Below are positions 1 to 64,000 of a stretch of DNA of 64,000 nt, in pieces. Position 1 is the first letter of the stretch. Every line of letters begins with the position of its first letter. The notes under the pieces are model-generated. The model searched no databases. It had not been told where the DNA came from and saw nothing but the letters and a program-made list of their open reading frames with translations. Both the position numbers and the translations under genes were made by a program. The DNA lies in contig JAQXDZ010000032.1 in the NCBI GenBank assembly GCA_029251085.1, positions 124,001-188,000 of the forward strand. Direction: 5' to 3'. Origin of the DNA: Mariniblastus sp. Its GTDB lineage: Bacteria; Planctomycetota; Planctomycetia; Pirellulales; Pirellulaceae.

Positions 1-1596
1 CTCGCGGGCGATTCGGAACAACTCGTCATCGGGCATCGAATTCCAAATGAAATACGACAACCGAGATGCGAGTTCGAAGGATGACAGTGCGGTGTTTTGA
101 TTTTCGTCACCTTCGTCGAGGTAAAGGAACCGTGGCGAGGTAAGGATGGCAGCAAGCCCAAGCCTGATAGCTTCATCTGCAGTCTGCCCATTAGTTATTT
201 TTTGTTTGACAAACTGGATGTAGTGTTCGAATTCTTCGGGTTCCAATTTTCGTCGGAACGCTCGTTGAGCGAATCGTGAAATCGTGGATTCGAGATCCAG
301 GTCTTCCGGTCGCATCGTCTTGCCATAAATTTTCTGATGACTTTCCGGCGGCCAGGATGTGTAATGCGGACCTTCAATTTCCATTGAAAAAATTCGAACT
401 CGCGGGCCATCGTAAACTTCCGAAAGCAGGCGATTCTTGGTGTTTTTAGCACGCTCTTTCAATTGCCGTCCCGCTTCAACTCCGCCATTCTTTGCCATGT
501 CTTCGGCGTATTGTTTCGGCCGCATGACTTCCGGGTGATACTTCTCTCCGACCTTGCGGATTGTTCCCTTTGAACTAAAGCCATTCACCCAGTGAACAAA
601 GGGGGTGCTTCCTTTCGTGAGCCACACTGTTGCTGAATAAACCCTGGCTTCCTCATCAACTAGATCAAAAACTTTAATCAAACGTCGACCTTCGGACGCG
701 CCTTTGATCAGCAAATCAGGCGTTGGAGCAATCCACATCCCAAGCTTCATCGGTTGTCGAAAATCGTATTCAAAATCTTTGTCAGCGTAAGGATGATCGA
801 GACGGTTAATGGCAGAGGCTTTAACGCGAATGTCGTAGTATCCGTCGTGAGGCACCCCCGTTTTGCTAAATGCCCGGGGATACGTTGCGTGCCGTTCGAC
901 GGGTTGTCCGTGTCCAATGTCGAGGTGCTGATTGTCAACATTCAAGATCCACAGCACAGGAGCCCGGTCGTATTTGTCTTTGTGAGACATTTGCTCTGGC
1001 ATAAATTGAACAAGCTTGGAATCGGGTTTTTCGTAGCCAAAATAAGACGCTCGCTCCAATACGCCTTGAGCAGCTTTCATATATTTTTTGAGTTGGAAAT
1101 CTGAAAGAACCTGAGACCTGCCTACGTTGGCGAATCCGTCTGTTCTTGAATCGCTTGGAAAGTCAGCAGTTGGATCAAAGGCATTGGTGTTAAAATCAAG
1201 AAGATCGCGGATTGTATTTCGATACTCATCGCGTGTCATTCTTCGCAAAATGGTGGTGTTGTCAGTCGAATTTAAGTGCTGATTTTTAAGTTCTTTTTCA
1301 ATTGATGCCACAAACATTCGACGTTCGGCATCGGAAGGCTGAGGCGATTTTGAGGGAGGCATGTCGCCGCGGTTGATGGCGTTGATCGCTTCCTCTAAAA
1401 GCGATAAATCCTGCTCATTGAGTGAAGTCAAATCAATCGTGTCAAACTGTCGATCCCCTTTTTGGGCGGAACCGGCATGGCACTTAAAACAGAAGTCTTT
1501 AAAAAATGAGTCAGCCTTAAAAGATGATTCCTGCGCCCACGATCCACCGGACATAAGCATTATCAAAACTGTAGCCAAGAGGTATTGGTGTATCAT
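1..1596 (-). CDS. PSCyt/DUF1587-DUF1592 family secreted cytochrome-like protein (partial, runs off left edge)
   Basis: The reading frame is open from the ATG at 1596 to base 1, giving the first 532 residues; the 3' end lies outside the window. A signal peptide ends near SWAQ (about residue 21). A single haem-type CFKCH motif follows at about residue 35, as in planctomycete PSCyt domains. The block RRMTRDEYRNTIRDLLDF matches DUF1587. Later blocks around FAQRAFRRKLEPEEF and LASRLSYFIWNSMPDDEL match DUF1595 and the start of DUF1592. The start codon overlaps the stop of the DUF1552 gene by one base (TAATG), so the two are probably translationally coupled. Such pairs are a planctomycete hallmark. 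Their function is unknown; a periplasmic redox or binding role is inferred only from the CxxCH motif. Confidence 0.9.
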   Translation of the reverse strand, partial: MIHQYLLATVLIMLMSGGSWAQESSFKADSFFKDFCFKCHAGSAQKGDRQFDTIDLTSLNEQDLSLLEEAINAINRGDMPPSKSPQPSDAERRMFVASIEKELKNQHLNSTDNTTILRRMTRDEYRNTIRDLLDFNTNAFDPTADFPSDSRTDGFANVGRSQVLSDFQLKKYMKAAQGVLERASYFGYEKPDSKLVQFMPEQMSHKDKYDRAPVLWILNVDNQHLDIGHGQPVERHATYPRAFSKTGVPHDGYYDIRVKASAINRLDHPYADKDFEYDFRQPMKLGMWIAPTPDLLIKGASEGRRLIKVFDLVDEEARVYSATVWLTKGSTPFVHWVNGFSSKGTIRKVGEKYHPEVMRPKQYAEDMAKNGGVEAGRQLKERAKNTKNRLLSEVYDGPRVRIFSMEIEGPHYTSWPPESHQKIYGKTMRPEDLDLESTISRFAQRAFRRKLEPEEFEHYIQFVKQKITNGQTADEAIRLGLAAILTSPRFLYLDEGDENQNTALSSFELASRLSYFIWNSMPDDELFRIARE

Positions 1597-2891
1597 TAGA
1601 CCGATTCCATTCCGGCAAGCGTGCCAGTCGATTGACCGAATTGATCAGTTTCCATGCCGAACTGTTGCAGCATGCTAAGAAACAAATTCGATGCAGGTGG
1701 GCGATTGTTTTGATTTTCAAAACTGAGGTGTCGTCCATGTCGAAATCCACCGCCGGCGAGAATCAAGGGAAGGCGTTTGTTGCTGTGAGAGCTCGCATTT
1801 CCCATGCCGCTACCGAAAAGAGTGATCGTATTGTCGAGCAATGTCTTTCCGTTAGGTTCTTCGATAGAGCTTAATTGGTCGAGGAAGCCTGCAAACTTTT
1901 TGACAAGAAAAGATTCAATAATGGAGAGTTCGGCGATGTAGCCCGGAACTTTGCCATGATGAGTTAGCTGATGGTAACCGCGTGTGACGCCCAGTCCGCC
2001 ACCATCGCTGCCAATATCCGCAGTACCGAACGTGATGACACGCGTCGAGTCGGTTTGAAGCGCTAATGCGATTAGGTCGTAGTAAAGTGGAACGCGTTTT
2101 GAGAAATTAAGATTTGCAGCTTCTTTGGGGAGCTGGTAATCGACGGTTGGTTTGGGGTGGTCAATCCAAAGTCGCGTTTGGTCAAGTTGTTTTTCAACGG
2201 AGCGAATTGAAGAAAAATATCGGTCAAGTTTTTCCCGGTCACTTTTTCCGACTTGTTTGGTTAAACGATCAGCATCTGTTTTTACAAGATCAAGAATGCT
2301 CGACTGGCTGTTTAGTTCACGCTCGGCAGTACGTTTTTTGGCGGGGCTGGATTTTTGAAACAGCAGATCGAAAATTTGATTCAGATTTGTAATCGTAGGA
2401 AGGGCAACGCCAGCGTTAGACCAGGACAGCTTGTTGTTTTTTGAAAGCGAAGACGAAAATTGAAGAGATGAAAAACGAGTTTTAGATTGAGTCATTTCCG
2501 CTGCTTTTTGATCAACAGAAATGTTTCGCTCTTTAAAACCCTTAGAGTTTTTTGAAAGTATCCCGGTTAGGTAAGCGTGAATGCCGGCGTGTCCGCCTTG
2601 TCCGTTGATGCCGTGATCTAAGTGCGAGAAGATAGTGAAATCAGGTTTGTGATTTTGAAGTGGTTTCAAAAGATCTGGTAAATCGTATTGGTCTCCCGTT
2701 TTCTCAGGAAAAAAAAGTTGTGGAACGAAACCAAAGTTGTTACCAATACAGACCATCCGCTTGGGAACCGACAAGTCAACTGATTTCGTGGCATTGGTGG
2801 ATGCCATGGCATCGAGATGGGGAAGAAACAGGGCAGACCCACCGAGTCCCTTCAAAAAGTGCCGACGCTCAAGTTTGTTGCTCATTGCCAT
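1596..2891 (-). CDS. DUF1552 family secreted protein
   Basis: This 431-residue protein starts with a Tat-like leader containing ERRHFLKGLGGSALFLP. It then follows the DUF1552 pattern: VPKRMVCIGNNFGF near residue 42, FTIFSHLDHG near residue 85, and GSGMGNASSHSNKRLP towards the C-terminus. DUF1552 proteins are nearly always paired with DUF1592 proteins in planctomycetes, as here with the downstream gene whose ATG overlaps this stop codon. No catalytic activity is established; the fold is related to the alkaline-phosphatase/DUF1501 type. A second in-frame ATG two codons downstream (2885) is equally possible as start. The divergent neighbour across about 160 bases is a sulfatase, which is typical company for this pair. 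Confidence 0.9.
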   Translation of the reverse strand: MAMSNKLERRHFLKGLGGSALFLPHLDAMASTNATKSVDLSVPKRMVCIGNNFGFVPQLFFPEKTGDQYDLPDLLKPLQNHKPDFTIFSHLDHGINGQGGHAGIHAYLTGILSKNSKGFKERNISVDQKAAEMTQSKTRFSSLQFSSSLSKNNKLSWSNAGVALPTITNLNQIFDLLFQKSSPAKKRTAERELNSQSSILDLVKTDADRLTKQVGKSDREKLDRYFSSIRSVEKQLDQTRLWIDHPKPTVDYQLPKEAANLNFSKRVPLYYDLIALALQTDSTRVITFGTADIGSDGGGLGVTRGYHQLTHHGKVPGYIAELSIIESFLVKKFAGFLDQLSSIEEPNGKTLLDNTITLFGSGMGNASSHSNKRLPLILAGGGFRHGRHLSFENQNNRPPASNLFLSMLQQFGMETDQFGQSTGTLAGMESV

Positions 2892-3053
2892 TGTTAACCA
2901 AGAAAGTTTCTATGTTCAGCCAGATCGTCAATCCTAGCACTGTTTCGGTTCAAAATAAAAGATAGATTTGATGAACGAGCGCTTAAAATAAAATGAGTTG
3001 CTGATTTGTAATAAATCGTGACTAACCGTAATAAATTTGGGAGACCTAGTTTT

Positions 3054-4628
3054 ATGCACCGAGTCAACATCGAACGTATGATCATTTTTAGGTTGAGTCT
3101 ATTGCTGTTCGGTGTTGCAATTTTCATCGTTGTTCGCCCAACTAAGGCCGCTGCCGAACAACCCAATATTTTGTTTATCTATACTGATGATCAAAGTCAT
3201 CGAACGGTGAGTTGTTACGATGAGGCATATTCGTGGGTGAAAACACCTAACATTGATTCGTTGGCAAAACGCGGTGCCCGATTCACACATGCCTATATTG
3301 GATCTTGGTGTGCCGCTTCTCGTTTGTCAGTGCTGACGGGTCGTCAACAACATGCGATCGAGTCATTTCGGGCAACCGGTGAGTACCCTGGAAATGTCTA
3401 CGATCCTGAACAGTGTCAGTTTTTTCCAAAGCTGCTTCGGCAACGGGGCTATTACACGGCCCAGATAGGCAAGTGGCACACCGGTGACGATTCGGGGTTT
3501 GGCCGCGACTGGGATCATCAAATTGTTTGGAACCGAATTAAGTTCCCCAAGAACTCTCCGAACTATTACGACAATCAATTGATTGTGCGTGATGGCGGTG
3601 ATCCTGTTTTGACAAAAGGTTATTCGACAGATAACTACACGAATTGGGCAATTGATTTTATTAACGGCAAAACCCGAGATCCTCAGAAGCCGTGGATGCT
3701 ATGGCTTTGTTATGGTGCGGTTCATGGTCCGTTCACACCGGCGGATCGACACGAGAACGCCTATCCAGATGCCGATATTCCAGAGCCTTCGGATATTTAT
3801 GGTCCCCGACCAGGGAAACCGAAATACGTTCGAGATGTTGGTTTTTGGGAGAAAAATGAGGTTGGAATTCCAGTCGAAAAAAAGGTGCGCGATCTGCCTC
3901 CCGTGGCCATGGTCGATATCCCGGGAAAGCCTCTCAAGGATTGGGTGCGGCAATATCAGCAGGGCGTGTTAGCGATTGATGAGGGAGTAGGACGGCTGAT
4001 AAAAGTTCTTGAAACAACCGGCCAGTTAGATAATACCGTGATTGTATTTACCTCGGATCAGGGTTTTGCATGGGGGCAGCATGGCTTCAAAAACAAAGTG
4101 GCTCCCTATGATGCCGCAATTCGTGGGCCACTGATTATTGTTAAACCTGACAGCCAGCCAACGGTGATTCGAACGCCGGTGACGGCGGTGGATTTAACCG
4201 CGACGATCATGGCTCAAGCCGAAACAAATCCACAGTGGAAAATGCACGGTCGTGATCTAACTCCACTGATCCAAGGTGTCAAAAACTTTACGGGTGATCA
4301 AGCAAGAATGCTACTGACTCACACAGCTCGCAGTTACGGCAAAAGTACAACGGTTATTCCAAAGCCGGGGGACAAAGCGTTAACGCACGGGCCGGGCGTG
4401 CCGTGGTACGCAATTCTCTGTGAAGGAAAATTTAAGTACGTTCGAACTCTGATCGAAGGTGAGGTCGAAGAGTTGTACGACGTTAATAATGATCCGGAAG
4501 AGTTGGATAATTTAGCGTTAAAGCCAGCTTTTCAAGAAATTCTCGCATCTTATCGAGCCAATGCAAAAGCTGAATTGCAACGAACGGAAGCGCCGTTCGT
4601 TGGTAATTTGCCGGCGGTAAAAAAGTAA
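3054..4628 (+). CDS. Secreted sulfatase (family S1) with CAASR signature
   Basis: This is a secreted arylsulfatase-type hydrolase that removes sulfate esters from an unknown glycan. The N-terminal hydrophobic leader is followed by PNILFIYTDDQ, which carries the two metal-binding Asp residues. The formylglycine motif is CAASRLSVLTGR, with Cys86 as the residue to be oxidised. The second signature is GYYTAQIGKWHTG, and FTSDQGFAWGQHG holds the later metal ligands. I chose the ATG at 3054 because GGGAGA lies about 11 bases upstream; a GTG at 3018 and an ATG at 3078 are also in frame. Ala instead of Pro in the signature is a minority variant (see findings). The DUF1552/DUF1592 pair is divergent, and the gene converges with the propeller gene ending at 4681. 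Confidence 0.93.
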   Translation: MHRVNIERMIIFRLSLLLFGVAIFIVVRPTKAAAEQPNILFIYTDDQSHRTVSCYDEAYSWVKTPNIDSLAKRGARFTHAYIGSWCAASRLSVLTGRQQHAIESFRATGEYPGNVYDPEQCQFFPKLLRQRGYYTAQIGKWHTGDDSGFGRDWDHQIVWNRIKFPKNSPNYYDNQLIVRDGGDPVLTKGYSTDNYTNWAIDFINGKTRDPQKPWMLWLCYGAVHGPFTPADRHENAYPDADIPEPSDIYGPRPGKPKYVRDVGFWEKNEVGIPVEKKVRDLPPVAMVDIPGKPLKDWVRQYQQGVLAIDEGVGRLIKVLETTGQLDNTVIVFTSDQGFAWGQHGFKNKVAPYDAAIRGPLIIVKPDSQPTVIRTPVTAVDLTATIMAQAETNPQWKMHGRDLTPLIQGVKNFTGDQARMLLTHTARSYGKSTTVIPKPGDKALTHGPGVPWYAILCEGKFKYVRTLIEGEVEELYDVNNDPEELDNLALKPAFQEILASYRANAKAELQRTEAPFVGNLPAVKK

Positions 4629-4680
4629 CCAAATCAGATGATTAAATTGGCTGATTAGCCGTTCATTGGTTCTTAAAATT

Positions 4681-6195
4681 CTAATCTTCGAGAGCGACTT
4701 TTGATTCGGGGATATAATTTAATGTGTAATAACCAACGGGGTGCCAAAGTGGATTTCCGTCAGCGGATCGCACGCCGTCAAGGTGAAGTTCGTGGACATG
4801 TCCTTCGTGAAGTTGGTCAACGGTAAGGCGAACCGTCAGTCCATCCTCAGAAACAGACGCGGACGTGATGTTGCACTCGACATGGTCAACTTCCGGGCTG
4901 CCGTAGCTTTCCTGATAGATATAGGTGTAGGTTGGCATTGAGTAAGATTCAATTTTATTCGCCGTCTCTCGATCGACAGGTTTTGTGAATTGAAGCTCAA
5001 ATCCGTCTGGTTTGGCATTCATGCTGAGAACTTCAAAGGGTGTTTTTCCGGTCCATTCCAATCGTTCCAGAGCAAACGGGGATTTACCACGAGAACCCCA
5101 GCCTCGGTTGGTTCCACCAACAAACATCATCCCGTTGGATGCCTGTTCAATTGCCAAATTTCCAGAACCGAATCCTTCGGTGAACGGGAAGCATGCGCCT
5201 TGGTAATGTCCGTTTACTTTTTCAAGGTCGACCCGCATCACCCAGCTGAAGGTTTGGTCGCAAACAAATAGTTGTTCTTTAAACGGTCCAAATTTTCCAT
5301 TTGATTGATCGCAGACGATTCCGGCGGCTGACTGACCCATTTTTTTATAGGGAAATAAAATTGCGGTTGGTTCAAGCTCGGGTAGCTTTTTAGCTTCCGC
5401 CATAATCCTGGAACCGCTTTGTGGATCTTGAGGTCGGGCTCCGATTGCGTCGGTTTCTTTGTACCAGGAGTTTCCTTGTGGATTTCCCTGAAACGAACCG
5501 GGGCGGAGCCATTTTAAGCCGCAGGTGCCGTTCCAAGGGCCTTGGTTGTCGGTATAAAAAACATCGCCAGCGGCGTTAAATCCAATGCCACCCGGTGATC
5601 GGACGCCACTGCATGTGGGTGTCACTGTTCCATCGGGGGAAACACGTAAGCACCAACCTCGGTACTTATTTTGACTGGTAAAGGAACCGGTCAGGCAGAG
5701 CGTAACCCAGATGTCACCGTTGGAATCGAATTCCGAACCAAAAGCATACTCATGATAATCACCATTGATTCCCCATCCATCTGAAATGGTTTCACAGACG
5801 TCAGCTAAGCCGTCTCCCGTCTGATCTTGTAGTCGTGTAATTTCTCCTCGCTGGGTTGCGTATAGAGAACCATCCCGCTCGGCGAGGCCCAGCACTTCGT
5901 GAAGCCCATCCATATATAAGGTCGAGGTTATTTTCGAAGCATCTGGTTGGAGTGGTTTGTGGAACATGTAGATATCGCCACGCCGGGAGGAAACAGCAAG
6001 TCTACCGTCGGCCATAAACTCAAAATCACCCACTTCCAGAACCACCCCTTCCGGAGTTGGAACTTTGCTAATCTTGTAATATTCGGACTGATTAATTTGT
6101 CCGAATGAAACGGTTGGAAATAAAACGATTAGGAAAGCGAGTGCGAGGATGAATGCAGTCGAAGTAAAGCAAGATGAAATAAATCGATGGTTCAT
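4681..6195 (-). CDS. Secreted sorbosone-dehydrogenase-like beta-propeller protein
   Basis: This 504-residue protein has a signal peptide ending near SFGQ. It is followed by propeller-like blades such as [41 protein letters not shown] and [21 protein letters not shown]. That pattern matches the glucose/sorbosone dehydrogenase-like or PVC heme-binding propellers. The last 110 residues (from about [14 protein letters not shown]) resemble an Ig-like domain. There is no CxxCH here; the neighbouring upstream gene supplies five. In other planctomycetes propeller and cytochrome modules often occur in one polypeptide, so the two genes may form one periplasmic dehydrogenase-like complex (inference). 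It is probably the last gene of a three-gene minus-strand set with the cytochrome (102-base gap) and the sulfatase before it. The substrate is unknown. Confidence 0.8.
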
Positions 6196-6297
6196 TGGTC
6201 TGGGATCCGGTGAGAGATTGTGAGTTCCGCAGGCATTCGTTGATTCAAAATAAATTGATGAATAGCCTATTTGTTGGCGATGGTTACGATGGGAAAT

Positions 6298-9078
6298 TTA
6301 CCAATCGTATTTTTGTTGGAAGACAGTTTGGCCTTTTGGCAAATCAATTTCCGCGACAACGCTGCCATTTTTGTCTTTCGATAATTGGAGCTTCACCGCC
6401 CCTGAAAACTGAGTAGTCCATCGATCGCCAAAGACGATTGAATTACCCTCAATCTTTGCCTGCTCAGATTGCCCGACTAGGTAGTAAAGCTTGCAGGGTT
6501 GGTCAGCCACGATGGTAAATTTCCGAGTAATTAGTGCACGATCATCCTCAAGGGTCGGAACGGGCTGGTCTTTAATGACAATTCCATCCATTTGATAGTC
6601 GAAGACCGGGCGACGATTCTCATCGAAATGATACCCTTTAAAATGTGGCGAATCGGGGCCCTTGGTTTTGGTCCATTGGTCGGGTTGAGAATTTTTAGCA
6701 AACACGATCGCATCGGGTAGTTCAAGAAGATTCTCTCCTAGCGGCGGTTCAAATCCCTGTCCGCGACCCGACCAATGTCGCGATGCATCGATAAAGTTTT
6801 CCTGCCAGAGAAGTGCCAGCCGGCACAGTTCCGCATCAAAGGCGAGGTTGACTTCTTCGGGGTAGCCAACGCCGACTGCGCGGGCACCTGCTCCTTGAAT
6901 AAAATTGCGATAAATCTTGGGTGTATCACCCGGTTTCAATTCCATCTTCGAACGAACTAAGCCTTTTGGCTTGGCGGCTCTTTCACCATCCTCAAGGAAT
7001 TTCCAAATCGAATCGATTTGCCGACTCGTATCGCCGTTGAGAATATCGGGATAGTAGGATTTTCCACCGGGCCAGGACTCTGGCATTCTCGTTCCACGAC
7101 GAAAATTGGATGGTTTCAACATGTACATTTGAAACCAATCGCGATTCAATCGTTTGGTCATCGTCGTTAAATCAATCGCCTGAACCCCGGTCGCGGGGTA
7201 CTTTCCAAAAGTATGACACTTGATACAGGACAAGGCTTGATCGCCAGCGAAGAATCGGCCGTGAGACTTAATTTTTCTTTCGGTTTCGGATTCCGTTACG
7301 ACTGGCACATTGGTGAGTTTATCGAAAGCCACTAACTCGTCTGCAAGAGTTCCAAGGTTGTCGGCGCCAAATTTTGGCATGCGGGTCAACATATAGGGTC
7401 GATCTTTTGCGCTCTCCAGAAGAACCTTGTCGAGCCATTTGCGATTAAGTTTTGCACCAATGGATTTTAAGGCGGGCGGATGTTGTCCCTCGTCTCCCAT
7501 TTCGACCTGAGTTCCCGTGAACCATTTCTTTCTGTCGTAGATTTCCAGAGAATCTCCCCGCATGTCTACGACACCGCCGCGAATCGACCGGTCACTCATT
7601 TGGCGGTTATGACATGCATAGCAGTTTAGAGTAACCAGTTTTTCATGGATAAGCTGTTCTGGATTGTTGTTTTGCGTCTCTGAGTTTTGCTCAGCACTAA
7701 TTGCCTCGGCGATACACTTGCGCTGGAATGAGTTGAGCCTGAAATCGACGGCAGGTTGAGTGTCGGAGAGGCAGCCAGCGAGTGGGTTCATTTTGGAAAA
7801 CGGCACGGGAGTCGGAAGATTCAAAGATTCGATCTCCGCTTCGCCAAGATCGTTTTTAGGCAGTTTCATTTCGTGACAGGACGCACAGCCAACCGACTGA
7901 AAGTGAGCTTTTCCTAATGCAGCTTTTTTTAAATCCAGAACAAACGGTTGGTTGTCAGGGTCAATTACAACTTCCCGAGTTGGGCGTAAAAGAGACTCAA
8001 AACTAATTTCTTTTAAGCCATTTCCATTAACAACAACGCGAAGATCTTCGCCGCCTTGATACTCAAAAAACTCAACGCGAACTTCATGGATACCCGCTGT
8101 CATCGAGGCTGCTTTTTCGACTGAATTCATTCCATGGATCCCATCGTTATCAACGATGGTGTTCCCGTCGATAATTAATCGAGAACCATCATCCGACGTT
8201 AATTTAAACCGGTACTCGCCGTCGGTTGGAACATCCCAAAACCCTGTGAACACGATTCCAAAATGATCCTTCGCTTTTCCAAGTTGGACATCAAAACCGC
8301 TGGTAGTACCTTTGGAAACAGGTTTGAGTTGATCGAAATTCGGCAGGTTTTCCCATTTCCCTTCGTAGTAGGCGAAATTAATTTTTGATTCGACCACTGC
8401 ATCACGAATCAAATAGGCTGCGATGTTCTGAGCTTCGGAGTTGCTGAGATTGAATTGAGGCATGCGGCCAGATGGGCGTGCGTGCATCGGGTTCTTGATG
8501 AATTCAGTCAGGCTCGAAAGTGAATATTTGTCTTCGAGCGAACCGAGTGGAACCGAAGTGGCAATCTTTACATCTTCATTTTGCGGGTTATGGCATGCGA
8601 CACATCCCACTGAGTGGAATAGTTGCTCGCCCTGACTAACAGATTTTGAGTTGGAGTTTTGTTGGGTGACCGTTCCAGTTGAAGCCAGAAAGTGTGCTAA
8701 AGATTCGGCAATGAGCTGTTGTTCGAATTCACTTTTTCCTGCCAACACATTGGGCATAGTCGTGCCGGGTTTTACATGTTGGGGGTTGAGTAGATACGAT
8801 TGAAAGTATTCCGGAAGTATTCGCTCGCCAACTTCCGATAGAACCGGAGCTTGTTTGGGCTGTACTGACCAGTTTGATTTTGCTTCATGGCAAGAGGCGC
8901 AATTCAGCTCGTTAATAAGTAGATTCCCACGTTCTACGTTGGTAATCGTCTCCACGTCTATAAATCTTTCCAACCCGGGAACGAGCGGATGTTTCTCATT
9001 GTCTTCGGCGAGCGCTGGAAGTGTCAGAAAGCTGATCGCGGAGAAAATAGAAAGAAAGAACGTTGTTTTGACAGTCAT
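6298..9078 (-). CDS. Secreted multihaem c-type cytochrome with PA14 domain
   Basis: This 926-residue protein has a signal peptide ending at ALAE. Five CxxCH haem-binding motifs are visible: CASCH (Cys60), CVACH, CASCH, CYACH and CIKCH. Between the second and third lies a PA14 domain (about residues 230-350), recognisable by FTGFWDVPTDGEYRFKLTSD, GSRLIIDGNTIVDNDG and VEFFEYQGGEDLRV; PA14 domains usually bind carbohydrate. The C-terminal 250 residues are beta-rich without CxxCH. A periplasmic or surface electron carrier tethered to a glycan is a reasonable guess. It sits between a sulfatase (98 bases upstream) and a sorbosone-dehydrogenase-like propeller (102 bases downstream), all on the minus strand, so the three may be co-expressed. 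Confidence 0.88.
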   Translation of the reverse strand: MTVKTTFFLSIFSAISFLTLPALAEDNEKHPLVPGLERFIDVETITNVERGNLLINELNCASCHEAKSNWSVQPKQAPVLSEVGERILPEYFQSYLLNPQHVKPGTTMPNVLAGKSEFEQQLIAESLAHFLASTGTVTQQNSNSKSVSQGEQLFHSVGCVACHNPQNEDVKIATSVPLGSLEDKYSLSSLTEFIKNPMHARPSGRMPQFNLSNSEAQNIAAYLIRDAVVESKINFAYYEGKWENLPNFDQLKPVSKGTTSGFDVQLGKAKDHFGIVFTGFWDVPTDGEYRFKLTSDDGSRLIIDGNTIVDNDGIHGMNSVEKAASMTAGIHEVRVEFFEYQGGEDLRVVVNGNGLKEISFESLLRPTREVVIDPDNQPFVLDLKKAALGKAHFQSVGCASCHEMKLPKNDLGEAEIESLNLPTPVPFSKMNPLAGCLSDTQPAVDFRLNSFQRKCIAEAISAEQNSETQNNNPEQLIHEKLVTLNCYACHNRQMSDRSIRGGVVDMRGDSLEIYDRKKWFTGTQVEMGDEGQHPPALKSIGAKLNRKWLDKVLLESAKDRPYMLTRMPKFGADNLGTLADELVAFDKLTNVPVVTESETERKIKSHGRFFAGDQALSCIKCHTFGKYPATGVQAIDLTTMTKRLNRDWFQMYMLKPSNFRRGTRMPESWPGGKSYYPDILNGDTSRQIDSIWKFLEDGERAAKPKGLVRSKMELKPGDTPKIYRNFIQGAGARAVGVGYPEEVNLAFDAELCRLALLWQENFIDASRHWSGRGQGFEPPLGENLLELPDAIVFAKNSQPDQWTKTKGPDSPHFKGYHFDENRRPVFDYQMDGIVIKDQPVPTLEDDRALITRKFTIVADQPCKLYYLVGQSEQAKIEGNSIVFGDRWTTQFSGAVKLQLSKDKNGSVVAEIDLPKGQTVFQQKYDW

Positions 9079-9176
9079 AGCAATTGGTGGCTAGGTGCGA
9101 ATAAAGTTAAACGGTCGACGCGGTAAACGATGAATCGTTTGTGAGGTAGGATAAAAGCTCAAGCCCTGCAGCAAGA

Positions 9177-10676
9177 TTAGCGAGTTGATTTTTTCTTGTT
9201 ACTGAACGACGGGTGCCGAGGGCCACTCCCAAAGTATTTGGATTGATCAAAAATCTGCTCAGCGTTTTGATCCGTTTCTCGAGGATCGTTGGTTAGTATC
9301 AATTCAGCTTTCAAAGACTCAATCAATTTGGATTTTATATCACGGTACTTCTCTTCGCCAGCAACGTTGACCAATTGAGCAGGATCCTGATTTAAATCAT
9401 AGAGTTCCCATTCGGGGCGTTTGGCGAATGCGAGTTTGTATTTCAGCTGATGCTCTGCATCTTTATTTTGGTTTTCAACCATATAGGTTTTCGTTGGTCC
9501 ATTGTCACAATCGCCAAGCCAACAGCCCGGTAGGTTTGCCAATTGATAGTTGGGGGTTCCCGATGGCCAGCGATCTGGTCGATAGTTGTGGATTAAAAGA
9601 AATTGGTCGGTGCGGATTGCTCGCATGGGTGTACCTCCAGAATCGTCCCCTTCTTGGCAAGGAACGTGTCTTTCTTTTCCAGTAAAAACACGATTCCTTG
9701 AAGCTTCTACTCGTCCTGATTTTTTGGACATTAGAATGTTGAGCCAGCTTTTTCCCGTCATGCTACTAGGGATAGAAGCTCCGGCGGCAGCGAGAAACGT
9801 GGGCGCTAAATCGGTGGTGCTAACGAAATCAGTAACCTGACGACCTGGAGGAATCTTGCCGGGCCAGCGAACTGCCATGGGTACTCTTGCACCGCTGTCG
9901 TAAAGATTACTTTTGCATCGCGGGAACGGCATTCCGTGATCACCGGTAATGACGACCAGAGTAGAATCCAGCAAATCAAGAGATTCGAGTTTAGTTAAGG
10001 CTCGATTTACATCGCTATCAAAGCGTTGCACTTCAAAATAGTAGTCTGCTACATCGGAGCGAATGGTTTCGCTTTCTGGGTAATGTTCAAACAATTCAAT
10101 CTTACTCAAATCCATGCCACTTTCCCGACCGGAGTTGAGTTTGTAACCTCGGTGAGGGTCGGAAGCGCCCAGCCAAAAACAAAACGGTTGGTCTCGCGGC
10201 CAGGCATCGAGAAATTTATCGAAATTTGGATACCGCTTGCCAGCTGGATGCCCGCCGGAAGTCTGAAGCCAATTGTCGACTTTGCCTGGCCCCCAGCTCT
10301 TTCGCCAATGTCCGGTGAAGTAACCCGATTCAGCAAGAAGGTGTGGATAAGTTTGGTGTTGAGTATCCAGAATGCTGTGCAAGTTTCCACCGTGCCCCAG
10401 CCGCCAATGATATTGCCCGGTAAGAATGGCGTTGCGAGATGGCGTGCAGGAGGGGGAGGAGATGTAGGCATTTTCAAACAGAACGCCTTCTTTTGCGATG
10501 CGATCGAATGCGGGTGTCTTGACCACGGGATCACCATAGGCTCCAGCGTGAGGCCAACCCCAGTCATCGGCGATGCAGAATAGAATATTGGGTCGGTCGT
10601 CAGCGAGAATGAAATTCGCAGGGGAAGCCGTGGCCAAGCCAAGTAAAAACAAAATCAAAACCGCTTTGTTATTCAT
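9177..10676 (-). CDS. Secreted sulfatase, heparan N-sulfatase-like, with altered second signature
   Basis: An S1 sulfatase of 499 residues. PNILFCIADDWGW carries the first metal Asp pair. SCTPSRNAILTGQ is a canonical CxPSR signature with Cys77 as the formylglycine site. The overall pattern resembles sulfamidase-type (N-sulfoglucosamine sulfohydrolase) members. In the second signature the usual GKxH is replaced by RKSW (GYFTGHWRKSWGPG): the Lys is kept and the sulfate-binding His is Trp. The ATG at 10676 is chosen over one at 10709 because AAAAGGA lies about 11 bases before it and it places the signal peptide at the very N-terminus. It heads the cytochrome/propeller set on the minus strand. 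The divergent neighbour at 10983 is another sulfatase. Confidence 0.92.
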   Translation of the reverse strand: MNNKAVLILFLLGLATASPANFILADDRPNILFCIADDWGWPHAGAYGDPVVKTPAFDRIAKEGVLFENAYISSPSCTPSRNAILTGQYHWRLGHGGNLHSILDTQHQTYPHLLAESGYFTGHWRKSWGPGKVDNWLQTSGGHPAGKRYPNFDKFLDAWPRDQPFCFWLGASDPHRGYKLNSGRESGMDLSKIELFEHYPESETIRSDVADYYFEVQRFDSDVNRALTKLESLDLLDSTLVVITGDHGMPFPRCKSNLYDSGARVPMAVRWPGKIPPGRQVTDFVSTTDLAPTFLAAAGASIPSSMTGKSWLNILMSKKSGRVEASRNRVFTGKERHVPCQEGDDSGGTPMRAIRTDQFLLIHNYRPDRWPSGTPNYQLANLPGCWLGDCDNGPTKTYMVENQNKDAEHQLKYKLAFAKRPEWELYDLNQDPAQLVNVAGEEKYRDIKSKLIESLKAELILTNDPRETDQNAEQIFDQSKYFGSGPRHPSFSNKKKSTR

Positions 10677-10982
10677 CCCGCAAATTCCTTTTTGAGCCAT
10701 TCTGGGCAATTCGATCTGCCACTTCGCAAATTCATTATGACAAGCGATCTAGGTTCGATCATCCAAATTTTACAATTAAAATTTGTTTTTTATCGGTAAA
10801 TCAAGATAGTTCGCTATTTTCAACCGTTGCTTTTTTGCGCGGGGGACTAACAGCGTGGCTCAACCATTATTCGAGTGATGTTTTGGCAAACATCAATTCA
10901 GGATTTACTTGAAGAGGGTGTCACATCGTGTAAACTTTGAGTGAAGTAAATGACCGCATGCCTTTAGCTTTGTAGATATCTA
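10677..10982. promoter_or_regulatory. Intergenic region between divergent sulfatase genes, with a perfect AT-rich dyad
   Basis: About 306 bases separate two divergently transcribed sulfatase genes, so both promoters should lie here. The one clear structure is a perfect inverted repeat at 10764-10785: CAAATTTTA, four bases CAAT, then TAAAATTTG, followed by six T. It could be an operator or a stem-loop. No plus-strand gene precedes it, so a simple terminator role is unlikely. I saw no ORF or RNA gene in the remainder. Confidence 0.5.
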
Positions 10983-12620
10983 ATGAAAAAATTAATTTCG
11001 TCGTTGGCGTTTTCTCTCGGAGTGTTTACAGGCGTGCTCATTATTTTGATGATGACAACGACGGTGTCTGCAGACGATTTAAACTCAGTAGAACCGCCGA
11101 AATTAAAAAAGCCAGCATCGGATGTTAAGCCGAACATTCTGTTTATTTTCACCGATGATCATGCGTATCAATCGATTAGTGCCTACGGTTCAAAAATAAA
11201 TAAAACGCCAAACATCGACCGCTTGGCTCGCGAAGGGCTAAGGTTTGATCGGTGTTATGTAACCAACAGTATTTGTGGTCCGATGCGAGCGGTAATTCAA
11301 ACCGGAAAATATTCTCACATCAATGGATTTTGTGTAAACGGCAATAAATTTGATGGAACCCAACAGACGTTTCCAAAATTACTTCAGAAGGCTGGTTATC
11401 AAACGGCAGTCGTTGGTAAATGGCACCTTGGCACTCACATGGCACCACAGGGATTTGATTATTCCGAAGTCTTGATTGGACAGGGGCCTTATTACAATCC
11501 ACCGATGTTGAAGAACGGTGAAAAGACAAAGCATATTGGCTATACAACAGATATCATTACCGACCTTGCGATGAATTGGCTCACCAAGGAACGGGATCAG
11601 GAAAAGCCATTCATGTTGATGTATCAGCATAAGGCTCCTCACCGTAATTGGCAGCCCGGCCCTGATTATCTCAATATGTACGACGATGTAACCATTCCAG
11701 AACCGGAAACGTTATTTGATTCGTACGAAGGACGAGGCAAGCCCGCGCGGACGCAGGACATGTCGATTGAAAAAACAATGACTGCCAAGGATTTAAAACT
11801 GGTTCCCCCCAACAATTTAACGCCGGAACAACTCAAAGTTTGGAATGCTGCTTACGAGCCAAAAAATAAGTTATTTAAAGAAGCAAACTTAAAAGGTAAA
11901 GAATTGATTCGCTGGAAATATCAGCGATACCTCAAAGATTATCTTCGCTGTATCGCTTCAGTCGACGATAACATTGGCCGAATGTTGGCGTACCTCGACG
12001 AGTCAGGTTTAGCAGACAATACGATGGTCATTTATTGTTCTGATCAAGGATTCTACCTTGGCGAGCATGGTTGGTTTGATAAACGCTGGATGTATGAGGA
12101 ATCATTAAGGACCCCATTTATTGTTCGTTGGCCGGGGCAGGTTGCTCCCGGCACAGTGAACAGTAGCGATATTGTTTCACCAATCGATTTTGCTTCTACG
12201 TTTTGTGAAATTGCGGGTGTAAAAATTCCGGATGATCTCCAGGGGCACAGTTTGGTACCGATTTTGCGAGGTAAAACTCCTGAAGATTGGCGAACCGTAT
12301 TTTACTACCAGTATTATGAATACCCTGGCGCCCATTCTGTTCGCCGGCACTATGGAGTAACGGATGGAAGACACAAGTTAATTCGTTTTTACGAGCCAGA
12401 TGTCGATGAATGGGAGATGTTTGATCTCGCCTCAGATCCAAACGAAATGACGAGCATTTATGGCGATCCTAAGGCTGCAGATGATCAAGCACGAATGATG
12501 GCGGAATTAGATCGTTTGCGGGCGGAGCTAAAAGTCACAGAAGAAGATCCGCCTCAGTCGATCCGAAAGAAGCGACAGCCTCGCAATAATGCTAAACCCA
12601 AAAAGAAGGGGAATGGCTAG
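10983..12620 (+). CDS. Secreted sulfatase, N-acetylglucosamine-6-sulfatase-like, with CGPMR signature
   Basis: This 545-residue S1 sulfatase has a signal peptide ending near [16 protein letters not shown] holds the metal Asp pair. The signature is [17 protein letters not shown] with Cys98 as the formylglycine residue; Met occupies the position normally held by Ser. [15 protein letters not shown] is the second signature. The following stretch ([16 protein letters not shown]) resembles GlcNAc-6-sulfatase-type enzymes. [19 protein letters not shown] carries the remaining metal ligands. The C-terminal tail is strongly basic ([16 protein letters not shown]), perhaps for contact with acidic polysaccharide. 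It is followed by a short tandem repeat shared with the 3' end of the convergent sdaA gene. Confidence 0.93.
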
Positions 12621-12639
12621 ACCGTTGGTTAGTGACCTT

Positions 12640-12707
12640 TTTAGTATTCGACAACTTTTAGCATTCGATAGCGTTTAGCATTCGATAACGTTTAGCATTC
12701 GATAACG
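12640..12707. repeat. Four-copy 17-bp tandem repeat overlapping the sdaA stop codon
   Basis: Four 17-base units TTTAGCATTCGATAACG follow one another: 12640-12656 (diverged), 12657-12673 (one change), 12674-12690 and 12691-12707 (identical). On the minus strand the last unit encodes the sdaA C-terminus (N-V-I-E-C-stop). The array is therefore a serial duplication of the end of that gene into its 3' flank. Divergence increases with distance from the gene. Confidence 0.9.
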
Positions 12708-14065
12708 TTAACTGCTAAACCGCCTCGCGCGGTTTCTTTGTACTTTGACTGCATGTCTTTGCCAGTGTCTCTCATCGTCTTAATGACCTTATCGAGTGAA
12801 ACAAAATGATTGCCGTCGCCACGAAGTGCTAGTCTTGCGGCGTTGATAGCTTTAACGGCAGCCATTGCATTTCTTTCGATACAGGGGACTTGAACCAGCC
12901 CTCCGATCGGATCGCAAGTTAAGCCAAGATTGTGTTCCATTCCGATTTCGGCTGCATTTTCTACTTGGGCGGGTGTTCCTCCGAGCACCTCAGCCAAGCC
13001 TCCGGCTGCCATAGAGCAGGCAGATCCCACTTCGCCTTGGCACCCGACTTCAGCGCCTGAAATTGAGGCGTTAATTTTGAAGAGCGTGCCTATTGCGGCG
13101 GCAGTTAACAGAAATCGAACAACACCATCTTCACTGGATCCTTTGCAGAATCGCCGGTAGTAGTGCAGCACCGCCGGGATAATGCCGGCCGCTCCGTTGG
13201 TTGGTGCAGTCACTACCCGTCCACCAGCTGCGTTCTCCTCATTGACGGCAAGGGCCCATAGATTTACCCAGTCCATCCTGCTGTTAAAAATGTCATCGTT
13301 GGAGGAGTCTGTTTGCAACCTGCGAAACATATGTGCTGCTCGACGCTTGACTTTTAAGCCACCCGGAAGAATGCCTTCTTCTTGACAACCGCGGGAAACG
13401 CAGGCTTCCATGACAGACCAGATTTGCAACAGTCTCGATCTCGTTTCCTGTTCAGATCGCCAGGCGGATTCGTTTTTCAACATCAAGGTGCTGATTGAGA
13501 ATCCATTGCTTTCGCAGAGTTGAAGTAAATCGTTTCCTGTTTGAAACGGGTACGCAAGTTGAGTTGCATCTGGAACGATTCGATCGGTAGACGAGGCGGT
13601 TTCGTCAACCACAAACCCTCCGCCAACGGAATAGTAAATTCGGCTCAGGATTTCATTTCCGTCAGCGTCTGTCGCTGTGAAACGGACTGCATTGGAATGG
13701 AAATCGAGCACCACTCCTGAAAACAGAAGGTTTTCTTTAAGCCGAAAGGGAAGCTCCCGTTTTCCAAGAATTGAAATCGACTCACGCTCTTCGACATCGC
13801 GAAGCAACGATAGCATAGATTCTGGGTGAACGGATTCCGGCGCGTGTCCAGCGAGGCCGGCGACCACGGCTTTGTCGCTGCCGTGCCCTTTCCCGGTCGC
13901 TCCAAGTGATCCGCAAAGCTCAATGGTTAGTGAATTTGTTTTCAGAAGTAAATTTTCTGAGTCGAGAAGATTTGCAAACATCAACGCCGCGCGCATTGGG
14001 CCGACGGTGTGAGAACTTGACGGTCCAATCCCAATTGAAAAAAGCTCAAAGGTACTAATTGCCAT
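12692..14065 (-). CDS. sdaA: L-serine ammonia-lyase (iron-sulfur L-serine dehydratase)
   Basis: This enzyme deaminates L-serine to pyruvate and ammonia in the cytoplasm. It is the single-chain form (457 residues) with beta domain first: [19 protein letters not shown] near residue 8 is diagnostic. The catalytic alpha domain carries the three [4Fe-4S] cysteines at about 342 (EVGCQGEVG), 384 (LTCDPIGG) and 395 (VPCIERN). Their spacings of 42 and 11 match characterised type 2 L-serine dehydratases. The C-terminus [10 protein letters not shown] is the conserved end. I place the start at the ATG at 14065 (MAISTFELF); a longer frame to 14122 adds unrelated residues. It is followed by a 17-bp repeat array that copies its own last codons. 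The upstream minus-strand neighbour is a nitroreductase. Confidence 0.96.
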
Positions 14066-14196
14066 TTTAATTATCCGCCGTTCTGTTGTCGCTTTGAATG
14101 TGAATTCGCCTGAACGCTGCAAAAGTGCGGGAAATTGGACAGAGGAAAGCAGGTGTGAATTTGCGTAGGGTGTCGCCAGTATTGTTCTGTAATTTT

Positions 14197-14826
14197 TTAA
14201 ATGCGAATAACCATATCAGTGATCGGCCGCCGTACTTTCTGGTTATGCTGAGTCGCATCATCGTCGGCTCGATAGCCGATGGGAATGACCAGAACTGCGT
14301 TGAGTTGGTGTTGTTCCAAATTTAAAATTTCGTTGTATTCTTGTGGGATAAAACCTTCCATCGGGCAGGCGTCGATTTGCAATGTCGCGCAAGCTGCCAT
14401 CACAGTTCCCAAGGCAATATACGCTTGCTTGGCTGCCCAGTGGTTTAGTGATTCGGGAGACATGCGGGTCATGGAACCAATCATCACTTGACAGTATTCC
14501 TGCATTGTCCCTTCCGCGAGATTTCTTTGTGATTCCACCATCGCGACATATTCGCGAATGTAATTTGCATCAACATCGGTTCGAGCTGCGATAATTAAAA
14601 CGTGAGAGGCATCGGCGACCTGACGCTGGCCGTAGGAGGAAGTGATAAGCTTATCCTGAAGCTCCTGGTTTTTGAGGACAACAAATTTGAAGGGTTGCAA
14701 TCCGTAGGAAGTAGGAGTCAAGTTGGTTATGTCGAGTAACTCATCTACAACAGTTTCGTCGACAAGTTTTTGAGGATCAAATTTTTTCGTAGCGTATCGC
14801 CAACGCATGGCGTCTGAAAATTTCAT
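14197..14826 (-). CDS. Nitroreductase family NAD(P)H-dependent oxidoreductase
   Basis: This 209-residue cytoplasmic flavoprotein is of the NfsB/nitroreductase family. The N-terminal block [18 protein letters not shown] is the FMN phosphate-binding region. Next comes the [16 protein letters not shown] segment, where the Ser/Gln-rich stretch contacts [29 protein letters not shown] near residues 135-165 is typical of the helical core and flavin loop. [16 protein letters not shown] near the C-terminus is the family's end motif. These enzymes use NAD(P)H to reduce quinones or nitro compounds; the physiological substrate cannot be read from the sequence. It lies upstream of sdaA on the same strand (131-base gap) and diverges from a sulfatase. 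A long dyad in the divergent region could be its operator. Confidence 0.93.
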
Positions 14827-15120
14827 AATAAAGCAGCGTCGATAAAGAGTAGTTTTTAAAAAATTAATCTAATCCGGAAGAGTCTTCTGGATTACCTGTT
14901 TATAATTTCAGCAGTCGTTTGGGACAACCGATACTTTGCATCCTAATCAGTGGATTTGATTGAGGTAGGGTGTTGGGCAAGGTAAATTATTTTGATGGTG
15001 TCGAACCACGCTTTAAATTCTTGAAAAGTGAATGCCTCTCTTAATTTAGCCTTTCCTTCGCATTCACGACTTTTTCTAGCGGACGAAATTAATTTCTTTC
15101 ACTAACTGGATGATTTCTAC
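14827..15120. promoter_or_regulatory. Divergent intergenic region with a 25-bp near-perfect dyad
   Basis: The region separates the nitroreductase (minus) and the tandem sulfatase genes (plus). At 14870-14894 twelve bases on each side of a central G form an inverted repeat (TAATCCGGAAGA / TCTTCTGGATTA) with one mismatched pair. It lies about 45 bases from the nitroreductase start and 225 bases from the sulfatase start, so it is better placed to control the former. No ORF was seen. Confidence 0.5.
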
Positions 15121-16908
15121 ATGTTGGAACGATTCACTGCTCTCTGGTTTGCAAAACTGTTGGTGATTTTGGCGGGTTTGAATTCGTCAAGCGAACTGAT
15201 CGCGTCAGAGGCTTTAAACAACGCTGATGAAAAGTCTCCGCCGAATGTGTTGTTTATTTCGCTCGATGATCTTAACGATTGGGTTGGTTGCCTCGGCGGC
15301 CATCCACAGGCACATACGCCAAACCTAGATCGACTTGCCTCCACTGGGGTGTTGTTTACCAACGCACATTGTCCGGCTCCCGCCTGCAATCCGTCCCGAA
15401 CCGCCATCATGACGGGAATTCCACCCTACCGTTCAGGATTATATGACAATCGGCAAAAAATGAGGACGGTGTTACCGGATGCGGAGTTGTTACCAAAATA
15501 TCTTTCTCGGCATGGATATTGGTCTGCGGGTTCGGGGAAACTGCTGCACTACTTTATCGATGCAAAATCATGGGATGAATATTTTCCGAATAAAGAAACT
15601 GAAAACCCTTTTCCGCGAACTCTAATGCCTGAGCAGCGTCCGGTGAATCTTCCTCTTGGTGGAAATTGGCAATACCGTGAAACAGATTGGGCACCGCTAG
15701 ATGCAACCAATGAAGAGTACGGTGGAGACTGGTTGGTTTCTGACTGGATCGGGAAGCAACTGAAGAAAAAACATGATCGGCCATTTTTTTTAGCCTGTGG
15801 TATTTATAGACCGCATGAGCCTTGGTTCGTGCCCCAAAAATATTTTGATCAATTTCCAATTGAAACAATTCAGTTACCGCCCGGTTACCGAGTTGATGAT
15901 CTCGATGATTTGCCAGCCGAAGGTAAGCGACGTGGTCCGAATCGTTATTTCGAACACATCCGTAAACACGACCAATGGAAACAAGGAGTGCAAGGTTACC
16001 TTGCGTCCATTGCTTTTGCGGATGAAATGGTTGGCCGCGTTCTTGACGCTTTGCAGGCAGGACCCAACCACGATAATACGATTGTCATTCTATGGAGTGA
16101 TCACGGCTGGCATCTTGGTGAAAAACAGCATTGGCAAAAATATACGGCCTGGCGAGCCTGTACCCGGGTACCTCTAATCATTCGGGTTCCAGCTCAAACG
16201 CCGGGGCTTGAGGAGGGAACACAGGCTGGTGGAGTTTGTGACCAGCCGGTTAACTTAAGCAGTCTATTTTCGACTGTAACCGAGTTGGTTGGGCAGGCAC
16301 GGGAATTGAACCCCGAGGTGCCAAGTCTTGTGCCCTTACTAAGAAACCCGTCATCTGAATGGGATCACGTAGCCGTGACCTGTTTAAGTGAACCGGGAAG
16401 TTATGGATTGAGTACGTCCGACTGGCGATACATTCGTTATGCAAAAGGAGGTGAAGAGCTTTATCGGACATCTGCCGACCCATACGAATGGAACAATTTG
16501 GCATCTATTCCTGAGTACCAGAATGTCATCAAAAATTTAAGCGGGAAAGCACCCATTCGATTTGCACCAAAGAAAGAGTTTCAAGGAGCATTTTTTAGTA
16601 AGGTGATTTTGCCAATGAGATATTCCTCACCTCCCCCGGCATCATCACCAGTTGGTGGGCGGTTCCAAGTCGAATTTGATAATCAAACGGATGCTCCCGT
16701 ATTTCTGTACTGGAGAGATCAAAAAAATAGCGTCAAGCTTTATGGTAAGATAGACGCGGGAACCCAACAGCGTCAATTTACCCGGAAGGGTGCTGTTTGG
16801 ATGATTACAAAAACGGAAGTTTCACCTTCAGATGTTCAGTGGAGTGAGTTAGGTTATTTTGTAATTGGCAAGGGTTCGAGTCGAGCAGTTATTAAGAAAA
16901 ATAAGTAG
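15121..16908 (+). CDS. Iduronate-2-sulfatase-like secreted sulfatase with C-terminal VHL-beta-like domain
   Basis: A 595-residue S1 sulfatase of the iduronate-2-sulfatase type. PNVLFISLDDLNDWVGCLGG is the family's first block. ACNPSRTAIMTG gives Cys89 as formylglycine site, GYWSAGSGKLLHYF is the second signature, and LWSDHGWHLGEKQHWQKY holds late metal ligands. The catalytic part ends near residue 490. The tail from about 512 reads FQVEFDNQTDAPVFLYWRD, then a short Tyr-Gly segment, DAGTQQRQFTRKGAVWMI. This follows the order of conserved positions in the von Hippel-Lindau beta domain, a small beta-sandwich. The next sulfatase begins 24 bases downstream, so the two form an operon. Iduronate or another uronic acid 2-sulfate is the family-based substrate guess. 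Confidence 0.92.
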   Translation: MLERFTALWFAKLLVILAGLNSSSELIASEALNNADEKSPPNVLFISLDDLNDWVGCLGGHPQAHTPNLDRLASTGVLFTNAHCPAPACNPSRTAIMTGIPPYRSGLYDNRQKMRTVLPDAELLPKYLSRHGYWSAGSGKLLHYFIDAKSWDEYFPNKETENPFPRTLMPEQRPVNLPLGGNWQYRETDWAPLDATNEEYGGDWLVSDWIGKQLKKKHDRPFFLACGIYRPHEPWFVPQKYFDQFPIETIQLPPGYRVDDLDDLPAEGKRRGPNRYFEHIRKHDQWKQGVQGYLASIAFADEMVGRVLDALQAGPNHDNTIVILWSDHGWHLGEKQHWQKYTAWRACTRVPLIIRVPAQTPGLEEGTQAGGVCDQPVNLSSLFSTVTELVGQARELNPEVPSLVPLLRNPSSEWDHVAVTCLSEPGSYGLSTSDWRYIRYAKGGEELYRTSADPYEWNNLASIPEYQNVIKNLSGKAPIRFAPKKEFQGAFFSKVILPMRYSSPPPASSPVGGRFQVEFDNQTDAPVFLYWRDQKNSVKLYGKIDAGTQQRQFTRKGAVWMITKTEVSPSDVQWSELGYFVIGKGSSRAVIKKNK

Positions 16909-16932
16909 TGTGTTATTCATTAGAGGGCGGCG

Positions 16933-18363
16933 ATGCTAAAGCAAATTGGTTTTACAGTTTTGGTTCTGGTGGCAGGGCTTGTCAGTGCGGTCGCTGCTAA
17001 CGCCGAAGAGAGGCAGCCGAATATCATTCTCGTGATGGCTGACGACGTTAGTTGGGAGGCCTTCGGTTCCTATGGGGCCGAAGATTATAAAACCCCAAAT
17101 TTAGATCAACTTGCTTCTCAGGGGATACGATTTTCGCATTGCTATTCGACACCGATATGCACGACATCTCGGGTGAAAATCATGACCGGGAAATACAATT
17201 TTCGAAATTACACCCATTTTGGATATTTGAATCCAGCCGAGAAAACGTTTGGGAACTTACTCCAAGCGGCAGGATACAAAACGGCGATTGCTGGAAAGTG
17301 GCAATTGAACGGGCTCTATAATTCGCTCCCCGGTCACTTAGACGCTTCTCGGCCGGTTGCGTCGGGGTTTGACGAATACATGCTCTGGCAGCTGACGACT
17401 CAAAAAGGAGGCGCCGCATCGAAGGGAGGAGCTGCATCGAAGGGAGGCGAGCGATTTTGGAGCCCTCCGCTTGAACACAACGGCAAATTTTTAACGAAAG
17501 AGATGAATCACGGGAAATACGGGCCGGATTTGTTTTGCGATTTCATTTGTGATTTTATGGAGCGTAATCAGTCGAAACCATTCTTCGTCTACTACCCCAT
17601 GGTTTTGGTCCATGACCCCTTTGTACCGACACCAGACACCCTCGGTGATCAGCCGCTTGCCACGGCTAATAAAGCTCCAAAAGATAAGGCGAAGCGCAAG
17701 GAAAATTTTGTGGCGATGGTAAATTACATGGATAAAATTGTCGGACGGATTGTCGACAAAGTCGATGAAATTGGGCAGTCAGATAATACGATCATTTTGT
17801 TTACTGCTGACAACGGAACCAACACGCAGATTACCTCACGCTGGAATGGGCAGGAAATTAGAGGTGGCAAAGGTGGTATGAAAGATAACGGTACTCATGT
17901 CCCGTTAATTGCTTATTGGAAAGGGCATACACCGTCCGGTTTGGTGTCTAACGATTTGATTGATTTCACTGACTTCTATGCGACCTTTGCACAGACTGCG
18001 GGAGTCGAGTTGGGTCAAAATGATCCGCGGGACGGAACGAGTTTCCTACCGCAATTAATGGGGAACCCGGGAACACCACGAGACTGGGTGTTTTGCCATT
18101 ATGAGCCTTACTGGAACAAAAAGTCGGGGCAGTTTGTGCGGAATCAAAATTTTAAACTGTATCGAAGTGGCGAGTTTTTTCAGGTGCCCAAGGATTTGTC
18201 GGAGGCAAATAATTTAAATGGAACAACTGATCAAGAGGTCCAGAGAGTGTTGACTCAACTGAGCGGAGTGATGGACCAATCTCCACCTGCTCCCCAGGGA
18301 AAAAAGGCCGACAAGAATACCAAGCAGCGTCCCCTTTACCCTAGTTGGAAAATGAAAAACTGA
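16933..18363 (+). CDS. Secreted sulfatase with non-canonical CTTSR and GKWQ signatures
   Basis: This 476-residue S1 sulfatase has a signal peptide ending near ANAEE. PNIILVMADDVSWEAFGSYG carries the metal Asp pair. The signature is ICTTSRVKIMTGKYNFRN (Cys76), with Thr where Pro is usual. The second signature is GYKTAIAGKWQL, with Gln in place of the sulfate-binding His. FTADNGTNTQITS supplies later metal ligands, and WKGHTPSGLV is retained. A short in-frame repeat of GGAASK occurs twice around residues 159-170. GAGGGCGGCG precedes the ATG. It is the second gene of an operon with the VHL-tailed sulfatase 24 bases upstream. The deviations suggest a distinct subfamily rather than a broken gene, because the frame is intact and the rest of the fold is well conserved. 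Confidence 0.9.
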   Translation: MLKQIGFTVLVLVAGLVSAVAANAEERQPNIILVMADDVSWEAFGSYGAEDYKTPNLDQLASQGIRFSHCYSTPICTTSRVKIMTGKYNFRNYTHFGYLNPAEKTFGNLLQAAGYKTAIAGKWQLNGLYNSLPGHLDASRPVASGFDEYMLWQLTTQKGGAASKGGAASKGGERFWSPPLEHNGKFLTKEMNHGKYGPDLFCDFICDFMERNQSKPFFVYYPMVLVHDPFVPTPDTLGDQPLATANKAPKDKAKRKENFVAMVNYMDKIVGRIVDKVDEIGQSDNTIILFTADNGTNTQITSRWNGQEIRGGKGGMKDNGTHVPLIAYWKGHTPSGLVSNDLIDFTDFYATFAQTAGVELGQNDPRDGTSFLPQLMGNPGTPRDWVFCHYEPYWNKKSGQFVRNQNFKLYRSGEFFQVPKDLSEANNLNGTTDQEVQRVLTQLSGVMDQSPPAPQGKKADKNTKQRPLYPSWKMKN

Positions 18364-18414
18364 ACGGATCTCCTTCGCGAAATCGACGTCGTCATTTGTG
18401 CCAAGGTAGGGTAG

Positions 18415-19500
18415 TCAGGGAGTGTGTTGTTTGAGACAGGATGGGTCAGTCGCCGTCGGTGTCCCAGTTTCTTCAACCGGGTGAGTAAACAGGTATTGCC
18501 AGACACTTTCATGTTGGTAGGCATCAGCTTTTTTAAATGCGCGCTTCCCGGGTAGAACCGAACTATGGGCGCGTTTAGCATCTCCATTGACATCAAAATC
18601 TGTCACGAGCCGCCGCGTGTTATTAAACTTCGGTGTTATGGAATTGTGATGCAGGCGATTCCATTGGTCGACGTTGACAATTTCTCCGTGGGAGTGCAGG
18701 CCGAGCATTTCCCAGGATCGGCAATAGTGATCTCCCGACCATCCGCTGTCGAGCGTATGAGAAAATCCAAAATATCGATTACTTGGAGTTGCAGACTTGA
18801 GAGACTGCCATGTTTGGAATTGATCCCGTGGGCCGCAGAACATTACAACGCGACCAACTTTTTGATGCTTAGCGAACCGGGCAGCCGTGGTAGATCCATG
18901 TGAACTGCCGGCAATGATTACATCTTCCCACCGAACAGCATTTTGATCAGGTGTTAAAAAATAATCCCATCCACCTTGAGGGTGGTTGCGATGAAGCCAT
19001 TTGACAAATTGGAGAGTTCGTTCCATCATCCCGTCGGGCTGAGGAATAGTAACCTCGTTGCTAAAATCCTCTCCAGTAGCAGCTTCTAGTCGAATGTCGC
19101 CTCGACACATTTCTCCGACTGGCTTTTCCTGACAACAAATGGAGAACCACTTGTTGGCGTAGTGCACGCGAATAGCGTGAATCCCGTAAGAATTTACGCG
19201 GTCAAACAGTTCGCCATTGTGAGCCATTAGCCAGACCATTAATTTACCGCGAGGTGCGACACGTATGTCGACGGAAGCGTGTTGAACATCGGTTGGCTTT
19301 CCATTGGATTCTAACAAAAAGCCAATTTCGGGATGCGCTCGAACTCGCTTGTCGATATCGCTGGCGCGAGCCGTTAATCGATGCAACTTAGGTTGGGCAT
19401 CCGAAAAACGAAGTTGTTCCGGTTGATTCGTTTGGCTGTAAACAACCGGCTGAACTTGAAAAATTAGAGAAAGCAGGAACACTGCGTTTAATAATTTCAT
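18415..19500 (-). CDS. Secreted BPSS1187-type alpha/beta hydrolase
   Basis: This 361-residue secreted protein has a signal peptide ending near VVYSQ. The segment VIIAGSSHGSTTAARFAK near residue 200 contains a GxSxG-type nucleophile elbow (GSSHG). A catalytic Asp may lie in LVTDFDVNGDAKRAHSS near the C-terminus, with His following. DIRVAPRGKLMVWLMAHNG and VNSYGIHAIRVHYANKWFS fit the family described as BPSS1187-like, whose function is not established. The start is placed at the ATG at 19500, with GGAA about 12 bases upstream; the longer alternative would begin with TTG. It converges with the sulfatase operon, its stop lying about 50 bases from that gene's end. It could be an esterase acting on glycan decorations, but this is a guess from context. 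Confidence 0.75.
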   Translation of the reverse strand: MKLLNAVFLLSLIFQVQPVVYSQTNQPEQLRFSDAQPKLHRLTARASDIDKRVRAHPEIGFLLESNGKPTDVQHASVDIRVAPRGKLMVWLMAHNGELFDRVNSYGIHAIRVHYANKWFSICCQEKPVGEMCRGDIRLEAATGEDFSNEVTIPQPDGMMERTLQFVKWLHRNHPQGGWDYFLTPDQNAVRWEDVIIAGSSHGSTTAARFAKHQKVGRVVMFCGPRDQFQTWQSLKSATPSNRYFGFSHTLDSGWSGDHYCRSWEMLGLHSHGEIVNVDQWNRLHHNSITPKFNNTRRLVTDFDVNGDAKRAHSSVLPGKRAFKKADAYQHESVWQYLFTHPVEETGTPTATDPSCLKQHTP

Positions 19501-19842
19501 TTCAATGAATGGTTCCAATAGAAATTGATATGCGATTTTGCATTGCGAATAATCAAGTAAGAGCTTAACTGATTCGAGATGATGATAGGATTGTAATTCG
19601 TGAAAACCACAATTTATTAGCTGTCAATCGCCGCACATAGTGACAATGATTGCGTTAGTTATTGTAGTGTTTTTGGCGACGCTGCCTATTTTGTAAGAAA
19701 TGGAAGATGTCTTCGACGACCTGTTCCATGAAGTAATCGCGAGCTTTAAATTAAGTGCTTGAGATATTTTTTCTAACGTTGATTTCTCCTTTCAAGAGTG
19801 AAAGGCTGGATTAGCAAGCCCTGCCTATTTTTGATTGAGACG
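19501..19842. promoter_or_regulatory. Intergenic region upstream of the NtrC-type regulator
   Basis: About 340 bases separate the divergent hydrolase and response-regulator genes. The only structure I trust is a hairpin at 19788-19805 (CCTTTCA, loop AGAG, TGAAAGG) in the leader of the regulator gene, 37 bases before its ATG. The GTG at 19798, a possible alternative start, lies inside this hairpin. No RNA gene or ORF was recognised. Confidence 0.4.
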
Positions 19843-21282
19843 ATGGATTATTGCCCCAAAATTTTGATTGTCGAAGATCAAGCTTCGATGCAACAATTAC
19901 TCGAAGATTTTCTGGGGCCTGCTGGTTTCGAAATCACTTGCTGTAATTCTGCTACCGAAGCATGTGAATTACTTGGCATAGATTCGTCTGCCATCACATC
20001 TGATAATTTTGATTTTGGGACGTCATCTGAGGAATCGAATGCGCTCGGGTCAGCTGAAATTCCAGAGTTCGATTTGGTCCTGACGGACGTCAAAATGCCG
20101 GGAATGGACGGGTTGGAATTTTGCCGCAGGGTCAAGCAGCGGTTTGCTCATTTGCCAGTTATTGTCATGACTGCGTACGGGAGCTTGGAAACAGCGGTTG
20201 AGGCATTGCGGGCTGGCGCTTTCGATTTTGTTACAAAACCAGTTGAGCTCGCATTGTTGAAAGCGTCATTGATACGCGCTGCTGAGTACAATCGGCTGAG
20301 AAATCGAATTCGTTTGTTAGAGTCGCAAATTCAAGCGGAGACGTTTGATACGCTAATTGGTCAAAGCGATGTAATGCTTCGTTTAAAAGAGCAACTGTCG
20401 CGAGTGGTGGATTCGCCGGCGGCAGTTTTGCTGACTGGTGAGAGTGGATCGGGCAAAGAAGTCGTCGCTCGAGCACTTCACCAGCAGAGTCGCCGAGCTA
20501 AACAGCCGTTTATTGCAGTCAATTGTGCGGCATTGCCCGAATCGTTATTAGAGAGTGAGTTGTTCGGCCACGTGAAGGGTGCATTTACTGACGCGAATGC
20601 AGATCGTGTTGGGCTCTTTTTACAAGCCAATGGAGGGACATTATTTCTAGATGAGATCGGTGAGATGCCGATTGAGATTCAACCCAAGCTATTGCGGGCG
20701 CTGGAACAAAAAACAGTGCGGCCGGTTGGAGGGAAATCGGAACAGCCATTTGACGTTCATTTGATTACGGCCACCAATCGAGATTTGGAAGCGGCAATCG
20801 AGCAGAAAACGTTCCGTGAAGATTTATATTATCGAATCAATGTGCTGGAACTCACGGTGCCACCGCTGCGAAATCGTGGTACCGATGTCCTTTTGATTGC
20901 AAACTACTTTTTACAACAGTTTGCGGTGTCGATGGATAAAAGTGTAGATGGGTTTGATGACGAGGTGCTTCATCAATTTCTTCAATATGATTGGCCCGGC
21001 AATGTTCGAGAATTGCGAAACATTGTGCAGAGGTCGATTGTCTTAACACAACAGGCGACCATTAACTCAGATGTTTTACCAACCAAAATTTCAAACTATC
21101 AGTCGAAACAGCTAGTGATCGACGAGGGCGACAATCAACCACTCGATTCCCTCGAGGTTATCGAGCGGCGATACATTCGATATGTACTTGAGCGAACGGG
21201 CGGGAACAAAACGGAGGCTGCTAAAGTTCTTGGCCTGGACCGAAAGACACTTTATCGCCGCCTCAAAGAAAAAGATGAATAG
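19843..21282 (+). CDS. Sigma-54-dependent response regulator, NtrC family
   Basis: This 479-residue cytoplasmic transcription activator has three domains. The receiver (about 1-150) has EDQ at 11-13, phospho-acceptor Asp82 (LTDVKMPGMDG), Thr110 and Lys132. The AAA+ domain (170-400) has Walker A GESGSGKE at 199-206, Walker B GGTLFLDE at 264-271, and GAFTDA at 246-251 in place of GAFTGA. A Fis-type helix-turn-helix ends the protein (TEAAKVLGLDRKTLYRRLKE). The receiver holds an extra Ser/Asp-rich stretch of roughly 27 residues before Asp82. The ATG at 19843 is preferred over a GTG at 19798, because the receiver then begins immediately and GAGA precedes it. Its cognate kinase gene is convergent, seven bases away. 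It should activate sigma-54 promoters; a good candidate lies at 23067. Confidence 0.95.
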   Translation: MDYCPKILIVEDQASMQQLLEDFLGPAGFEITCCNSATEACELLGIDSSAITSDNFDFGTSSEESNALGSAEIPEFDLVLTDVKMPGMDGLEFCRRVKQRFAHLPVIVMTAYGSLETAVEALRAGAFDFVTKPVELALLKASLIRAAEYNRLRNRIRLLESQIQAETFDTLIGQSDVMLRLKEQLSRVVDSPAAVLLTGESGSGKEVVARALHQQSRRAKQPFIAVNCAALPESLLESELFGHVKGAFTDANADRVGLFLQANGGTLFLDEIGEMPIEIQPKLLRALEQKTVRPVGGKSEQPFDVHLITATNRDLEAAIEQKTFREDLYYRINVLELTVPPLRNRGTDVLLIANYFLQQFAVSMDKSVDGFDDEVLHQFLQYDWPGNVRELRNIVQRSIVLTQQATINSDVLPTKISNYQSKQLVIDEGDNQPLDSLEVIERRYIRYVLERTGGNKTEAAKVLGLDRKTLYRRLKEKDE

Positions 21283-21289
21283 TGGCCAG

Positions 21290-22774
21290 TTATTTTTTTT
21301 GATCGTTACTTGTGGTATTTGTTGCCGTTTTATCAAGTACCGTTTGATCCGTTGGCATCCGAACTGTCATGGTTGTTCCTTTCTCTAGATCGCTTTGGCA
21401 ATCGATACTGCCGCCGTGCTCTTCGATAATGCCATGAACAATCGAGAGCCCTAGTCCCGTTCCCGAGCCGACTTCTTTGGTTGTAAAAAATGGCTCAAAA
21501 ATCACGTCCAGTTGATTTTGTTCAATGCCGGAACCATGATCAATGACCTCAATTTTCCATTGGCCATCTATTGGTTGAGGGTGCAGGCAGATGGTGACCG
21601 TTTGGTCTGCCGACGAAGCATCAACTGCGTTGTCGATCAAATTCATGATCACCTGCTGGAGTTGATTGAAGTCGAAACTGGCTTCTGCTGGCGTTGCGGG
21701 GAGGGTCGCGATTAGTTTGATTCTCTGTTTGTCAGCAAGAGGCTGGATCAGATCAACGGAGTGCTGAATGACTTCGCGCAGGTCGTTTGTAGACTTTTGG
21801 CTTGGACTCCGTCGAGAGAAATGCAGTAATTTCTGAATGATTTTTGAGATCCGCTCGGACTCAGTCTTCACCGCGGTGGCGTGTTTTGCAATTTGTTCGG
21901 GCGATCGATTGGGATCACTAAGAATCATTTCGGCGCGGCCGGAAATAACATTCAATGGTGTTCCGACTTCATGCGCAAAACCAGCGGCGAGCTGACCAAC
22001 TGTTTTTAATCGATCTGCATGACGCAATTGCTCGATTGCGTCGATCCGTTGGTGCGTTTCCTTTTCAATTGTTTGCTGCTGTTGACGCAGACGATCACAC
22101 ATTTGATTCACAGCACCTGCCAGTTGTCCAAGTTCGTCATTGGCATGAATTTTAAGGTCACTGGAAAAGTCACCTTTCCCAACACGTTCCATTTTTTTTG
22201 TGAGGCTAGCTAAAGGCGTTGCGATCCAACGAACTCCAGCAATCATGACGACTCCAATGCACATGAAACCGGTCGCGACAATAATAAAAATGGCCGTAAA
22301 CCAATTGGATCGCGATTGGGAATCAAGATCATTGAGTGGAGTTGCGATTTCCACAGCACCCTGTCGGCCATCCAGAGTTACGGGGACGTAGGTGAAATAT
22401 TTTCGTTTGCCACTACTGGCAGTATCAATGGTGGAAACGGGTTGCCCGCTGGAATTGTTGATGATCGAAGGGTCGATTCGAACGACTAACGAATCCGTTT
22501 CCAACCAGGTCCATCGAATGCGAGTCCCATTATTGGCTAACGTTCTAACCAAATTTTCGAAATAAATATTTGTTCCGGTATTAGCAGCAGTTTGAAACCC
22601 AGACGTTTTTTGATTTGCATCGACAGAAGAGGCAATCGCGCGGTGGCGTTTTTCGAGCCCGGCAAAAGATTGCATGCTGGCGAGTTGACTGGCCATAATC
22701 GTGACAGCGGTAACTGCAATTATGAACAACAAAATCAATTTAGCCGCAAGTTTCATTTTGTCGAATCGTTTCAT
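21290..22774 (-). CDS. Membrane sensor histidine kinase
   Basis: A 494-residue sensor kinase that presumably phosphorylates the adjacent NtrC-type regulator. Two transmembrane helices (about 10-30 and 158-180) flank a periplasmic sensor of some 125 residues. A HAMP domain follows (181-235). The phospho-acceptor His268 lies in AAGFAHEVGTPLNVISGRAE, an H-box seen in NtrB-like kinases. The ATPase core shows MNLIDNAVDAS (N box), DHGSGI (G1), FFTTK (F box) and GSGTGLGLSIV (G2). The sensor domain has no recognised ligand motif. The gene is convergent with the regulator gene, with seven bases between stop codons. The two should therefore be transcribed from separate promoters despite acting as a pair. 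The tail (DKTATNTTSNDQKK) is hydrophilic. Confidence 0.95.
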   Translation of the reverse strand: MKRFDKMKLAAKLILLFIIAVTAVTIMASQLASMQSFAGLEKRHRAIASSVDANQKTSGFQTAANTGTNIYFENLVRTLANNGTRIRWTWLETDSLVVRIDPSIINNSSGQPVSTIDTASSGKRKYFTYVPVTLDGRQGAVEIATPLNDLDSQSRSNWFTAIFIIVATGFMCIGVVMIAGVRWIATPLASLTKKMERVGKGDFSSDLKIHANDELGQLAGAVNQMCDRLRQQQQTIEKETHQRIDAIEQLRHADRLKTVGQLAAGFAHEVGTPLNVISGRAEMILSDPNRSPEQIAKHATAVKTESERISKIIQKLLHFSRRSPSQKSTNDLREVIQHSVDLIQPLADKQRIKLIATLPATPAEASFDFNQLQQVIMNLIDNAVDASSADQTVTICLHPQPIDGQWKIEVIDHGSGIEQNQLDVIFEPFFTTKEVGSGTGLGLSIVHGIIEEHGGSIDCQSDLEKGTTMTVRMPTDQTVLDKTATNTTSNDQKK

Positions 22775-23121
22775 GCAGGCGGAAAATAAACCACCGCCAG
22801 TGAGATTATGTGTTAGTCAATTGCGTCTTCAGAATTTGTCACCGCAATGGGCGCCCGTTTTATTCTACCCCGCAAACGGACAATGCAATCCAAATTTGAA
22901 TAGGTGTCATTAATATTCGCTTCAATTGATAGCGGTGTAGCATTATGCCGCGCGCGGGGATTTAGGAAGCGCAGGGGCACGGAAAGCGAATTACAGGATA
23001 TTCATTTAAGCCCGTGTTTTATTGGTTTTATGTCGAAGTCCAAGTCGGAAGCGGATTTGGTGCAGTTTGGCACGGCGAATGCTTTTCTTAGGTCTCAAGG
23101 GCAAACCAGTAGGAGGGCAAG
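22775..23121. promoter_or_regulatory. Divergent regulatory region between histidine kinase and sigma factor genes
   Basis: About 347 bases with no convincing gene. It contains the candidate sigma-54 promoter at 23067-23082 described separately. It also has short GC-rich palindromes such as CCGCGCGCGG at 22948-22957 and GGGCGCCC near 22850. It ends with a strong ribosome-binding site, GGAGGG, a few bases before the ATG at 23122. An 81-residue frame at 22904-23149 overlaps the start of the sigma factor gene in another frame and shows no protein-like pattern. Confidence 0.5.
23067..23082 (+). promoter_or_regulatory. Candidate sigma-54 (-24/-12) promoter
   Basis: TTGGCACGG followed by CGA and ATGC matches the sigma-54 consensus TTGGCACG-N4-TTGC at all but one base. 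The invariant GG and GC are separated by exactly ten bases. It lies about 40 bases upstream of the sigma factor ATG, giving a leader of roughly 28 bases that includes the ribosome-binding site. An NtrC-type activator is encoded 1.8 kb away. Confidence 0.55.
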
Positions 23122-24558
23122 ATGTTTGAGTCAGGGAATCAGTCGCTAATCGGATCATACCGCCACCATCAAAGCGAGGTGTTATCTCATCAATGGGCGC
23201 CTGCGGAATTTGCTCTTCCGGTCTTCGACAGTCGTCGCATTCCCGGAACTGGAAAGGGCATGGGCCAAGTGACGATGGTTGCCAACGAGCGGATTGAATT
23301 TAGATTTTCACCCGCTCAATCTAAAAAGTCGAAACGGCTAGCTGCAAAAACAAAATCGCGGCAACTGCGGCCATCCACATGCAGTACCGAATTTGACCTC
23401 GTAACAGCTTCACGGCTGCTCAATCGTGATGAAGAGCGCAAATTGGCGATGCAGATTTTCCGCTATCGACAAGCGTTTCAAAGACTAGCTTTAAAAGAAG
23501 CCGAAGTCCTCAATCATTTGATTGGTTTGATCCGACAGTGGAAGTCCGGCCATTTACGAGTCGATTCTATTTGCAACATGGGTTTGAGTGAGTCTCAGAA
23601 GCGAAAAAAAGTAGAACCCAAATTGCGAGCAAGTGTTCGAAAGTTAGAAAAACTGTCGATCCAGCTGCAAACAGGAAGTTCAGAGATAAGGAGACGTAGT
23701 CATCGTGAAATTATCGAGATCGTAGAGAGCTTGATGTTGCGTCCTAAGTGTTTCGAGTCAGCTCCATTTCAAGGGGAGTTGGCTGAGAAAATGTTTCGCC
23801 AATACCAGATGCTTTGTCAAAAAATGATGTTGGCGAATGAGCGGTTGGTGATTCAGGTAGCTCGAAAACTATGTGGTAACTCGCAAATTCTTTCGGACAT
23901 GATCCAGGAAGGTCATTGCGGCTTGATTCAAGCGGTCACAAAATTTGATCATCAATGTAATGTTCGATTTTCGACCTATGCGACCCCCTGGATTAAACAG
24001 GCGATTTTTGGAGCGATATCTAATTGTCAGCGGAACATAAGAGTCCCGGAAAATTTCCGAGCTTCCCACCGCAAAGTCGCTAGAAAAATTGAGGAAATCA
24101 GAAAGCAGGGATTTGAGTTCACCGGGCAAAACTCAGGAGTGGAAATCTCGTTAATTGCTGATCATGTAAAGATGTCTGTCAAAGATGTCGAACGCCATTT
24201 TCAAGTTCAAAGAGATACCTGCTCGCTTGACGCGCCAGGGAATCGTTCCGGTGTGGGTGAGGCCTCAGATAGTTCGGTCGTCTCAGCAATCGCTGATCAA
24301 GCAAGTCCCGCCTCGGATTCGTTGGCGATTGAAAAGGAAAGAGCTCAACGGATTCGAAAAATGATGGCTCAGTCTTTAACTTCCCGGGAACGGGAAGTCA
24401 TCTCACTTCGCTTTGGATTTCGAGATGGAAGCGGTAAGTCTTTTTCGGAAGTCGGACGGGAGATGGGATTGACCCGTCAACGAGTTTGTCAGGTCGAAAA
24501 GCAAGCTTTGGCAAAGCTGGAGCAAGTGACTGAAAAATGGGTCGCGATAACTTCATAA
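23122..24558 (+). CDS. RNA polymerase sigma-70 family factor
   Basis: This 478-residue factor directs core RNA polymerase to a promoter class. An N-terminal stretch of about 90 residues is basic and without recognised domain. Region 1.2-like sequence follows (LVTASRLLNRDEERKLAMQI). Region 2 lies at about 238-300: ANERLVIQVARKL, QEGHCGLIQAVTKFD, and FSTYATPWIKQAI for -10 recognition. Region 3 is at about 305-385, and region 4 near 413-468 has SLTSREREVISLRFGF and a helix-turn-helix EVGREMGLTRQRVCQVEKQA. Length and layout resemble planctomycete RpoD-like paralogues rather than ECF factors. A sequence resembling a sigma-54 promoter and a strong GGAGGG ribosome-binding site precede it. Whether this is the housekeeping factor cannot be judged, but the divergent N-terminus suggests an alternative one. 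Confidence 0.92.
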   Translation: MFESGNQSLIGSYRHHQSEVLSHQWAPAEFALPVFDSRRIPGTGKGMGQVTMVANERIEFRFSPAQSKKSKRLAAKTKSRQLRPSTCSTEFDLVTASRLLNRDEERKLAMQIFRYRQAFQRLALKEAEVLNHLIGLIRQWKSGHLRVDSICNMGLSESQKRKKVEPKLRASVRKLEKLSIQLQTGSSEIRRRSHREIIEIVESLMLRPKCFESAPFQGELAEKMFRQYQMLCQKMMLANERLVIQVARKLCGNSQILSDMIQEGHCGLIQAVTKFDHQCNVRFSTYATPWIKQAIFGAISNCQRNIRVPENFRASHRKVARKIEEIRKQGFEFTGQNSGVEISLIADHVKMSVKDVERHFQVQRDTCSLDAPGNRSGVGEASDSSVVSAIADQASPASDSLAIEKERAQRIRKMMAQSLTSREREVISLRFGFRDGSGKSFSEVGREMGLTRQRVCQVEKQALAKLEQVTEKWVAITS

Positions 24559-24663
24559 ATTGTGATCTTGAGTCGAACGCAAATTAGATGGAAATTTGAG
24601 TTTAGCGAGAAACTGGGTTAGTATGCGATTGCTAATTACAACTCGTTTCGCAATATAATTTCT

Positions 24664-26208
24664 ATGACTAAAATCAATCGTTGGATATTGACTGTCGCAT
24701 TCTTGCTGCTTTTATTGACTAAAAGTTTGTATGCGGAAAATCCAAATATCATCGTCATTTACACTGATGATCAAGGGTTCGGCGATGCAAGTTGCTTGAA
24801 TCCGGGTGCAAAATTTTCGACACCCAATTTGGATCGGCTGGCACGAGAGGGAATCTCGTTTACCAATGGCCATTCGAGCGATACGGTTTGCACACCGTCG
24901 CGGTATGGTCTTCTGACGGGGCGGTATTGTTGGCGGACGTCGAAAAAGTCGGGCGTGATGCAGGCAGAAGGCGATTGCTTGATTGCTGATGGACGGATGA
25001 CACTTCCTTCGATGCTTCGCGACCAGGGTTACGACACCGCGATGGTGGGCAAGTGGCATCTGGGCATGGACTTCCCTGGTACTGCGAAAACTCGCGATTG
25101 GAGCCAGCCAGTTCAAGACATGCCTCTCGATAAAGGATTTAATTACTTTTTCGGGATTCCCGCATCCTTGAACTACGGAGTTTTGGCGTGGTTTGAAGGA
25201 CGGTATGCCAAGGTTCCGCCGACAGTTTACACGGCAAAAAAACCAAACAAACGTCATATGGATTACCGGATCGAGCCGCCCTATCAAGCCACACCTCAGG
25301 AAACACAAACAGCTCTTGGAAAATTAGGGATGGAGGTTGCTCCGGATTTTATTGATAACCAGTGTTTAACGCGTTTTACAGACGTCGCAATTAGCTGGAT
25401 GGAGTCAAGAAAAAAGGGTTCAGAATCCAGCAAACCATTCTTTCTTTATCTCCCGTTTACCTCACCGCATTACCCTGTGTGCCCATTGCCAAAGTTTTGG
25501 GGGCAAGGAGACTGTGGAGGCTACGGTGAGTTTGTTATTGAAACCGATCATCATGTCGGGCGAATTTTATCATATCTAAAAACATCGGGTCTGGACCAAA
25601 ATACGATGGTGATTTTTACGAGTGATAATGGGCCTGAGAAGTCGTGGAAAGAGCGTGTGACAGAATTCAACCACCGCAGTAATGGTAATTATCGTGGTGG
25701 CAAGAGAGATATTTACGAAGGTGGGCATCGGGTTCCGTTTTTCATACGTTGGCCTGAAGGTATCAAGCATCCGGGACGGACCACCAATCAGTTGGTAGGG
25801 CAAGTTGATATTTTAGCGACCGTTGCAGAATTAATTGGTGCGGAATTGCCTGACAATGCAGGTGAGGATAGCCAAAGTTTTGCAGCTCTCTTGACCCAAC
25901 AAAAAACAGTTCATCAACGTGTGCCTCTCATCAATCATTCCGCTTCCGGGCGTTTTTCGATTACCGAAGGCGAGTGGAAATTAATCTTGCCTCACCGAAA
26001 GAGCAAACGGGAGCTCTATCAGTTGTCGTTAGACCCGAGCGAGCAGAAGAATGTTCTGTCAGAGAATCCAGTGATCGCGCAGCGGCTGGAAAACAAAATT
26101 ACAGAAATTGTATGTCAGGGGCGGTCTACACCCGGTTTGCGGCAATCCAACGATACAGGTTATTGGAAAGATCTAAATTGGATTCAGCCAGAACAATACA
26201 AGCAGTAA
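24664..26208 (+). CDS. Secreted arylsulfatase (family S1)
   Basis: A 514-residue arylsulfatase with a signal peptide ending near LYAEN. PNIIVIYTDDQGFGDASC bears the first metal ligands. VCTPSRYGLLTGRYCW is a fully canonical signature with Cys76 as formylglycine. GYDTAMVGKWHLGMD carries the catalytic Lys and His, and FTSDNGPEKSWKERV carries late metal ligands. RGGKRDIYEGGHRVPFFIRW is typical of the arylsulfatase A/B group. It lies 105 bases after the sigma factor and 60 bases before the desuccinylase-like fusion, all on the plus strand. The desuccinylase-like gene is probably co-transcribed; linkage to the sigma factor is less certain. The substrate is not predictable beyond a sulfated sugar. 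Confidence 0.93.
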   Translation: MTKINRWILTVAFLLLLLTKSLYAENPNIIVIYTDDQGFGDASCLNPGAKFSTPNLDRLAREGISFTNGHSSDTVCTPSRYGLLTGRYCWRTSKKSGVMQAEGDCLIADGRMTLPSMLRDQGYDTAMVGKWHLGMDFPGTAKTRDWSQPVQDMPLDKGFNYFFGIPASLNYGVLAWFEGRYAKVPPTVYTAKKPNKRHMDYRIEPPYQATPQETQTALGKLGMEVAPDFIDNQCLTRFTDVAISWMESRKKGSESSKPFFLYLPFTSPHYPVCPLPKFWGQGDCGGYGEFVIETDHHVGRILSYLKTSGLDQNTMVIFTSDNGPEKSWKERVTEFNHRSNGNYRGGKRDIYEGGHRVPFFIRWPEGIKHPGRTTNQLVGQVDILATVAELIGAELPDNAGEDSQSFAALLTQQKTVHQRVPLINHSASGRFSITEGEWKLILPHRKSKRELYQLSLDPSEQKNVLSENPVIAQRLENKITEIVCQGRSTPGLRQSNDTGYWKDLNWIQPEQYKQ

Positions 26209-26268
26209 CCTCTCGATCGAACGTTGGATTCTGCGCAGTTTAAAAAATCCTAAATTGAGAATTTTAGT

Positions 26269-27816
26269 ATGTATCTAGCTCCGCAGCATCGTCAACGTTT
26301 GCTCGACGGCAACCATCTTAAATTGAACCAGTTTTTGATTGGGTTACTTTTATTGGTGGTCTGCATTTCTACGGCGTCTGGGCAGACAAAATCTAAATTG
26401 CGCGAAGGAGCTCTCGGGGCTGGAACGACTTGGGAAACCCGGTGGCATATTGTGGAAACGGGAGTTCCGGGCCCTACCGTGCTAATTGTGGGCGGCATTC
26501 ACGGGAACGAACCGGCGGGCTTTCGAGCGGCAGATCAGATTCGTCACTGGCCAATTAAGCGTGGCAAACTTATCGTGATTCCGCAGGTGAATCGCTTGGG
26601 CGTAGAAGCGAATATTCGCTGGTCACCCGATCACCGTAATGACCGGGAAGCCAGAGATTTGAACCGAAATTTTGGTACTCTTGACCAGCCAAAACCACGA
26701 ACGGAGCACTGTCGCGCGGTTTGGGAATTTATTGAATTGGAACGGCCGGAGTGGATTTTTGATTTGCACGAAGGTTTTGATTTCCATCGTGTCAATCCTA
26801 AGTCGGTTGGTTCAAGTGTGATTGCTTTTCCCGATCAAACAAAATTTGCAGCTAAGTTACAGGCGGCGGTGAATGAAAGAATCCCCCAAGAATTGCAATT
26901 TGATTTATTAGATCGTTCCGGACCAGTCGTCGGCAGCCTTGCACGAGCCGGGCGAGAAAAGCTCGGAGCCAATAGTTTTATTCTGGAAACGACCTTTAAA
27001 GACCAACCTATCTCCAAGCGGACGCGTCAGCATCGAACGATGGTTTCCACGGCGTTACTGGAATTGGGAATGCTGCAAGATGTTCAAGTCGATTGCTTGA
27101 TGCCAAAATCTAGTTCAGATTGTCTTCGCGTAGGTGTGTTTGATGCTGCGGGTGCGAGTGAGTCAAAGGTGATGCGGGTTTTAGATCCTGCGGATAATTT
27201 AGTCGCGACCGTGTTTGGCCCCGATGACGTCAAAATGGAAGTTTTGTCGCATCTAGATGTGTTAATTTTCCCGGGTGGGTCGGGGAGCGCTCAGGGAAAA
27301 GCAATTGGTTCCGAAGGGCGGGAAGTGATTCGCAACTACGTTAAATCCGGGGGAGGGGTCATCGGCATTTGTGCTGGAGCCTACCTCTGTTCGTCCCATT
27401 ATCAATGGTCCCTCAATCTGATGAATGCGAAAGTGTTTAATGTGACGGTTGACGTTCCCGAGCTCGGCCGGAAATCGATGTGGTACCGCGGAAAGGCGGC
27501 GAATGTCGAAGTGGAAGTGAATGAAAACGGCAAGCCTGTTTTAGGCATTTCGGGAAAACATACCATCCGTTACCAGAACGGACCAATCCTCTCTCGAGGC
27601 GACCGGCCTGACCTTCCAGAGTTTTCTACGCTCGCGCATTTTCGAACTGAAAATGGAATTTATGAAGCTCAAAAAAATACGATGGTCAATGCGCCAGCAG
27701 TGGTAGAGTCTCTGTTTGGAAAAGGGCGGGTGATCGCAATCAGTCCGCATTTTGAGTCAACCAAGAATTACGGGAAAGTAATTCTCGATGCGGTCAATTA
27801 TGTAAAACGTCGCTGA
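26269..27816 (+). CDS. Secreted succinylglutamate desuccinylase/aspartoacylase-like protein fused to a GATase1-like (BPL_N) domain
   Basis: A 515-residue predicted secreted protein. After a hydrophobic leader (about 22-43), residues 60-260 form an M14-type zinc hydrolase of the succinylglutamate desuccinylase/aspartoacylase group. GGIHGNEPAG supplies HxxE zinc ligands, DLNRNFG the substrate-binding Arg, and IFDLHEGFDFH the third ligand. Residues from about 285 form a class I glutamine-amidotransferase-like fold: RVGVFDAAGAS, VLIFPGGSGSAQGKAIG, and the nucleophile elbow VIGICAGAYLCS. This matches the BPL_N-type domain. The two enzymatic halves in one exported chain suggest amide or peptide hydrolysis outside the cytoplasm, possibly on peptide-like or cell-wall material; this is inference. 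It follows a sulfatase by 60 bases and converges with a PhoD gene two bases away. Confidence 0.85.
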   Translation: MYLAPQHRQRLLDGNHLKLNQFLIGLLLLVVCISTASGQTKSKLREGALGAGTTWETRWHIVETGVPGPTVLIVGGIHGNEPAGFRAADQIRHWPIKRGKLIVIPQVNRLGVEANIRWSPDHRNDREARDLNRNFGTLDQPKPRTEHCRAVWEFIELERPEWIFDLHEGFDFHRVNPKSVGSSVIAFPDQTKFAAKLQAAVNERIPQELQFDLLDRSGPVVGSLARAGREKLGANSFILETTFKDQPISKRTRQHRTMVSTALLELGMLQDVQVDCLMPKSSSDCLRVGVFDAAGASESKVMRVLDPADNLVATVFGPDDVKMEVLSHLDVLIFPGGSGSAQGKAIGSEGREVIRNYVKSGGGVIGICAGAYLCSSHYQWSLNLMNAKVFNVTVDVPELGRKSMWYRGKAANVEVEVNENGKPVLGISGKHTIRYQNGPILSRGDRPDLPEFSTLAHFRTENGIYEAQKNTMVNAPAVVESLFGKGRVIAISPHFESTKNYGKVILDAVNYVKRR

Positions 27817-27818
27817 GT

Positions 27819-29462
27819 TCACTTCAGCTCGCTTCGCTTTACCGTAAGTGAATGCGGTTTTTCTCCATTAATATTGACGATTTCGTACGTTACTTGCGGG
27901 TCATCGAGCGTCGTGTCAAAGGTTACCAATCCGAATGACTGTGGATCGTTGTAGCTGAAAATCGCTCCTGCTTTTTCCATTCGCGGATGGATATGTTGAT
28001 TGGTAAGTCGAGAGGAATTGAATTCGTAGAGGTCGTATCCATTAGGGCGTTCAATTTTCCATGCATCGGATCGATGCCGGTCGGCAGATACCAATACGAC
28101 TCCTTCAATCTTGTTGGACTCAATAAAGCTCAACAACTCTTCGTGTTCTTTTTTGTATCCGTTCCACGTGTCTTTGCTGTCTCCTTTGGTGCGAAAGTCG
28201 AATGGGACTGAAGAACAAATGACTTTAAAAGTCCCTTTAGATTCCAGAAGCTGTTTCTTGAGCCATTTCTTTTGAACTGTACCAAGCATTGAGCGAGGCT
28301 TAGTTTTAGGAGAGGTTCGGTAGTAGCGACAATCGAGCATTATGAAATCGACGTCCGCGATTGAGAACGAGTACCAGCAACCTGGTTGTTGATCCCCGCC
28401 TCCATAACCGGGGTTCGCCCAGTTTTGACGAAAGATGGGAAACACCCAGTCCTTTTTCCAAAAAGGAGCATCGATGTCGGCTCCCCCCCAGCTGTCATTG
28501 GTACTGAAATCGTGGTCATCCCAGATGGTGAAAACAGGCGATCTGGCAGTTAGTTTTCTCCACTCCGGCCGAGACTGGCGGCGTTGGTAGGTATATTGCT
28601 GCATGATGACTGATTCTGGATCATCGATATAAACATTGTCGCCAAGTAACAGAATTGCTTGAGGATCAAATTCGCCGATGGTGTTCCACATCCGTTCATT
28701 CTCAGGAACATAACCTGCGCCACCGCCGAAGGCGACTACAAACTTCGAAGCCTTTGCTTGAGGTGGTAATGTTCGGAACGAATATTTTTTCTGACTGGGT
28801 TGGCCATCGATTAGGATGGAATACTGATATTCGTGATTTGGCTCTAAATCAGACGCACTCACAACAGCGGTGAAATCTTCGCTTGAACGAGATTTAACAT
28901 CCTCACTTTGACCAACCTTTTTACCCGAAGCCGGGTCGGTGATTTGTACATTGACATTCGATACTTTACCTGTACGAACCCAAAATGACGCGGTGGAGTC
29001 CGTGACATTTCCAACTAACGGGCCATGGACGGGTTCGTGTGCATATTGAGCCGCCAGCGTTTTCATGAGCTCAGAGTTTGCGAGTGGCTTTAGCATTTCT
29101 CGCGGCCCGGCGATAAGTCGTCCCTCTGGAAGCCCAGCCGCAATCGCTCGCTTCATATAATCTTCGGACTTAGTTAGTTCATTCCGTTGGCCGTGCAGGA
29201 TTCCAAGCATGTACAACGTCTCAGCGTCACTTGGATGTTCGGTCAAATATTTTTCAAGGAATGTCTGTGTCTTATCGATTTGATCTCGAAGAATGAATCG
29301 CAAAGACGACTGGTGGACGCGTTTGTACTGATTTTCTTTTCGAAATGAGAGGTCCGGCCTTGGCTTGCTTGCTCCAGCGAGATCGTATTCGGGCAAAACC
29401 TGACTGAATCCGGGTGTGGCGATGACAAGGCAAAAAAGGAATAGTAGTAACTTAGCGTGCAT
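27819..29462 (-). CDS. PhoD-like secreted alkaline phosphatase/phosphodiesterase
   Basis: A 547-residue predicted secreted metallophosphatase. After the signal peptide (ending near GFSQ), residues 50-130 look like a short TPR-like helical segment (AETLYMLGILHGQRNELTKS). A PhoD N-terminal Ig-like domain follows (GPLVGNVTDSTASFWVRTG). The catalytic PhoD core shows ILLLGDNVYIDD, FTIWDDHDFSTNDSWGG and VLVSADRHRSDAW, giving the expected Asp, His and Asn metal ligands. PhoD enzymes release phosphate from phosphomono- or diesters outside the cell and use calcium and iron. The TPR-like insertion between leader and PhoD core is less usual. The gene converges on the desuccinylase-like fusion with only two bases between stop codons. 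Confidence 0.93.
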   Translation of the reverse strand: MHAKLLLFLFCLVIATPGFSQVLPEYDLAGASKPRPDLSFRKENQYKRVHQSSLRFILRDQIDKTQTFLEKYLTEHPSDAETLYMLGILHGQRNELTKSEDYMKRAIAAGLPEGRLIAGPREMLKPLANSELMKTLAAQYAHEPVHGPLVGNVTDSTASFWVRTGKVSNVNVQITDPASGKKVGQSEDVKSRSSEDFTAVVSASDLEPNHEYQYSILIDGQPSQKKYSFRTLPPQAKASKFVVAFGGGAGYVPENERMWNTIGEFDPQAILLLGDNVYIDDPESVIMQQYTYQRRQSRPEWRKLTARSPVFTIWDDHDFSTNDSWGGADIDAPFWKKDWVFPIFRQNWANPGYGGGDQQPGCWYSFSIADVDFIMLDCRYYRTSPKTKPRSMLGTVQKKWLKKQLLESKGTFKVICSSVPFDFRTKGDSKDTWNGYKKEHEELLSFIESNKIEGVVLVSADRHRSDAWKIERPNGYDLYEFNSSRLTNQHIHPRMEKAGAIFSYNDPQSFGLVTFDTTLDDPQVTYEIVNINGEKPHSLTVKRSELK

Positions 29463-29716
29463 TATCGGCTCAATGAGTTTGGGTCTAATCGAATGCCACT
29501 ATTTTCCATTTTCCCAGACCGAATGCAATGGAATAATTTTAGGGAGCTTACGTAAAGCAGCTGAAATTAAAAAGAGAACGCTCGATAACATAAAAATAAC
29601 CGAGGTTGGTTGAGAGGCAGTGTCACAGTTAACTAAGATGGAGGGATCAGTGGCTGGTTCAGCTAGTGAGATCAGGGAATGGTTAATCTAAATTCGGAAG
29701 CTTGTGGGTTTGTTAA

Positions 29717-30838
29717 ATGTTAGATCTCAAAAATTACCATCGCGATTTACGAGCTTGTGTTTTTGTCGGGCTTATTTTTGCCTTATTCAATTGTTGTGTT
29801 GGTGCTCAAGAATCAAGCGATCAAGTTCAGGTTGCTACCCAGCCATTTTTTCCCAAAAGTGATTCGGATTGGAAGCGACTAACACCGGCCAGCGCCGGTT
29901 GGGACAAAGCGGCGTTGAAGGACCTGCTGCGCTATGCGGGAGAGCAGAAATCATCAGCGTTAGTCGTTTTATTGCGTGGGCGGATTGTGGTGGAGCAGTA
30001 TTGGGATATTTCCAGTTCTCGAAGATATCAGGCAAAAGTTTATGGAAAAGATGGTGAAGGACATGCCTTAGAGGATGTCGCTTCGGTGCAGAAAAGTTTG
30101 GCGGCGATACTGTTAGGAATTGGGTTGGATAAAAACCTTGTCAAGCTCGAAGACCCAGTCACGAAATATCTAGGTGAAGGTTGGTCGAATGCATCGCTGG
30201 CTCAAGAGTCAGTCATTACGTTAAAGCATTTAATTTCGATGTCGTCCGGCTTAAATGACCAATTGAAATTTCAGTCGAAGCCAAATTTGCGGTGGACATA
30301 TAATACCAATGCTTATTCACGAATCATCAATGTGCTCGAGGCAGCTTCAGGACTCGATCGTAACTCGCTCACGAAACAGTGGCTATCGCCGTTACAAATG
30401 GAAAATTCGACTTGGAAAGTTCGCCGGTTTGCCAAGGTTGACCCAAAAACAAATCGCCACGGTTGGGTGACGTCAGCGCGGGATTTGGCGAGGCTGGGAC
30501 TGTTGGTTTCTGCCAATGGCGACTGGGCGGGGCAGCCCCTGGTTGAGAATAAAAAATACATGCAGGAAATGCTCCAATCATCACAACAACTGAATCCCGC
30601 TTACGGCTATTTGTGGTGGCTAAATGGACAGTCACACATGATTCGCGCGGGACGGTTTCGCAAAGGGCCCCTCAATTCAAATGCCCCAGATGAGATGGTG
30701 GCCGGACTCGGTGCGTTGGGGCAAAAATTATATGTGGTGCCGAATCTAGAGTTAGTGATTGTTCGGCTGGGAGACCAGCCAGAAGCTGGGTTTGATACCA
30801 AGTTATGGGGCTATCTTAGTAAGGTTTTGGAACGCTAA
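29717..30838 (+). CDS. Beta-lactamase-type serine hydrolase (class C-like), secreted
   Basis: A 373-residue predicted secreted member of the serine beta-lactamase-like superfamily. A hydrophobic leader (about 11-31) is followed by VVLLRGRIVVEQYW and the SxxK catalytic motif SVQK within VASVQKSLAAILLGIGLDK. KLEDPVTKYLGEG and LKHLISMSSGLND are typical downstream blocks. YNTNAY replaces the usual YSN-containing stretch, with Tyr as likely general base. GLGALGQKLYVVPNLELVIVRLGDQ is the conserved C-terminal end. Members act as esterases, D-aminopeptidases or amidases; the sequence does not say which. It stands apart from its neighbours by more than 150 bases on either side, so it is probably transcribed alone. 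Confidence 0.9.
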   Translation: MLDLKNYHRDLRACVFVGLIFALFNCCVGAQESSDQVQVATQPFFPKSDSDWKRLTPASAGWDKAALKDLLRYAGEQKSSALVVLLRGRIVVEQYWDISSSRRYQAKVYGKDGEGHALEDVASVQKSLAAILLGIGLDKNLVKLEDPVTKYLGEGWSNASLAQESVITLKHLISMSSGLNDQLKFQSKPNLRWTYNTNAYSRIINVLEAASGLDRNSLTKQWLSPLQMENSTWKVRRFAKVDPKTNRHGWVTSARDLARLGLLVSANGDWAGQPLVENKKYMQEMLQSSQQLNPAYGYLWWLNGQSHMIRAGRFRKGPLNSNAPDEMVAGLGALGQKLYVVPNLELVIVRLGDQPEAGFDTKLWGYLSKVLER

Positions 30839-31006
30839 AAAATGTTGTTCTTGCCTTTTCTCGTGCGAGTTGCGGTTGGCGTCTGCAGCCAAGACCTAAG
30901 GGTTAATTGCCAAAAAACAATTTGCAATCGGCGAGCACCAATGCCACATTGGTGGAAGATTTCAAGAACATATTCAAACATATTCAATTGTTAATCAGAG
31001 AGCAAA

Positions 31007-31918
31007 ATGGATCGTCGAAGAATTTTAAAGTTGGGTGTGGCCTCAGGGTTGGCATGGGTCGCTTCGCCACGAACGCAAGTTTTGGGTGATTTGTTAAATC
31101 TCCCGAGCGTGGTGGCACCGGATTGGTTGACGTTGGCGGTGCAACAATACTCTTTTAATCGACAGCTACGTTCAGGTGAAATGAACATTCTTGATTTCCC
31201 AAAGACCGTTGTCGAAGGAACAGGAATCAAGGCACTCGAGTATTTCAATGGACACATCGAAGATAAGGTGAAGGATACTGCGTTCTTTAAACAGCTTAGA
31301 AAACGCTCTGATGACTTGGGTGCTGTAAATACGATGATGTTATGCCGGAGCAAAAATGCGGTAGACTCACCGGATGCGAAAATTCGAAAATTGGCGATCG
31401 AAGGTTATCGCCCGTGGCTGGAAGCGACCAGGGTGCTCGGTGGAAAATATATACGAGTAGATACCCGCCATAAGGGGGAAGCGGAAAAGCAAAAAGGTTT
31501 TGCAGTCGCTGGTTTACGTTCACTCTGTAAAGTCGCGGATGAGTATGAAATGGGAATCCTTGTTGAAAACCATGGCAACCACTCCGGAAATGGTGCTTGG
31601 CTGGCAGGTGTAATGAAACAAGTTGATTTGGCGAACTGCGGTACTTTGCCAGATTTTCAAAATTTTAAGGAGTACGATCCATATCAGGGAGTTTCGGAGA
31701 TGATGCCGTGGGCAAAAATTCTCTGTGCTAAAGCAAAGTCATTTGATGATAACGGTGATGAAGAAAATATTGATTTCCGTAAGATGCTGAAAATTGCCAA
31801 GGCTGCTGGATTTCGAGGGTACATAGGAATCGAATTCGAAGGCCACGGAGTCGACCCAGTGCAGGGAATTAATGCGACTAAGAAGTTGATTCGAAAAGTA
31901 ATGCGAGAATTGAATTAG
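31007..31918 (+). CDS. Tat-exported sugar phosphate isomerase/epimerase-like TIM-barrel protein
   Basis: A 303-residue protein of the xylose-isomerase-like TIM barrel family. The N-terminus MDRRRILKLGVASGLAW is a twin-arginine leader, so the folded protein is probably exported. Barrel strands and metal-ligand positions are visible as VQQYSF, IKALEYFNG, GILVENHGNHSGNG, CGTLPDFQNF and GYIGIEFEG; the acidic residues in the last three are the likely divalent-metal ligands. Such proteins isomerise, epimerise or dehydrate sugars. The next gene, 139 bases downstream on the same strand, is a YidK-like sodium-solute symporter, so the pair may process and import one sugar. AGAG precedes the ATG. Confidence 0.88.
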   Translation: MDRRRILKLGVASGLAWVASPRTQVLGDLLNLPSVVAPDWLTLAVQQYSFNRQLRSGEMNILDFPKTVVEGTGIKALEYFNGHIEDKVKDTAFFKQLRKRSDDLGAVNTMMLCRSKNAVDSPDAKIRKLAIEGYRPWLEATRVLGGKYIRVDTRHKGEAEKQKGFAVAGLRSLCKVADEYEMGILVENHGNHSGNGAWLAGVMKQVDLANCGTLPDFQNFKEYDPYQGVSEMMPWAKILCAKAKSFDDNGDEENIDFRKMLKIAKAAGFRGYIGIEFEGHGVDPVQGINATKKLIRKVMRELN

Positions 31919-32057
31919 TTCACATTTGCAGCTTCTGGAGATCTTGCATTTAAAGGGTCTGATATCGCAATTACAGACATCGGTTCAAAGGGTGAACGAG
32001 GTGGGTGATCTGTGTTATGATTGCCGTCGCTGATTTTCGAATTCCCTCCTTCTGGCG

Positions 32058-33731
32058 ATGGGTTTAGCTATGACCATTATTACCTTCCTCTTTTTTACGA
32101 CGCTCGTCATTGTTTTGACTTGGTGGATAACCCGCGGCACGAATCTGGACACCGACGAAGGTTATTTTTTGGCAGGCCGAAGCCTTACCGGAATTTTTAT
32201 TGCCGGCTCGCTATTGTTGACGAACTTATCAACGGAGCAGTTGATTGGGCTGAATGCCGGTTCATTCAATGAAGGACTTTCGGTCATGTGTTGGGAAGTC
32301 GTAGCCGGGATGTCGTTAGTGGTGCTCGCGCTGGTATTTCTCCCGAGGTATCTCAAGTCCGGGATCGCAACCATCCCTCAGTTTCTTGAGGAACGTTATG
32401 GGTCGTCTGTCCGCGCGATTACTGCGGGTATTTTTATTGTTGCCTACATGCTGATTTTATTGCCCTTCGTCTTGTATCTCGGTGCGAAGGGACTCAATGG
32501 CATGTTGGGCTTGGAGACGATGTTTGCGCTTACAGAATTACAGACGATCTGGGCGGTCATCATTTTTATTGCCGTGCTCGGAGGAGGTTATGCCATTTGG
32601 GGTGGAATGCGTGCAATTGCAGTCTCGGACACATTGAATGGGGCAGGGTTGTTGGTCGGCGGTTTAATGATCACGTATTTTTCCATCCAAGTGGTTGCGG
32701 GTGATGAAGGTGGTTGGATGGGTGCTTATGAAAAAATTAAGGCTGCTGACGCGGATGCCTTTCAATCTCTTGGGAAAGCAGATGAAGGTACACATTGGCC
32801 GACTTTGTTTACTGGCGTGCTGTTGTTGAATTTTTTCTATTGGTGTACCAACCAGCAAATAATTCAGCGGACGTTTGGCGCGAAAAATCTAGCCGAAGGC
32901 CAAAAGGGCGTTCTGTTAGCCGCATTTTTTAAGATTCTGGCACCGCTGGTACTGGTATTGCCCGGTATCATCGCTGCCTATTTGGTGATTTCCGCTCAGG
33001 ATGCCGAGATGGTGGCAGCGGTGGGAACCAACGACAAAGGAGAATGGATAGCTGATCGAGCCTACGGAGCGCTGGTCACCCGCGTGCTTCCTGACTGGTT
33101 GCTGGGTTTCTTTGCCGCGGTTGTGGTTGGTTCAATCTTATCCACCTTTAACTCAGTGTTAAATTCAGCGGCCACCTTGTTTTCACTGGATGTCTACAAG
33201 CAATATTTAAATCCTCAGGCATCAACAAAAACGATTGTTCGCTCAGGACAAGTTTGCAGTTTTGTAGTTGCTGTATTCGCAGTCGTAGCCGCGCCAAATA
33301 TCTTCTACGGCCGCGACAGTGTTTTTGGATTTTTTCAAACTCTTAACGGTGTTTATTTCATTCCTCTACTCGCCATTATTATGATTGGAATGTTCAACCG
33401 CTATGCCGACGAGAAATCAGCTCTGATTACCTTGCTGACCGGATTGGGGCTGATGGTCATCGGAACGTTCTTCACGGGTGAGGTTGCTGATGCGGGAACA
33501 GCGGGTTGGTTGAAGGATTATTTTGGTTCTCCTTTTCATTACATGGGCGGAGTTTTTGCCTTGTTGATCGTCCTACAGCTTGGGTTGAGCAGTATCGGGA
33601 TGAGACGAGCTGAACCTTACATTCAAGTAGATGCGGGCCTCGTTGATTTGACACCCTGGAAGCCGGCACCTTATGTGGGAGCAGCCTTGATCACGTTGGT
33701 GGTTGGAATTTACATCTATTTTGCAACGTAA
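32058..33731 (+). CDS. Sodium:solute symporter (SSS/SLC5 family), YidK-like
   Basis: A 557-residue inner-membrane symporter with about 14 hydrophobic segments. The segment GYFLAGRSLTGIFIAGSLLL, followed by TNLSTEQLIGLNAG, is the first Na+-site helix region of the SSS family. FLPRYLKSGIATIPQFLEER and FNSVLNSAATLFSLDVYKQY are further family blocks. The pattern closely follows E. coli YidK, which in that genome lies next to the sulfatase gene yidJ. In this sulfatase-rich setting, uptake of a desulfated sugar by Na+ symport is a fair inference. ATGs at 32058 and 32070 are both possible starts; neither has a strong ribosome-binding site. The Tat-exported isomerase-like gene lies just upstream. Confidence 0.94.
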   Translation: MGLAMTIITFLFFTTLVIVLTWWITRGTNLDTDEGYFLAGRSLTGIFIAGSLLLTNLSTEQLIGLNAGSFNEGLSVMCWEVVAGMSLVVLALVFLPRYLKSGIATIPQFLEERYGSSVRAITAGIFIVAYMLILLPFVLYLGAKGLNGMLGLETMFALTELQTIWAVIIFIAVLGGGYAIWGGMRAIAVSDTLNGAGLLVGGLMITYFSIQVVAGDEGGWMGAYEKIKAADADAFQSLGKADEGTHWPTLFTGVLLLNFFYWCTNQQIIQRTFGAKNLAEGQKGVLLAAFFKILAPLVLVLPGIIAAYLVISAQDAEMVAAVGTNDKGEWIADRAYGALVTRVLPDWLLGFFAAVVVGSILSTFNSVLNSAATLFSLDVYKQYLNPQASTKTIVRSGQVCSFVVAVFAVVAAPNIFYGRDSVFGFFQTLNGVYFIPLLAIIMIGMFNRYADEKSALITLLTGLGLMVIGTFFTGEVADAGTAGWLKDYFGSPFHYMGGVFALLIVLQLGLSSIGMRRAEPYIQVDAGLVDLTPWKPAPYVGAALITLVVGIYIYFAT

Positions 33732-33785
33732 CGCACTGGCTGCTCTCAACCGGATACAAATTGGGTTTGGAAAATCCAAGTCAAC

Positions 33786-33812
33786 AAAAAATGCCGTTTG
33801 AAATCAAACGGC
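33786..33812 (-). terminator. Rho-independent terminator for the minus-strand hydrolase gene
   Basis: On the minus strand a perfect 8-bp stem (GCCGTTTG / CAAACGGC, loop ATTT) is followed by A and six T residues. It lies about 175 bases downstream of the alpha/beta hydrolase-DUF1080 stop codon and 25 bases past the end of the gene-remnant frame. For the plus-strand symporter the same hairpin has no T tract. Confidence 0.75.
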
Positions 33813-33837
33813 AGGCTTACTAAATCCTTTAAAAACT

Positions 33838-33987
33838 TTATTTGGCGAGGTTTATCTTAAGGGAATATTTTACTTTTGTGATTTGGCCTTCGGCGTTGGT
33901 GATTACAACGAATCCGATGAATTCTTCAAAGAAATCTCCCCGGATAAAAGTCCAGTTCGCCCACGTACCGGCTAGTCCACTCGCCAG
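33838..33987 (-). pseudogene. Possible decayed gene remnant or lost C-terminal extension
   Basis: Directly after the stop of the hydrolase gene the same frame stays open for 49 codons and ends in TAA at 33840-33838, just before the terminator. The peptide contains protein-like sequence: GTWANWTFIRGDFFEEFIGF, then VVITNAEGQITKVKYSLKIN. There is no start codon. In another frame the first part reads ELTGEWTSRYVGELDF, which also looks coding. A single frameshift would join the two into one short domain. The most likely reading is the remnant of a small gene or of a C-terminal extension; I do not recognise the family. Confidence 0.35.
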
Positions 33988-35538
33988 TTAGTTCCCTTGG
34001 TAGAGCCGCGATTGATCGTCCAAGGGAACAACCCAAACGTTTCTAAATTTTACAGCGTTGTTGTGATCCTGAAGAAAGACCGGCCCCGTCATGGTCTGTT
34101 TCTGTTGCTTGCCGATTTTCTTTAGATAGCTCGTCACCCCGTGACGGTAGGGGTGAAATGAAGAGCGAGCTTCTTCAAATTTCGTCTCATCTTGAACCTT
34201 TTGGCCATTTAGAAATGCAGTGACTGATCCGGGCTTGGTGATCTTGCCTTTCTTGTCTCGTCGTGGTGCTCGATAACGAATGTCATAAACCTGCCATTCG
34301 CCAGGTGGACGAGCGGCATTAACGAGTGCCTTGCTGAACCCATAAAGCGCGCCCATATCATCCATGGTGATTTCATCTTTGCCATGCGTGTTAATAATTT
34401 GGAGTTCGTAATTGCCATGAATATAAATACCACTGTTTCCAGATCCTTTTGGGGGAAGCATGAATTCAACATGGATGTCAGCGTCTCGGAAATGGTATTG
34501 AGAAACGAGGTGGTTCATGTTGGATCCACCGTGTGTCGAGGTTACAACACCATTTTCATTGGGCCAATCTGATTTGGTTCCTTCTCGGCCAAGAAATAAG
34601 TTTTCAGTTGGACTTAGCAGTACGATTGCATCTTGGGGAGGAGCCACGGGCAGCGTGGTTTGGTTGGGCGAAAATGAAAAGTCATCTTTTGTCCCCGCGC
34701 GGGCGCGTTCAATTGCGAAATCCACAAGCGGTTGGGAATGAAAGAAACCCGGCCACAGATTGTGTCCTTGCCCTTCGACAATAACGAGTTTGACCAATTT
34801 GCCTTTGCCAAGTTTTTCGTAGCGATTGGCTAATTCGGCTGAATTTTCTTTGAGGGGTACAACCTTGTCGATATCTCCATGGATAATAAAAACAGGGATG
34901 TTAGCCTTAGCAAGCTCATCAATTTTGGCAATTGGGTTGTGCTGATTCAGAGAATCAAACAACTCGGACTCGGTAAGTCCATAGGCAGGGGCAGCTCTTT
35001 TGAGACCCGGGTAGGTGGTGAGATCAAATACAGGATAAATGCCGGCGAACCCGGAAACGCGCTCCGGGTGGCTGATCGCCCAACTGCTTGACCACAGGCC
35101 ACCGCGACTCCTGCCAAGCAGGCACATGCGTTTGGCGAAACCTCGATTTTCAGTGAGCTCTTTGTAAAGAGATGAAAAATGTTTTTGGCTGGTAGGACTT
35201 CCATAGGCTTCGCCAACGTCGATCCCGGCCACTGCGATTCCAGCATTTAGGAACTGTTCGTGGATCCACTTTTCATTTTGATCCGGATAGCGTGGAAGGG
35301 TGGGCGAATACAGAACCCATGGTTGTGGAGTTTGGCGTTTCGATTCCTCTGGCCACATGATAAACGCGGGTCGTTGATCGACGAGAAACGACTCGCCCGG
35401 GAGGATTAAATTTTTGACAGGTTTCGAAGTCGCAGGTTGTTGGTCGGAGTCCTGTGCAGTAGTTGTGGATTGATGAGCGGCGAGAAAAAGAAGACAGCCG
35501 CCAAGAAATAACTTGGGCAGGGTTGATGACAGAAACAT
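33988..35538 (-). CDS. Secreted alpha/beta hydrolase fused to a DUF1080 (3-keto-disaccharide hydrolase-type) domain
   Basis: A 516-residue exported fusion. The leader ends near TTTAQD. The first half is a prolyl-oligopeptidase/dienelactone-hydrolase-type domain: nucleophile elbow LLGRSRGGLWSSSWA (GRSRG), Asp in HGDIDKVVPL, and His in EGQGHNLWPGF. The second half (from about residue 325) is DUF1080: NENGVVTSTHGGSN, DIHVEFMLPPKGSGNSGIYI, NYELQIINTHG and FLNGQKVQ. DUF1080 domains have a concanavalin-like fold and include 3-keto-disaccharide hydrolases. An esterase plus glycan-binding or hydrolysing module would suit decorated polysaccharides. I chose the ATG at 35538 because it begins the signal peptide; the longer frame adds a hydrophilic N-terminus. 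A terminator follows at 33786-33812. Confidence 0.88.
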   Translation of the reverse strand: MFLSSTLPKLFLGGCLLFLAAHQSTTTAQDSDQQPATSKPVKNLILPGESFLVDQRPAFIMWPEESKRQTPQPWVLYSPTLPRYPDQNEKWIHEQFLNAGIAVAGIDVGEAYGSPTSQKHFSSLYKELTENRGFAKRMCLLGRSRGGLWSSSWAISHPERVSGFAGIYPVFDLTTYPGLKRAAPAYGLTESELFDSLNQHNPIAKIDELAKANIPVFIIHGDIDKVVPLKENSAELANRYEKLGKGKLVKLVIVEGQGHNLWPGFFHSQPLVDFAIERARAGTKDDFSFSPNQTTLPVAPPQDAIVLLSPTENLFLGREGTKSDWPNENGVVTSTHGGSNMNHLVSQYHFRDADIHVEFMLPPKGSGNSGIYIHGNYELQIINTHGKDEITMDDMGALYGFSKALVNAARPPGEWQVYDIRYRAPRRDKKGKITKPGSVTAFLNGQKVQDETKFEEARSSFHPYRHGVTSYLKKIGKQQKQTMTGPVFLQDHNNAVKFRNVWVVPLDDQSRLYQGN

Positions 35539-35688
35539 GGTGTCCAATTCCGAAAAATTCTTGCTTCGATTATGCGCATGCAGGCGGTAACGTAAGCAGG
35601 TGATCTTAGTTTTAATTAATGTCAATTAAAACAGTGAAACGGAAAATTGGTTAGCGTTCGTTAATAATCTAAACTCAGTGACGCTCAG

Positions 35689-36600
35689 TTATCTACGAAT
35701 AAGATTTTTAATTGTCGCCGGCCCGCCGAGCAATGTAGATTTTGTTAGATCTGACCAAGTGTTGGCTTGCGGGCTGACGGGATGCGGGCGGAGCCCAATT
35801 TTACGCAGCATACGATTCATTCGATAAACTCGGTCGCGGCGAATAGAACTGGGAGTGCGAAAATTGATGCTGACAGAAATAGAGATTTCGTCCATTGTTC
35901 GCACCCAGTGAGGTGCTGTTACGGGAACATAGACACCATCTCCTGGATTCATTTCAAAAAGTTGATATTGCTCGAAGAGTGATTCATTGCAGTTCGTGAT
36001 CCGCTGGCCTTCGTTGTAAAACCTCTCCAAGGCATTCTCCGGCAAAATATTACGATCGTTGACGTCATAAATTGCCATCTGCTTTTTACCGCGAATTTGC
36101 ATAAAGAAATTTTGTTCGGGATCATAGTGATAAGGGGTATAGGCCTGCGGAGGACTAACGAAAATAAAACTTTCACGCCCACTAATTTTTCCAGTGACCG
36201 GCTCAACGAATTGGCTCAGCGAGTTCAGGCATTCGTTTACAAACTGGCCATAAACCGGGTCGGATTCGACATTTCGAAGGACGATGACGATGTTCTGATG
36301 CCCAATTGCTTTAATCAATTCGTCCGTTGAAAGTTCATCGTTGTCTGCAGCATGCTTGTAATGTTCAAGATCTTCGTGGGTTCCAAACTCTTGCTTGCTG
36401 AAGACATATTCCCGCTGTTTGCGAGGAAGTCGCTTTGACAATTCAACGAGATTTTCTAATTGGAACAAAGGATGTTGTTGTAGTTCATGTTGAATCGCAA
36501 ACGGTTGAGTGTCTACATGACTTTCAAAGGTTGCTGGGTCGATCTGAACCATGTCAGATTGAAATGTCGCTTCTCCAGGATTTGTAATCTTCTTGATCAT
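35689..36600 (-). CDS. Cupin-like JmjC-type (FIH-like) protein
   Basis: A 303-residue soluble protein of the cupin_8/JmjC group. YHYDPEQNFFMQIRGKKQMA near residue 160 carries the HxD iron ligands. NPGDGVYVPVTAPHWVRT near residue 215 carries the distal His. This is the layout of 2-oxoglutarate, iron-dependent oxygenases that hydroxylate proteins or small molecules. The N-terminal 100 residues are helical (LVELSKRLPRKQREYVFSK). No signal peptide is seen, so a cytoplasmic location is likely. The CelD-type acyltransferase gene, which ends 51 bases away, is on the same strand and upstream in transcription. The pair could modify one product, a guess from adjacency only. Confidence 0.85.
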   Translation of the reverse strand: MIKKITNPGEATFQSDMVQIDPATFESHVDTQPFAIQHELQQHPLFQLENLVELSKRLPRKQREYVFSKQEFGTHEDLEHYKHAADNDELSTDELIKAIGHQNIVIVLRNVESDPVYGQFVNECLNSLSQFVEPVTGKISGRESFIFVSPPQAYTPYHYDPEQNFFMQIRGKKQMAIYDVNDRNILPENALERFYNEGQRITNCNESLFEQYQLFEMNPGDGVYVPVTAPHWVRTMDEISISVSINFRTPSSIRRDRVYRMNRMLRKIGLRPHPVSPQANTWSDLTKSTLLGGPATIKNLIRR

Positions 36601-36650
36601 GTTTCGGTTTCTGCTGTGCGAAGGGTGATTGGTTTAGATTGGATAAGCGG

Positions 36651-37859
36651 CTATTTTTTTGATCGCATATTTTTGATTTTAAGGGCGACAGCTTGCAGGC
36701 TGGGCATGATTTTTGTGGCCCAATTTGAGATGCCCGGTCGCAATCCAATAACAAGACTCTGAAACTCCAGGCGTTGCCCCCAAATACGATTGATCGTCGA
36801 ATTGTCGGGTGCTGTGCAGGAATCTGCTAATTGAATTTCACCTTGGTGCATCGATTCAATATTACCTATTTCAATCTGTAAGCCGGGTGAGAATGAAGAG
36901 TAGTTTTCATCAAAAGCAGTCTTAAAGGAATATATCTTTTGTCCAGAACGTAGATCGGAAAGCATTGCAATTGGTTTGCCGTCAAGTGTAAGCGACAAAA
37001 ATCGAGCTTTTCCATTGATCGCCGCAGACTGGATCAGCTCCCGGTAAAATTCCTCTGTGGCCGGGTCGCAGGCGAGAGCGGTTCCCGCCTCAACCTTCCA
37101 GCCGGAGGCTTCCATTTCAAGAAACTGTTGGGTGAGTTGATCGTAATTGGAGAACTCATCAGATTGGACCAGTTGGACTTCACCTTGTTCAGCCAACCGC
37201 CGACTCAGTCGTCCATAATTCTTTTTGACGCTTTTGGAAACAAATTGTTTTTTATAATCCTCAAGCGGTGCGACTGGGCGAAAGGCAGCGCGAGAGAATT
37301 GATCGCGCTGAAAGCGAGATCGACCTGGACGTCGAAGTACATTGTCGATGATTGACTGGAACTCCGGTTCCATGGAAACTGTATCGAGGCTGAGTAGGCT
37401 GATCTTTTCCTGCGACAAAAAATCCAACATCGCTTCAAAAGTCTTTTCTGCGTGAATCTTGCAAAGCAGTGGTGTGTGGTCAAAACTTTGATCGTGTGAC
37501 CAGATTTCTTGGCACCGGATTGGCAAATGGTAAAACGATTTTTGGACCAGAGGCATCAAGCCATAGATTTTCTTCGAATTCTGTTCGAGCGGATTGTCAG
37601 GTCCTTCGACAATCAAAATCTTGACATTTGAGTCGCCAAAATGTCGCATCGCAGAAATCAAAAAGCTTGGTTCAAAGGAAGCGTTGGTATAAACCGCTTG
37701 CTCAGCAAGGCGAGCCCATGGTTTTTTTAACGATTCAAGTTCTTCAACGGAATTAACCCAGCGCGCGGTCATTTCGTCCGCCGAGTCTGGACGGTGACGC
37801 GCGGCAATCGAGCCGTTTTTGAGTGTTGTAATAGAGGGTGGGGAGGACGTAGTCGGCAT
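36651..37859 (-). CDS. CelD/BioF2-like GNAT acyltransferase
   Basis: A 402-residue protein with the two-lobed GNAT architecture of the Acetyltransf_6 (CelD/BcsL-like) family. Recognisable blocks are VKKNYGRLSRRLAEQGEVQL, QQFLEMEASGWKVEAGTAL, FYRELIQSAAINGKARFLSL and IYSFKTAFDENYSSFSPGLQ. The last is the acyl-CoA-binding end with its Gly-Leu and Ile-Glu. I place the start at the ATG at 37859, with AGGA nine bases before it. The frame extends to 38063 but that part is rich in unlikely residues. Members are found in exopolysaccharide and lipid-like natural-product loci. A cupin-like oxygenase gene follows. The exact acyl donor and acceptor are unknown. Confidence 0.85.
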   Translation of the reverse strand: MPTTSSPPSITTLKNGSIAARHRPDSADEMTARWVNSVEELESLKKPWARLAEQAVYTNASFEPSFLISAMRHFGDSNVKILIVEGPDNPLEQNSKKIYGLMPLVQKSFYHLPIRCQEIWSHDQSFDHTPLLCKIHAEKTFEAMLDFLSQEKISLLSLDTVSMEPEFQSIIDNVLRRPGRSRFQRDQFSRAAFRPVAPLEDYKKQFVSKSVKKNYGRLSRRLAEQGEVQLVQSDEFSNYDQLTQQFLEMEASGWKVEAGTALACDPATEEFYRELIQSAAINGKARFLSLTLDGKPIAMLSDLRSGQKIYSFKTAFDENYSSFSPGLQIEIGNIESMHQGEIQLADSCTAPDNSTINRIWGQRLEFQSLVIGLRPGISNWATKIMPSLQAVALKIKNMRSKK

Positions 37860-38135
37860 TTTAAAATTTCCTGAAAATGGCATGTAGAACCGTAGCTTAT
37901 CTTGCGGAACATGGGCATTTTTTCGAGTAAAACCGAAGAAATGAGATTTCTTTGCGTAGGCGGGTGCGGGCGACAGTTCAAATGATGCAAAATAACAACA
38001 TTGGCCATGCTGGGAGTTGTCGTCGGGTAAAACGAACCACCACCTAAACATGGCACGAACCAATCAGATGTGGAAAATGAAAGCGGACCTTTAAAGGTTC
38101 CATTCGATTTTGAAAGTAAGCAAACTGGATCAAAA

Positions 38136-39434
38136 ATGAGCTCAATGAAAATCTCAAGGAGGCAGGCGATCAAAGCCTCTACAGCCGTTTTTTTGCCCGC
38201 GCTGTCTGGCGACTTTAGTTTTGCTGTTTCTGAAAATGGACGCGATTATCCTCCCGTTCGCACGATCACTCAAGGTCCCGCTCATCATTGGTTCGGCTAT
38301 TACGACAAACTTGAATTTGATCAATCCAATCGTTTTGTACTTTCCAATCAAGTCAATTTTGAGCATCGAACACCAAGGGCGACTGACGCAATTCAAGTCG
38401 GGATGGTGGATACGGAGGATAAGGATCGGTGGATTCGTTTGGGAGAAAGTCGAGCCTGGGGATGGCAGCAAGGGTGCATGCTTCAGTGGAGACCAAACTC
38501 AAAATCTGAAGTTGTTTGGAATGATCGCGATGGTGATCGGCATGTCTGCAGAGTGATGAATGTTAAGACAAAAGAAGTACGCACCCTGCCACGTCCCATT
38601 TACTCGCTAAGTCAGGATGGTCGCTGGGCGATCACAACGGACTTTTCGAGGATTCAGCGGATGCGAGCGGGGTACGGTTATGTTGGTTTGACAGATCCGG
38701 CAGCACTGAAACTTGCTCCAGAGGATTCAGGAGTCTGGCGAATGGACATGGACACTGGAGAGGCGGAACTCATTTTCTCACTTGCAGACGCAGCGAGAAT
38801 TGAACATCAGGGGAAACCGCTGACCGATCATTGGAACTATTTCAATCACCTTTTGGTTAGTCCAGACAGTTCCCGATTTATCGTGCTTCATCGATGGAAA
38901 AAAAATAATGGCGATTCGAAAAATCCACAGCCAACAGGAGGTTTTACCACGCGAATGTTCACGGTTGCAATGGACGGATCCGACCGCTGTAATCTAGATC
39001 CTTCCGGGAATACCTCTCATTTCATTTGGAAAAATCCAGAGTTTGTTTGTGCGTGGACTCGGCCAAACAATAAATCAGCCGGGTTTTATCTCATGCGGGA
39101 TAAGACGGCGGATATTTCGTTGGTGGGCGAAGGGGCGATGAAGCAAAATGGTCACAATACCTATGTTCCCACTACTGAGCAGTCGTGGATTTTAAACGAT
39201 ACTTATCCTAGTCGAGGCAAGCGCGAGCAAGTGCCTTATCTTTTTCATGTTCCTTCTGGACGTCGAGTCGACTTAGGGGCATTTCACTCTCCCGAAGAAT
39301 ATCGAGGCGAGTGGCGTTGCGACACTCATCCCCGCTGCAGCAATGACGGCAAAACCGTCGCCATCGACTCGCCTCATGCCGGCGGTGGCCGTCAAATACA
39401 TCTAATTGATATCAGTGAAATTATTGCCGGTTAG
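38136..39434 (+). CDS. Tat-exported beta-propeller protein, oligogalacturonide-lyase-like
   Basis: A 432-residue protein with a twin-arginine leader (KISRRQAIKASTAVFLP). The mature part is propeller-like, with blades such as VVWNDRDGDRHVCRVMNV, SLSQDGRWAITTDFSRIQ, LVSPDSSRFIVLHRWKK and FIWKNPEFVCAWTRPNN. The pattern HHWFGYYDKLEFDQSNRFVL at the start and DTHPRCSNDGKTVAIDSPH at the end resembles the TolB-like and oligogalacturonide lyase group. Whether lyase chemistry is retained cannot be decided without locating the metal-binding His and Gln residues. The ATG at 38136 is chosen; 38145 is possible, and an upstream GTG (38070) would push the Tat motif inward. The next plus-strand gene, 137 bases on, is another propeller. 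Confidence 0.78.
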   Translation: MSSMKISRRQAIKASTAVFLPALSGDFSFAVSENGRDYPPVRTITQGPAHHWFGYYDKLEFDQSNRFVLSNQVNFEHRTPRATDAIQVGMVDTEDKDRWIRLGESRAWGWQQGCMLQWRPNSKSEVVWNDRDGDRHVCRVMNVKTKEVRTLPRPIYSLSQDGRWAITTDFSRIQRMRAGYGYVGLTDPAALKLAPEDSGVWRMDMDTGEAELIFSLADAARIEHQGKPLTDHWNYFNHLLVSPDSSRFIVLHRWKKNNGDSKNPQPTGGFTTRMFTVAMDGSDRCNLDPSGNTSHFIWKNPEFVCAWTRPNNKSAGFYLMRDKTADISLVGEGAMKQNGHNTYVPTTEQSWILNDTYPSRGKREQVPYLFHVPSGRRVDLGAFHSPEEYRGEWRCDTHPRCSNDGKTVAIDSPHAGGGRQIHLIDISEIIAG

Positions 39435-39571
39435 TGAAGGCAACGTTTCTATTGGGTTGCCTAGCAAATGACGTAGAATAATAGTTCTAACGAGACGTGA
39501 GCACTTACTTGCGTTATCATACTTGTGTGCTTAACAAACTGACCCTAGAAATCATTTCAGGAACTAAGACT

Positions 39572-40585
39572 ATGAGATGTTGTTCGTGTTTTGTTGCGAT
39601 TGTGTTTTCGGTAGTTTTGACCTTGCCGGTGTTTTCTCAGGAAAAAGTACAACCAGTCCGTATGGGCTGTGGCGCGATGACGTTTGATACTGTTCCAGGG
39701 TGGGGTTTGCGTCCCGATGGCGCCTCCGCACTGGGTTCTACCCATGGCGGTGTGGTGGTTGATAAGGCGGGTAATATTTATACCTCTGCGAATAAGGGTG
39801 TGGTTGTTTTCTCGCCTGATGGGAAAGTGATTCATTCTTATCTCGGCAAAGATTATTCCAATTTGCATGATATGGAAATTCGCGTTGAGGGTGAAAATGA
39901 ATTCATCTACGGCGCGCGAAACAGTGACGCGGAGGGAATCAAGTTTAATGTAAAGACCGGTGAAGTTGTGATGCGGTTACCTTTCCCGGAAGCGTCAGGT
40001 TTAGGGTTGAAACGATTCAGCCCAACGGCAATCACCGTGGCACCCAACGGAGATATTTTTCTTTCCAACGGCTATGCCAGTAATCATATTTTCAAGTTCG
40101 ATAAGAATGGAAAATACTTGATGCACTTTGGGGAAAAGGGCAATGGGATGAAGCAGTTCAATACTGCCCACGGAATGACGCTTGATACGCGGTACGAACC
40201 GGCACGGCTATTAATTTGCGACAGGAATCACCAGCCAAAAGGGCGGTTGCTCCATTACGATCTCGACGGAAACTTTCTTGAAGAAGTCATCACGGGCCTT
40301 GGGATGCCGACCTCGGTGTCGATTCAGGGAGACTTCGTTTCGGTGCCGGACCTTCACGGTAGATTAGTAATTCTCGATAAAAGCAACACGATTATGGCGG
40401 TTCTTGGTCATAATCCTGACCCAAAAACTCGCGTTAATTTCAATGTCCCACAGGACAAATGGATCGAGGGTGTATTTAACGGAACCCATGGATCTTATTG
40501 GGATGCAGAAGGCAACCTTTACGTCCAAGACTGGAACGTCGCGGGTCGGATCATGAAATTGGTGCGCGTAAAAAATGCGGGCTAG
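39572..40585 (+). CDS. Secreted NHL-repeat six-bladed beta-propeller protein
   Basis: A 337-residue exported protein. A Cys-rich leader (MRCCSCFVAIVFSVVLTLP) ends near FSQ. NHL-type repeats follow: GVVVDKAGNIYTSANKGVVV, ITVAPNGDIFLSNGYASNHI, FNTAHGMTLDTRYEPARLLI and GSYWDAEGNLYVQDWNVAGR. The proteins are six-bladed propellers with binding or lyase roles. No catalytic motif stands out here. AGGA ten bases before the ATG at 39572 decides the start; the frame extends further upstream without a leader. The gene converges with the DUF1501 gene ending at 40662. Confidence 0.85.
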   Translation: MRCCSCFVAIVFSVVLTLPVFSQEKVQPVRMGCGAMTFDTVPGWGLRPDGASALGSTHGGVVVDKAGNIYTSANKGVVVFSPDGKVIHSYLGKDYSNLHDMEIRVEGENEFIYGARNSDAEGIKFNVKTGEVVMRLPFPEASGLGLKRFSPTAITVAPNGDIFLSNGYASNHIFKFDKNGKYLMHFGEKGNGMKQFNTAHGMTLDTRYEPARLLICDRNHQPKGRLLHYDLDGNFLEEVITGLGMPTSVSIQGDFVSVPDLHGRLVILDKSNTIMAVLGHNPDPKTRVNFNVPQDKWIEGVFNGTHGSYWDAEGNLYVQDWNVAGRIMKLVRVKNAG

Positions 40586-40661
40586 GGAACCAAGGAACAG
40601 GCCTCAGTGGATTAAAAAGATGGTTTACGGTCGCTTTTTAAACAACCAATTTTTACGGTTA

Positions 40662-42167
<1,506 letters not shown>

Positions 42168-42238
42168 GATAGACCTGAATTTGTTGCTTACAGCTAGGAA
42201 TAGATTCCAAAGAATACAAGGCAAAGGTTGGTAACTAA

Positions 42239-45022
42239 TTACGGTAGAAAAGCAAACTCGTTCGAATTCAACAGGGCGCGACAAACGAGAGTCAAGCTTT
42301 GTTCTTCAGCCAGCGCCGTGCATGCTTCCTTCTCTGCAGCATCGGGACTTCGGCCAAGTAGCAACTCAAAGCAGCGGTTGACTGCCGCCGACGTTTGATT
42401 GTTTGATTCGCTCATGGCTCGCTGAGCAATGAGGCTCGATTGTTCGATGACGAAATCGCTGTTTAAAAGATTGAGTGCTTGAAGGGGCGTCGTAGAAACA
42501 GGCCGCTTAGGACGAACCTGACCACAGTCTGGGAAATCAAATGCTGTGAACATTCGATCATCAACCCGTCGCATACGTTCCTGATAAATCATTCGACGCC
42601 ACGTTTTCTCACTATGGTTGTCGGTGACTTCCCATTGGGCGTAGCGTTTTTTAACGTTGTGAATCCTGTAGCTCTTACCGCCAATTGCCGGGTTGAGCGA
42701 ACCGGACGCTTGAACGATGGAATCGCGAATTGCTTCCGCAGTCATTCTTCGCGGAGGAAAACGCCACAATAACGCCGAGCCCGCATCTCGGGTTAGCCCA
42801 TCGGTTCGTGGAGCACTGGATTGCCTGAAGGCATCAGACATGACCAACAGTCGAATCATACGTTTCATTGACCAAGGTTGTTCCGAGGATTCAGCCAACG
42901 ACTGGCCTGATGAATCCACAGAGGGTTGAACTAATTCACTGGCAAGCCAGTCAAGTAGTTCGGGGTGCGTCGGCCTTGCCCCGGCGGCTCCAAAATCACT
43001 GGTAGTAGCGACGATACCTATGCCAAAAATATGATGCCAAATACGATTGACGGCCACGCGAGCAGACAAAGGTTGTTCGGCAGAGGTTAGCCAATTTGCA
43101 AAAGCCTGCCTGCGTTGTTTACCTGTCGACTCCGGGGATAGGTTTAGGTCTCCATTAATTTCAGTCAAACCGGATGCAAACACTTCGTCACGCGGATTTT
43201 CAGGGCTGCCGCGAGAAAGCACAAATGTTTTCTTGGGTTGGACAAGCTTCGCAACGAAACTTGGCTTTGGCCCTTCATCATTAAGATCGAGTATCAGTTG
43301 TTTGATCCGATCCACAGTAGCGACATGGGTTTTGTCATTGTTGAGCTGTTTGACTTTGTTCGCGATGTAAGCCTTTTTCCAATTGCCGTTTTCGTCAAGA
43401 ATTTCGACATCGAAGGGGCCGAGGTTGAATTTATTGATGTTGACCAGATAGTCGGTCTGCATGAAGTCTTGCCGGTTGGAGCTAACTCGAACGCGATTTA
43501 CAAACTGAGGTTTGTCAAAGGTAAATTGAACCCAGGGTTTTTCCTTGCTCCCTTTGGGGGCTTTGGCTGCCCATCCCTCGGTGCCGTATTTTCCGTCATT
43601 AATTTTCCAGAGTTCACCACGAGGTTGGGCGAATTTTTCCGGAGCGTTGGCTTTTGTACCTGCCGAGGCGAGTGCGAGATTTTTATTCCATTCGACGGGG
43701 CCAAGGATTTCAAGTTCATCCAGTCTTGCACCTCCCCATTGAAATGAAATTCGGACGGATTGAGTTTTCGTCGAGGGAAAATGCATTTCCCGATAGCCAA
43801 TCCAATCTTCTTCCCAGAATTTCGTTTCTTTGAGTTTTGCCCGCTGTTCTCGGATTAGTTGATAAATCTCTTCGCCACGTTTTCGTCGCGGGTGGTTTTG
43901 ACTGAGCTCGGGAAAACGGCTTCCAAATTCAATGTCCTGAAAAACTGCGGTCATTGCGTAGTAGTCGGTAATGGAAATTGGATCAAACTTGTGGTTGTGG
44001 CATCTCGCGCAGCCGATCGTCATGCCGAGTGCCGAAGCACCTACGGTTTGCAAAATCTCATCCATTCGATCAGCCCGGGCCTGACGACGCGCTGAAGGTT
44101 CCTGGCCAACAGTGGCGACCGGGACGTGAGGGCCGGCAACCAAATACCCAGTAGCTTCACCGACGCCAAGGGTATCACCGGCGATTTGTTCCCGAAGAAA
44201 TTGATCGTAAGGTTTGTTTTCATTAAACGAACGAATGACGTAGTCGCGATAAATCCAAGCGTTCTTGCGGTAAAGATTGCTTTCAGAGCCATTCGTTTCC
44301 GCCCAACGAATCACGTCAAGCCAGTGTTGGGCCCAGCGTTCTCCAAATTGAGGAGACGCCAATAGCCGATCGACAAGTTTCTCATAGGCTGCGTCGGGGT
44401 TCGTTTTAAATCCCCTTTTAAAATCGGCAATTTGCTCAGGAGTAGGCGCGATACCCGTCAACACGATGGAAGCACGGCGAATTAGAGAGAGGGCGTCAGC
44501 GGATTGAGAAAAGCTGAGATTTTCAGTTGCTAACTTTTTAGCGAGAAAAGCGTCAACTGGATTTGTGAATTTAGTTTCTGGAACCGGCGGTCGAACAACT
44601 GGTTGAAATGACCAATGGTCGGATTTGACGGCTTCCAGCGCTTGCATCTGACCCGGCCAGTTCGCGCCTTCGGTAATCCAGCGAGTTAGCAACTCGATTT
44701 CTGCGGCTGGGATTTTATCTTCGTCGGGTGGCATTTCCATGCCTTCGTCCGTGTGTTTAATCACGTCCAGCAAATAGCTTTTTTCTGGTTTTCCGGGGAC
44801 GATGGTGGGTTGGCCATAATCCCCTCCTTTGAGCATCTGCCCGCGGCGGTCAAGCCTCAACCCTGACTCCTGTTCGTCTTCTCCATGACAGTGGGAGCAG
44901 TGCTCGGCAAATATCGGCGCGATTTGTTTTTCAAAATCTATCTCCTGGCCATCGAGAGTTAGACCACCCGAAAGGAGCGAAAGAATTGCAAATGCCGTCG
45001 GTAAAATGAAAAACGATTTCAT
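42239..45022 (-). CDS. PSCyt1/DUF1549/DUF1553 secreted cytochrome-like protein
   Basis: A 927-residue exported protein. The leader is followed by a PSCyt1 domain with the single haem motif CSHCHGEDE and the block DRRGQMLKGGDYGQPTIVPG. DUF1549 (PSCyt2) spans about residues 160-370, with QFGERWAQHWLDVIRWAET and the histidine-rich CARCHNHKFDPI, a second CxxCH. An inserted discoidin-like beta domain covers roughly 430-590 (SIRISFQWGGARLDELEILG and WVQFTFDKPQFVNRVRVSS are readable). DUF1553 ends the protein (LSARVAVNRIWHHIFG, FRQSSAPR, PVSTTPLQALNLLNS). The ATG at 45022 begins the leader; a GTG at 45058 is also in frame. The function is unknown. It lies between the sulfatase-agarase fusion (40 bases upstream) and the DUF1501 gene. 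Confidence 0.93.
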   Translation of the reverse strand: MKSFFILPTAFAILSLLSGGLTLDGQEIDFEKQIAPIFAEHCSHCHGEDEQESGLRLDRRGQMLKGGDYGQPTIVPGKPEKSYLLDVIKHTDEGMEMPPDEDKIPAAEIELLTRWITEGANWPGQMQALEAVKSDHWSFQPVVRPPVPETKFTNPVDAFLAKKLATENLSFSQSADALSLIRRASIVLTGIAPTPEQIADFKRGFKTNPDAAYEKLVDRLLASPQFGERWAQHWLDVIRWAETNGSESNLYRKNAWIYRDYVIRSFNENKPYDQFLREQIAGDTLGVGEATGYLVAGPHVPVATVGQEPSARRQARADRMDEILQTVGASALGMTIGCARCHNHKFDPISITDYYAMTAVFQDIEFGSRFPELSQNHPRRKRGEEIYQLIREQRAKLKETKFWEEDWIGYREMHFPSTKTQSVRISFQWGGARLDELEILGPVEWNKNLALASAGTKANAPEKFAQPRGELWKINDGKYGTEGWAAKAPKGSKEKPWVQFTFDKPQFVNRVRVSSNRQDFMQTDYLVNINKFNLGPFDVEILDENGNWKKAYIANKVKQLNNDKTHVATVDRIKQLILDLNDEGPKPSFVAKLVQPKKTFVLSRGSPENPRDEVFASGLTEINGDLNLSPESTGKQRRQAFANWLTSAEQPLSARVAVNRIWHHIFGIGIVATTSDFGAAGARPTHPELLDWLASELVQPSVDSSGQSLAESSEQPWSMKRMIRLLVMSDAFRQSSAPRTDGLTRDAGSALLWRFPPRRMTAEAIRDSIVQASGSLNPAIGGKSYRIHNVKKRYAQWEVTDNHSEKTWRRMIYQERMRRVDDRMFTAFDFPDCGQVRPKRPVSTTPLQALNLLNSDFVIEQSSLIAQRAMSESNNQTSAAVNRCFELLLGRSPDAAEKEACTALAEEQSLTLVCRALLNSNEFAFLP

Positions 45023-45061
45023 GGGATTTCTTGGAACGTTAAAAGTTGATTTACTCACAGG

Positions 45062-48000
45062 TTATTTATCCTGATCATTGTTTCCAGTTTCAAGCTTATT
45101 TTTGTGCACTTTATACTCTTGCCAAGTCAAAGTACCGTCACCGTTGGTATCGGCATTTGGAAAACGTTCAAAAAACTTATTTTTCCAATACTCGCCGTTC
45201 CGTTCCGTGACCGAATTTTTGGGTGGAGTCGGATTAGTTTTGGCGGGCAGCATTTTAGTTGATGAGTTTTCTGCGGGTGCCGGTTGGTCCGTCGTCGAAA
45301 CCTTTCGCGGCGGTCCGATAAGTTCTCCAAGGATTTTTAGGCGGTGCGTGTTTTTTCCAGTTCGGGCTTGGTACATCTGTTGGGTTGCGTTGGTTACCGA
45401 GTGAACGAATTCCGGGTAGGATCGCCCGGTCACATCGACGAAGCCGCATTGGTGGTTTTCGCGATCTTTTCTTCCGGCCGCAGATTGATCGATCCACTGA
45501 AACCAGTGAACTCCAACGAACCGGGGGTCGGCAAGTGCCGTCGAAAGATAATTGCTAAAGGCGAGGCCTCGCTGGCGTTGGTTCCAGGCGGATGCGAGCC
45601 CTGGGCTGGGCACGCCTCGATCGACGGCGCCGATATGAAACTCTCCAGCAAGGATAGGCATATCGACATTTGCAGGGACCTGCCACGCCCGAACCGTGGA
45701 GTCATAAACATTGACAGAAAACACGTCGGCATGGCCAACTGCGGCTCGCCCGAGAACATTGGGGCCTCGGTGGCAACGACAGCCCAAAAATAATTTATTC
45801 GGTAACACTTCGTTGATTACTTTTTTAGATTTTGCGAAAAAGGCATTAGCGAAATCAAAATAGTAGGGCTCGATATCCTTTCTCGCGGCGGCGGGGATTT
45901 CATTGGATTCGGACTTAAGAACCGTATCCCAACTCGCGTGACTTGTTTCCCAGGCTTGATTGAGCTCTTCGAGGGAAGAATATTTATTCTTCAGTTGTTG
46001 AAGCACCCACTGTTTAGTTGATTCATCATCTGGCATTTCAAAAATAACGGGAGTCAGTCGATCTGGCCACTCGAATTCATTACCCAGGAACAGGCCCAGA
46101 CAATAGGGATCGTCTTTTACAGAAGCGTGTTTTTCAAGACATTTACGCAAGTCGGATTCATAATTATCGCGAAACGGTGACGGAAGTTTTTTTCTCGCTT
46201 GCCACCAAATGGAGGCGATCAAGGTGTAGGGGGTCTTGGCGTCCTCTTGAAGTGGTTTGCTGCTCCAGGAGCCAAGGGTATTGATACCCCAAGCCCGCAT
46301 TCGGTCGTGGATTCCATCTCGACTGATTTTTTTCCAGTTAGGACCTAACGCCCGGGCATAATTCATGGCTGGAAAGTTGACGAATTCCCGACCTTGATTC
46401 TTTTTGAGGCCGGTCCAGCGGAGTTTATGATTGTCATCCGGTAGCCATTCGAAAAAACCAGCCTCTCGTCGAGAGGGGGTAACGGGCGTAGCCGATTCGT
46501 CTCCCGCAAGACAGACGCCGACGGAAAAGAAAAGATAGCCTTCCGGGTCGATTAGCCACCAGCGGCCATCCACTTTTTCAGTCCGGAAATGGCCAGTGGC
46601 ATTCTGTTTTGGGCCGTCTTTCCAGCCTCCGAAGCGGCTCAAGTTTTTAGTACTTGCAGCTAGTTTGGCGGTTTCTAATTCGTTAGTCAGCGAGGCCGTG
46701 AGGTCTGAGATCTGTTCGATTTTACCTGGCCAGTCGAGAGCATTGACTTGCCCTAATTCATCTAAATACGGCATTGTGTGGAGGGCTTTGTCACGTTCTG
46801 CAGTGGCTTTCCAGCAAACGACCGGGTCGCTAACGCGAATATTTACTTTGCCTGTTGAGGATTGGATGTCTAGTTTTAGCGTTCGCACATCGGCGGGATA
46901 AAATCGTCGCCAGTGCATTCTGTGCCCGTTGGGTTTGGATAATTGGTCACGGAAAACGGCTGGCCCTTGATAGGTAGATTCTTCTTGCGGAAATACAAAC
47001 CCCAGCATCGAAGCCTCTTGAGAAGGTGCTACGCCGAACCCGACACAATGCCGAGACCACCCCGTCACATCGCTATTGTTTAACTTGCCATCGACGATCG
47101 TTACCCCTGGCTCGCGATTGAAAAGCGGGACGCCAACGAGTCGAAATTTTGAAACATCCCACTTCTCTCCTTCGTCAGGAACGAATTCAATAGTCAACGG
47201 AGAGTTTCCCTGAATAATCCAATCGTCTCCCTCGCGTTTGATGTTCCCTTTGAATTGATTGCTAATCTTTAATTTCAACGTTTCGATGGGTTGAAATAAT
47301 TCAGCGGTGTTTATTTGATTGGTTTGATTTACATGGGGCTTTGTCTCGGCGGCTGAATTCGTTGGCTTAAAAACGGAAACTGGTAACGGTTTGGTGCTGC
47401 GTGCGGTCTCCACAATCCGTTTAAGTTCCGCACGCATTTGGATGACTCTGGCCTGTTGTTTTTCGTCGTTCAGCAGATCATTCGTTTCTTTTAAATCAGA
47501 GGCCAGATTAAATAAATGAAGAGGCTTTTGTTCCCGCGAGGTGATGAGTTTCCAATCACCCATCCGAACCATTTTTGCGAGCTGCTGTCCGTAGCGAGGC
47601 TCCGAGTTGGCTTGGACGAAGAGAGATTTTCGAACCGAACCAGATTGGTCTCCATTGAGCACTGAGAGAAATGACTCGCTGTCGAGGCCTTGCTCAGGTT
47701 CGACTGCCTGACCTGTCAAATTAGCGAAGGTCGCGTAAATATCCTGGAGTCCGACCAGGGCATCCGAACGACTTCCCGGAGCAATGACTGATCCGGCTGG
47801 CGTGCCGTCACCCCATCTAACGATCATGGGAATGCGATGGCCCCCTTCCCAGATCGAAGCTTTGCTGCCGCGAAGTCCGCCGCATGAGTCGTGTCCAAGT
47901 TTTTGTGCTTCTGGTTTGCCGCGCGCAAGTCCACCGTTGTCGCTCACGAAGAGAATCAGAGTGTTGTTTAGTTCTCCGTGGTGCCGAAGTCGGTCAATCA

Positions 48001-48928
48001 TCTTTCCGAGCGTAACATCCGCCTCGAAGAGCATGTCGAGGTGAGCATCTCCCGCCGCCCCTTTAATTTTTATGCCGTCCAGTTCCAGCGGAGGCGTATG
48101 TGGTTTGTGACAAGATTCAGTGCAGTAATGCATGAAGAAAGGCTTGCGTTGACCGGCAGCCTGATTGTTGGAAATGTGTTGATCAATGAACTGAATTGCT
48201 TTGTTTGTCAGAATCGGACCGATTTGTGAAGTGTCCCAGTCGGGAGTTCCAAATCCGGTTTTTAATATGAGCGAGTTACCATGCGTTCCTTTTTCCCAGA
48301 TTTTTAATTCTCGGGGGTTCCCGGCGAGGAGACCATTTTCAAAGGCGATATAGGGCGGCCCCTGAATTCCTTGTGGTAATTCGTAGGCATAGTCGAACCC
48401 GAAGCTGAAGGGACTGTTTTCGATAGGTCGGGAAAAATCAATATCTCGAAAATCGTATTTCCACGAGATGGGTTTACCCGTGGTCTTGCTAAACATTTGG
48501 CCACCGAGGTGTACTTTTCCTAAAAACGCGGTGTGGTATCCCGCATTTTTCATTAGATGCCCAATCGTTTGCTGACCGTCGAGAACTTGGGAGGGCTGAT
48601 GGAAAATCCACGTGCCATTTTCCAGTCTGCCGCGATAGGGGTAGTTACCAGTTAGAACGCTGTATCTGGTGGGTGCGCAAACGGACGAAGGAGAATGAGC
48701 GTCAGTGAAGAGCATCCCGTCGGTGGCGAGCTGTTCGAGATTGGGGAGGGCAACCTTGCTGTCTGTATTGTAAGACCGGCAATCACCATATCCCATGTCA
48801 TCCATTAGAAATAAAATGACGTTGGGAGGTTCGTTGGCCGACACAATTGATGTGAAATAACCGCTGCTCAAAACAATAATTGTCAAGCAAAGAGACGCGA
48901 TTGCGGAGTTTGTTTTTAAAGGGCTCAT
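45062..48928 (-). CDS. Sulfatase - GH50 beta-agarase-like - EF-hand fusion protein
   Basis: A 1288-residue exported enzyme with at least three parts. Residues 34-512 are a complete S1 sulfatase: PNVILFLMDDMGYGDCRSY, signature VCAPTRYSVLTG with Cys84 as formylglycine, GYHTAFLGKVHLGG and FVSDNGGLARGK. Residues about 540-770 are beta-rich and possibly carbohydrate-binding. Residues 775-1195 match GH50 beta-agarases: VDGRWWLIDPEGYLFFSVGV, MRAWGINTLGSWSS, LGLFLGNEFEW with acid/base Glu951, AGEFHIGAVDRG with nucleophile Glu1096, and FVGVHWFQWIDQ. The tail carries an EF-hand loop (DTNGDGTLTWQE, 1260-1271). The start at 48928 places the leader first and leaves seven bases after the upstream stop; a longer frame begins at 48982. 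Desulfation and agarose-chain cleavage in one chain is the obvious reading. Confidence 0.9.
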   Translation of the reverse strand: MSPLKTNSAIASLCLTIIVLSSGYFTSIVSANEPPNVILFLMDDMGYGDCRSYNTDSKVALPNLEQLATDGMLFTDAHSPSSVCAPTRYSVLTGNYPYRGRLENGTWIFHQPSQVLDGQQTIGHLMKNAGYHTAFLGKVHLGGQMFSKTTGKPISWKYDFRDIDFSRPIENSPFSFGFDYAYELPQGIQGPPYIAFENGLLAGNPRELKIWEKGTHGNSLILKTGFGTPDWDTSQIGPILTNKAIQFIDQHISNNQAAGQRKPFFMHYCTESCHKPHTPPLELDGIKIKGAAGDAHLDMLFEADVTLGKMIDRLRHHGELNNTLILFVSDNGGLARGKPEAQKLGHDSCGGLRGSKASIWEGGHRIPMIVRWGDGTPAGSVIAPGSRSDALVGLQDIYATFANLTGQAVEPEQGLDSESFLSVLNGDQSGSVRKSLFVQANSEPRYGQQLAKMVRMGDWKLITSREQKPLHLFNLASDLKETNDLLNDEKQQARVIQMRAELKRIVETARSTKPLPVSVFKPTNSAAETKPHVNQTNQINTAELFQPIETLKLKISNQFKGNIKREGDDWIIQGNSPLTIEFVPDEGEKWDVSKFRLVGVPLFNREPGVTIVDGKLNNSDVTGWSRHCVGFGVAPSQEASMLGFVFPQEESTYQGPAVFRDQLSKPNGHRMHWRRFYPADVRTLKLDIQSSTGKVNIRVSDPVVCWKATAERDKALHTMPYLDELGQVNALDWPGKIEQISDLTASLTNELETAKLAASTKNLSRFGGWKDGPKQNATGHFRTEKVDGRWWLIDPEGYLFFSVGVCLAGDESATPVTPSRREAGFFEWLPDDNHKLRWTGLKKNQGREFVNFPAMNYARALGPNWKKISRDGIHDRMRAWGINTLGSWSSKPLQEDAKTPYTLIASIWWQARKKLPSPFRDNYESDLRKCLEKHASVKDDPYCLGLFLGNEFEWPDRLTPVIFEMPDDESTKQWVLQQLKNKYSSLEELNQAWETSHASWDTVLKSESNEIPAAARKDIEPYYFDFANAFFAKSKKVINEVLPNKLFLGCRCHRGPNVLGRAAVGHADVFSVNVYDSTVRAWQVPANVDMPILAGEFHIGAVDRGVPSPGLASAWNQRQRGLAFSNYLSTALADPRFVGVHWFQWIDQSAAGRKDRENHQCGFVDVTGRSYPEFVHSVTNATQQMYQARTGKNTHRLKILGELIGPPRKVSTTDQPAPAENSSTKMLPAKTNPTPPKNSVTERNGEYWKNKFFERFPNADTNGDGTLTWQEYKVHKNKLETGNNDQDK

Positions 48929-48935
48929 AAAAAAG

Positions 48936-50549
48936 TCAGTTAGAGTTTTGAGTGTTGATTTGAAGTTCAGGGACCATTTCATTTAAACGAGCTCGCATAG
49001 ATCTCAAAACCGGTTGATGAGCTTTATGGGATGCCAAATTATTCCATTCGTGTGGATCGTTGTTATGGTCGTAAAGTTCTTCGCTTCCGTTGCGGTACCG
49101 GATATACCGCCAGTCCGCCGAGCGAATAGACCAGTTTTGATTTTTAAGATTGAACTTTTGGGTTTTGTCGAGTTTCAGATACTCCCCGACAAAAATCATC
49201 GAGAGCGCGGTGTCCGGTCCTTCCCAAGTTCCATGTTGAGGATTTTCAATTAGCGGGCGGATGCTGTGACCATCCAGTTTTGCCCCCTGCTTATTCTTGC
49301 GTGTATCTCCATCGAGTGCACATAAATCAATTAGCGTTGGATATAAATCGATCAATGAAATTGGTTGTTGGCAGCGCAAGCCCGGTCCTTTCAAACCGGG
49401 AGTGCGAATTATGAAGGGGACGCGGGTGCTCTCTTCCCAAGGCGAATTTTTGAAGAGGTAATCTTTTTCACCCATGTTCCATCCATGATCACTCGTTACC
49501 ACGATGATTGTATTGTTGCGGATTGAAGGATCGGGCGATGAATCAATCGCATCGACAATTTCTCCGATGCATTCATCAACTGCGGCGACTCCTGCAAGGT
49601 AGGCTTGAGTGAATGCTTTGAGGGCATCCTCCCGAGTGGGGTAAGAGTCTAACAATGTTTGATAATATCGCAGGCCTTTTTGCTCGGGAGCATAGACGTC
49701 CGTGTAGTAGGTGTCTTCGGCATCTCCAATGCGGGTAACAGGGAGTTGGATATCTTCGAGTGGAAATAAATCAAAAAACTTTTTTGGGACGTGGATGGGC
49801 GTGTGAGGACGTATTAATCCGATACCTAAGAAAAACGGAGACTGAAATTCTGGATCAGCAAAATTACGAATTTGGTCAGCTGCCCATTTTGCGTTTCGCT
49901 CGTCAGGCGTAGGGTCTCGGTCGTTTTCTGAGACGTAGCGAAACGGCTGTCGTTTTTTCCAGTTGCCATAAATCCATCCACTTTCTGGATTGCCATCATC
50001 GGCATAGGGCACTCTGGAAAGTGGTGCGAAGGAGCCATCTACAGCACCGATGGCTCGGAATGGCATTGGCACGTCTGGGTGAGCGACTCGTTGATTTCCG
50101 TCGTAAATGGAGGGGCCATAATCCGCGCGGTGTTTGAATTTACTCCATTCGTTTGGTTTGCCATGGTGCATTAATTTCCCAGATCCTGCCACGTGATAAC
50201 CATTGTCTCGGAAATGTTCCATGATCGTTTTTGAGTTTTTTAAGACAGGGTTTTCGAACCATTTCCCCCAGAATAAATTGCCGGAAGTGTGTGGATAGAT
50301 GCCTGTTAAAAAACTGGAACGCGAGGGAGCGCAAACTGGATTGTTACTGTAAGCACAATCAAAAGAAACACCGGACTTAGCCAAAGCTTTCATGGACGGT
50401 GTTCGAGTCTGAGGGTGTCCCTCGAAGCCCTCGACATAATCATTGAGATCATCGCAGATGATAAGGACAACGTTCGGGCGTTCATCAGCGGCAACCCAGT
50501 GGTTGATCGAGCAGAGAATCGCGAGCGAGCCAAACAGCAATAATTTCAT
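48936..50549 (-). CDS. Iduronate-2-sulfatase-like secreted sulfatase
   Basis: A 537-residue S1 sulfatase with leader ending near WVAAD. PNVVLIICDDLNDYVEGFEG is the iduronate-sulfatase-type first block. VCAPSRSSFLTGIYPHTSG is the signature (Cys73). GYHVAGSGKLMHHG holds the Lys and His, and VTSDHGWNMGEKDYLFKN holds late metal ligands. SADWRYIRYRNGSEELYDHN, followed by NDPHEW, is the standard C-terminal block. The ATG overlaps the stop of the upstream sulfatase by four bases (ATGA), and the sulfatase-agarase fusion starts seven bases after this stop, so translation across the three genes is probably coupled. It closely resembles the sulfatase at 52108 in the catalytic domain but lacks its EF-hand tail. 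Confidence 0.95.
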   Translation of the reverse strand: MKLLLFGSLAILCSINHWVAADERPNVVLIICDDLNDYVEGFEGHPQTRTPSMKALAKSGVSFDCAYSNNPVCAPSRSSFLTGIYPHTSGNLFWGKWFENPVLKNSKTIMEHFRDNGYHVAGSGKLMHHGKPNEWSKFKHRADYGPSIYDGNQRVAHPDVPMPFRAIGAVDGSFAPLSRVPYADDGNPESGWIYGNWKKRQPFRYVSENDRDPTPDERNAKWAADQIRNFADPEFQSPFFLGIGLIRPHTPIHVPKKFFDLFPLEDIQLPVTRIGDAEDTYYTDVYAPEQKGLRYYQTLLDSYPTREDALKAFTQAYLAGVAAVDECIGEIVDAIDSSPDPSIRNNTIIVVTSDHGWNMGEKDYLFKNSPWEESTRVPFIIRTPGLKGPGLRCQQPISLIDLYPTLIDLCALDGDTRKNKQGAKLDGHSIRPLIENPQHGTWEGPDTALSMIFVGEYLKLDKTQKFNLKNQNWSIRSADWRYIRYRNGSEELYDHNNDPHEWNNLASHKAHQPVLRSMRARLNEMVPELQINTQNSN

Positions 50550-51988
50550 TTTTTCTGCCCCGTCTTTTCAGATTTGTTGCGAGCCTGCTTTTTTTGAAAG
50601 GACGGCAAGTGGATCAGTCCTTGGAAAATCGGGTCGATCAATTCCGCCGACCATGTTTTTCGCAATGCTTCCAGCTTTGCTAAAGTATCCGGCTCCTGGA
50701 TAGCGAGATTCTTCGTTTCGCCAATATCGTTTCTTAAATTGTAGAGTTGCGATTTTCCACCTTCGAACGGGATGACTTGCTTGTAGTCACCACTTCGTAT
50801 GGCATAGCGTTGCTGATCGAACTTACGGAGGTAAATAGCCTGATGAGGTGGAGTTTTAATTTCCCCACGGACGTAGGGTACAAGATTGACTCCGTCGAGT
50901 GGTCGCTGCTCATCTATCTTGGCACCACTTAGCGACGCGATGGTGGCAAAAATATCAAGCGAACTGACGGGGGCATCGTAAACGCTACCTTTGGGCAACT
51001 TGGCAGGCCAGCGGGCGGCAAAGGGGACGTGAAAACCACCTTCCCATACGTCACCTTTTTTGCCGCGAAGCGGATTGTTTTGAGAAGCGTTTTTTGTCGT
51101 TGGCCCACCATTGTCGGAAAGAAAAAAGATGAGCGTGTTTTGTTCCAAATTATGTTTTTTTAAAGTCGCGAGCAGTTGACCAACTCCATCGTCTACCGCG
51201 CTGACCATGGCGGCATAAGTTTTACGTTTGGGATTCTTGATGTTGTTGAATCGGTTCAAATATTTTGGTGTTGCTTGAAGAGGTAAGTGTGGCGCGTTGT
51301 ACGACAGAAATAAGAAGAACGGCTGCTGTTTATTTTTTTCTATAAACCGGACGCCGGCGTCTGAAAATTCATCCGTTAAATACTTGGTAGTTTTGACAGG
51401 CGTGCGATCATTTAATATTAACGTGCGGTAACTTTCATACTCATTACTCGCTGCCGCACTATCCTCAAAGGTAAGATCTTTTGGAAGGTAACGATGGCCG
51501 CCACCGAGGTGCCCGTAAAATTCGTGAAACCCACGGTTCAGTGGATGGTGGTTTTGATGGGCACCCAGGTGCCACTTGCCAACGACTCCGCACCGATAAC
51601 CGGTTTTGCCAAGGGCTTCGGCAATGGTGGTTTCGCCCAACGGAAGTCCCATGTTGGGGTCGCTCGGCAAATACTGCGGGTTACGCTCAAATCCAAATCG
51701 TTGTGAATATCGACCGGTGATGAAACCGGCACGACTGGGTCCGCAAACTGAGTAAGAAACGTATGCGTTGGTAAATTTTACGCCGGAGTTTGCGATCGAG
51801 TCGATGTGGGGCGTGGGGATATCAACGCAACCGTTAAAGCCCACGTCGGCGTAGCCAAGGTCGTCGGTCATGACAACAATTAAGTTCGGCGGCGTTTGCG
51901 TTTGGTTTTGAGCATTCACATCTGTTGGGGTGGCCAATAACAAATTGGCCGATAAGAGTGCGACGATCAAAAATTGCAGAGGTCTCAT
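50546..51988 (-). CDS. Secreted arylsulfatase (family S1)
   Basis: A 480-residue exported arylsulfatase; the leader ends near VNAQN. PNLIVVMTDDLGYADVGFNG supplies the first metal ligands. SVCGPSRAGFITGRYSQRFG is the signature with Cys82. [16 protein letters not shown] is the second signature, and FLSDNGGPTTKNASQNNPLR carries the Asp-Asn pair. GKKGDVWEGGFHVPFAARWP is typical of the arylsulfatase A/B type. The stop overlaps the next gene's ATG by four bases. About 120 bases separate it from the EF-hand sulfatase gene upstream in the same cluster. The C-terminal tail is strongly basic (KKQARNKSEKTGQKK). The substrate is unknown but a galactan sulfate is suggested by the agarase next door. Confidence 0.94.
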   Translation of the reverse strand: MRPLQFLIVALLSANLLLATPTDVNAQNQTQTPPNLIVVMTDDLGYADVGFNGCVDIPTPHIDSIANSGVKFTNAYVSYSVCGPSRAGFITGRYSQRFGFERNPQYLPSDPNMGLPLGETTIAEALGKTGYRCGVVGKWHLGAHQNHHPLNRGFHEFYGHLGGGHRYLPKDLTFEDSAAASNEYESYRTLILNDRTPVKTTKYLTDEFSDAGVRFIEKNKQQPFFLFLSYNAPHLPLQATPKYLNRFNNIKNPKRKTYAAMVSAVDDGVGQLLATLKKHNLEQNTLIFFLSDNGGPTTKNASQNNPLRGKKGDVWEGGFHVPFAARWPAKLPKGSVYDAPVSSLDIFATIASLSGAKIDEQRPLDGVNLVPYVRGEIKTPPHQAIYLRKFDQQRYAIRSGDYKQVIPFEGGKSQLYNLRNDIGETKNLAIQEPDTLAKLEALRKTWSAELIDPIFQGLIHLPSFQKKQARNKSEKTGQKK

Positions 51989-52107
51989 TGGAATCCATGA
52001 TGGAAAGTAAGTAGTGGGCGCAAGTCTTTTTAGACATGCAAGCCATCAAAATTAAGGTTGGTCTACCGACTATTTTCAATGCTTGTGAGCCGGTTGGTCA
52101 CGGGTCG

Positions 52108-54105
52108 TTATTTTTCATCCAGCTTGGCTTTGAAACTTTTGTATTCAGGCCAGCTTAAATCTCCGTCTTGATTGGTGTCAGCTTCGGGATGTTGCTTGAA
52201 GAACTTATTCTTCCATTGCAGGTCCGGCATTTGTTTTTCTTGTTGTGCAGAATCTAATTGCTTGTTCGTTGTTTTGGGACGCTGAACATCGAGTGCAGGT
52301 TTGGAATCTGCGTCTGATTTATGAGCTTTTCGTTCGGGCCAGGACAGGACTCCGTCTCCATTCGTATCCGCCTCCGGATGCTTTTTAAAATATTCAGCTT
52401 TCCAATATTCAGCCGTTTTTTTATCAGCTGCCGGTTTTCCGTTAACCGGAGGATTGGATTGGATTGGCTTCTTGGGTTTAAAAACAGGTTGCTTGGGAAT
52501 CGAATCTTTTTCTGTAGGAATGCGTTTGATCAACTCACCTCGAAGAGCTGCTAACGGGCCGGCGTGGCTAGGGTCGGTTACTAGATTGTTCCACTCATGT
52601 GGGTCCGAGATGGTTTGATAAAGTTCCTCTTTCCCGTTTTCATAGCGGATGTAGCGGTAGTCGTTTGACCGGAGGGAATAGTTTTCTTTGGCTGGGTTGT
52701 ACTTGGTACGCCATTTGTAGAGTGCGGTAAGTACTGATTCAGGGCCTTCCCAGCTTTTCGTTTTGGCGTTTTCTAAAATTGGTTTAAGGCTGAATCCATC
52801 GAGTGGTCGGCCTTTCGTGTTTTTCATCGTTTCACCGTTGAGGCCACACAGGTCCACTAAAGTTGGATAAATATCAATCAGTGAAACAGGATGCGCTGAG
52901 ACACTTCCCGGCAGTGAGACCCCCGGAGCGCGAATAACGAGTGGAATTCGCGTGCTTTCCTGCCACAGTGAGTTCTTGTAGAGATAATCTTTCTCGCCCA
53001 TGCCCCACCCGTGGTCACTGGTTACGATGACGATCGTGTTATCTGCAAGAGAAGTTTGTTCGACGACATCCATAATATTCCCGATCAGATCGTCTACCGA
53101 CGCAACGCTGGCGAGATAGGCTTGGATAAATCGTTTGAGCGCTTCTTCACGGGTTTCATAGGACGCGACAAGGTCCTTGTACAAGCGGCTCCCCATGTCC
53201 ATGGTGCGTGTTGAATTTGGTTCTTTTGAAGCTACGTTTCCGCGAATGGAAAGGGCGAATGTATCGTCGACATCTCCTTTTTTTATTTCCGGTAACTCAA
53301 TCGTATCGAGTGGAAATTGGTCGAAGAAACGTTTGGGAACGACGAGCGGAGTGTGGGGTCGAATAAAACCTACGCCCATGAAGAAAGGCTGGTCTCCAGG
53401 CTTGTCAGCGAATTCTTTTAGGCGATCGACAGCCCATTGAGCATTGAGTTCGTCTGCAGTTTGATCACGATTTTCTTGTGTCGTAATGTTGAGCGGCCGC
53501 GTTTTTCCCCAGCCGCCGGTAAGCCATGAAAATGGCACTCCGTCTTTATTCGTCCGACCGGAAATGTCGACGAGAGGGCCAAACGAACCGTCGACAGTCC
53601 CAATTTCACGATAGGGTGCCGGGACATCAGGATGTGCTACGCGATCACTGCCGGTCAGGGCGAATGGACCATAATCGGCAGGGTTACCATATTGATTCCA
53701 TTCTTTGGGAACCAAGTGGTGCATTAGTTTTCCAGTCCCGAGCGTGAGATATCCATTGGCTCGAAAGTGATCCATTAATGTCCGAGAATTTTTTAGAACT
53801 TCGTACTCATTCCATTTTGTGAATCCAAAGCAGCTGGAATGATGTGGGTAGATTCCAGTAAATAGACTCGCCCGGGAGGGGCCACAAATGGGAATGTTGC
53901 AATGAGCCTGAGTGAAGGTAACCCCGGTCTTACTTAAGCGGGCGATGTTAGGAGTTTGAGTTTGGGGGTGTCCACCAAAGCCTTCAACGTAATCGTTGAG
54001 GTCATCGCAGATGATCAAAATCACATTAGGTTGCTGAACCGCCAGAGCATCGGTGAGCGGATGACAAGTCAAAGCCAAGCACAGAAGCAGAAATTTAGTT
54101 TTCAT
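52108..54105 (-). CDS. Iduronate-2-sulfatase-like sulfatase with two C-terminal EF-hand modules
   Basis: A 665-residue exported sulfatase that heads the six-gene minus-strand cluster. PNVILIICDDLNDYVEGFGG, PICGPSRASLFTGIYPH (Cys74), GYLTLGTGKLMHHLV and VTSDHGWGMGEKDYLYKN are the usual catalytic blocks, ending near residue 525. A Pro/Lys-rich linker follows. Then come two similar modules of about 35 residues, each YWK/WKN-x-F-K-K/Q-HPEAD plus an EF-hand loop (DTNGDGVLSWPE at 580-591 and DTNQDGDLSWPE at 643-654). The same module ends the sulfatase-agarase fusion in this cluster. The ATG at 54105 is chosen because it begins the leader, with AGG before it. Calcium-dependent attachment or stability is inferred from the EF loops. 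Confidence 0.94.
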   Translation of the reverse strand: MKTKFLLLCLALTCHPLTDALAVQQPNVILIICDDLNDYVEGFGGHPQTQTPNIARLSKTGVTFTQAHCNIPICGPSRASLFTGIYPHHSSCFGFTKWNEYEVLKNSRTLMDHFRANGYLTLGTGKLMHHLVPKEWNQYGNPADYGPFALTGSDRVAHPDVPAPYREIGTVDGSFGPLVDISGRTNKDGVPFSWLTGGWGKTRPLNITTQENRDQTADELNAQWAVDRLKEFADKPGDQPFFMGVGFIRPHTPLVVPKRFFDQFPLDTIELPEIKKGDVDDTFALSIRGNVASKEPNSTRTMDMGSRLYKDLVASYETREEALKRFIQAYLASVASVDDLIGNIMDVVEQTSLADNTIVIVTSDHGWGMGEKDYLYKNSLWQESTRIPLVIRAPGVSLPGSVSAHPVSLIDIYPTLVDLCGLNGETMKNTKGRPLDGFSLKPILENAKTKSWEGPESVLTALYKWRTKYNPAKENYSLRSNDYRYIRYENGKEELYQTISDPHEWNNLVTDPSHAGPLAALRGELIKRIPTEKDSIPKQPVFKPKKPIQSNPPVNGKPAADKKTAEYWKAEYFKKHPEADTNGDGVLSWPERKAHKSDADSKPALDVQRPKTTNKQLDSAQQEKQMPDLQWKNKFFKQHPEADTNQDGDLSWPEYKSFKAKLDEK
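52111..52419 (-). other. Duplicated EF-hand (calcium-binding) C-terminal modules
   Basis: Two tandem modules in the sulfatase ending at 52108. Each holds a canonical 12-residue EF loop with Asp at positions 1 and 5 (Asn at 3), hydrophobic residue at 8 and Glu at 12, preceded by an aromatic helix ending HPEAD. A linker of about 40 residues lies between them. A single copy is present at 45065-45202 in the sulfatase-agarase fusion, with FPNAD in place of HPEAD. Confidence 0.85.
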
Positions 54106-54516
54106 GATGATGAGACCTGCGGGTGCACTCACTGTGTGAATTGCGTGAGGGTACCCGCCGTGTTAAGTAGGTTTACAAAAAGGAAGGGAGTCATCATTTC
54201 CTGTTGACTGACACCCCAGTCGTGCGGAAAAGCCGTCGCCTCGAAAGGTTATTCCACAGGCGATTGGATTTACGGTCGAATCTAAAAGTTTACCAAATAT
54301 TTATGGGTTATTGGAAAAATTGAATTTTGAATAACGCTCCCTCGGTTGTCCACATCTATATTTATATTGGATTCGTCAGGTGAAATCTTCGGGTTTAGGG
54401 GAGCACAGGAAATTCGTTTGGGATTGGATTTAGCAACTAAATTTTATGTTTAAAAAGAATCGTAATTTGTGGTAAATCGAACCGCCTGTGGAATAACGTT
54501 ACAGAGGGCAGCAATA
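54106..54516. promoter_or_regulatory. Divergent regulatory region between the agarase/sulfatase cluster and the ECF sigma operon
   Basis: About 410 bases carry the promoters of two divergent operons. The central part is AT-rich. At 54307-54335 nested inverted repeats occur: GTTATT ... AATAAC on the outside and AAAATT-G-AATTTT inside, offset by one base. A smaller GACTG-N6-CAGTC repeat lies near 54205. A strong ribosome-binding site, AGAGGG, is at 54502-54507 and fits a TTG start at 54517. No ORF or RNA gene is seen. Confidence 0.5.
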
Positions 54517-55083
54517 TTGGACAAAACAAATTCACAGGATGACCGCTATCATCGATTCGTCGGGCTGCTTGCCCGAAATGATCAGGCGATTCGACGCTTT
54601 ATTCGTTCGCTACTACCATCGAGCCAAGGGGTTGATGATGTGGTTCAAGAAACGGCGCTGGAGTGTTGGCGTAAATTTTCTGATTTTGAATCAAGTGATT
54701 CAGGGCACCCGGATCAAGCTCAAGGAAGTGATGAATTTATACGTTGGGCCTGCGTTATCGCGAGGTTTAAGGTTATGAGTTGCCAACGAGACTGGGCGCG
54801 TGACCGACTCGTATTCAGAGAACATGTTCTTGAGCAATTAGCTGAGGCTGCATTTGAGCGAATTGAAAATCGCGATTTGGAGCGGATGGCTGTCGAACAA
54901 TGTTTGAGTCAGCTTGCTGTGGAATCGCGGCGGCTTTTGTTGAGTGTGTACCGACCGGGCGATTCAGTAAAGCGAATTGCGAGGGAGAGCGGTGAAAAAT
55001 CACGTCGCTTGTATAGCAAAATGAACGGGCTGCGAAAGCAATTGCTAAATTGTGTGGAACGTCGGCTGGCAGAGGAATCTTAA
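54517..55083 (+). CDS. ECF-type RNA polymerase sigma factor
   Basis: A 188-residue ECF sigma factor. Region 2 is DQAIRRFIRSLLPSSQGVDD, then VVQETALECWRKFSDF, followed by FIRWACVIARFKVMSCQRD (region 2.4). Region 4 is LSQLAVESRRLLLSVYRPGD with a helix-turn-helix SVKRIARESGEKSRRLYSKM. This is the planctomycete/verrucomicrobial subgroup that associates with FecR/LamG membrane proteins. I chose the TTG at 54517 since AGAGGG lies at the right distance and the family usually begins a few residues before RFVGLL; a GTG at 54469 is the alternative. The stop codon abuts the ATG of the FecR/LamG gene (TAAATG), implying translational coupling and a sigma/anti-sigma relationship. Confidence 0.93.
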   Translation: MDKTNSQDDRYHRFVGLLARNDQAIRRFIRSLLPSSQGVDDVVQETALECWRKFSDFESSDSGHPDQAQGSDEFIRWACVIARFKVMSCQRDWARDRLVFREHVLEQLAEAAFERIENRDLERMAVEQCLSQLAVESRRLLLSVYRPGDSVKRIARESGEKSRRLYSKMNGLRKQLLNCVERRLAEES

Positions 55084-56766
55084 ATGAACGAAGAGATTGA
55101 AAAATTAATTTTTCGCGCGATCGACGGAGCAATTTCGCCAAGTGAATTTAATCGTCTCCAGGATGTGCTGGAAGCAAACGAAGACGCGAGAGTTTTTTAT
55201 TCCCAGATGCTGTCTCTCGACCAATCGGTTTCAGAGATTGCAGAGTCAGCGGGAAATGAGGTTGTCGATCGCCCGGAGGTGAATTGGAATTCGTTCAAAG
55301 GAGTCGAAGGAGAGGCTGGCTCGTCATTGCGTGGGCGTTTGCTGACATATATGTCGATTGCAGCGAGTGCCGTTGTTTTGACGACACTTGCATTTTACTT
55401 CACACGATCCTGGAGTGAGCCGGAGATCGTCCAGGTTCGAGAGGTAGAGGCTGTTCCGTTGACTGCCGAAAAGAACGGTGTTGCTGAAGTTGTCCAAAGA
55501 ATTGACTGTGTTTTAGAAAATGAAAAGTGGAGTACTGCTAGTTCTTCTTTTAAGTCCGGGCAGTCCATTACCTTGCTGGAAGGTGTGGTGGTTGTTGAGT
55601 TTCGAAAAGGTGCCAGAGTCACGTTGGAGGGGCCAGCTAATCTCGAATTTTTATCTGATAATAGCGGCTTTCTTCAGTCAGGAAAATTGACGGCGGTGGT
55701 TCCAGATACCGCTCTTGGGTTTGAGATACTAACCCCGAGTAGCCGGCTAATTGATCATGGGACTGAGTTTGGGGTGAGCGTCGATTCCAACGGCGATACC
55801 GAAACACATGTTTTCAAAGGAGAGGTTGAGTTAGTAACGAGTCAACCTAAAGGTCAGGCGTCCGATCCAAATTCTGGTAGCCAGCGTTTAACAGATGCGA
55901 TGGGGATGCGAATGAAGAGGGAAGGTGAAATTCCGGCAGAGGTGATTGATGCCGATCCAAGCCAGTTTATCCGGACCTCAATCGTTGACGCCCAGAGGAA
56001 TGAGACTCGGAGCGAGATCACTGAATTGGTTGATAAAGAACATTTGACGATGTGGTTTGAAGCGGGGCAGGGGATTCAAAAAGATGCCAAGGGCCGGGTG
56101 ATATCGTGGGAAAATCTCGCTCCAAGCTCATCGACTCGCAAAGATCAGTCTTTAGAATCGTCAGCTTGGCAGGTCAATGCAAGCCGTCGCCCCGGGTGGT
56201 CTGAGAGCGGGCTCAGCGGTTTTCCTGCCGTTCAATTCGGTGGATTCGAGAGTAAGGAATTCTTAGCAACCACCCCTCTTCGCTTGAAAGCCGGTGCGAC
56301 AGCGTTGGTTGTTTGCCAATTTGATCCGGTGGAAGAGAGTGGCTACGGCCACCTTTTAGTTTTGGGCGGGCAAACCAAGTTTGTTTTAGTGCGTCGCGAA
56401 AAAAGTGAGGCGGGCACCTATACCTTATCTTGGCAAAACAAGAACGTGCCCCCCTTTCAGATGGAGGCCCTTAACAATGTAAGGCCTGTTTCAACTCGCC
56501 AGCCTCAGGTTTGTGCGGTGCGCTATAGTGTTGAGCAAGATGTTTTCGAGTTGTCTGTTAATGGTGAAGTTGTTGCGTCTGGAGATCCGCTTGGGAGTCT
56601 GGCGGTGAATTCATCTCAAGTGATTGGGTGCGGGCATCGTCGGGACCGTTTCTTTTTTAAAGGACAAATTTCCGAAATTGTCGTGTACGACAGAGCACTG
56701 GGTCAGAAAAAGTTAGACCAGGTTACTGAATCTTTGATGCAAAAATATAGGATAGAATCTGAATAA
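55084..56766 (+). CDS. Membrane FecR/LamG-domain protein, putative anti-sigma sensor
   Basis: A 560-residue single-pass membrane protein. The cytoplasmic part (1-85) is short and acidic and is the likely sigma-binding region. One transmembrane helix lies near 88-107 (MSIAASAVVLTTLAFYFT). A FecR-type domain follows (about 155-265: ITLLEGVVVVEFRKGARVTL, EILTPSSRLIDHGTEFGVSV, ETHVFKGEVELVT). A LamG/concanavalin-like domain occupies about 330-555 (LTMWFEAGQGIQKDAKGRVI, VYDRALGQKKLDQVTESL). The ATG follows the ECF factor's stop directly. LamG domains bind carbohydrate, so this protein may sense a polysaccharide and release the sigma factor (inference). A sulfatase gene follows 95 bases downstream. 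Confidence 0.9.
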   Translation: MNEEIEKLIFRAIDGAISPSEFNRLQDVLEANEDARVFYSQMLSLDQSVSEIAESAGNEVVDRPEVNWNSFKGVEGEAGSSLRGRLLTYMSIAASAVVLTTLAFYFTRSWSEPEIVQVREVEAVPLTAEKNGVAEVVQRIDCVLENEKWSTASSSFKSGQSITLLEGVVVVEFRKGARVTLEGPANLEFLSDNSGFLQSGKLTAVVPDTALGFEILTPSSRLIDHGTEFGVSVDSNGDTETHVFKGEVELVTSQPKGQASDPNSGSQRLTDAMGMRMKREGEIPAEVIDADPSQFIRTSIVDAQRNETRSEITELVDKEHLTMWFEAGQGIQKDAKGRVISWENLAPSSSTRKDQSLESSAWQVNASRRPGWSESGLSGFPAVQFGGFESKEFLATTPLRLKAGATALVVCQFDPVEESGYGHLLVLGGQTKFVLVRREKSEAGTYTLSWQNKNVPPFQMEALNNVRPVSTRQPQVCAVRYSVEQDVFELSVNGEVVASGDPLGSLAVNSSQVIGCGHRRDRFFFKGQISEIVVYDRALGQKKLDQVTESLMQKYRIESE

Positions 56767-56861
56767 AATTTGGTTTTAGCGAGAGCCAGTGGCGTTGCAT
56801 GAGGGTTCCTGTGTATGATTGGGACATAGTTCGCTGTGTTAAATTCTAAGGATAAATTGCT

Positions 56862-58436
56862 GTGATTAGATTCTTTTTGACCTGTAGTTTGGTAATGCTG
56901 TTTCTGCCTAACTTCAGTTTGCAAGCCACTGATGATGCAGTTCAACCCGTCCCCTCGGATGTTGTGCCGGTCAAAATTAAAAACAAGAAACCTCGGAATG
57001 TTGTTTTCATTTTGAGTGATGATCATCGTTATGATGCGATGAGTTTTCTTGGACACCAGTTCGCGGAAACGCCTCACATGGATGCGATGGCTGCCAATGG
57101 TGTTCATTTCGAGAATGCTCTGGTTACGACATCGCTTTGCTCGCCAAGTCGAGCTTCGATCTTGACGGGGCTCTATACGTTTCGCCACCGAGTCATTGAT
57201 AACAACCGAATGGTGCCAGAGGGAACCTTGTTTTTCCCCCAGTACCTACAAAAAGCTGGTTACTCAACCGGCTTTATTGGTAAGTGGCATATGGGTGGGC
57301 ACCACGATCGGCCACGGCCAGGATTTGATTATTGGGTCAGTTTCAAAGGGCAAGGTCATTACCTGGCACCGGGGCCGAACTACACATTGAACGTTAACGG
57401 GGAAAGGGTCAAGCAAAAGGGATACATCACGACTGAACTGACTGATTATGCGCTTGATTTTTTGGAAGACCAGAAAGACAGTGAGAAGCCATTCTTTTTG
57501 TATCTTTCTCATAAAGCCGTCCACGCCAATTTCACGCCAGAAAAGAAATACGATCAGAAGTTTGCGGACAAGCCATTTGCCCGACCGGCGAGCGAACAAA
57601 AGCTGGAAGATAATCAAAGGAACCTACCTCGATGGTTGCTCGACCAGCGTAACAGTTGGCACGGGGTCGACTTCCCTTATCACAGTGATCTAAATGTTGA
57701 ACAATATTACAAACGGTATTGCGAGTCATTGTGCTCGGTCGATGACAGTGTCGGCGCGGTGATGGAACAACTTAAGAAGATGGGAATTCATGATGAAACG
57801 CTCGTTATCTATATGGGTGACAATGGATTTATGTTTGGTGAGCACGGCTTGATTGATAAGCGTGTCGCGTATGAGACATCCATCCGAGTGCCCATGCTGA
57901 TGCAATGCCCGGATCTTTTTAAAGGCGAAACGGTGGTCGATAAAATGGTGGCCAATATCGATATCGCTCCGACGGTTATGGAAGCGATGGGACTTGAAAA
58001 GCCAGTTCACATGGATGGAGATAGTTTTATTCAACTGGCTCAGGGAAAGTCCGTGCCTTGGCGAGAGTATTTCCTATATGCCTACTATTGGGAGAAAAAC
58101 TTTCCGCAATCGCCGACAGTCTTTTCATTGCGGAGTGATAAGTATAAATACACAACGTATTACGGACTGTGGGATACTGACGAGTTTTTTGATCTTCAAG
58201 CAGATCCAATGGAGCAAAATAATCTAATTCGTAATCCAAGTGTTGGTAAGGAAGCCAAAGCGATGGAAAATCGGCTTTACAAAATGATGGCGGATTTAGG
58301 CGGAATGGATATTCCAATGAATCAACCAAGGGGCAGCTCACAAAACAAACGATTGGAAACACGTGGCGGAGATCGCGCCGCTGATTTCCCCCAAGCACTC
58401 GTTGTTCCTGAGCCACTCAATAAGAACGCGAAGTAA
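56862..58436 (+). CDS. Secreted sulfatase (family S1) in the ECF sigma operon
   Basis: A 524-residue exported sulfatase beginning with GTG, preceded by AAGGA eleven bases upstream. NVVFILSDDHRYDAMSFLGH, LCSPSRASILTGLYTFRH (signature, Cys93) and GYSTGFIGKWHMGGH are canonical. YMGDNGFMFGEHGLIDKRVA supplies late metal ligands. The insertion around RPGFDYWVSFKGQGHYLAPG resembles N-acetylglucosamine-6-sulfatase and related enzymes. The C-terminal region is extended (ETRGGDRAADFPQALVVPEP). It lies 95 bases after the FecR/LamG gene on the same strand, so it may be part of that operon and a target of the ECF factor. A short hairpin follows at 58468-58486. Confidence 0.93.
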   Translation: MIRFFLTCSLVMLFLPNFSLQATDDAVQPVPSDVVPVKIKNKKPRNVVFILSDDHRYDAMSFLGHQFAETPHMDAMAANGVHFENALVTTSLCSPSRASILTGLYTFRHRVIDNNRMVPEGTLFFPQYLQKAGYSTGFIGKWHMGGHHDRPRPGFDYWVSFKGQGHYLAPGPNYTLNVNGERVKQKGYITTELTDYALDFLEDQKDSEKPFFLYLSHKAVHANFTPEKKYDQKFADKPFARPASEQKLEDNQRNLPRWLLDQRNSWHGVDFPYHSDLNVEQYYKRYCESLCSVDDSVGAVMEQLKKMGIHDETLVIYMGDNGFMFGEHGLIDKRVAYETSIRVPMLMQCPDLFKGETVVDKMVANIDIAPTVMEAMGLEKPVHMDGDSFIQLAQGKSVPWREYFLYAYYWEKNFPQSPTVFSLRSDKYKYTTYYGLWDTDEFFDLQADPMEQNNLIRNPSVGKEAKAMENRLYKMMADLGGMDIPMNQPRGSSQNKRLETRGGDRAADFPQALVVPEPLNKNAK

Positions 58437-58467
58437 GCTCAATCTGTTGAATTGGTTTTACATTCTT

Positions 58468-58486
58468 CGCCACGGGAATCGTGGCG
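58468..58486. terminator. Possible terminator hairpin after the ECF-operon sulfatase
   Basis: A perfect 7-bp stem, CGCCACG / CGTGGCG with loop GGAAT, lies about 30 bases after the plus-strand sulfatase stop and 65 bases before the end of the convergent gene. There is no strong T tract on either strand, so it could be a weak or bidirectional terminator. Confidence 0.4.
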
Positions 58487-58549
58487 GAGTCTTCCCCAGA
58501 ATGGCTGATGGGAACTGGGCTGTCTGAGTAATGGTCAGTCTCGGTCTGC

Positions 58550-59041
58550 TTAGCGATCGAGGGTTTCGATAAATTTTTCAGCTCGTTCGACCAGGGCTGG
58601 CGGTCCCGATAAAAAAATAGCTTCGGGAGTGTGCAGCGCTGTGATTGTTAATTTTCCCTGCCGGCTCGTTAATATAGGTTGTGCATTTCGTATCGCGGTT
58701 GCCACGCTTTCGGACAATTGACGATACAAAACAACTTTCTTGCCAACGATTGTCGCGGGAGGTTGACGGTTGACTCGATTGATGGCGTCAATCGTTTGCT
58801 TAACGATCGCTATGTCTGCTGGGTTTCCAATCAACGTGATTTGATTTGTCTCTCGATTGACAATGATTTTTACAATTTGTTGGAGGGTTCGGTTGGGTTG
58901 CTGAGCACTCGCATTCGATCTGCTGCTAGCCGACTGGGCGGCAGCATGGCTAGACGGCCAGGTCAGCGTTGAAAAAACTATCAACGCGAAGCCTAGGCTA
59001 AGTTTAGAAATTAAATAATGCATTGGCGATTTAGTCATCAT
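58550..59041 (-). CDS. Small secreted protein with two secretin-N-like repeats
   Basis: A 163-residue exported protein; the leader ends near AAAQS. The mature part carries two related stretches. The first is INRETNQITLIGNPADIAIV, continuing KQTIDAINRVN. The second is ALHTPEAIFLSGPPALVERA, continuing EKFIETLDR. This pattern, beta-x-hydrophobic-G-PP-x-x-V-x-x-hydrophobic-I-x-x-LD, is that of the secretin N domains of type II/III secretion. No secretin barrel is present, so it is an isolated periplasmic module, perhaps partner of an outer-membrane channel. Several Met codons near the start are possible; the furthest upstream is used. It stands alone between two convergent sulfatase genes. Confidence 0.65.
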   Translation of the reverse strand: MMTKSPMHYLISKLSLGFALIVFSTLTWPSSHAAAQSASSRSNASAQQPNRTLQQIVKIIVNRETNQITLIGNPADIAIVKQTIDAINRVNRQPPATIVGKKVVLYRQLSESVATAIRNAQPILTSRQGKLTITALHTPEAIFLSGPPALVERAEKFIETLDR

Positions 59042-59148
59042 TTACAGTGAATGGATGTCTCTGAGTTTACTGCTATCCATCGGTAGTTGGAGTAGGTTCC
59101 TGAAAAATTTAAGATTTAGAAGGTAGTGCATTGCTTGAGTAGCCGGAA

Positions 59149-61299
59149 TTATTGCAAACCGGACCTTTGTTTTGCACTGTTTTTCTTTTGTCGCTGAGGC
59201 CCAATTGCAGGGTCGGCATTTTTGACTGGGATTTGTTTTTTCAGTTTGGATTTTAACGTTTCCATTTCCGGTTGATTGGCAATATTAGTCCATTCGTTGG
59301 GATCACTCCGAAGGTCGTATAATTCTTCAGATCCGTCGCGATAGCGAATGTAACGATGCGTGTCTGTGCGGACGCTGTGATTGTCTTTTCCATGTGTCGT
59401 CAGCGCGGGGTGATGCCAAGTTGCCTTGGGATCGTTCAGTAAAGGAATGAGGCTGTTGCCCTCAAGTTCGTCGCGAGGAGACAATCCACAAAGATCGATA
59501 AGCGTGGGGTAAATTGAGAGCAACTCAGCAGGTTGCGAGCAGACTTGGCCTTGCTTACCTCCCGGCTGGACAATGATAAAAGGAACGCGAGTTGCTCGTT
59601 CCCACAGTGATTGCTTAGCCCATCGCTCTTTTTCACCGAGGAAAAAACCGTGGTCAGAATACAGGATTACAATCGTATTGTCAGCTAATGGACTTTGGTA
59701 AACCGTGTCGAGTAACCGGCCGACCTGTTCGTCGGTGAAGCGGATGCAAGACAGGTAAGATTGCACTGCCCGACGCCAATTGGATGACTTTACAAACCAA
59801 GCATGGTCAGGCGCAGCTGGGGCGACCATCAATTCACTGGCGATCGCGGGCAAGTCATCACGGTCGTTCGGATTTACCAGAGGCAGTTCGATTTCATCGA
59901 GTGGGATTTGATCGAAAATTCGTTTGGGTGAGTAGAAGGGGACATGAGGTCGATAGAAACCAATTGCCATAAAAAATGGTTTAGCAGTTTGGGGGTTTGC
60001 ACTAGTGCGTCTGGTGGTTTCATGGGCTTGGATTTGATCGATCGCCCAGCTCGCAGTTTGATGATCCTGGAATAATTTTTCGTCATATGACTGCGCCCCG
60101 AAATCCCAAAGGCCATTAGCTCCCTCTTTTTTTGGAGTCACCAGGCGTTGGTCAATTTTGAGTCGCTGTCCCGGCCGCGGGCCGACTACGTCAAAATCGC
60201 CATCCGGGAGTCCCGAAGTATGATAGATTTTTCCTGTCGTATAGGTTTTGTATCCGTTTGCAGCAAAATGACGAGAGAGTGTTACGTTTTCTTTTAAACC
60301 GGTGACTGTCCATGGCTTGGGGGCATTCATATAAACGCCGCTGGTCGAGGGTCTTAAACCGTACATGATGCTAGTTCGGGACGGATTGCAGATTGGAGCT
60401 TGGCAGTGAGCATTGGTGAACAGCGTTCCACGTTTAGCGAGGCGGTCGATGTTGGGTGAGCTTGCTTGTGGGTGACCGCCCAGGCAGCCAACCCAATCAT
60501 TAAGATCGTCGATCGCAATCAATAAAACATTGGGTGACTTGTCAGGGACAGGACTCGAAACTTCGGTTAGGTAAATATCTTTGAATTCGACTTTCATCCC
60601 GGGGTCATGAACCTGTAACCCAATCCCACCCTGACTAAATTGCCCGTTGGTGTAATTGTCTGTGAATTCAGAGGAGAGTTGGCCGTTGATAAAAAACTTA
60701 AAATGATTTTTTCGGGCCACAATACGTACCTGGTTCCATTGATCGTGCAGAATACCCTTTTGCTCGATCGGAGAAACAAGTTTTGTGCGGGTTGCCTCGT
60801 CGCTCAAATTAATAACGAGATTGGTGCCGCGGTCGCAACGATGTTCTTTGCGATTGGTGAAATGAAAATCCCACGCACCGAGAATGTGTTTGCCAATTCC
60901 AGGGTGCCCTAAATCGGCGTGGTAACCAATAAGCGGACGCTTACCGGAGGGATCGGCCTGCGAGCGAACCTCGATTCCTGTATTTCCTTTTCCATGCAAC
61001 CGGTAGCTCAGTGACAAGTCAAAATTCGTTAGCTTCTGATTGTTCCATGTCAGGTAGGAAAGTCGTTTTTGAGTGCCGGTTCCGACAATCATCCCGTTTT
61101 TAACTTGCCAGTCAGAGGCACAATCAGCCGGAACGGCTTGCCAGCCATTCAATGTTTCGCCATCAAAAATTGCTGTCTTGGATTGATTGGGCTTGAGGAC
61201 TTGTTCGTCGGCATTGGCATCGGCGGCTGTGAGTGCGACTAAAGCAACCAGACTTGCATTCAGTAGATATAACAGCGTGGAATTTATTCGGGTGGGCAT
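59149..61299 (-). CDS. DUF1080 domain fused to an iduronate-2-sulfatase-like sulfatase
   Basis: A 716-residue exported fusion. The leader ends near ADANA. The N-terminal DUF1080 domain (about 40-245) has AIFDGETLNGWQAVPADC, DLSLSYRLHGKGNTGIEVRS, the insertion GKHILGAWDFHFTNRKE, and HFKFFINGQLSSEFTD. The sulfatase follows after a short linker: PNVLLIAIDDLNDWVGCLGG, APICNPSRTSIMYG with Cys304 as formylglycine, GYKTYTTGKIYHTSG and LYSDHGFFLGEKERWAKQ. The final signature residue is Tyr-Gly rather than Thr-Gly. The start is the first ATG of the leader. DUF1080 may bind the glycan or act on keto-sugars; in this fusion a binding role is plausible. Its sulfatase half is closest to the iduronate-type enzymes of the window. 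Confidence 0.94.
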   Translation of the reverse strand: MPTRINSTLLYLLNASLVALVALTAADANADEQVLKPNQSKTAIFDGETLNGWQAVPADCASDWQVKNGMIVGTGTQKRLSYLTWNNQKLTNFDLSLSYRLHGKGNTGIEVRSQADPSGKRPLIGYHADLGHPGIGKHILGAWDFHFTNRKEHRCDRGTNLVINLSDEATRTKLVSPIEQKGILHDQWNQVRIVARKNHFKFFINGQLSSEFTDNYTNGQFSQGGIGLQVHDPGMKVEFKDIYLTEVSSPVPDKSPNVLLIAIDDLNDWVGCLGGHPQASSPNIDRLAKRGTLFTNAHCQAPICNPSRTSIMYGLRPSTSGVYMNAPKPWTVTGLKENVTLSRHFAANGYKTYTTGKIYHTSGLPDGDFDVVGPRPGQRLKIDQRLVTPKKEGANGLWDFGAQSYDEKLFQDHQTASWAIDQIQAHETTRRTSANPQTAKPFFMAIGFYRPHVPFYSPKRIFDQIPLDEIELPLVNPNDRDDLPAIASELMVAPAAPDHAWFVKSSNWRRAVQSYLSCIRFTDEQVGRLLDTVYQSPLADNTIVILYSDHGFFLGEKERWAKQSLWERATRVPFIIVQPGGKQGQVCSQPAELLSIYPTLIDLCGLSPRDELEGNSLIPLLNDPKATWHHPALTTHGKDNHSVRTDTHRYIRYRDGSEELYDLRSDPNEWTNIANQPEMETLKSKLKKQIPVKNADPAIGPQRQKKNSAKQRSGLQ

Positions 61300-61457
61300 T
61301 TTAATTTCGAAATGGATAGTTTGTATTAAGAACTAGCGTTGGCGACGATGAATTATCGTCTGAATTGGAATAAAGATCAAAGCGATCCAGAGGATGGCAG
61401 AAATGCAGGATTTCTGTCGCTCTACAGTGATAAAACAAACAATTCAGTTCTGGAGAT

Positions 61458-62903
61458 TCAGTCGTTCAACTGGAAATGATCGCGCAGGGTGCGCCAGACA
61501 AGATTGGGATGTTGGCGACCCGTCGCGTGTTTTCGCTCCGGATAGATCACATGTTTTTTCGATGATTTGATTCGATTCAACATGCAGAAAATAGTCGTTG
61601 GTGGGCAGACGTTATCCTGGAGTCCAATGCCGCTGAGTACAGGGCATTCGATTTTAGGTGCCAAAAACATCACATCAAAATAGCTCATTGTTTTTAAGAC
61701 AGAACTCCAGTCTTGATCATCTTTGGATTCGATCCATTGGTCCATTTCTGGCCAGCTGGTCAGTTGAAAGTAATTATCCCAGTCCACTAAAAAGGGAATG
61801 TCCGCGACACAGTAGGCCACAGCAGAATCGAATGCTGCAGTTGCAAGTGCTAAACCCCCTCCCTGGCTTCCTCCCCACACCGCGATTTTCTGAGGATCAA
61901 TTTTGGGATGGTTTTTTAAGAACTGCATTGCGCGAACGCAATCCATGTAGGCGCCGCGATAAAAATAATCATTTTTGTCTTCGAGTCCGCGAATCCAGAA
62001 GTTATTTGGTTTTCCTGAAATGTCTTTTTGGCTGTTTCCGTGCCCCCGAATGTTGAATGAAAAAACGGCAAGATCATCAAATTTATTGAGAGGCTTCATG
62101 TTCTGTCCGTAACCAGGTAGCCGCAGAACACAGGGGTGCGGGCCTGGTGTCTTGGGGATTTCAAGCCAGCCACTTACGCGAACATTTCCGAAACTGTGAA
62201 ATTCAACTTCGAAGAGTGTCAGTTTTCGATTCTTCGATTCGATTTGTTTGGTCACGCGGTAGTGTGGTTCAATTTTTTCTAGTCGCTCCCGGGTTTGGCT
62301 CCAGAATTTCTCAAAATCTTGTTCGGGGACTCGCTCGCTTTTGATTGCCTCGGGTGCACTGCCGAATCGGAAAAGTTGGGAGTACTTTTGTTGGCCAGAG
62401 TCCAAAGTGATTTTGGCGTAATAGAATCCAGCGGCAGGTGTTTGAAACTTATGCGAGACAGTGACAGTCGAGTCTGCGGGTACCTTGAGAGTTTTGGGTT
62501 GATCGAATTTGAGTAATAAATTTTGTTGGGCATCGCAAAGCGACCACTGAAGCTTGCCTGCGATAGACTCTTGGGTTTCGTTTTTAATCTCCGCTTGGAA
62601 ATTGATATTTGATTTAACAGCGATCGTCCCGTCTCTTTCGCTGGTTTTGAGATGAATTCTGAGTGGAACCTGATCATTTGCGAGGGAGACACTTCCCGAA
62701 ACCAAGAATGCAAAACAGAGAAAAGCAAGGGTGCAGATAGGACTAGTTCCGAGTGACAAAGGGTGTTGGCGAGTCGATCTTAATGGCTGAAAAACAGAAT
62801 ATTCGTCACATGTCGTAGATTCAAGAAATTCAATTTGTTTCAGGCGACCACAGGTCACAGGTCTTCGAGAGTGGCTGGCACTTGGTGGAACGCTGGATTT
62901 CAT
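61458..62903 (-). CDS. Acetyl xylan esterase/cephalosporin-C deacetylase-like (AXE1) hydrolase
   Basis: A 481-residue exported AXE1-family carbohydrate esterase. GGSQGGGLALATAAFDSAVA holds the nucleophile Ser, GIGLQDNVCPPTT the Asp, and PERKHATG the His. VRVSGWLEIPKTPGPHPCVL and FSFNIRGHGNSQKD are further family blocks. The N-terminal 60 residues before the hydrophobic leader (TSPICTLAFLCFAFLVSGSV) are unusual, so the true start may be internal; no later ATG exists before the leader. A beta-rich domain of about 120 residues lies between leader and esterase. It should remove acetyl groups from polysaccharides, complementing the sulfatases. The region upstream also serves the divergent HlyD-type gene. 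Confidence 0.92.
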   Translation of the reverse strand: MKSSVPPSASHSRRPVTCGRLKQIEFLESTTCDEYSVFQPLRSTRQHPLSLGTSPICTLAFLCFAFLVSGSVSLANDQVPLRIHLKTSERDGTIAVKSNINFQAEIKNETQESIAGKLQWSLCDAQQNLLLKFDQPKTLKVPADSTVTVSHKFQTPAAGFYYAKITLDSGQQKYSQLFRFGSAPEAIKSERVPEQDFEKFWSQTRERLEKIEPHYRVTKQIESKNRKLTLFEVEFHSFGNVRVSGWLEIPKTPGPHPCVLRLPGYGQNMKPLNKFDDLAVFSFNIRGHGNSQKDISGKPNNFWIRGLEDKNDYFYRGAYMDCVRAMQFLKNHPKIDPQKIAVWGGSQGGGLALATAAFDSAVAYCVADIPFLVDWDNYFQLTSWPEMDQWIESKDDQDWSSVLKTMSYFDVMFLAPKIECPVLSGIGLQDNVCPPTTIFCMLNRIKSSKKHVIYPERKHATGRQHPNLVWRTLRDHFQLND

Positions 62904-62961
62904 ATCGCGCGGCTCTTTGAAATAGGTGGGATCTTGCGAAAAACAAAATTAAATGTCCATC

Positions 62962-62982
62962 AAACCGATTTATAATTGGTTT
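62962..62982. promoter_or_regulatory. Near-perfect dyad containing a TATAAT hexamer
   Basis: AAACCGAT-TTATA-ATTGGTTT forms a 21-base inverted repeat with nine pairs, one of them G-T, and a TATAAT at 62971-62976. It lies between the divergent esterase and HlyD-type genes (about 60 and 145 bases away). It could be an operator over a plus-strand promoter. No clear -35 was found. Confidence 0.35.
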
Positions 62983-63126
62983 AAACAGGCGGCAATGTGT
63001 CTATGTTAACGATGGCTTCTTTGAAAAAGCAAATTTTGATGAATCGCAATTGCAGGCAGACACCGTTTGTTTTTAGTCAAAAAATTAGGTTTCAATCAAA
63101 GACTCGAAAGTGAGCATGTCGAAATC

Positions 63127-64000
63127 ATGAGTCCAGGAGAAAAGTCAGTCTCGGATACCATCTCACCATCTCGCGGTAAGCGAGCAAGGTGGTGGTTGCT
63201 GATTTTATTAGGTGTCGCTGTATCAGCGTGCTTGTTGATTGCGCAAGGGTCCGCACTTCCGGTCGGTACCTCAGTGCAGGAGGGCGTGTTGACTCATCGA
63301 GTCCAACTGGGTGACCTCGTCGTTTCCGTGATGGAGCAGGGGACGGTTGAAAGTTCCAATAACACCGAAATCAAGTGTCAGGTACGTGGCTATAGTACCG
63401 TGATTCAAGTCGTTAAAGGCGGGACGATCGTCGAGCGAGGAGACGAATTAGTCAGGCTCGATACGAAGCGGTTAGAAGATGCAATTGGAAAAGCGACGAC
63501 CGACGCACACTCAGCTAAGGCGGATCTTGAGCGAACGAAGGCTGATGTTGCCAACGCAGAAATTGCGATCGATGCGTACCTTAAGGGGAATTATTTGACG
63601 GAATCGAATTCGTTAAGCAAGGACTTGGAATTAGCGGAGTCGGATTATGAAGCCGCACAGACCGCGATGCAGCGTTCGGAGGCGATGTTCCGTCGTGGTT
63701 ACGTAAATAAATACGATGTCGATAGCAAGCGTTTTGCTTTAGAGCGGGCAGGACTTAAATTAAAAGTTTGTCAGACGGCGATCGAAGTTCTAAATAACTA
63801 CACCAAAAAGATGAAAGAGGTGACGCTGCTGGGAAATTTAAAAGCCAGCAAAGCGAAGCTTCAAGCGGATCTTGCAGGTTTGGCGATGGACGAAGGCCGC
63901 CGAGACCGCGCGATTGAAGAGTTAGAATATTGTGTCATTCGGGCAGAGCGTGGAGGGTTGGTGATTCTTCCCTCTGCCGAGGCGTGGAAAGAGCAACCGG
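63127..64000 (+). CDS. HlyD-type efflux RND/ABC periplasmic adaptor (partial, runs off right edge)
   Basis: The frame from the ATG at 63127 is open to the window's end, giving 291 residues; it is incomplete at the 3' side. One transmembrane helix near residues 22-41 (RWWLLILLGVAVSACLLIA) anchors it. A barrel-sandwich half-motif follows (VVSVMEQGTVESSNNTEIKC, KGGTIVERGDELVRLDTKRL). A long helical hairpin with coiled-coil character comes next (AHSAKADLERTKADVANAEI to KASKAKLQADLAGLAMDEGR). YCVIRAERGGLVILPS is the return to the second half of the lipoyl-like domain. Adaptors of this type link an inner-membrane pump or ABC transporter to an outer-membrane channel. The partner genes lie outside the window. 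The region 62904-63126 upstream holds the dyad at 62962. Confidence 0.9.
   Translation, partial: MSPGEKSVSDTISPSRGKRARWWLLILLGVAVSACLLIAQGSALPVGTSVQEGVLTHRVQLGDLVVSVMEQGTVESSNNTEIKCQVRGYSTVIQVVKGGTIVERGDELVRLDTKRLEDAIGKATTDAHSAKADLERTKADVANAEIAIDAYLKGNYLTESNSLSKDLELAESDYEAAQTAMQRSEAMFRRGYVNKYDVDSKRFALERAGLKLKVCQTAIEVLNNYTKKMKEVTLLGNLKASKAKLQADLAGLAMDEGRRDRAIEELEYCVIRAERGGLVILPSAEAWKEQP

Follow-up and report, generated by a model that had tools for sequence, protein, structure and literature searches.

A conserved protein joining an S1 sulfatase to a GH50 beta-agarase-like unit in two bacterial phyla, probably for eating sulfated seaweed-type sugars

One gene in the 64,000-nucleotide stretch of Mariniblastus DNA analyzed here (the window) encodes an S1 sulfatase domain and a GH50 unit in a single protein of 1288 amino acids (45062..48928, minus strand). 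It belongs to one conserved fusion lineage spanning two phyla, in which the catalytic signatures of both domains are kept and beside which certain sulfatases recur as partners. Judged by its sequence, the protein is probably a two-in-one enzyme for eating sulfated seaweed-type sugars. We infer an agaran substrate, an exo mode of attack, and consecutive action, and lean toward a secreted bifunctional exo-sulfatase/exo-beta-agarase that works in consecutive steps on sulfated agaran. Cys102 would be converted to formylglycine, and the S1 domain would hydrolyze a sulfate ester, most likely one carried by the non-reducing-end sugar, that would otherwise block the GH50 site. The GH50 unit could then cut the beta-1,4 bond via Glu969 and Glu1114 and release a disaccharide, which would expose the next sulfated unit, so that the S1 and GH50 sites would alternate.

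The longest frame of the gene starts at the ATG at 48982 (45062..48982, minus strand; 1306 aa). Residues are numbered here from this ATG, that is, the numbers of the original prediction plus 18. The Met at 48928 (Met19 of the longest frame) is the better-supported start, because in five loci (L040, L041, L042, L047, and L049) the orthologous frame opens directly behind the stop of the sulfatase gene before it, and the match to the fusion frame begins only at residue 17. The single polypeptide of 1288 aa originally proposed was thus confirmed, including its start, which is preferred over the ATG at 48982. A Sec-type signal peptide, read from the sequence, is predicted at residues 19-49 (48836..48928, minus strand), likely cut after VSA-49.

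The S1 domain comprises residues 50-535 (47378..48835, minus strand). Pfam Sulfatase (PF00884) matched residues 53-424 with an E-value of 2e-41 and 142.7 bits, compared with a cut-off of 25. The formylglycine motif CAPTR occupies residues 102-106, and its Cys102 (the formylglycine precursor; codon 48677..48679, minus strand), Pro104, and Arg106 were kept in 23/23 aligned fusion proteins. K156, H158, H292, D348, N349, and K374 were likewise invariant in all 23, and D61 and D62 were found in all 22 rows that cover these positions, the remaining row being cut; we take these eight to be sulfatase metal- and sulfate-site residues. By Foldseek, eight S1_15 chains topped the sulfatase folds, the best being lambda-carrageenan S1_15 enzymes; by sequence, 3ed4 came first, with S1_15 entries close behind. 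The Pfam match, the intact formylglycine motif, and the sulfatase fold together bear out the claim of a full S1 sulfatase.

The GH50 unit consists of an N-terminal, CBM-like beta-sandwich recognized from predicted strands and Foldseek (residues 557-775; 46658..47314, minus strand) and a catalytic barrel recognized by phmmer and Foldseek (residues 776-1210; 45353..46657, minus strand). Pfam matched no GH50 barrel family in the fusion protein at an E-value of 0.1. The domain was identified by phmmer, which aligned the full protein with 5z6p (E 4e-65) and 4bq2 (E 2e-61), and the GH50 fragment with the same entries (E 4e-66 and 2e-62, respectively). AlphaFold predicted the GH50 half alone with high confidence (pLDDT 92.1, pTM 0.92), and Foldseek ranks 1-17 for this half were all solved GH50 chains (TMq 0.69-0.75 for the 15 best), with alignments of 701-767 columns to the two-domain chains. 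Identity to the two-domain solved agarases was 23-25% over aligned columns, which means that the substrate could have shifted. PDB titles call the solved relatives 4bq2-4bq5, which we take to be Aga50D, exo-beta-agarases. In the sequence alignment, Glu969 (codon 46076..46078, minus strand) and Glu1114 (codon 45641..45643, minus strand) correspond to the glutamates in the NE and GEFH motifs of the solved structures, 4bq4 having NQ at the first position; Glu969 is presumably the acid/base and Glu1114 the nucleophile. Both were invariant in 36/36 GH50 rows, fused and non-fused. The GH50 domain and both expected glutamates were therefore correctly predicted, as far as an alignment with the catalytic pair can tell, and once 18 is added, Cys84, Glu951, and Glu1096 of the original prediction are Cys102 (in VCAPTR), Glu969 (in GNEFEW), and Glu1114 (in GEFHIGA).

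The two domains are joined by a linker (residues 536-556; 47315..47377, minus strand) in which 0 of 21 positions were invariant among the 23 aligned fusion proteins, and whose mean pLDDT was 34 for residues 536-545 and 37 for residues 546-555. The structure prediction that had been suggested as a check returned an S1 unit followed by a beta-sandwich and a barrel; confidence was low in the linker, at residues 535-554. The pTM of the whole chain was 0.59, so that no arrangement of the S1 and GH50 sites relative to each other is defined by the model. The variable, poorly predicted linker and this low pTM would fit a different reading, in which both domains act on the same polymer independently and fusion serves only to export them together at a constant ratio, without coupling the two steps. 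We consider this rather unlikely, given that a single fusion lineage has been kept intact in two phyla and that a related hybrid, P36, works in consecutive steps according to the available text of its report. Because one exported chain carries two apparently intact domains and is conserved as a unit, joint desulfation and chain cleavage is its natural reading; this part of the original proposal stood, but neither porphyran 6-sulfate as the target (see below) nor the processive handling that it envisaged was supported.

C-terminal to the barrel, an EF-hand-like tail (residues 1262-1295, loop 1278-1289; 45098..45199, minus strand) was recognized from Pfam and the alignment. Its canonical 12-residue loop, DTNGDGTLTWQE, fits the pattern by eye, but the Pfam EF-hand_5 match (E 0.097, 12.6 bits) lies below the curated cut-off of 25.9. 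The tail was present in 8 of the 23 aligned fusion proteins (the main Mariniblastus clade) and absent in 12, while 3 have a sulfatase in its place; elsewhere in the genome it matched, at an E-value of 0.001, only the sulfatase gene P0006, twice. The predicted EF-hand is thus weak and lineage-specific, and was rejected as an element of the architecture that the family conserves.

The specificity of the S1 domain was approached via S1_15, a subfamily of D-galacto-6-sulfatases. Where S1_15 enzymes have an Asp-Arg dyad (O4), Gln207-Gly208 was found in 23/23 aligned fusion proteins, and at the likely position of the S1_15 His (O3), H234, 14 of the 23 have Tyr; both positions were located by S1_15 sequence alignments, not from BT3333 itself. 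Since these D-galacto recognition residues are not conserved, membership in S1_15 was rejected and no sulfate position can be assigned to the domain. Among the 36 PDB sequences matched by the S1 part at an E-value of 1e-20, the S1_25 entry 6hr5 was absent, and NCBIfam, given five proteins, returned generic sulfatase-type matches only, all under the cut-off. In the S1 tree, the fused domains were poorly placed against seven outgroups (with a warning of long branches), so that their source is not traceable from it. The L-galactose-6-sulfate of porphyran is not supported as the target by Gln207-Gly208 and the frequent Tyr, nor by the partner sulfatase P0004 (50546..51988, minus strand), which lies two genes upstream of the fusion and matches the S1_19 entry 9hh3 (E 5e-108). 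Activity on 4-O-sulfate in carrageenan pathways is known from the S1_19 subfamily, which points to other sulfates.

P0004 is part of a run of genes on the minus strand. Between it and the fusion lies the sulfatase P0003 (48936..50549, assigned by Pfam), which is related to P0006 (52108..54132, also Pfam), a sulfatase with two EF-hand-like tails. Downstream, separated from the fusion by 3 bases and in the same gene run, is the PSCyt1/PSCyt2/PSD1 protein P0002 (42239..45058, minus strand), along with the DUF1501 protein P0005 (40662..42284, minus strand; Pfam). P0003 directly precedes the fusion in six of eight Mariniblastus-type loci (L039-L042, L047, and L049). Of the other two, L043 lacks it at this place and L044 carries it on the opposite strand; gene order varies in general, P0003 and P0004 being missing from the L043 stretch examined and elsewhere in L044. 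Verrucomicrobiota also have a P0006-type gene, 52-54% identical, upstream of their fusion gene; none was seen in the L048 flank examined. In six loci with non-fused sister GH50 genes, a sulfatase adjoins GH50 in five and is one gene off in the sixth; of five window sulfatases compared with it (P0001, P0003, P0004, P0006, and the gene at 56862-58436), P0004 was the best match each time (28-59% identity). In the sister lineage g107, the fusion chain runs on into a second, S1_19-like sulfatase with its own formylglycine motif, 63-64% identical to P0004. Neighboring S1_19-like and P0006-type sulfatases may thus remove further sulfates of the same polymer, the S1_19-like partner sitting in the same chain in g107.

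The same partners would also suit a GH50 lineage whose substrate has become a different sulfated galactan (carrageenan-like, an agar/carrageenan hybrid, or microalgal), which the S1_19-like and other sulfatases would then reflect. P0004 is closest to S1_19 carrageenan sulfatases, the best folds for the S1 domain are lambda-carrageenan enzymes, and the GH50 units of the fusions group in a clade of their own, on a branch of length 1.07. Neither of the two GH16 genes found in the source genome is an agarase; both are laminarinase-like and were rejected as endo-agarase partners. The non-fused sister locus L087 contains two genes for alpha-L-fucosidases and one of GH16 type, a gene content that does not point to plain agar. 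Record titles of several relatives suggest open water, where it is less clear what would supply agaran. Against this stand the intact GH50 catalytic pair, a GH86 beta-agarase-like gene in the source genome (on the same contig as the nearest S1 paralogue), and the relative L089, in whose non-fused locus GH2, GH50, and GH86-type genes occur together. We therefore regard another galactan as distinctly improbable, and retain sulfated agaran as the favored substrate.

Of 44 GH50-related loci, 21 encode S1 and GH50 in a single frame; these come from Mariniblastus, another planctomycete family, and Verrucomicrobiota. The two domains were also fused in all 15 verrucomicrobial genomes whose best piece was 49-55% identical, although a contig end truncates 3 of these; several of these genomes overlap with those behind the 44 loci. 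Five other long GH50 frames (1297-1482 aa) gave no Sulfatase match at an E-value of 0.001. The fused rows formed one 100/100 clade in the S1 tree and one in the GH50 tree, and the formylglycine Cys and both glutamates were kept together in 23/23 aligned fusion proteins. By sequence, the claim of one exported chain with an intact-looking sulfatase and an intact-looking GH50 therefore extends to a unit conserved across the lineage. A stepwise fusion family is a tentative extension: GH50 beside an S1_19-like gene may have given rise to S1-GH50 and then to S1-GH50-S1_19, in which case the ∼1670-residue chain of g107 would remove two different sulfates and cut the backbone, the S1 domain having a new specificity (non-D-galacto, perhaps a non-reducing-end L-sugar). 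That two genes were joined by a frameshift, a misassembled contig, or a misread strand has nothing in its favor except a draft genome of 171 contigs and is practically inconceivable, because no break was found near residue 540 and orthologues in assemblies of other planctomycetes and Verrucomicrobiota share the same continuous frame, conserved on both sides of the linker.

The S1-GH50 fusion provides a defined enzyme for the poorly understood sulfatase use by planctomycetes and verrucomicrobia, and together with its recurring neighbors links particular sulfatases to the enzyme that would cut the backbone. Should it prove active, this single protein could be used as a tool for sulfated agarans and to learn which sulfate blocks GH50 action. 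The GH50 beta-agarases 4bq2-4bq5, AgWH50C (5z6p), and PfGH50B (6xj9) share its two-domain unit, glutamates, and fold, but lack a sulfatase (23-25% identity over aligned columns). The S1_15 enzymes BT3333 (6s20) and Pseudoalteromonas S1_15A and S1_15B (9bas and 9bau) are the best sulfatase folds and among the best sequence matches, but the fused S1 has Gln-Gly for their Asp-Arg pair and does not conserve the His. The S1_19 enzymes ZgCgsA (9hh3) and Ps i-CgsB (6bia) match P0004, and hence the additional C-terminal domain of g107; unlike the latter, they are free-standing carrageenan-pathway enzymes. For planctomycetes, a study of Porphyra isolates stated in 2016, in general terms, that sulfatases are fused to GH domains, with one double-sulfatase protein among the multi-domain sulfatases (PMC4807772); the available text names no S1-GH50 architecture and assays no enzyme. 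The claim that no characterized enzyme has this architecture held insofar as no S1-GH50 report was found in the literature accessible to our search, but not for sulfatase-glycoside hydrolase hybrids in general. P36 of Formosa agariphila, a GH78/S1_25 hybrid of ulvan degradation, carries a sulfatase and a glycoside hydrolase in one chain; as far as the available text describes it, the former frees the non-reducing end for the cut made by the latter, so that they act in consecutive steps (PMC8511951). By analogy, it may serve as a precedent for such steps here, although P36 combines GH78 with S1_25 and acts on ulvan, whereas the fusion combines GH50 with a divergent S1 for a substrate that we deduce.

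The fusion frame, read from its first ATG, occupies 45062..48982 on the minus strand (1306 codons); residues are counted here from the ATG at 48982, which places them 18 above those of the original prediction. The shorter start proposed there (48928) is preferred, because the ortholog frames of L040, L041, L042, L047, and L049 open directly past the stop codon of the preceding gene and match from residue 17 onward. That a single polypeptide joins a sulfatase, a GH50 domain, and an EF-hand held for the first two parts. Pfam placed Sulfatase at residues 53–424 (E 2e-41), together with SGSH_C, and phmmer against the PDB matched the N-terminal part to many S1 sulfatases and residues 831–1210 to GH50 agarases (5z6p, E 4e-65; 4bq2, E 2e-61). 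The EF-hand, in contrast, stayed under the Pfam cut-off. Both glutamates expected of a GH50 enzyme are present: Glu969 aligns with the NE of solved enzymes (NQ in entry 4bq4) and Glu1114 with the E of GEFHIGA. The AlphaFold model of residues 46–1215 (mean pLDDT 87.6, pTM 0.59) contains, in order, the S1 domain, a linker, a β-sandwich, and a barrel, with a mean pLDDT of 34–37 for linker residues 536–555; the GH50 half modeled alone reached pLDDT 92.1 and pTM 0.92. Foldseek with the whole model returned GH50 chains at ranks 1–15 and S1_15 sulfatases at ranks 16–23, then S1_16 and others; with the GH50 half, ranks 1–15 were two-domain GH50 agarases (TMq 0.69–0.75) and ranks 16–17 BpGH50.

A frameshift or assembly join could have created such a frame, but this one is no artefact: a single scan of genome contigs returned 44 loci, 21 of which carry S1, β-sandwich, and GH50 in one frame. 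Nineteen have no in-frame S1, and four (L045, L068, L079, and L080) start within the GH50 domain at a contig end. The 21 fused loci comprise 11 from Verrucomicrobiota, eight whose titles read Mariniblastus, Pirellulaceae, or similar, and two planctomycete MAGs (L046 and L048) in which the fusion chain is longer. GH50 matches were found in 112 of 396 genomes in the order-level search and in 91 of 273 from the order to which G396, a verrucomicrobial genome, belongs, counts that are not additive since genomes overlap between these searches and the 44-locus scan. Among 11 same-genus genomes listed, six (the window's own included) have the fusion, G323 gave weak matches only, and four gave no match. 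All 15 verrucomicrobial genomes whose best piece was 49–55% identical encode the three units in one frame (three cut by a contig end); in the next best of that order, G524 (42%, 745 aa), GH50 is not fused. The window's own genome yielded one match to the GH50 part and 201 pieces matching the whole protein; those listed are sulfatases, apart from the fusion locus and the tail of P0006, an upstream sulfatase. Broken frames, natural or due to assembly error, were seen in L088 (a non-fused GH50 gene) and in the fusion gene of L018, which belongs to the planctomycete sister lineage g107.

Twenty-three fusion proteins were aligned, the window's and those of 22 loci, including L039 (98% identical to the window's); Verrucomicrobiota and g107 proteins are 54–57% and 55–57% identical to the window's protein. 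C102, P104, R106, K156, H158, H292, D348, N349, K374, E969, and E1114 are invariant, as are 154 of 486 S1, 42 of 219 sandwich, 134 of 435 barrel, and none of 21 linker positions. In the tree of 37 GH50 domains, all 17 fused rows group in a single clade (100/100); non-fused GH50s of Verrucomicrobiota branch off next, first L085 (weaker support, 83/76), then L086 and L087. The 17 fused S1 domains likewise form one clade (100/100), with seven outgroup S1s on long branches. Because each domain tree has a single fused clade, one fusion event and subsequent transfer between phyla, in either direction, would explain the pattern.

The fusion belongs to a one-strand run of genes (P0006, P0004, P0003, fusion, P0002, P0005); around it, successive genes overlap by, or stand apart by, a few bases. 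P0003 and P0004, both sulfatases, are directly upstream in six of eight Mariniblastus-type loci; they are absent from the fetched stretch of L043 and on the opposite strand in L044. Of 11 verrucomicrobial fusion loci, 10 have a same-strand P0006-type sulfatase (52–54% identity) no more than ∼0.9 kb upstream, the contig of the eleventh beginning within the fusion. The flank fetched for L048 showed no gene of this type. Gene order around the fusion is thus not universal. The best solved match of P0006 is 6hhm, listed as ulvan sulfatase P18_S1_7 in PMC9096561. At an E-value of 0.001, the short EF-hand-like tail is matched in the window's genome only in the fusion (once, 45098–45199) and P0006 (twice, 52108–54132). 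P0006-type genes of both phyla bear it; among the fusions, it is confined to the main Mariniblastus clade (8 of 23 rows). The fusion's tail seems to be a tag copied over from the adjacent gene. It perhaps serves in calcium binding or attachment; common to neighboring proteins, it is possibly a co-localization tag.

P0004 is S1_19-like, with matches to carrageenan sulfatases of that subfamily (9hh3, E 5e-108), and in g107 the fusion's C-terminus runs on into a sulfatase of the P0004 type: that of L015 and L017 is 63–64% identical to P0004 and has a second FGly motif, CGPSR, and the L048 chain has two Pfam Sulfatase stretches. L016 shows the same layout with unknown letters inside the second sulfatase; in L019, L020, L099, and L100, the contig ends before it. 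Among five window sulfatases compared (P0001, P0003, P0004, P0006, and 56862–58436), P0004 was the best match to the sulfatases of the fetched non-fused GH50 loci. Those adjoining GH50 are 32% (L085), 41% (L086), 55% (L087), 33% (L088), and 59% (L090) identical to it, and that of L089, one gene off, 28%; only the 41–59% sulfatases would argue for the S1_19 type. In L086, the frame adjoining the 41% sulfatase (1339–6051, minus strand; 1571 aa) carries two GH50 domains in tandem, and L103, L104, L105, L106, and L107 encode GH50 proteins of 1297–1482 aa whose long extensions have no or weak Pfam matches.

According to PMC6994673 and PMC10154612, S1_15 enzymes cleave off the 6-sulfate of galactose or N-acetylgalactosamine, recognizing O4 by an Asp-Arg pair and O3 by a His. 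In the S1_15 alignments shown, Gln207-Gly208 aligns with the Asp-Arg pair (Gln-Gly in 23/23 fusion proteins), and the likely His position holds His in nine and Tyr in 14. The predicted 0 subsite of the fusion thus differs from that of S1_15, and no sulfate position is claimed. By homology, the S1_19-like P0004 suggests that the polymer it would share with the fusion may contain 4-O-sulfated galactose. A GH86-type gene is present in the window's genome; its best match is 5ta1 (E 3e-24), a B. uniformis GH86, followed by β-agarase 8h97, with porphyranase 4aw7 weaker. Its 12.5-kb contig carries three sulfatase genes, one of them the nearest S1 paralogue (39%); near the GH86-type gene is a sulfatase with an N-terminal EF-hand (L102:7154–8842, minus strand, contig C34). 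Two GH16 genes found in this genome are laminarinase-like. Sister loci give mixed signals: GH2 and GH86-type genes in L089, GH2 in L085, two α-L-fucosidases and a GH16-type gene in L087. Three GH50s assayed elsewhere released neoagarobiose (PMC5943477). Taken together, these clues make a sulfated agaran the best guess for the substrate.

The window is dense in sulfatases (PF00884 in 12 of 36 frames scanned with Pfam) and encodes a second sulfatase fusion, of 716 aa (59149–61299, minus strand), in which a 3-keto-disaccharide hydrolase domain (PF06439) precedes the sulfatase. No report of an S1–GH50 enzyme was found in the literature searched, which covers few subscription papers and not CAZy. 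Planctomycete sulfatases with GH domains and one double-sulfatase protein were mentioned in 2016, and P36 of Formosa agariphila (GH78|S1_25) is described as an ulvan hybrid catalyzing consecutive steps. Thus, the sulfatase–GH hybrid as such is known, and the S1–GH50 combination is new as far as the literature searched goes.
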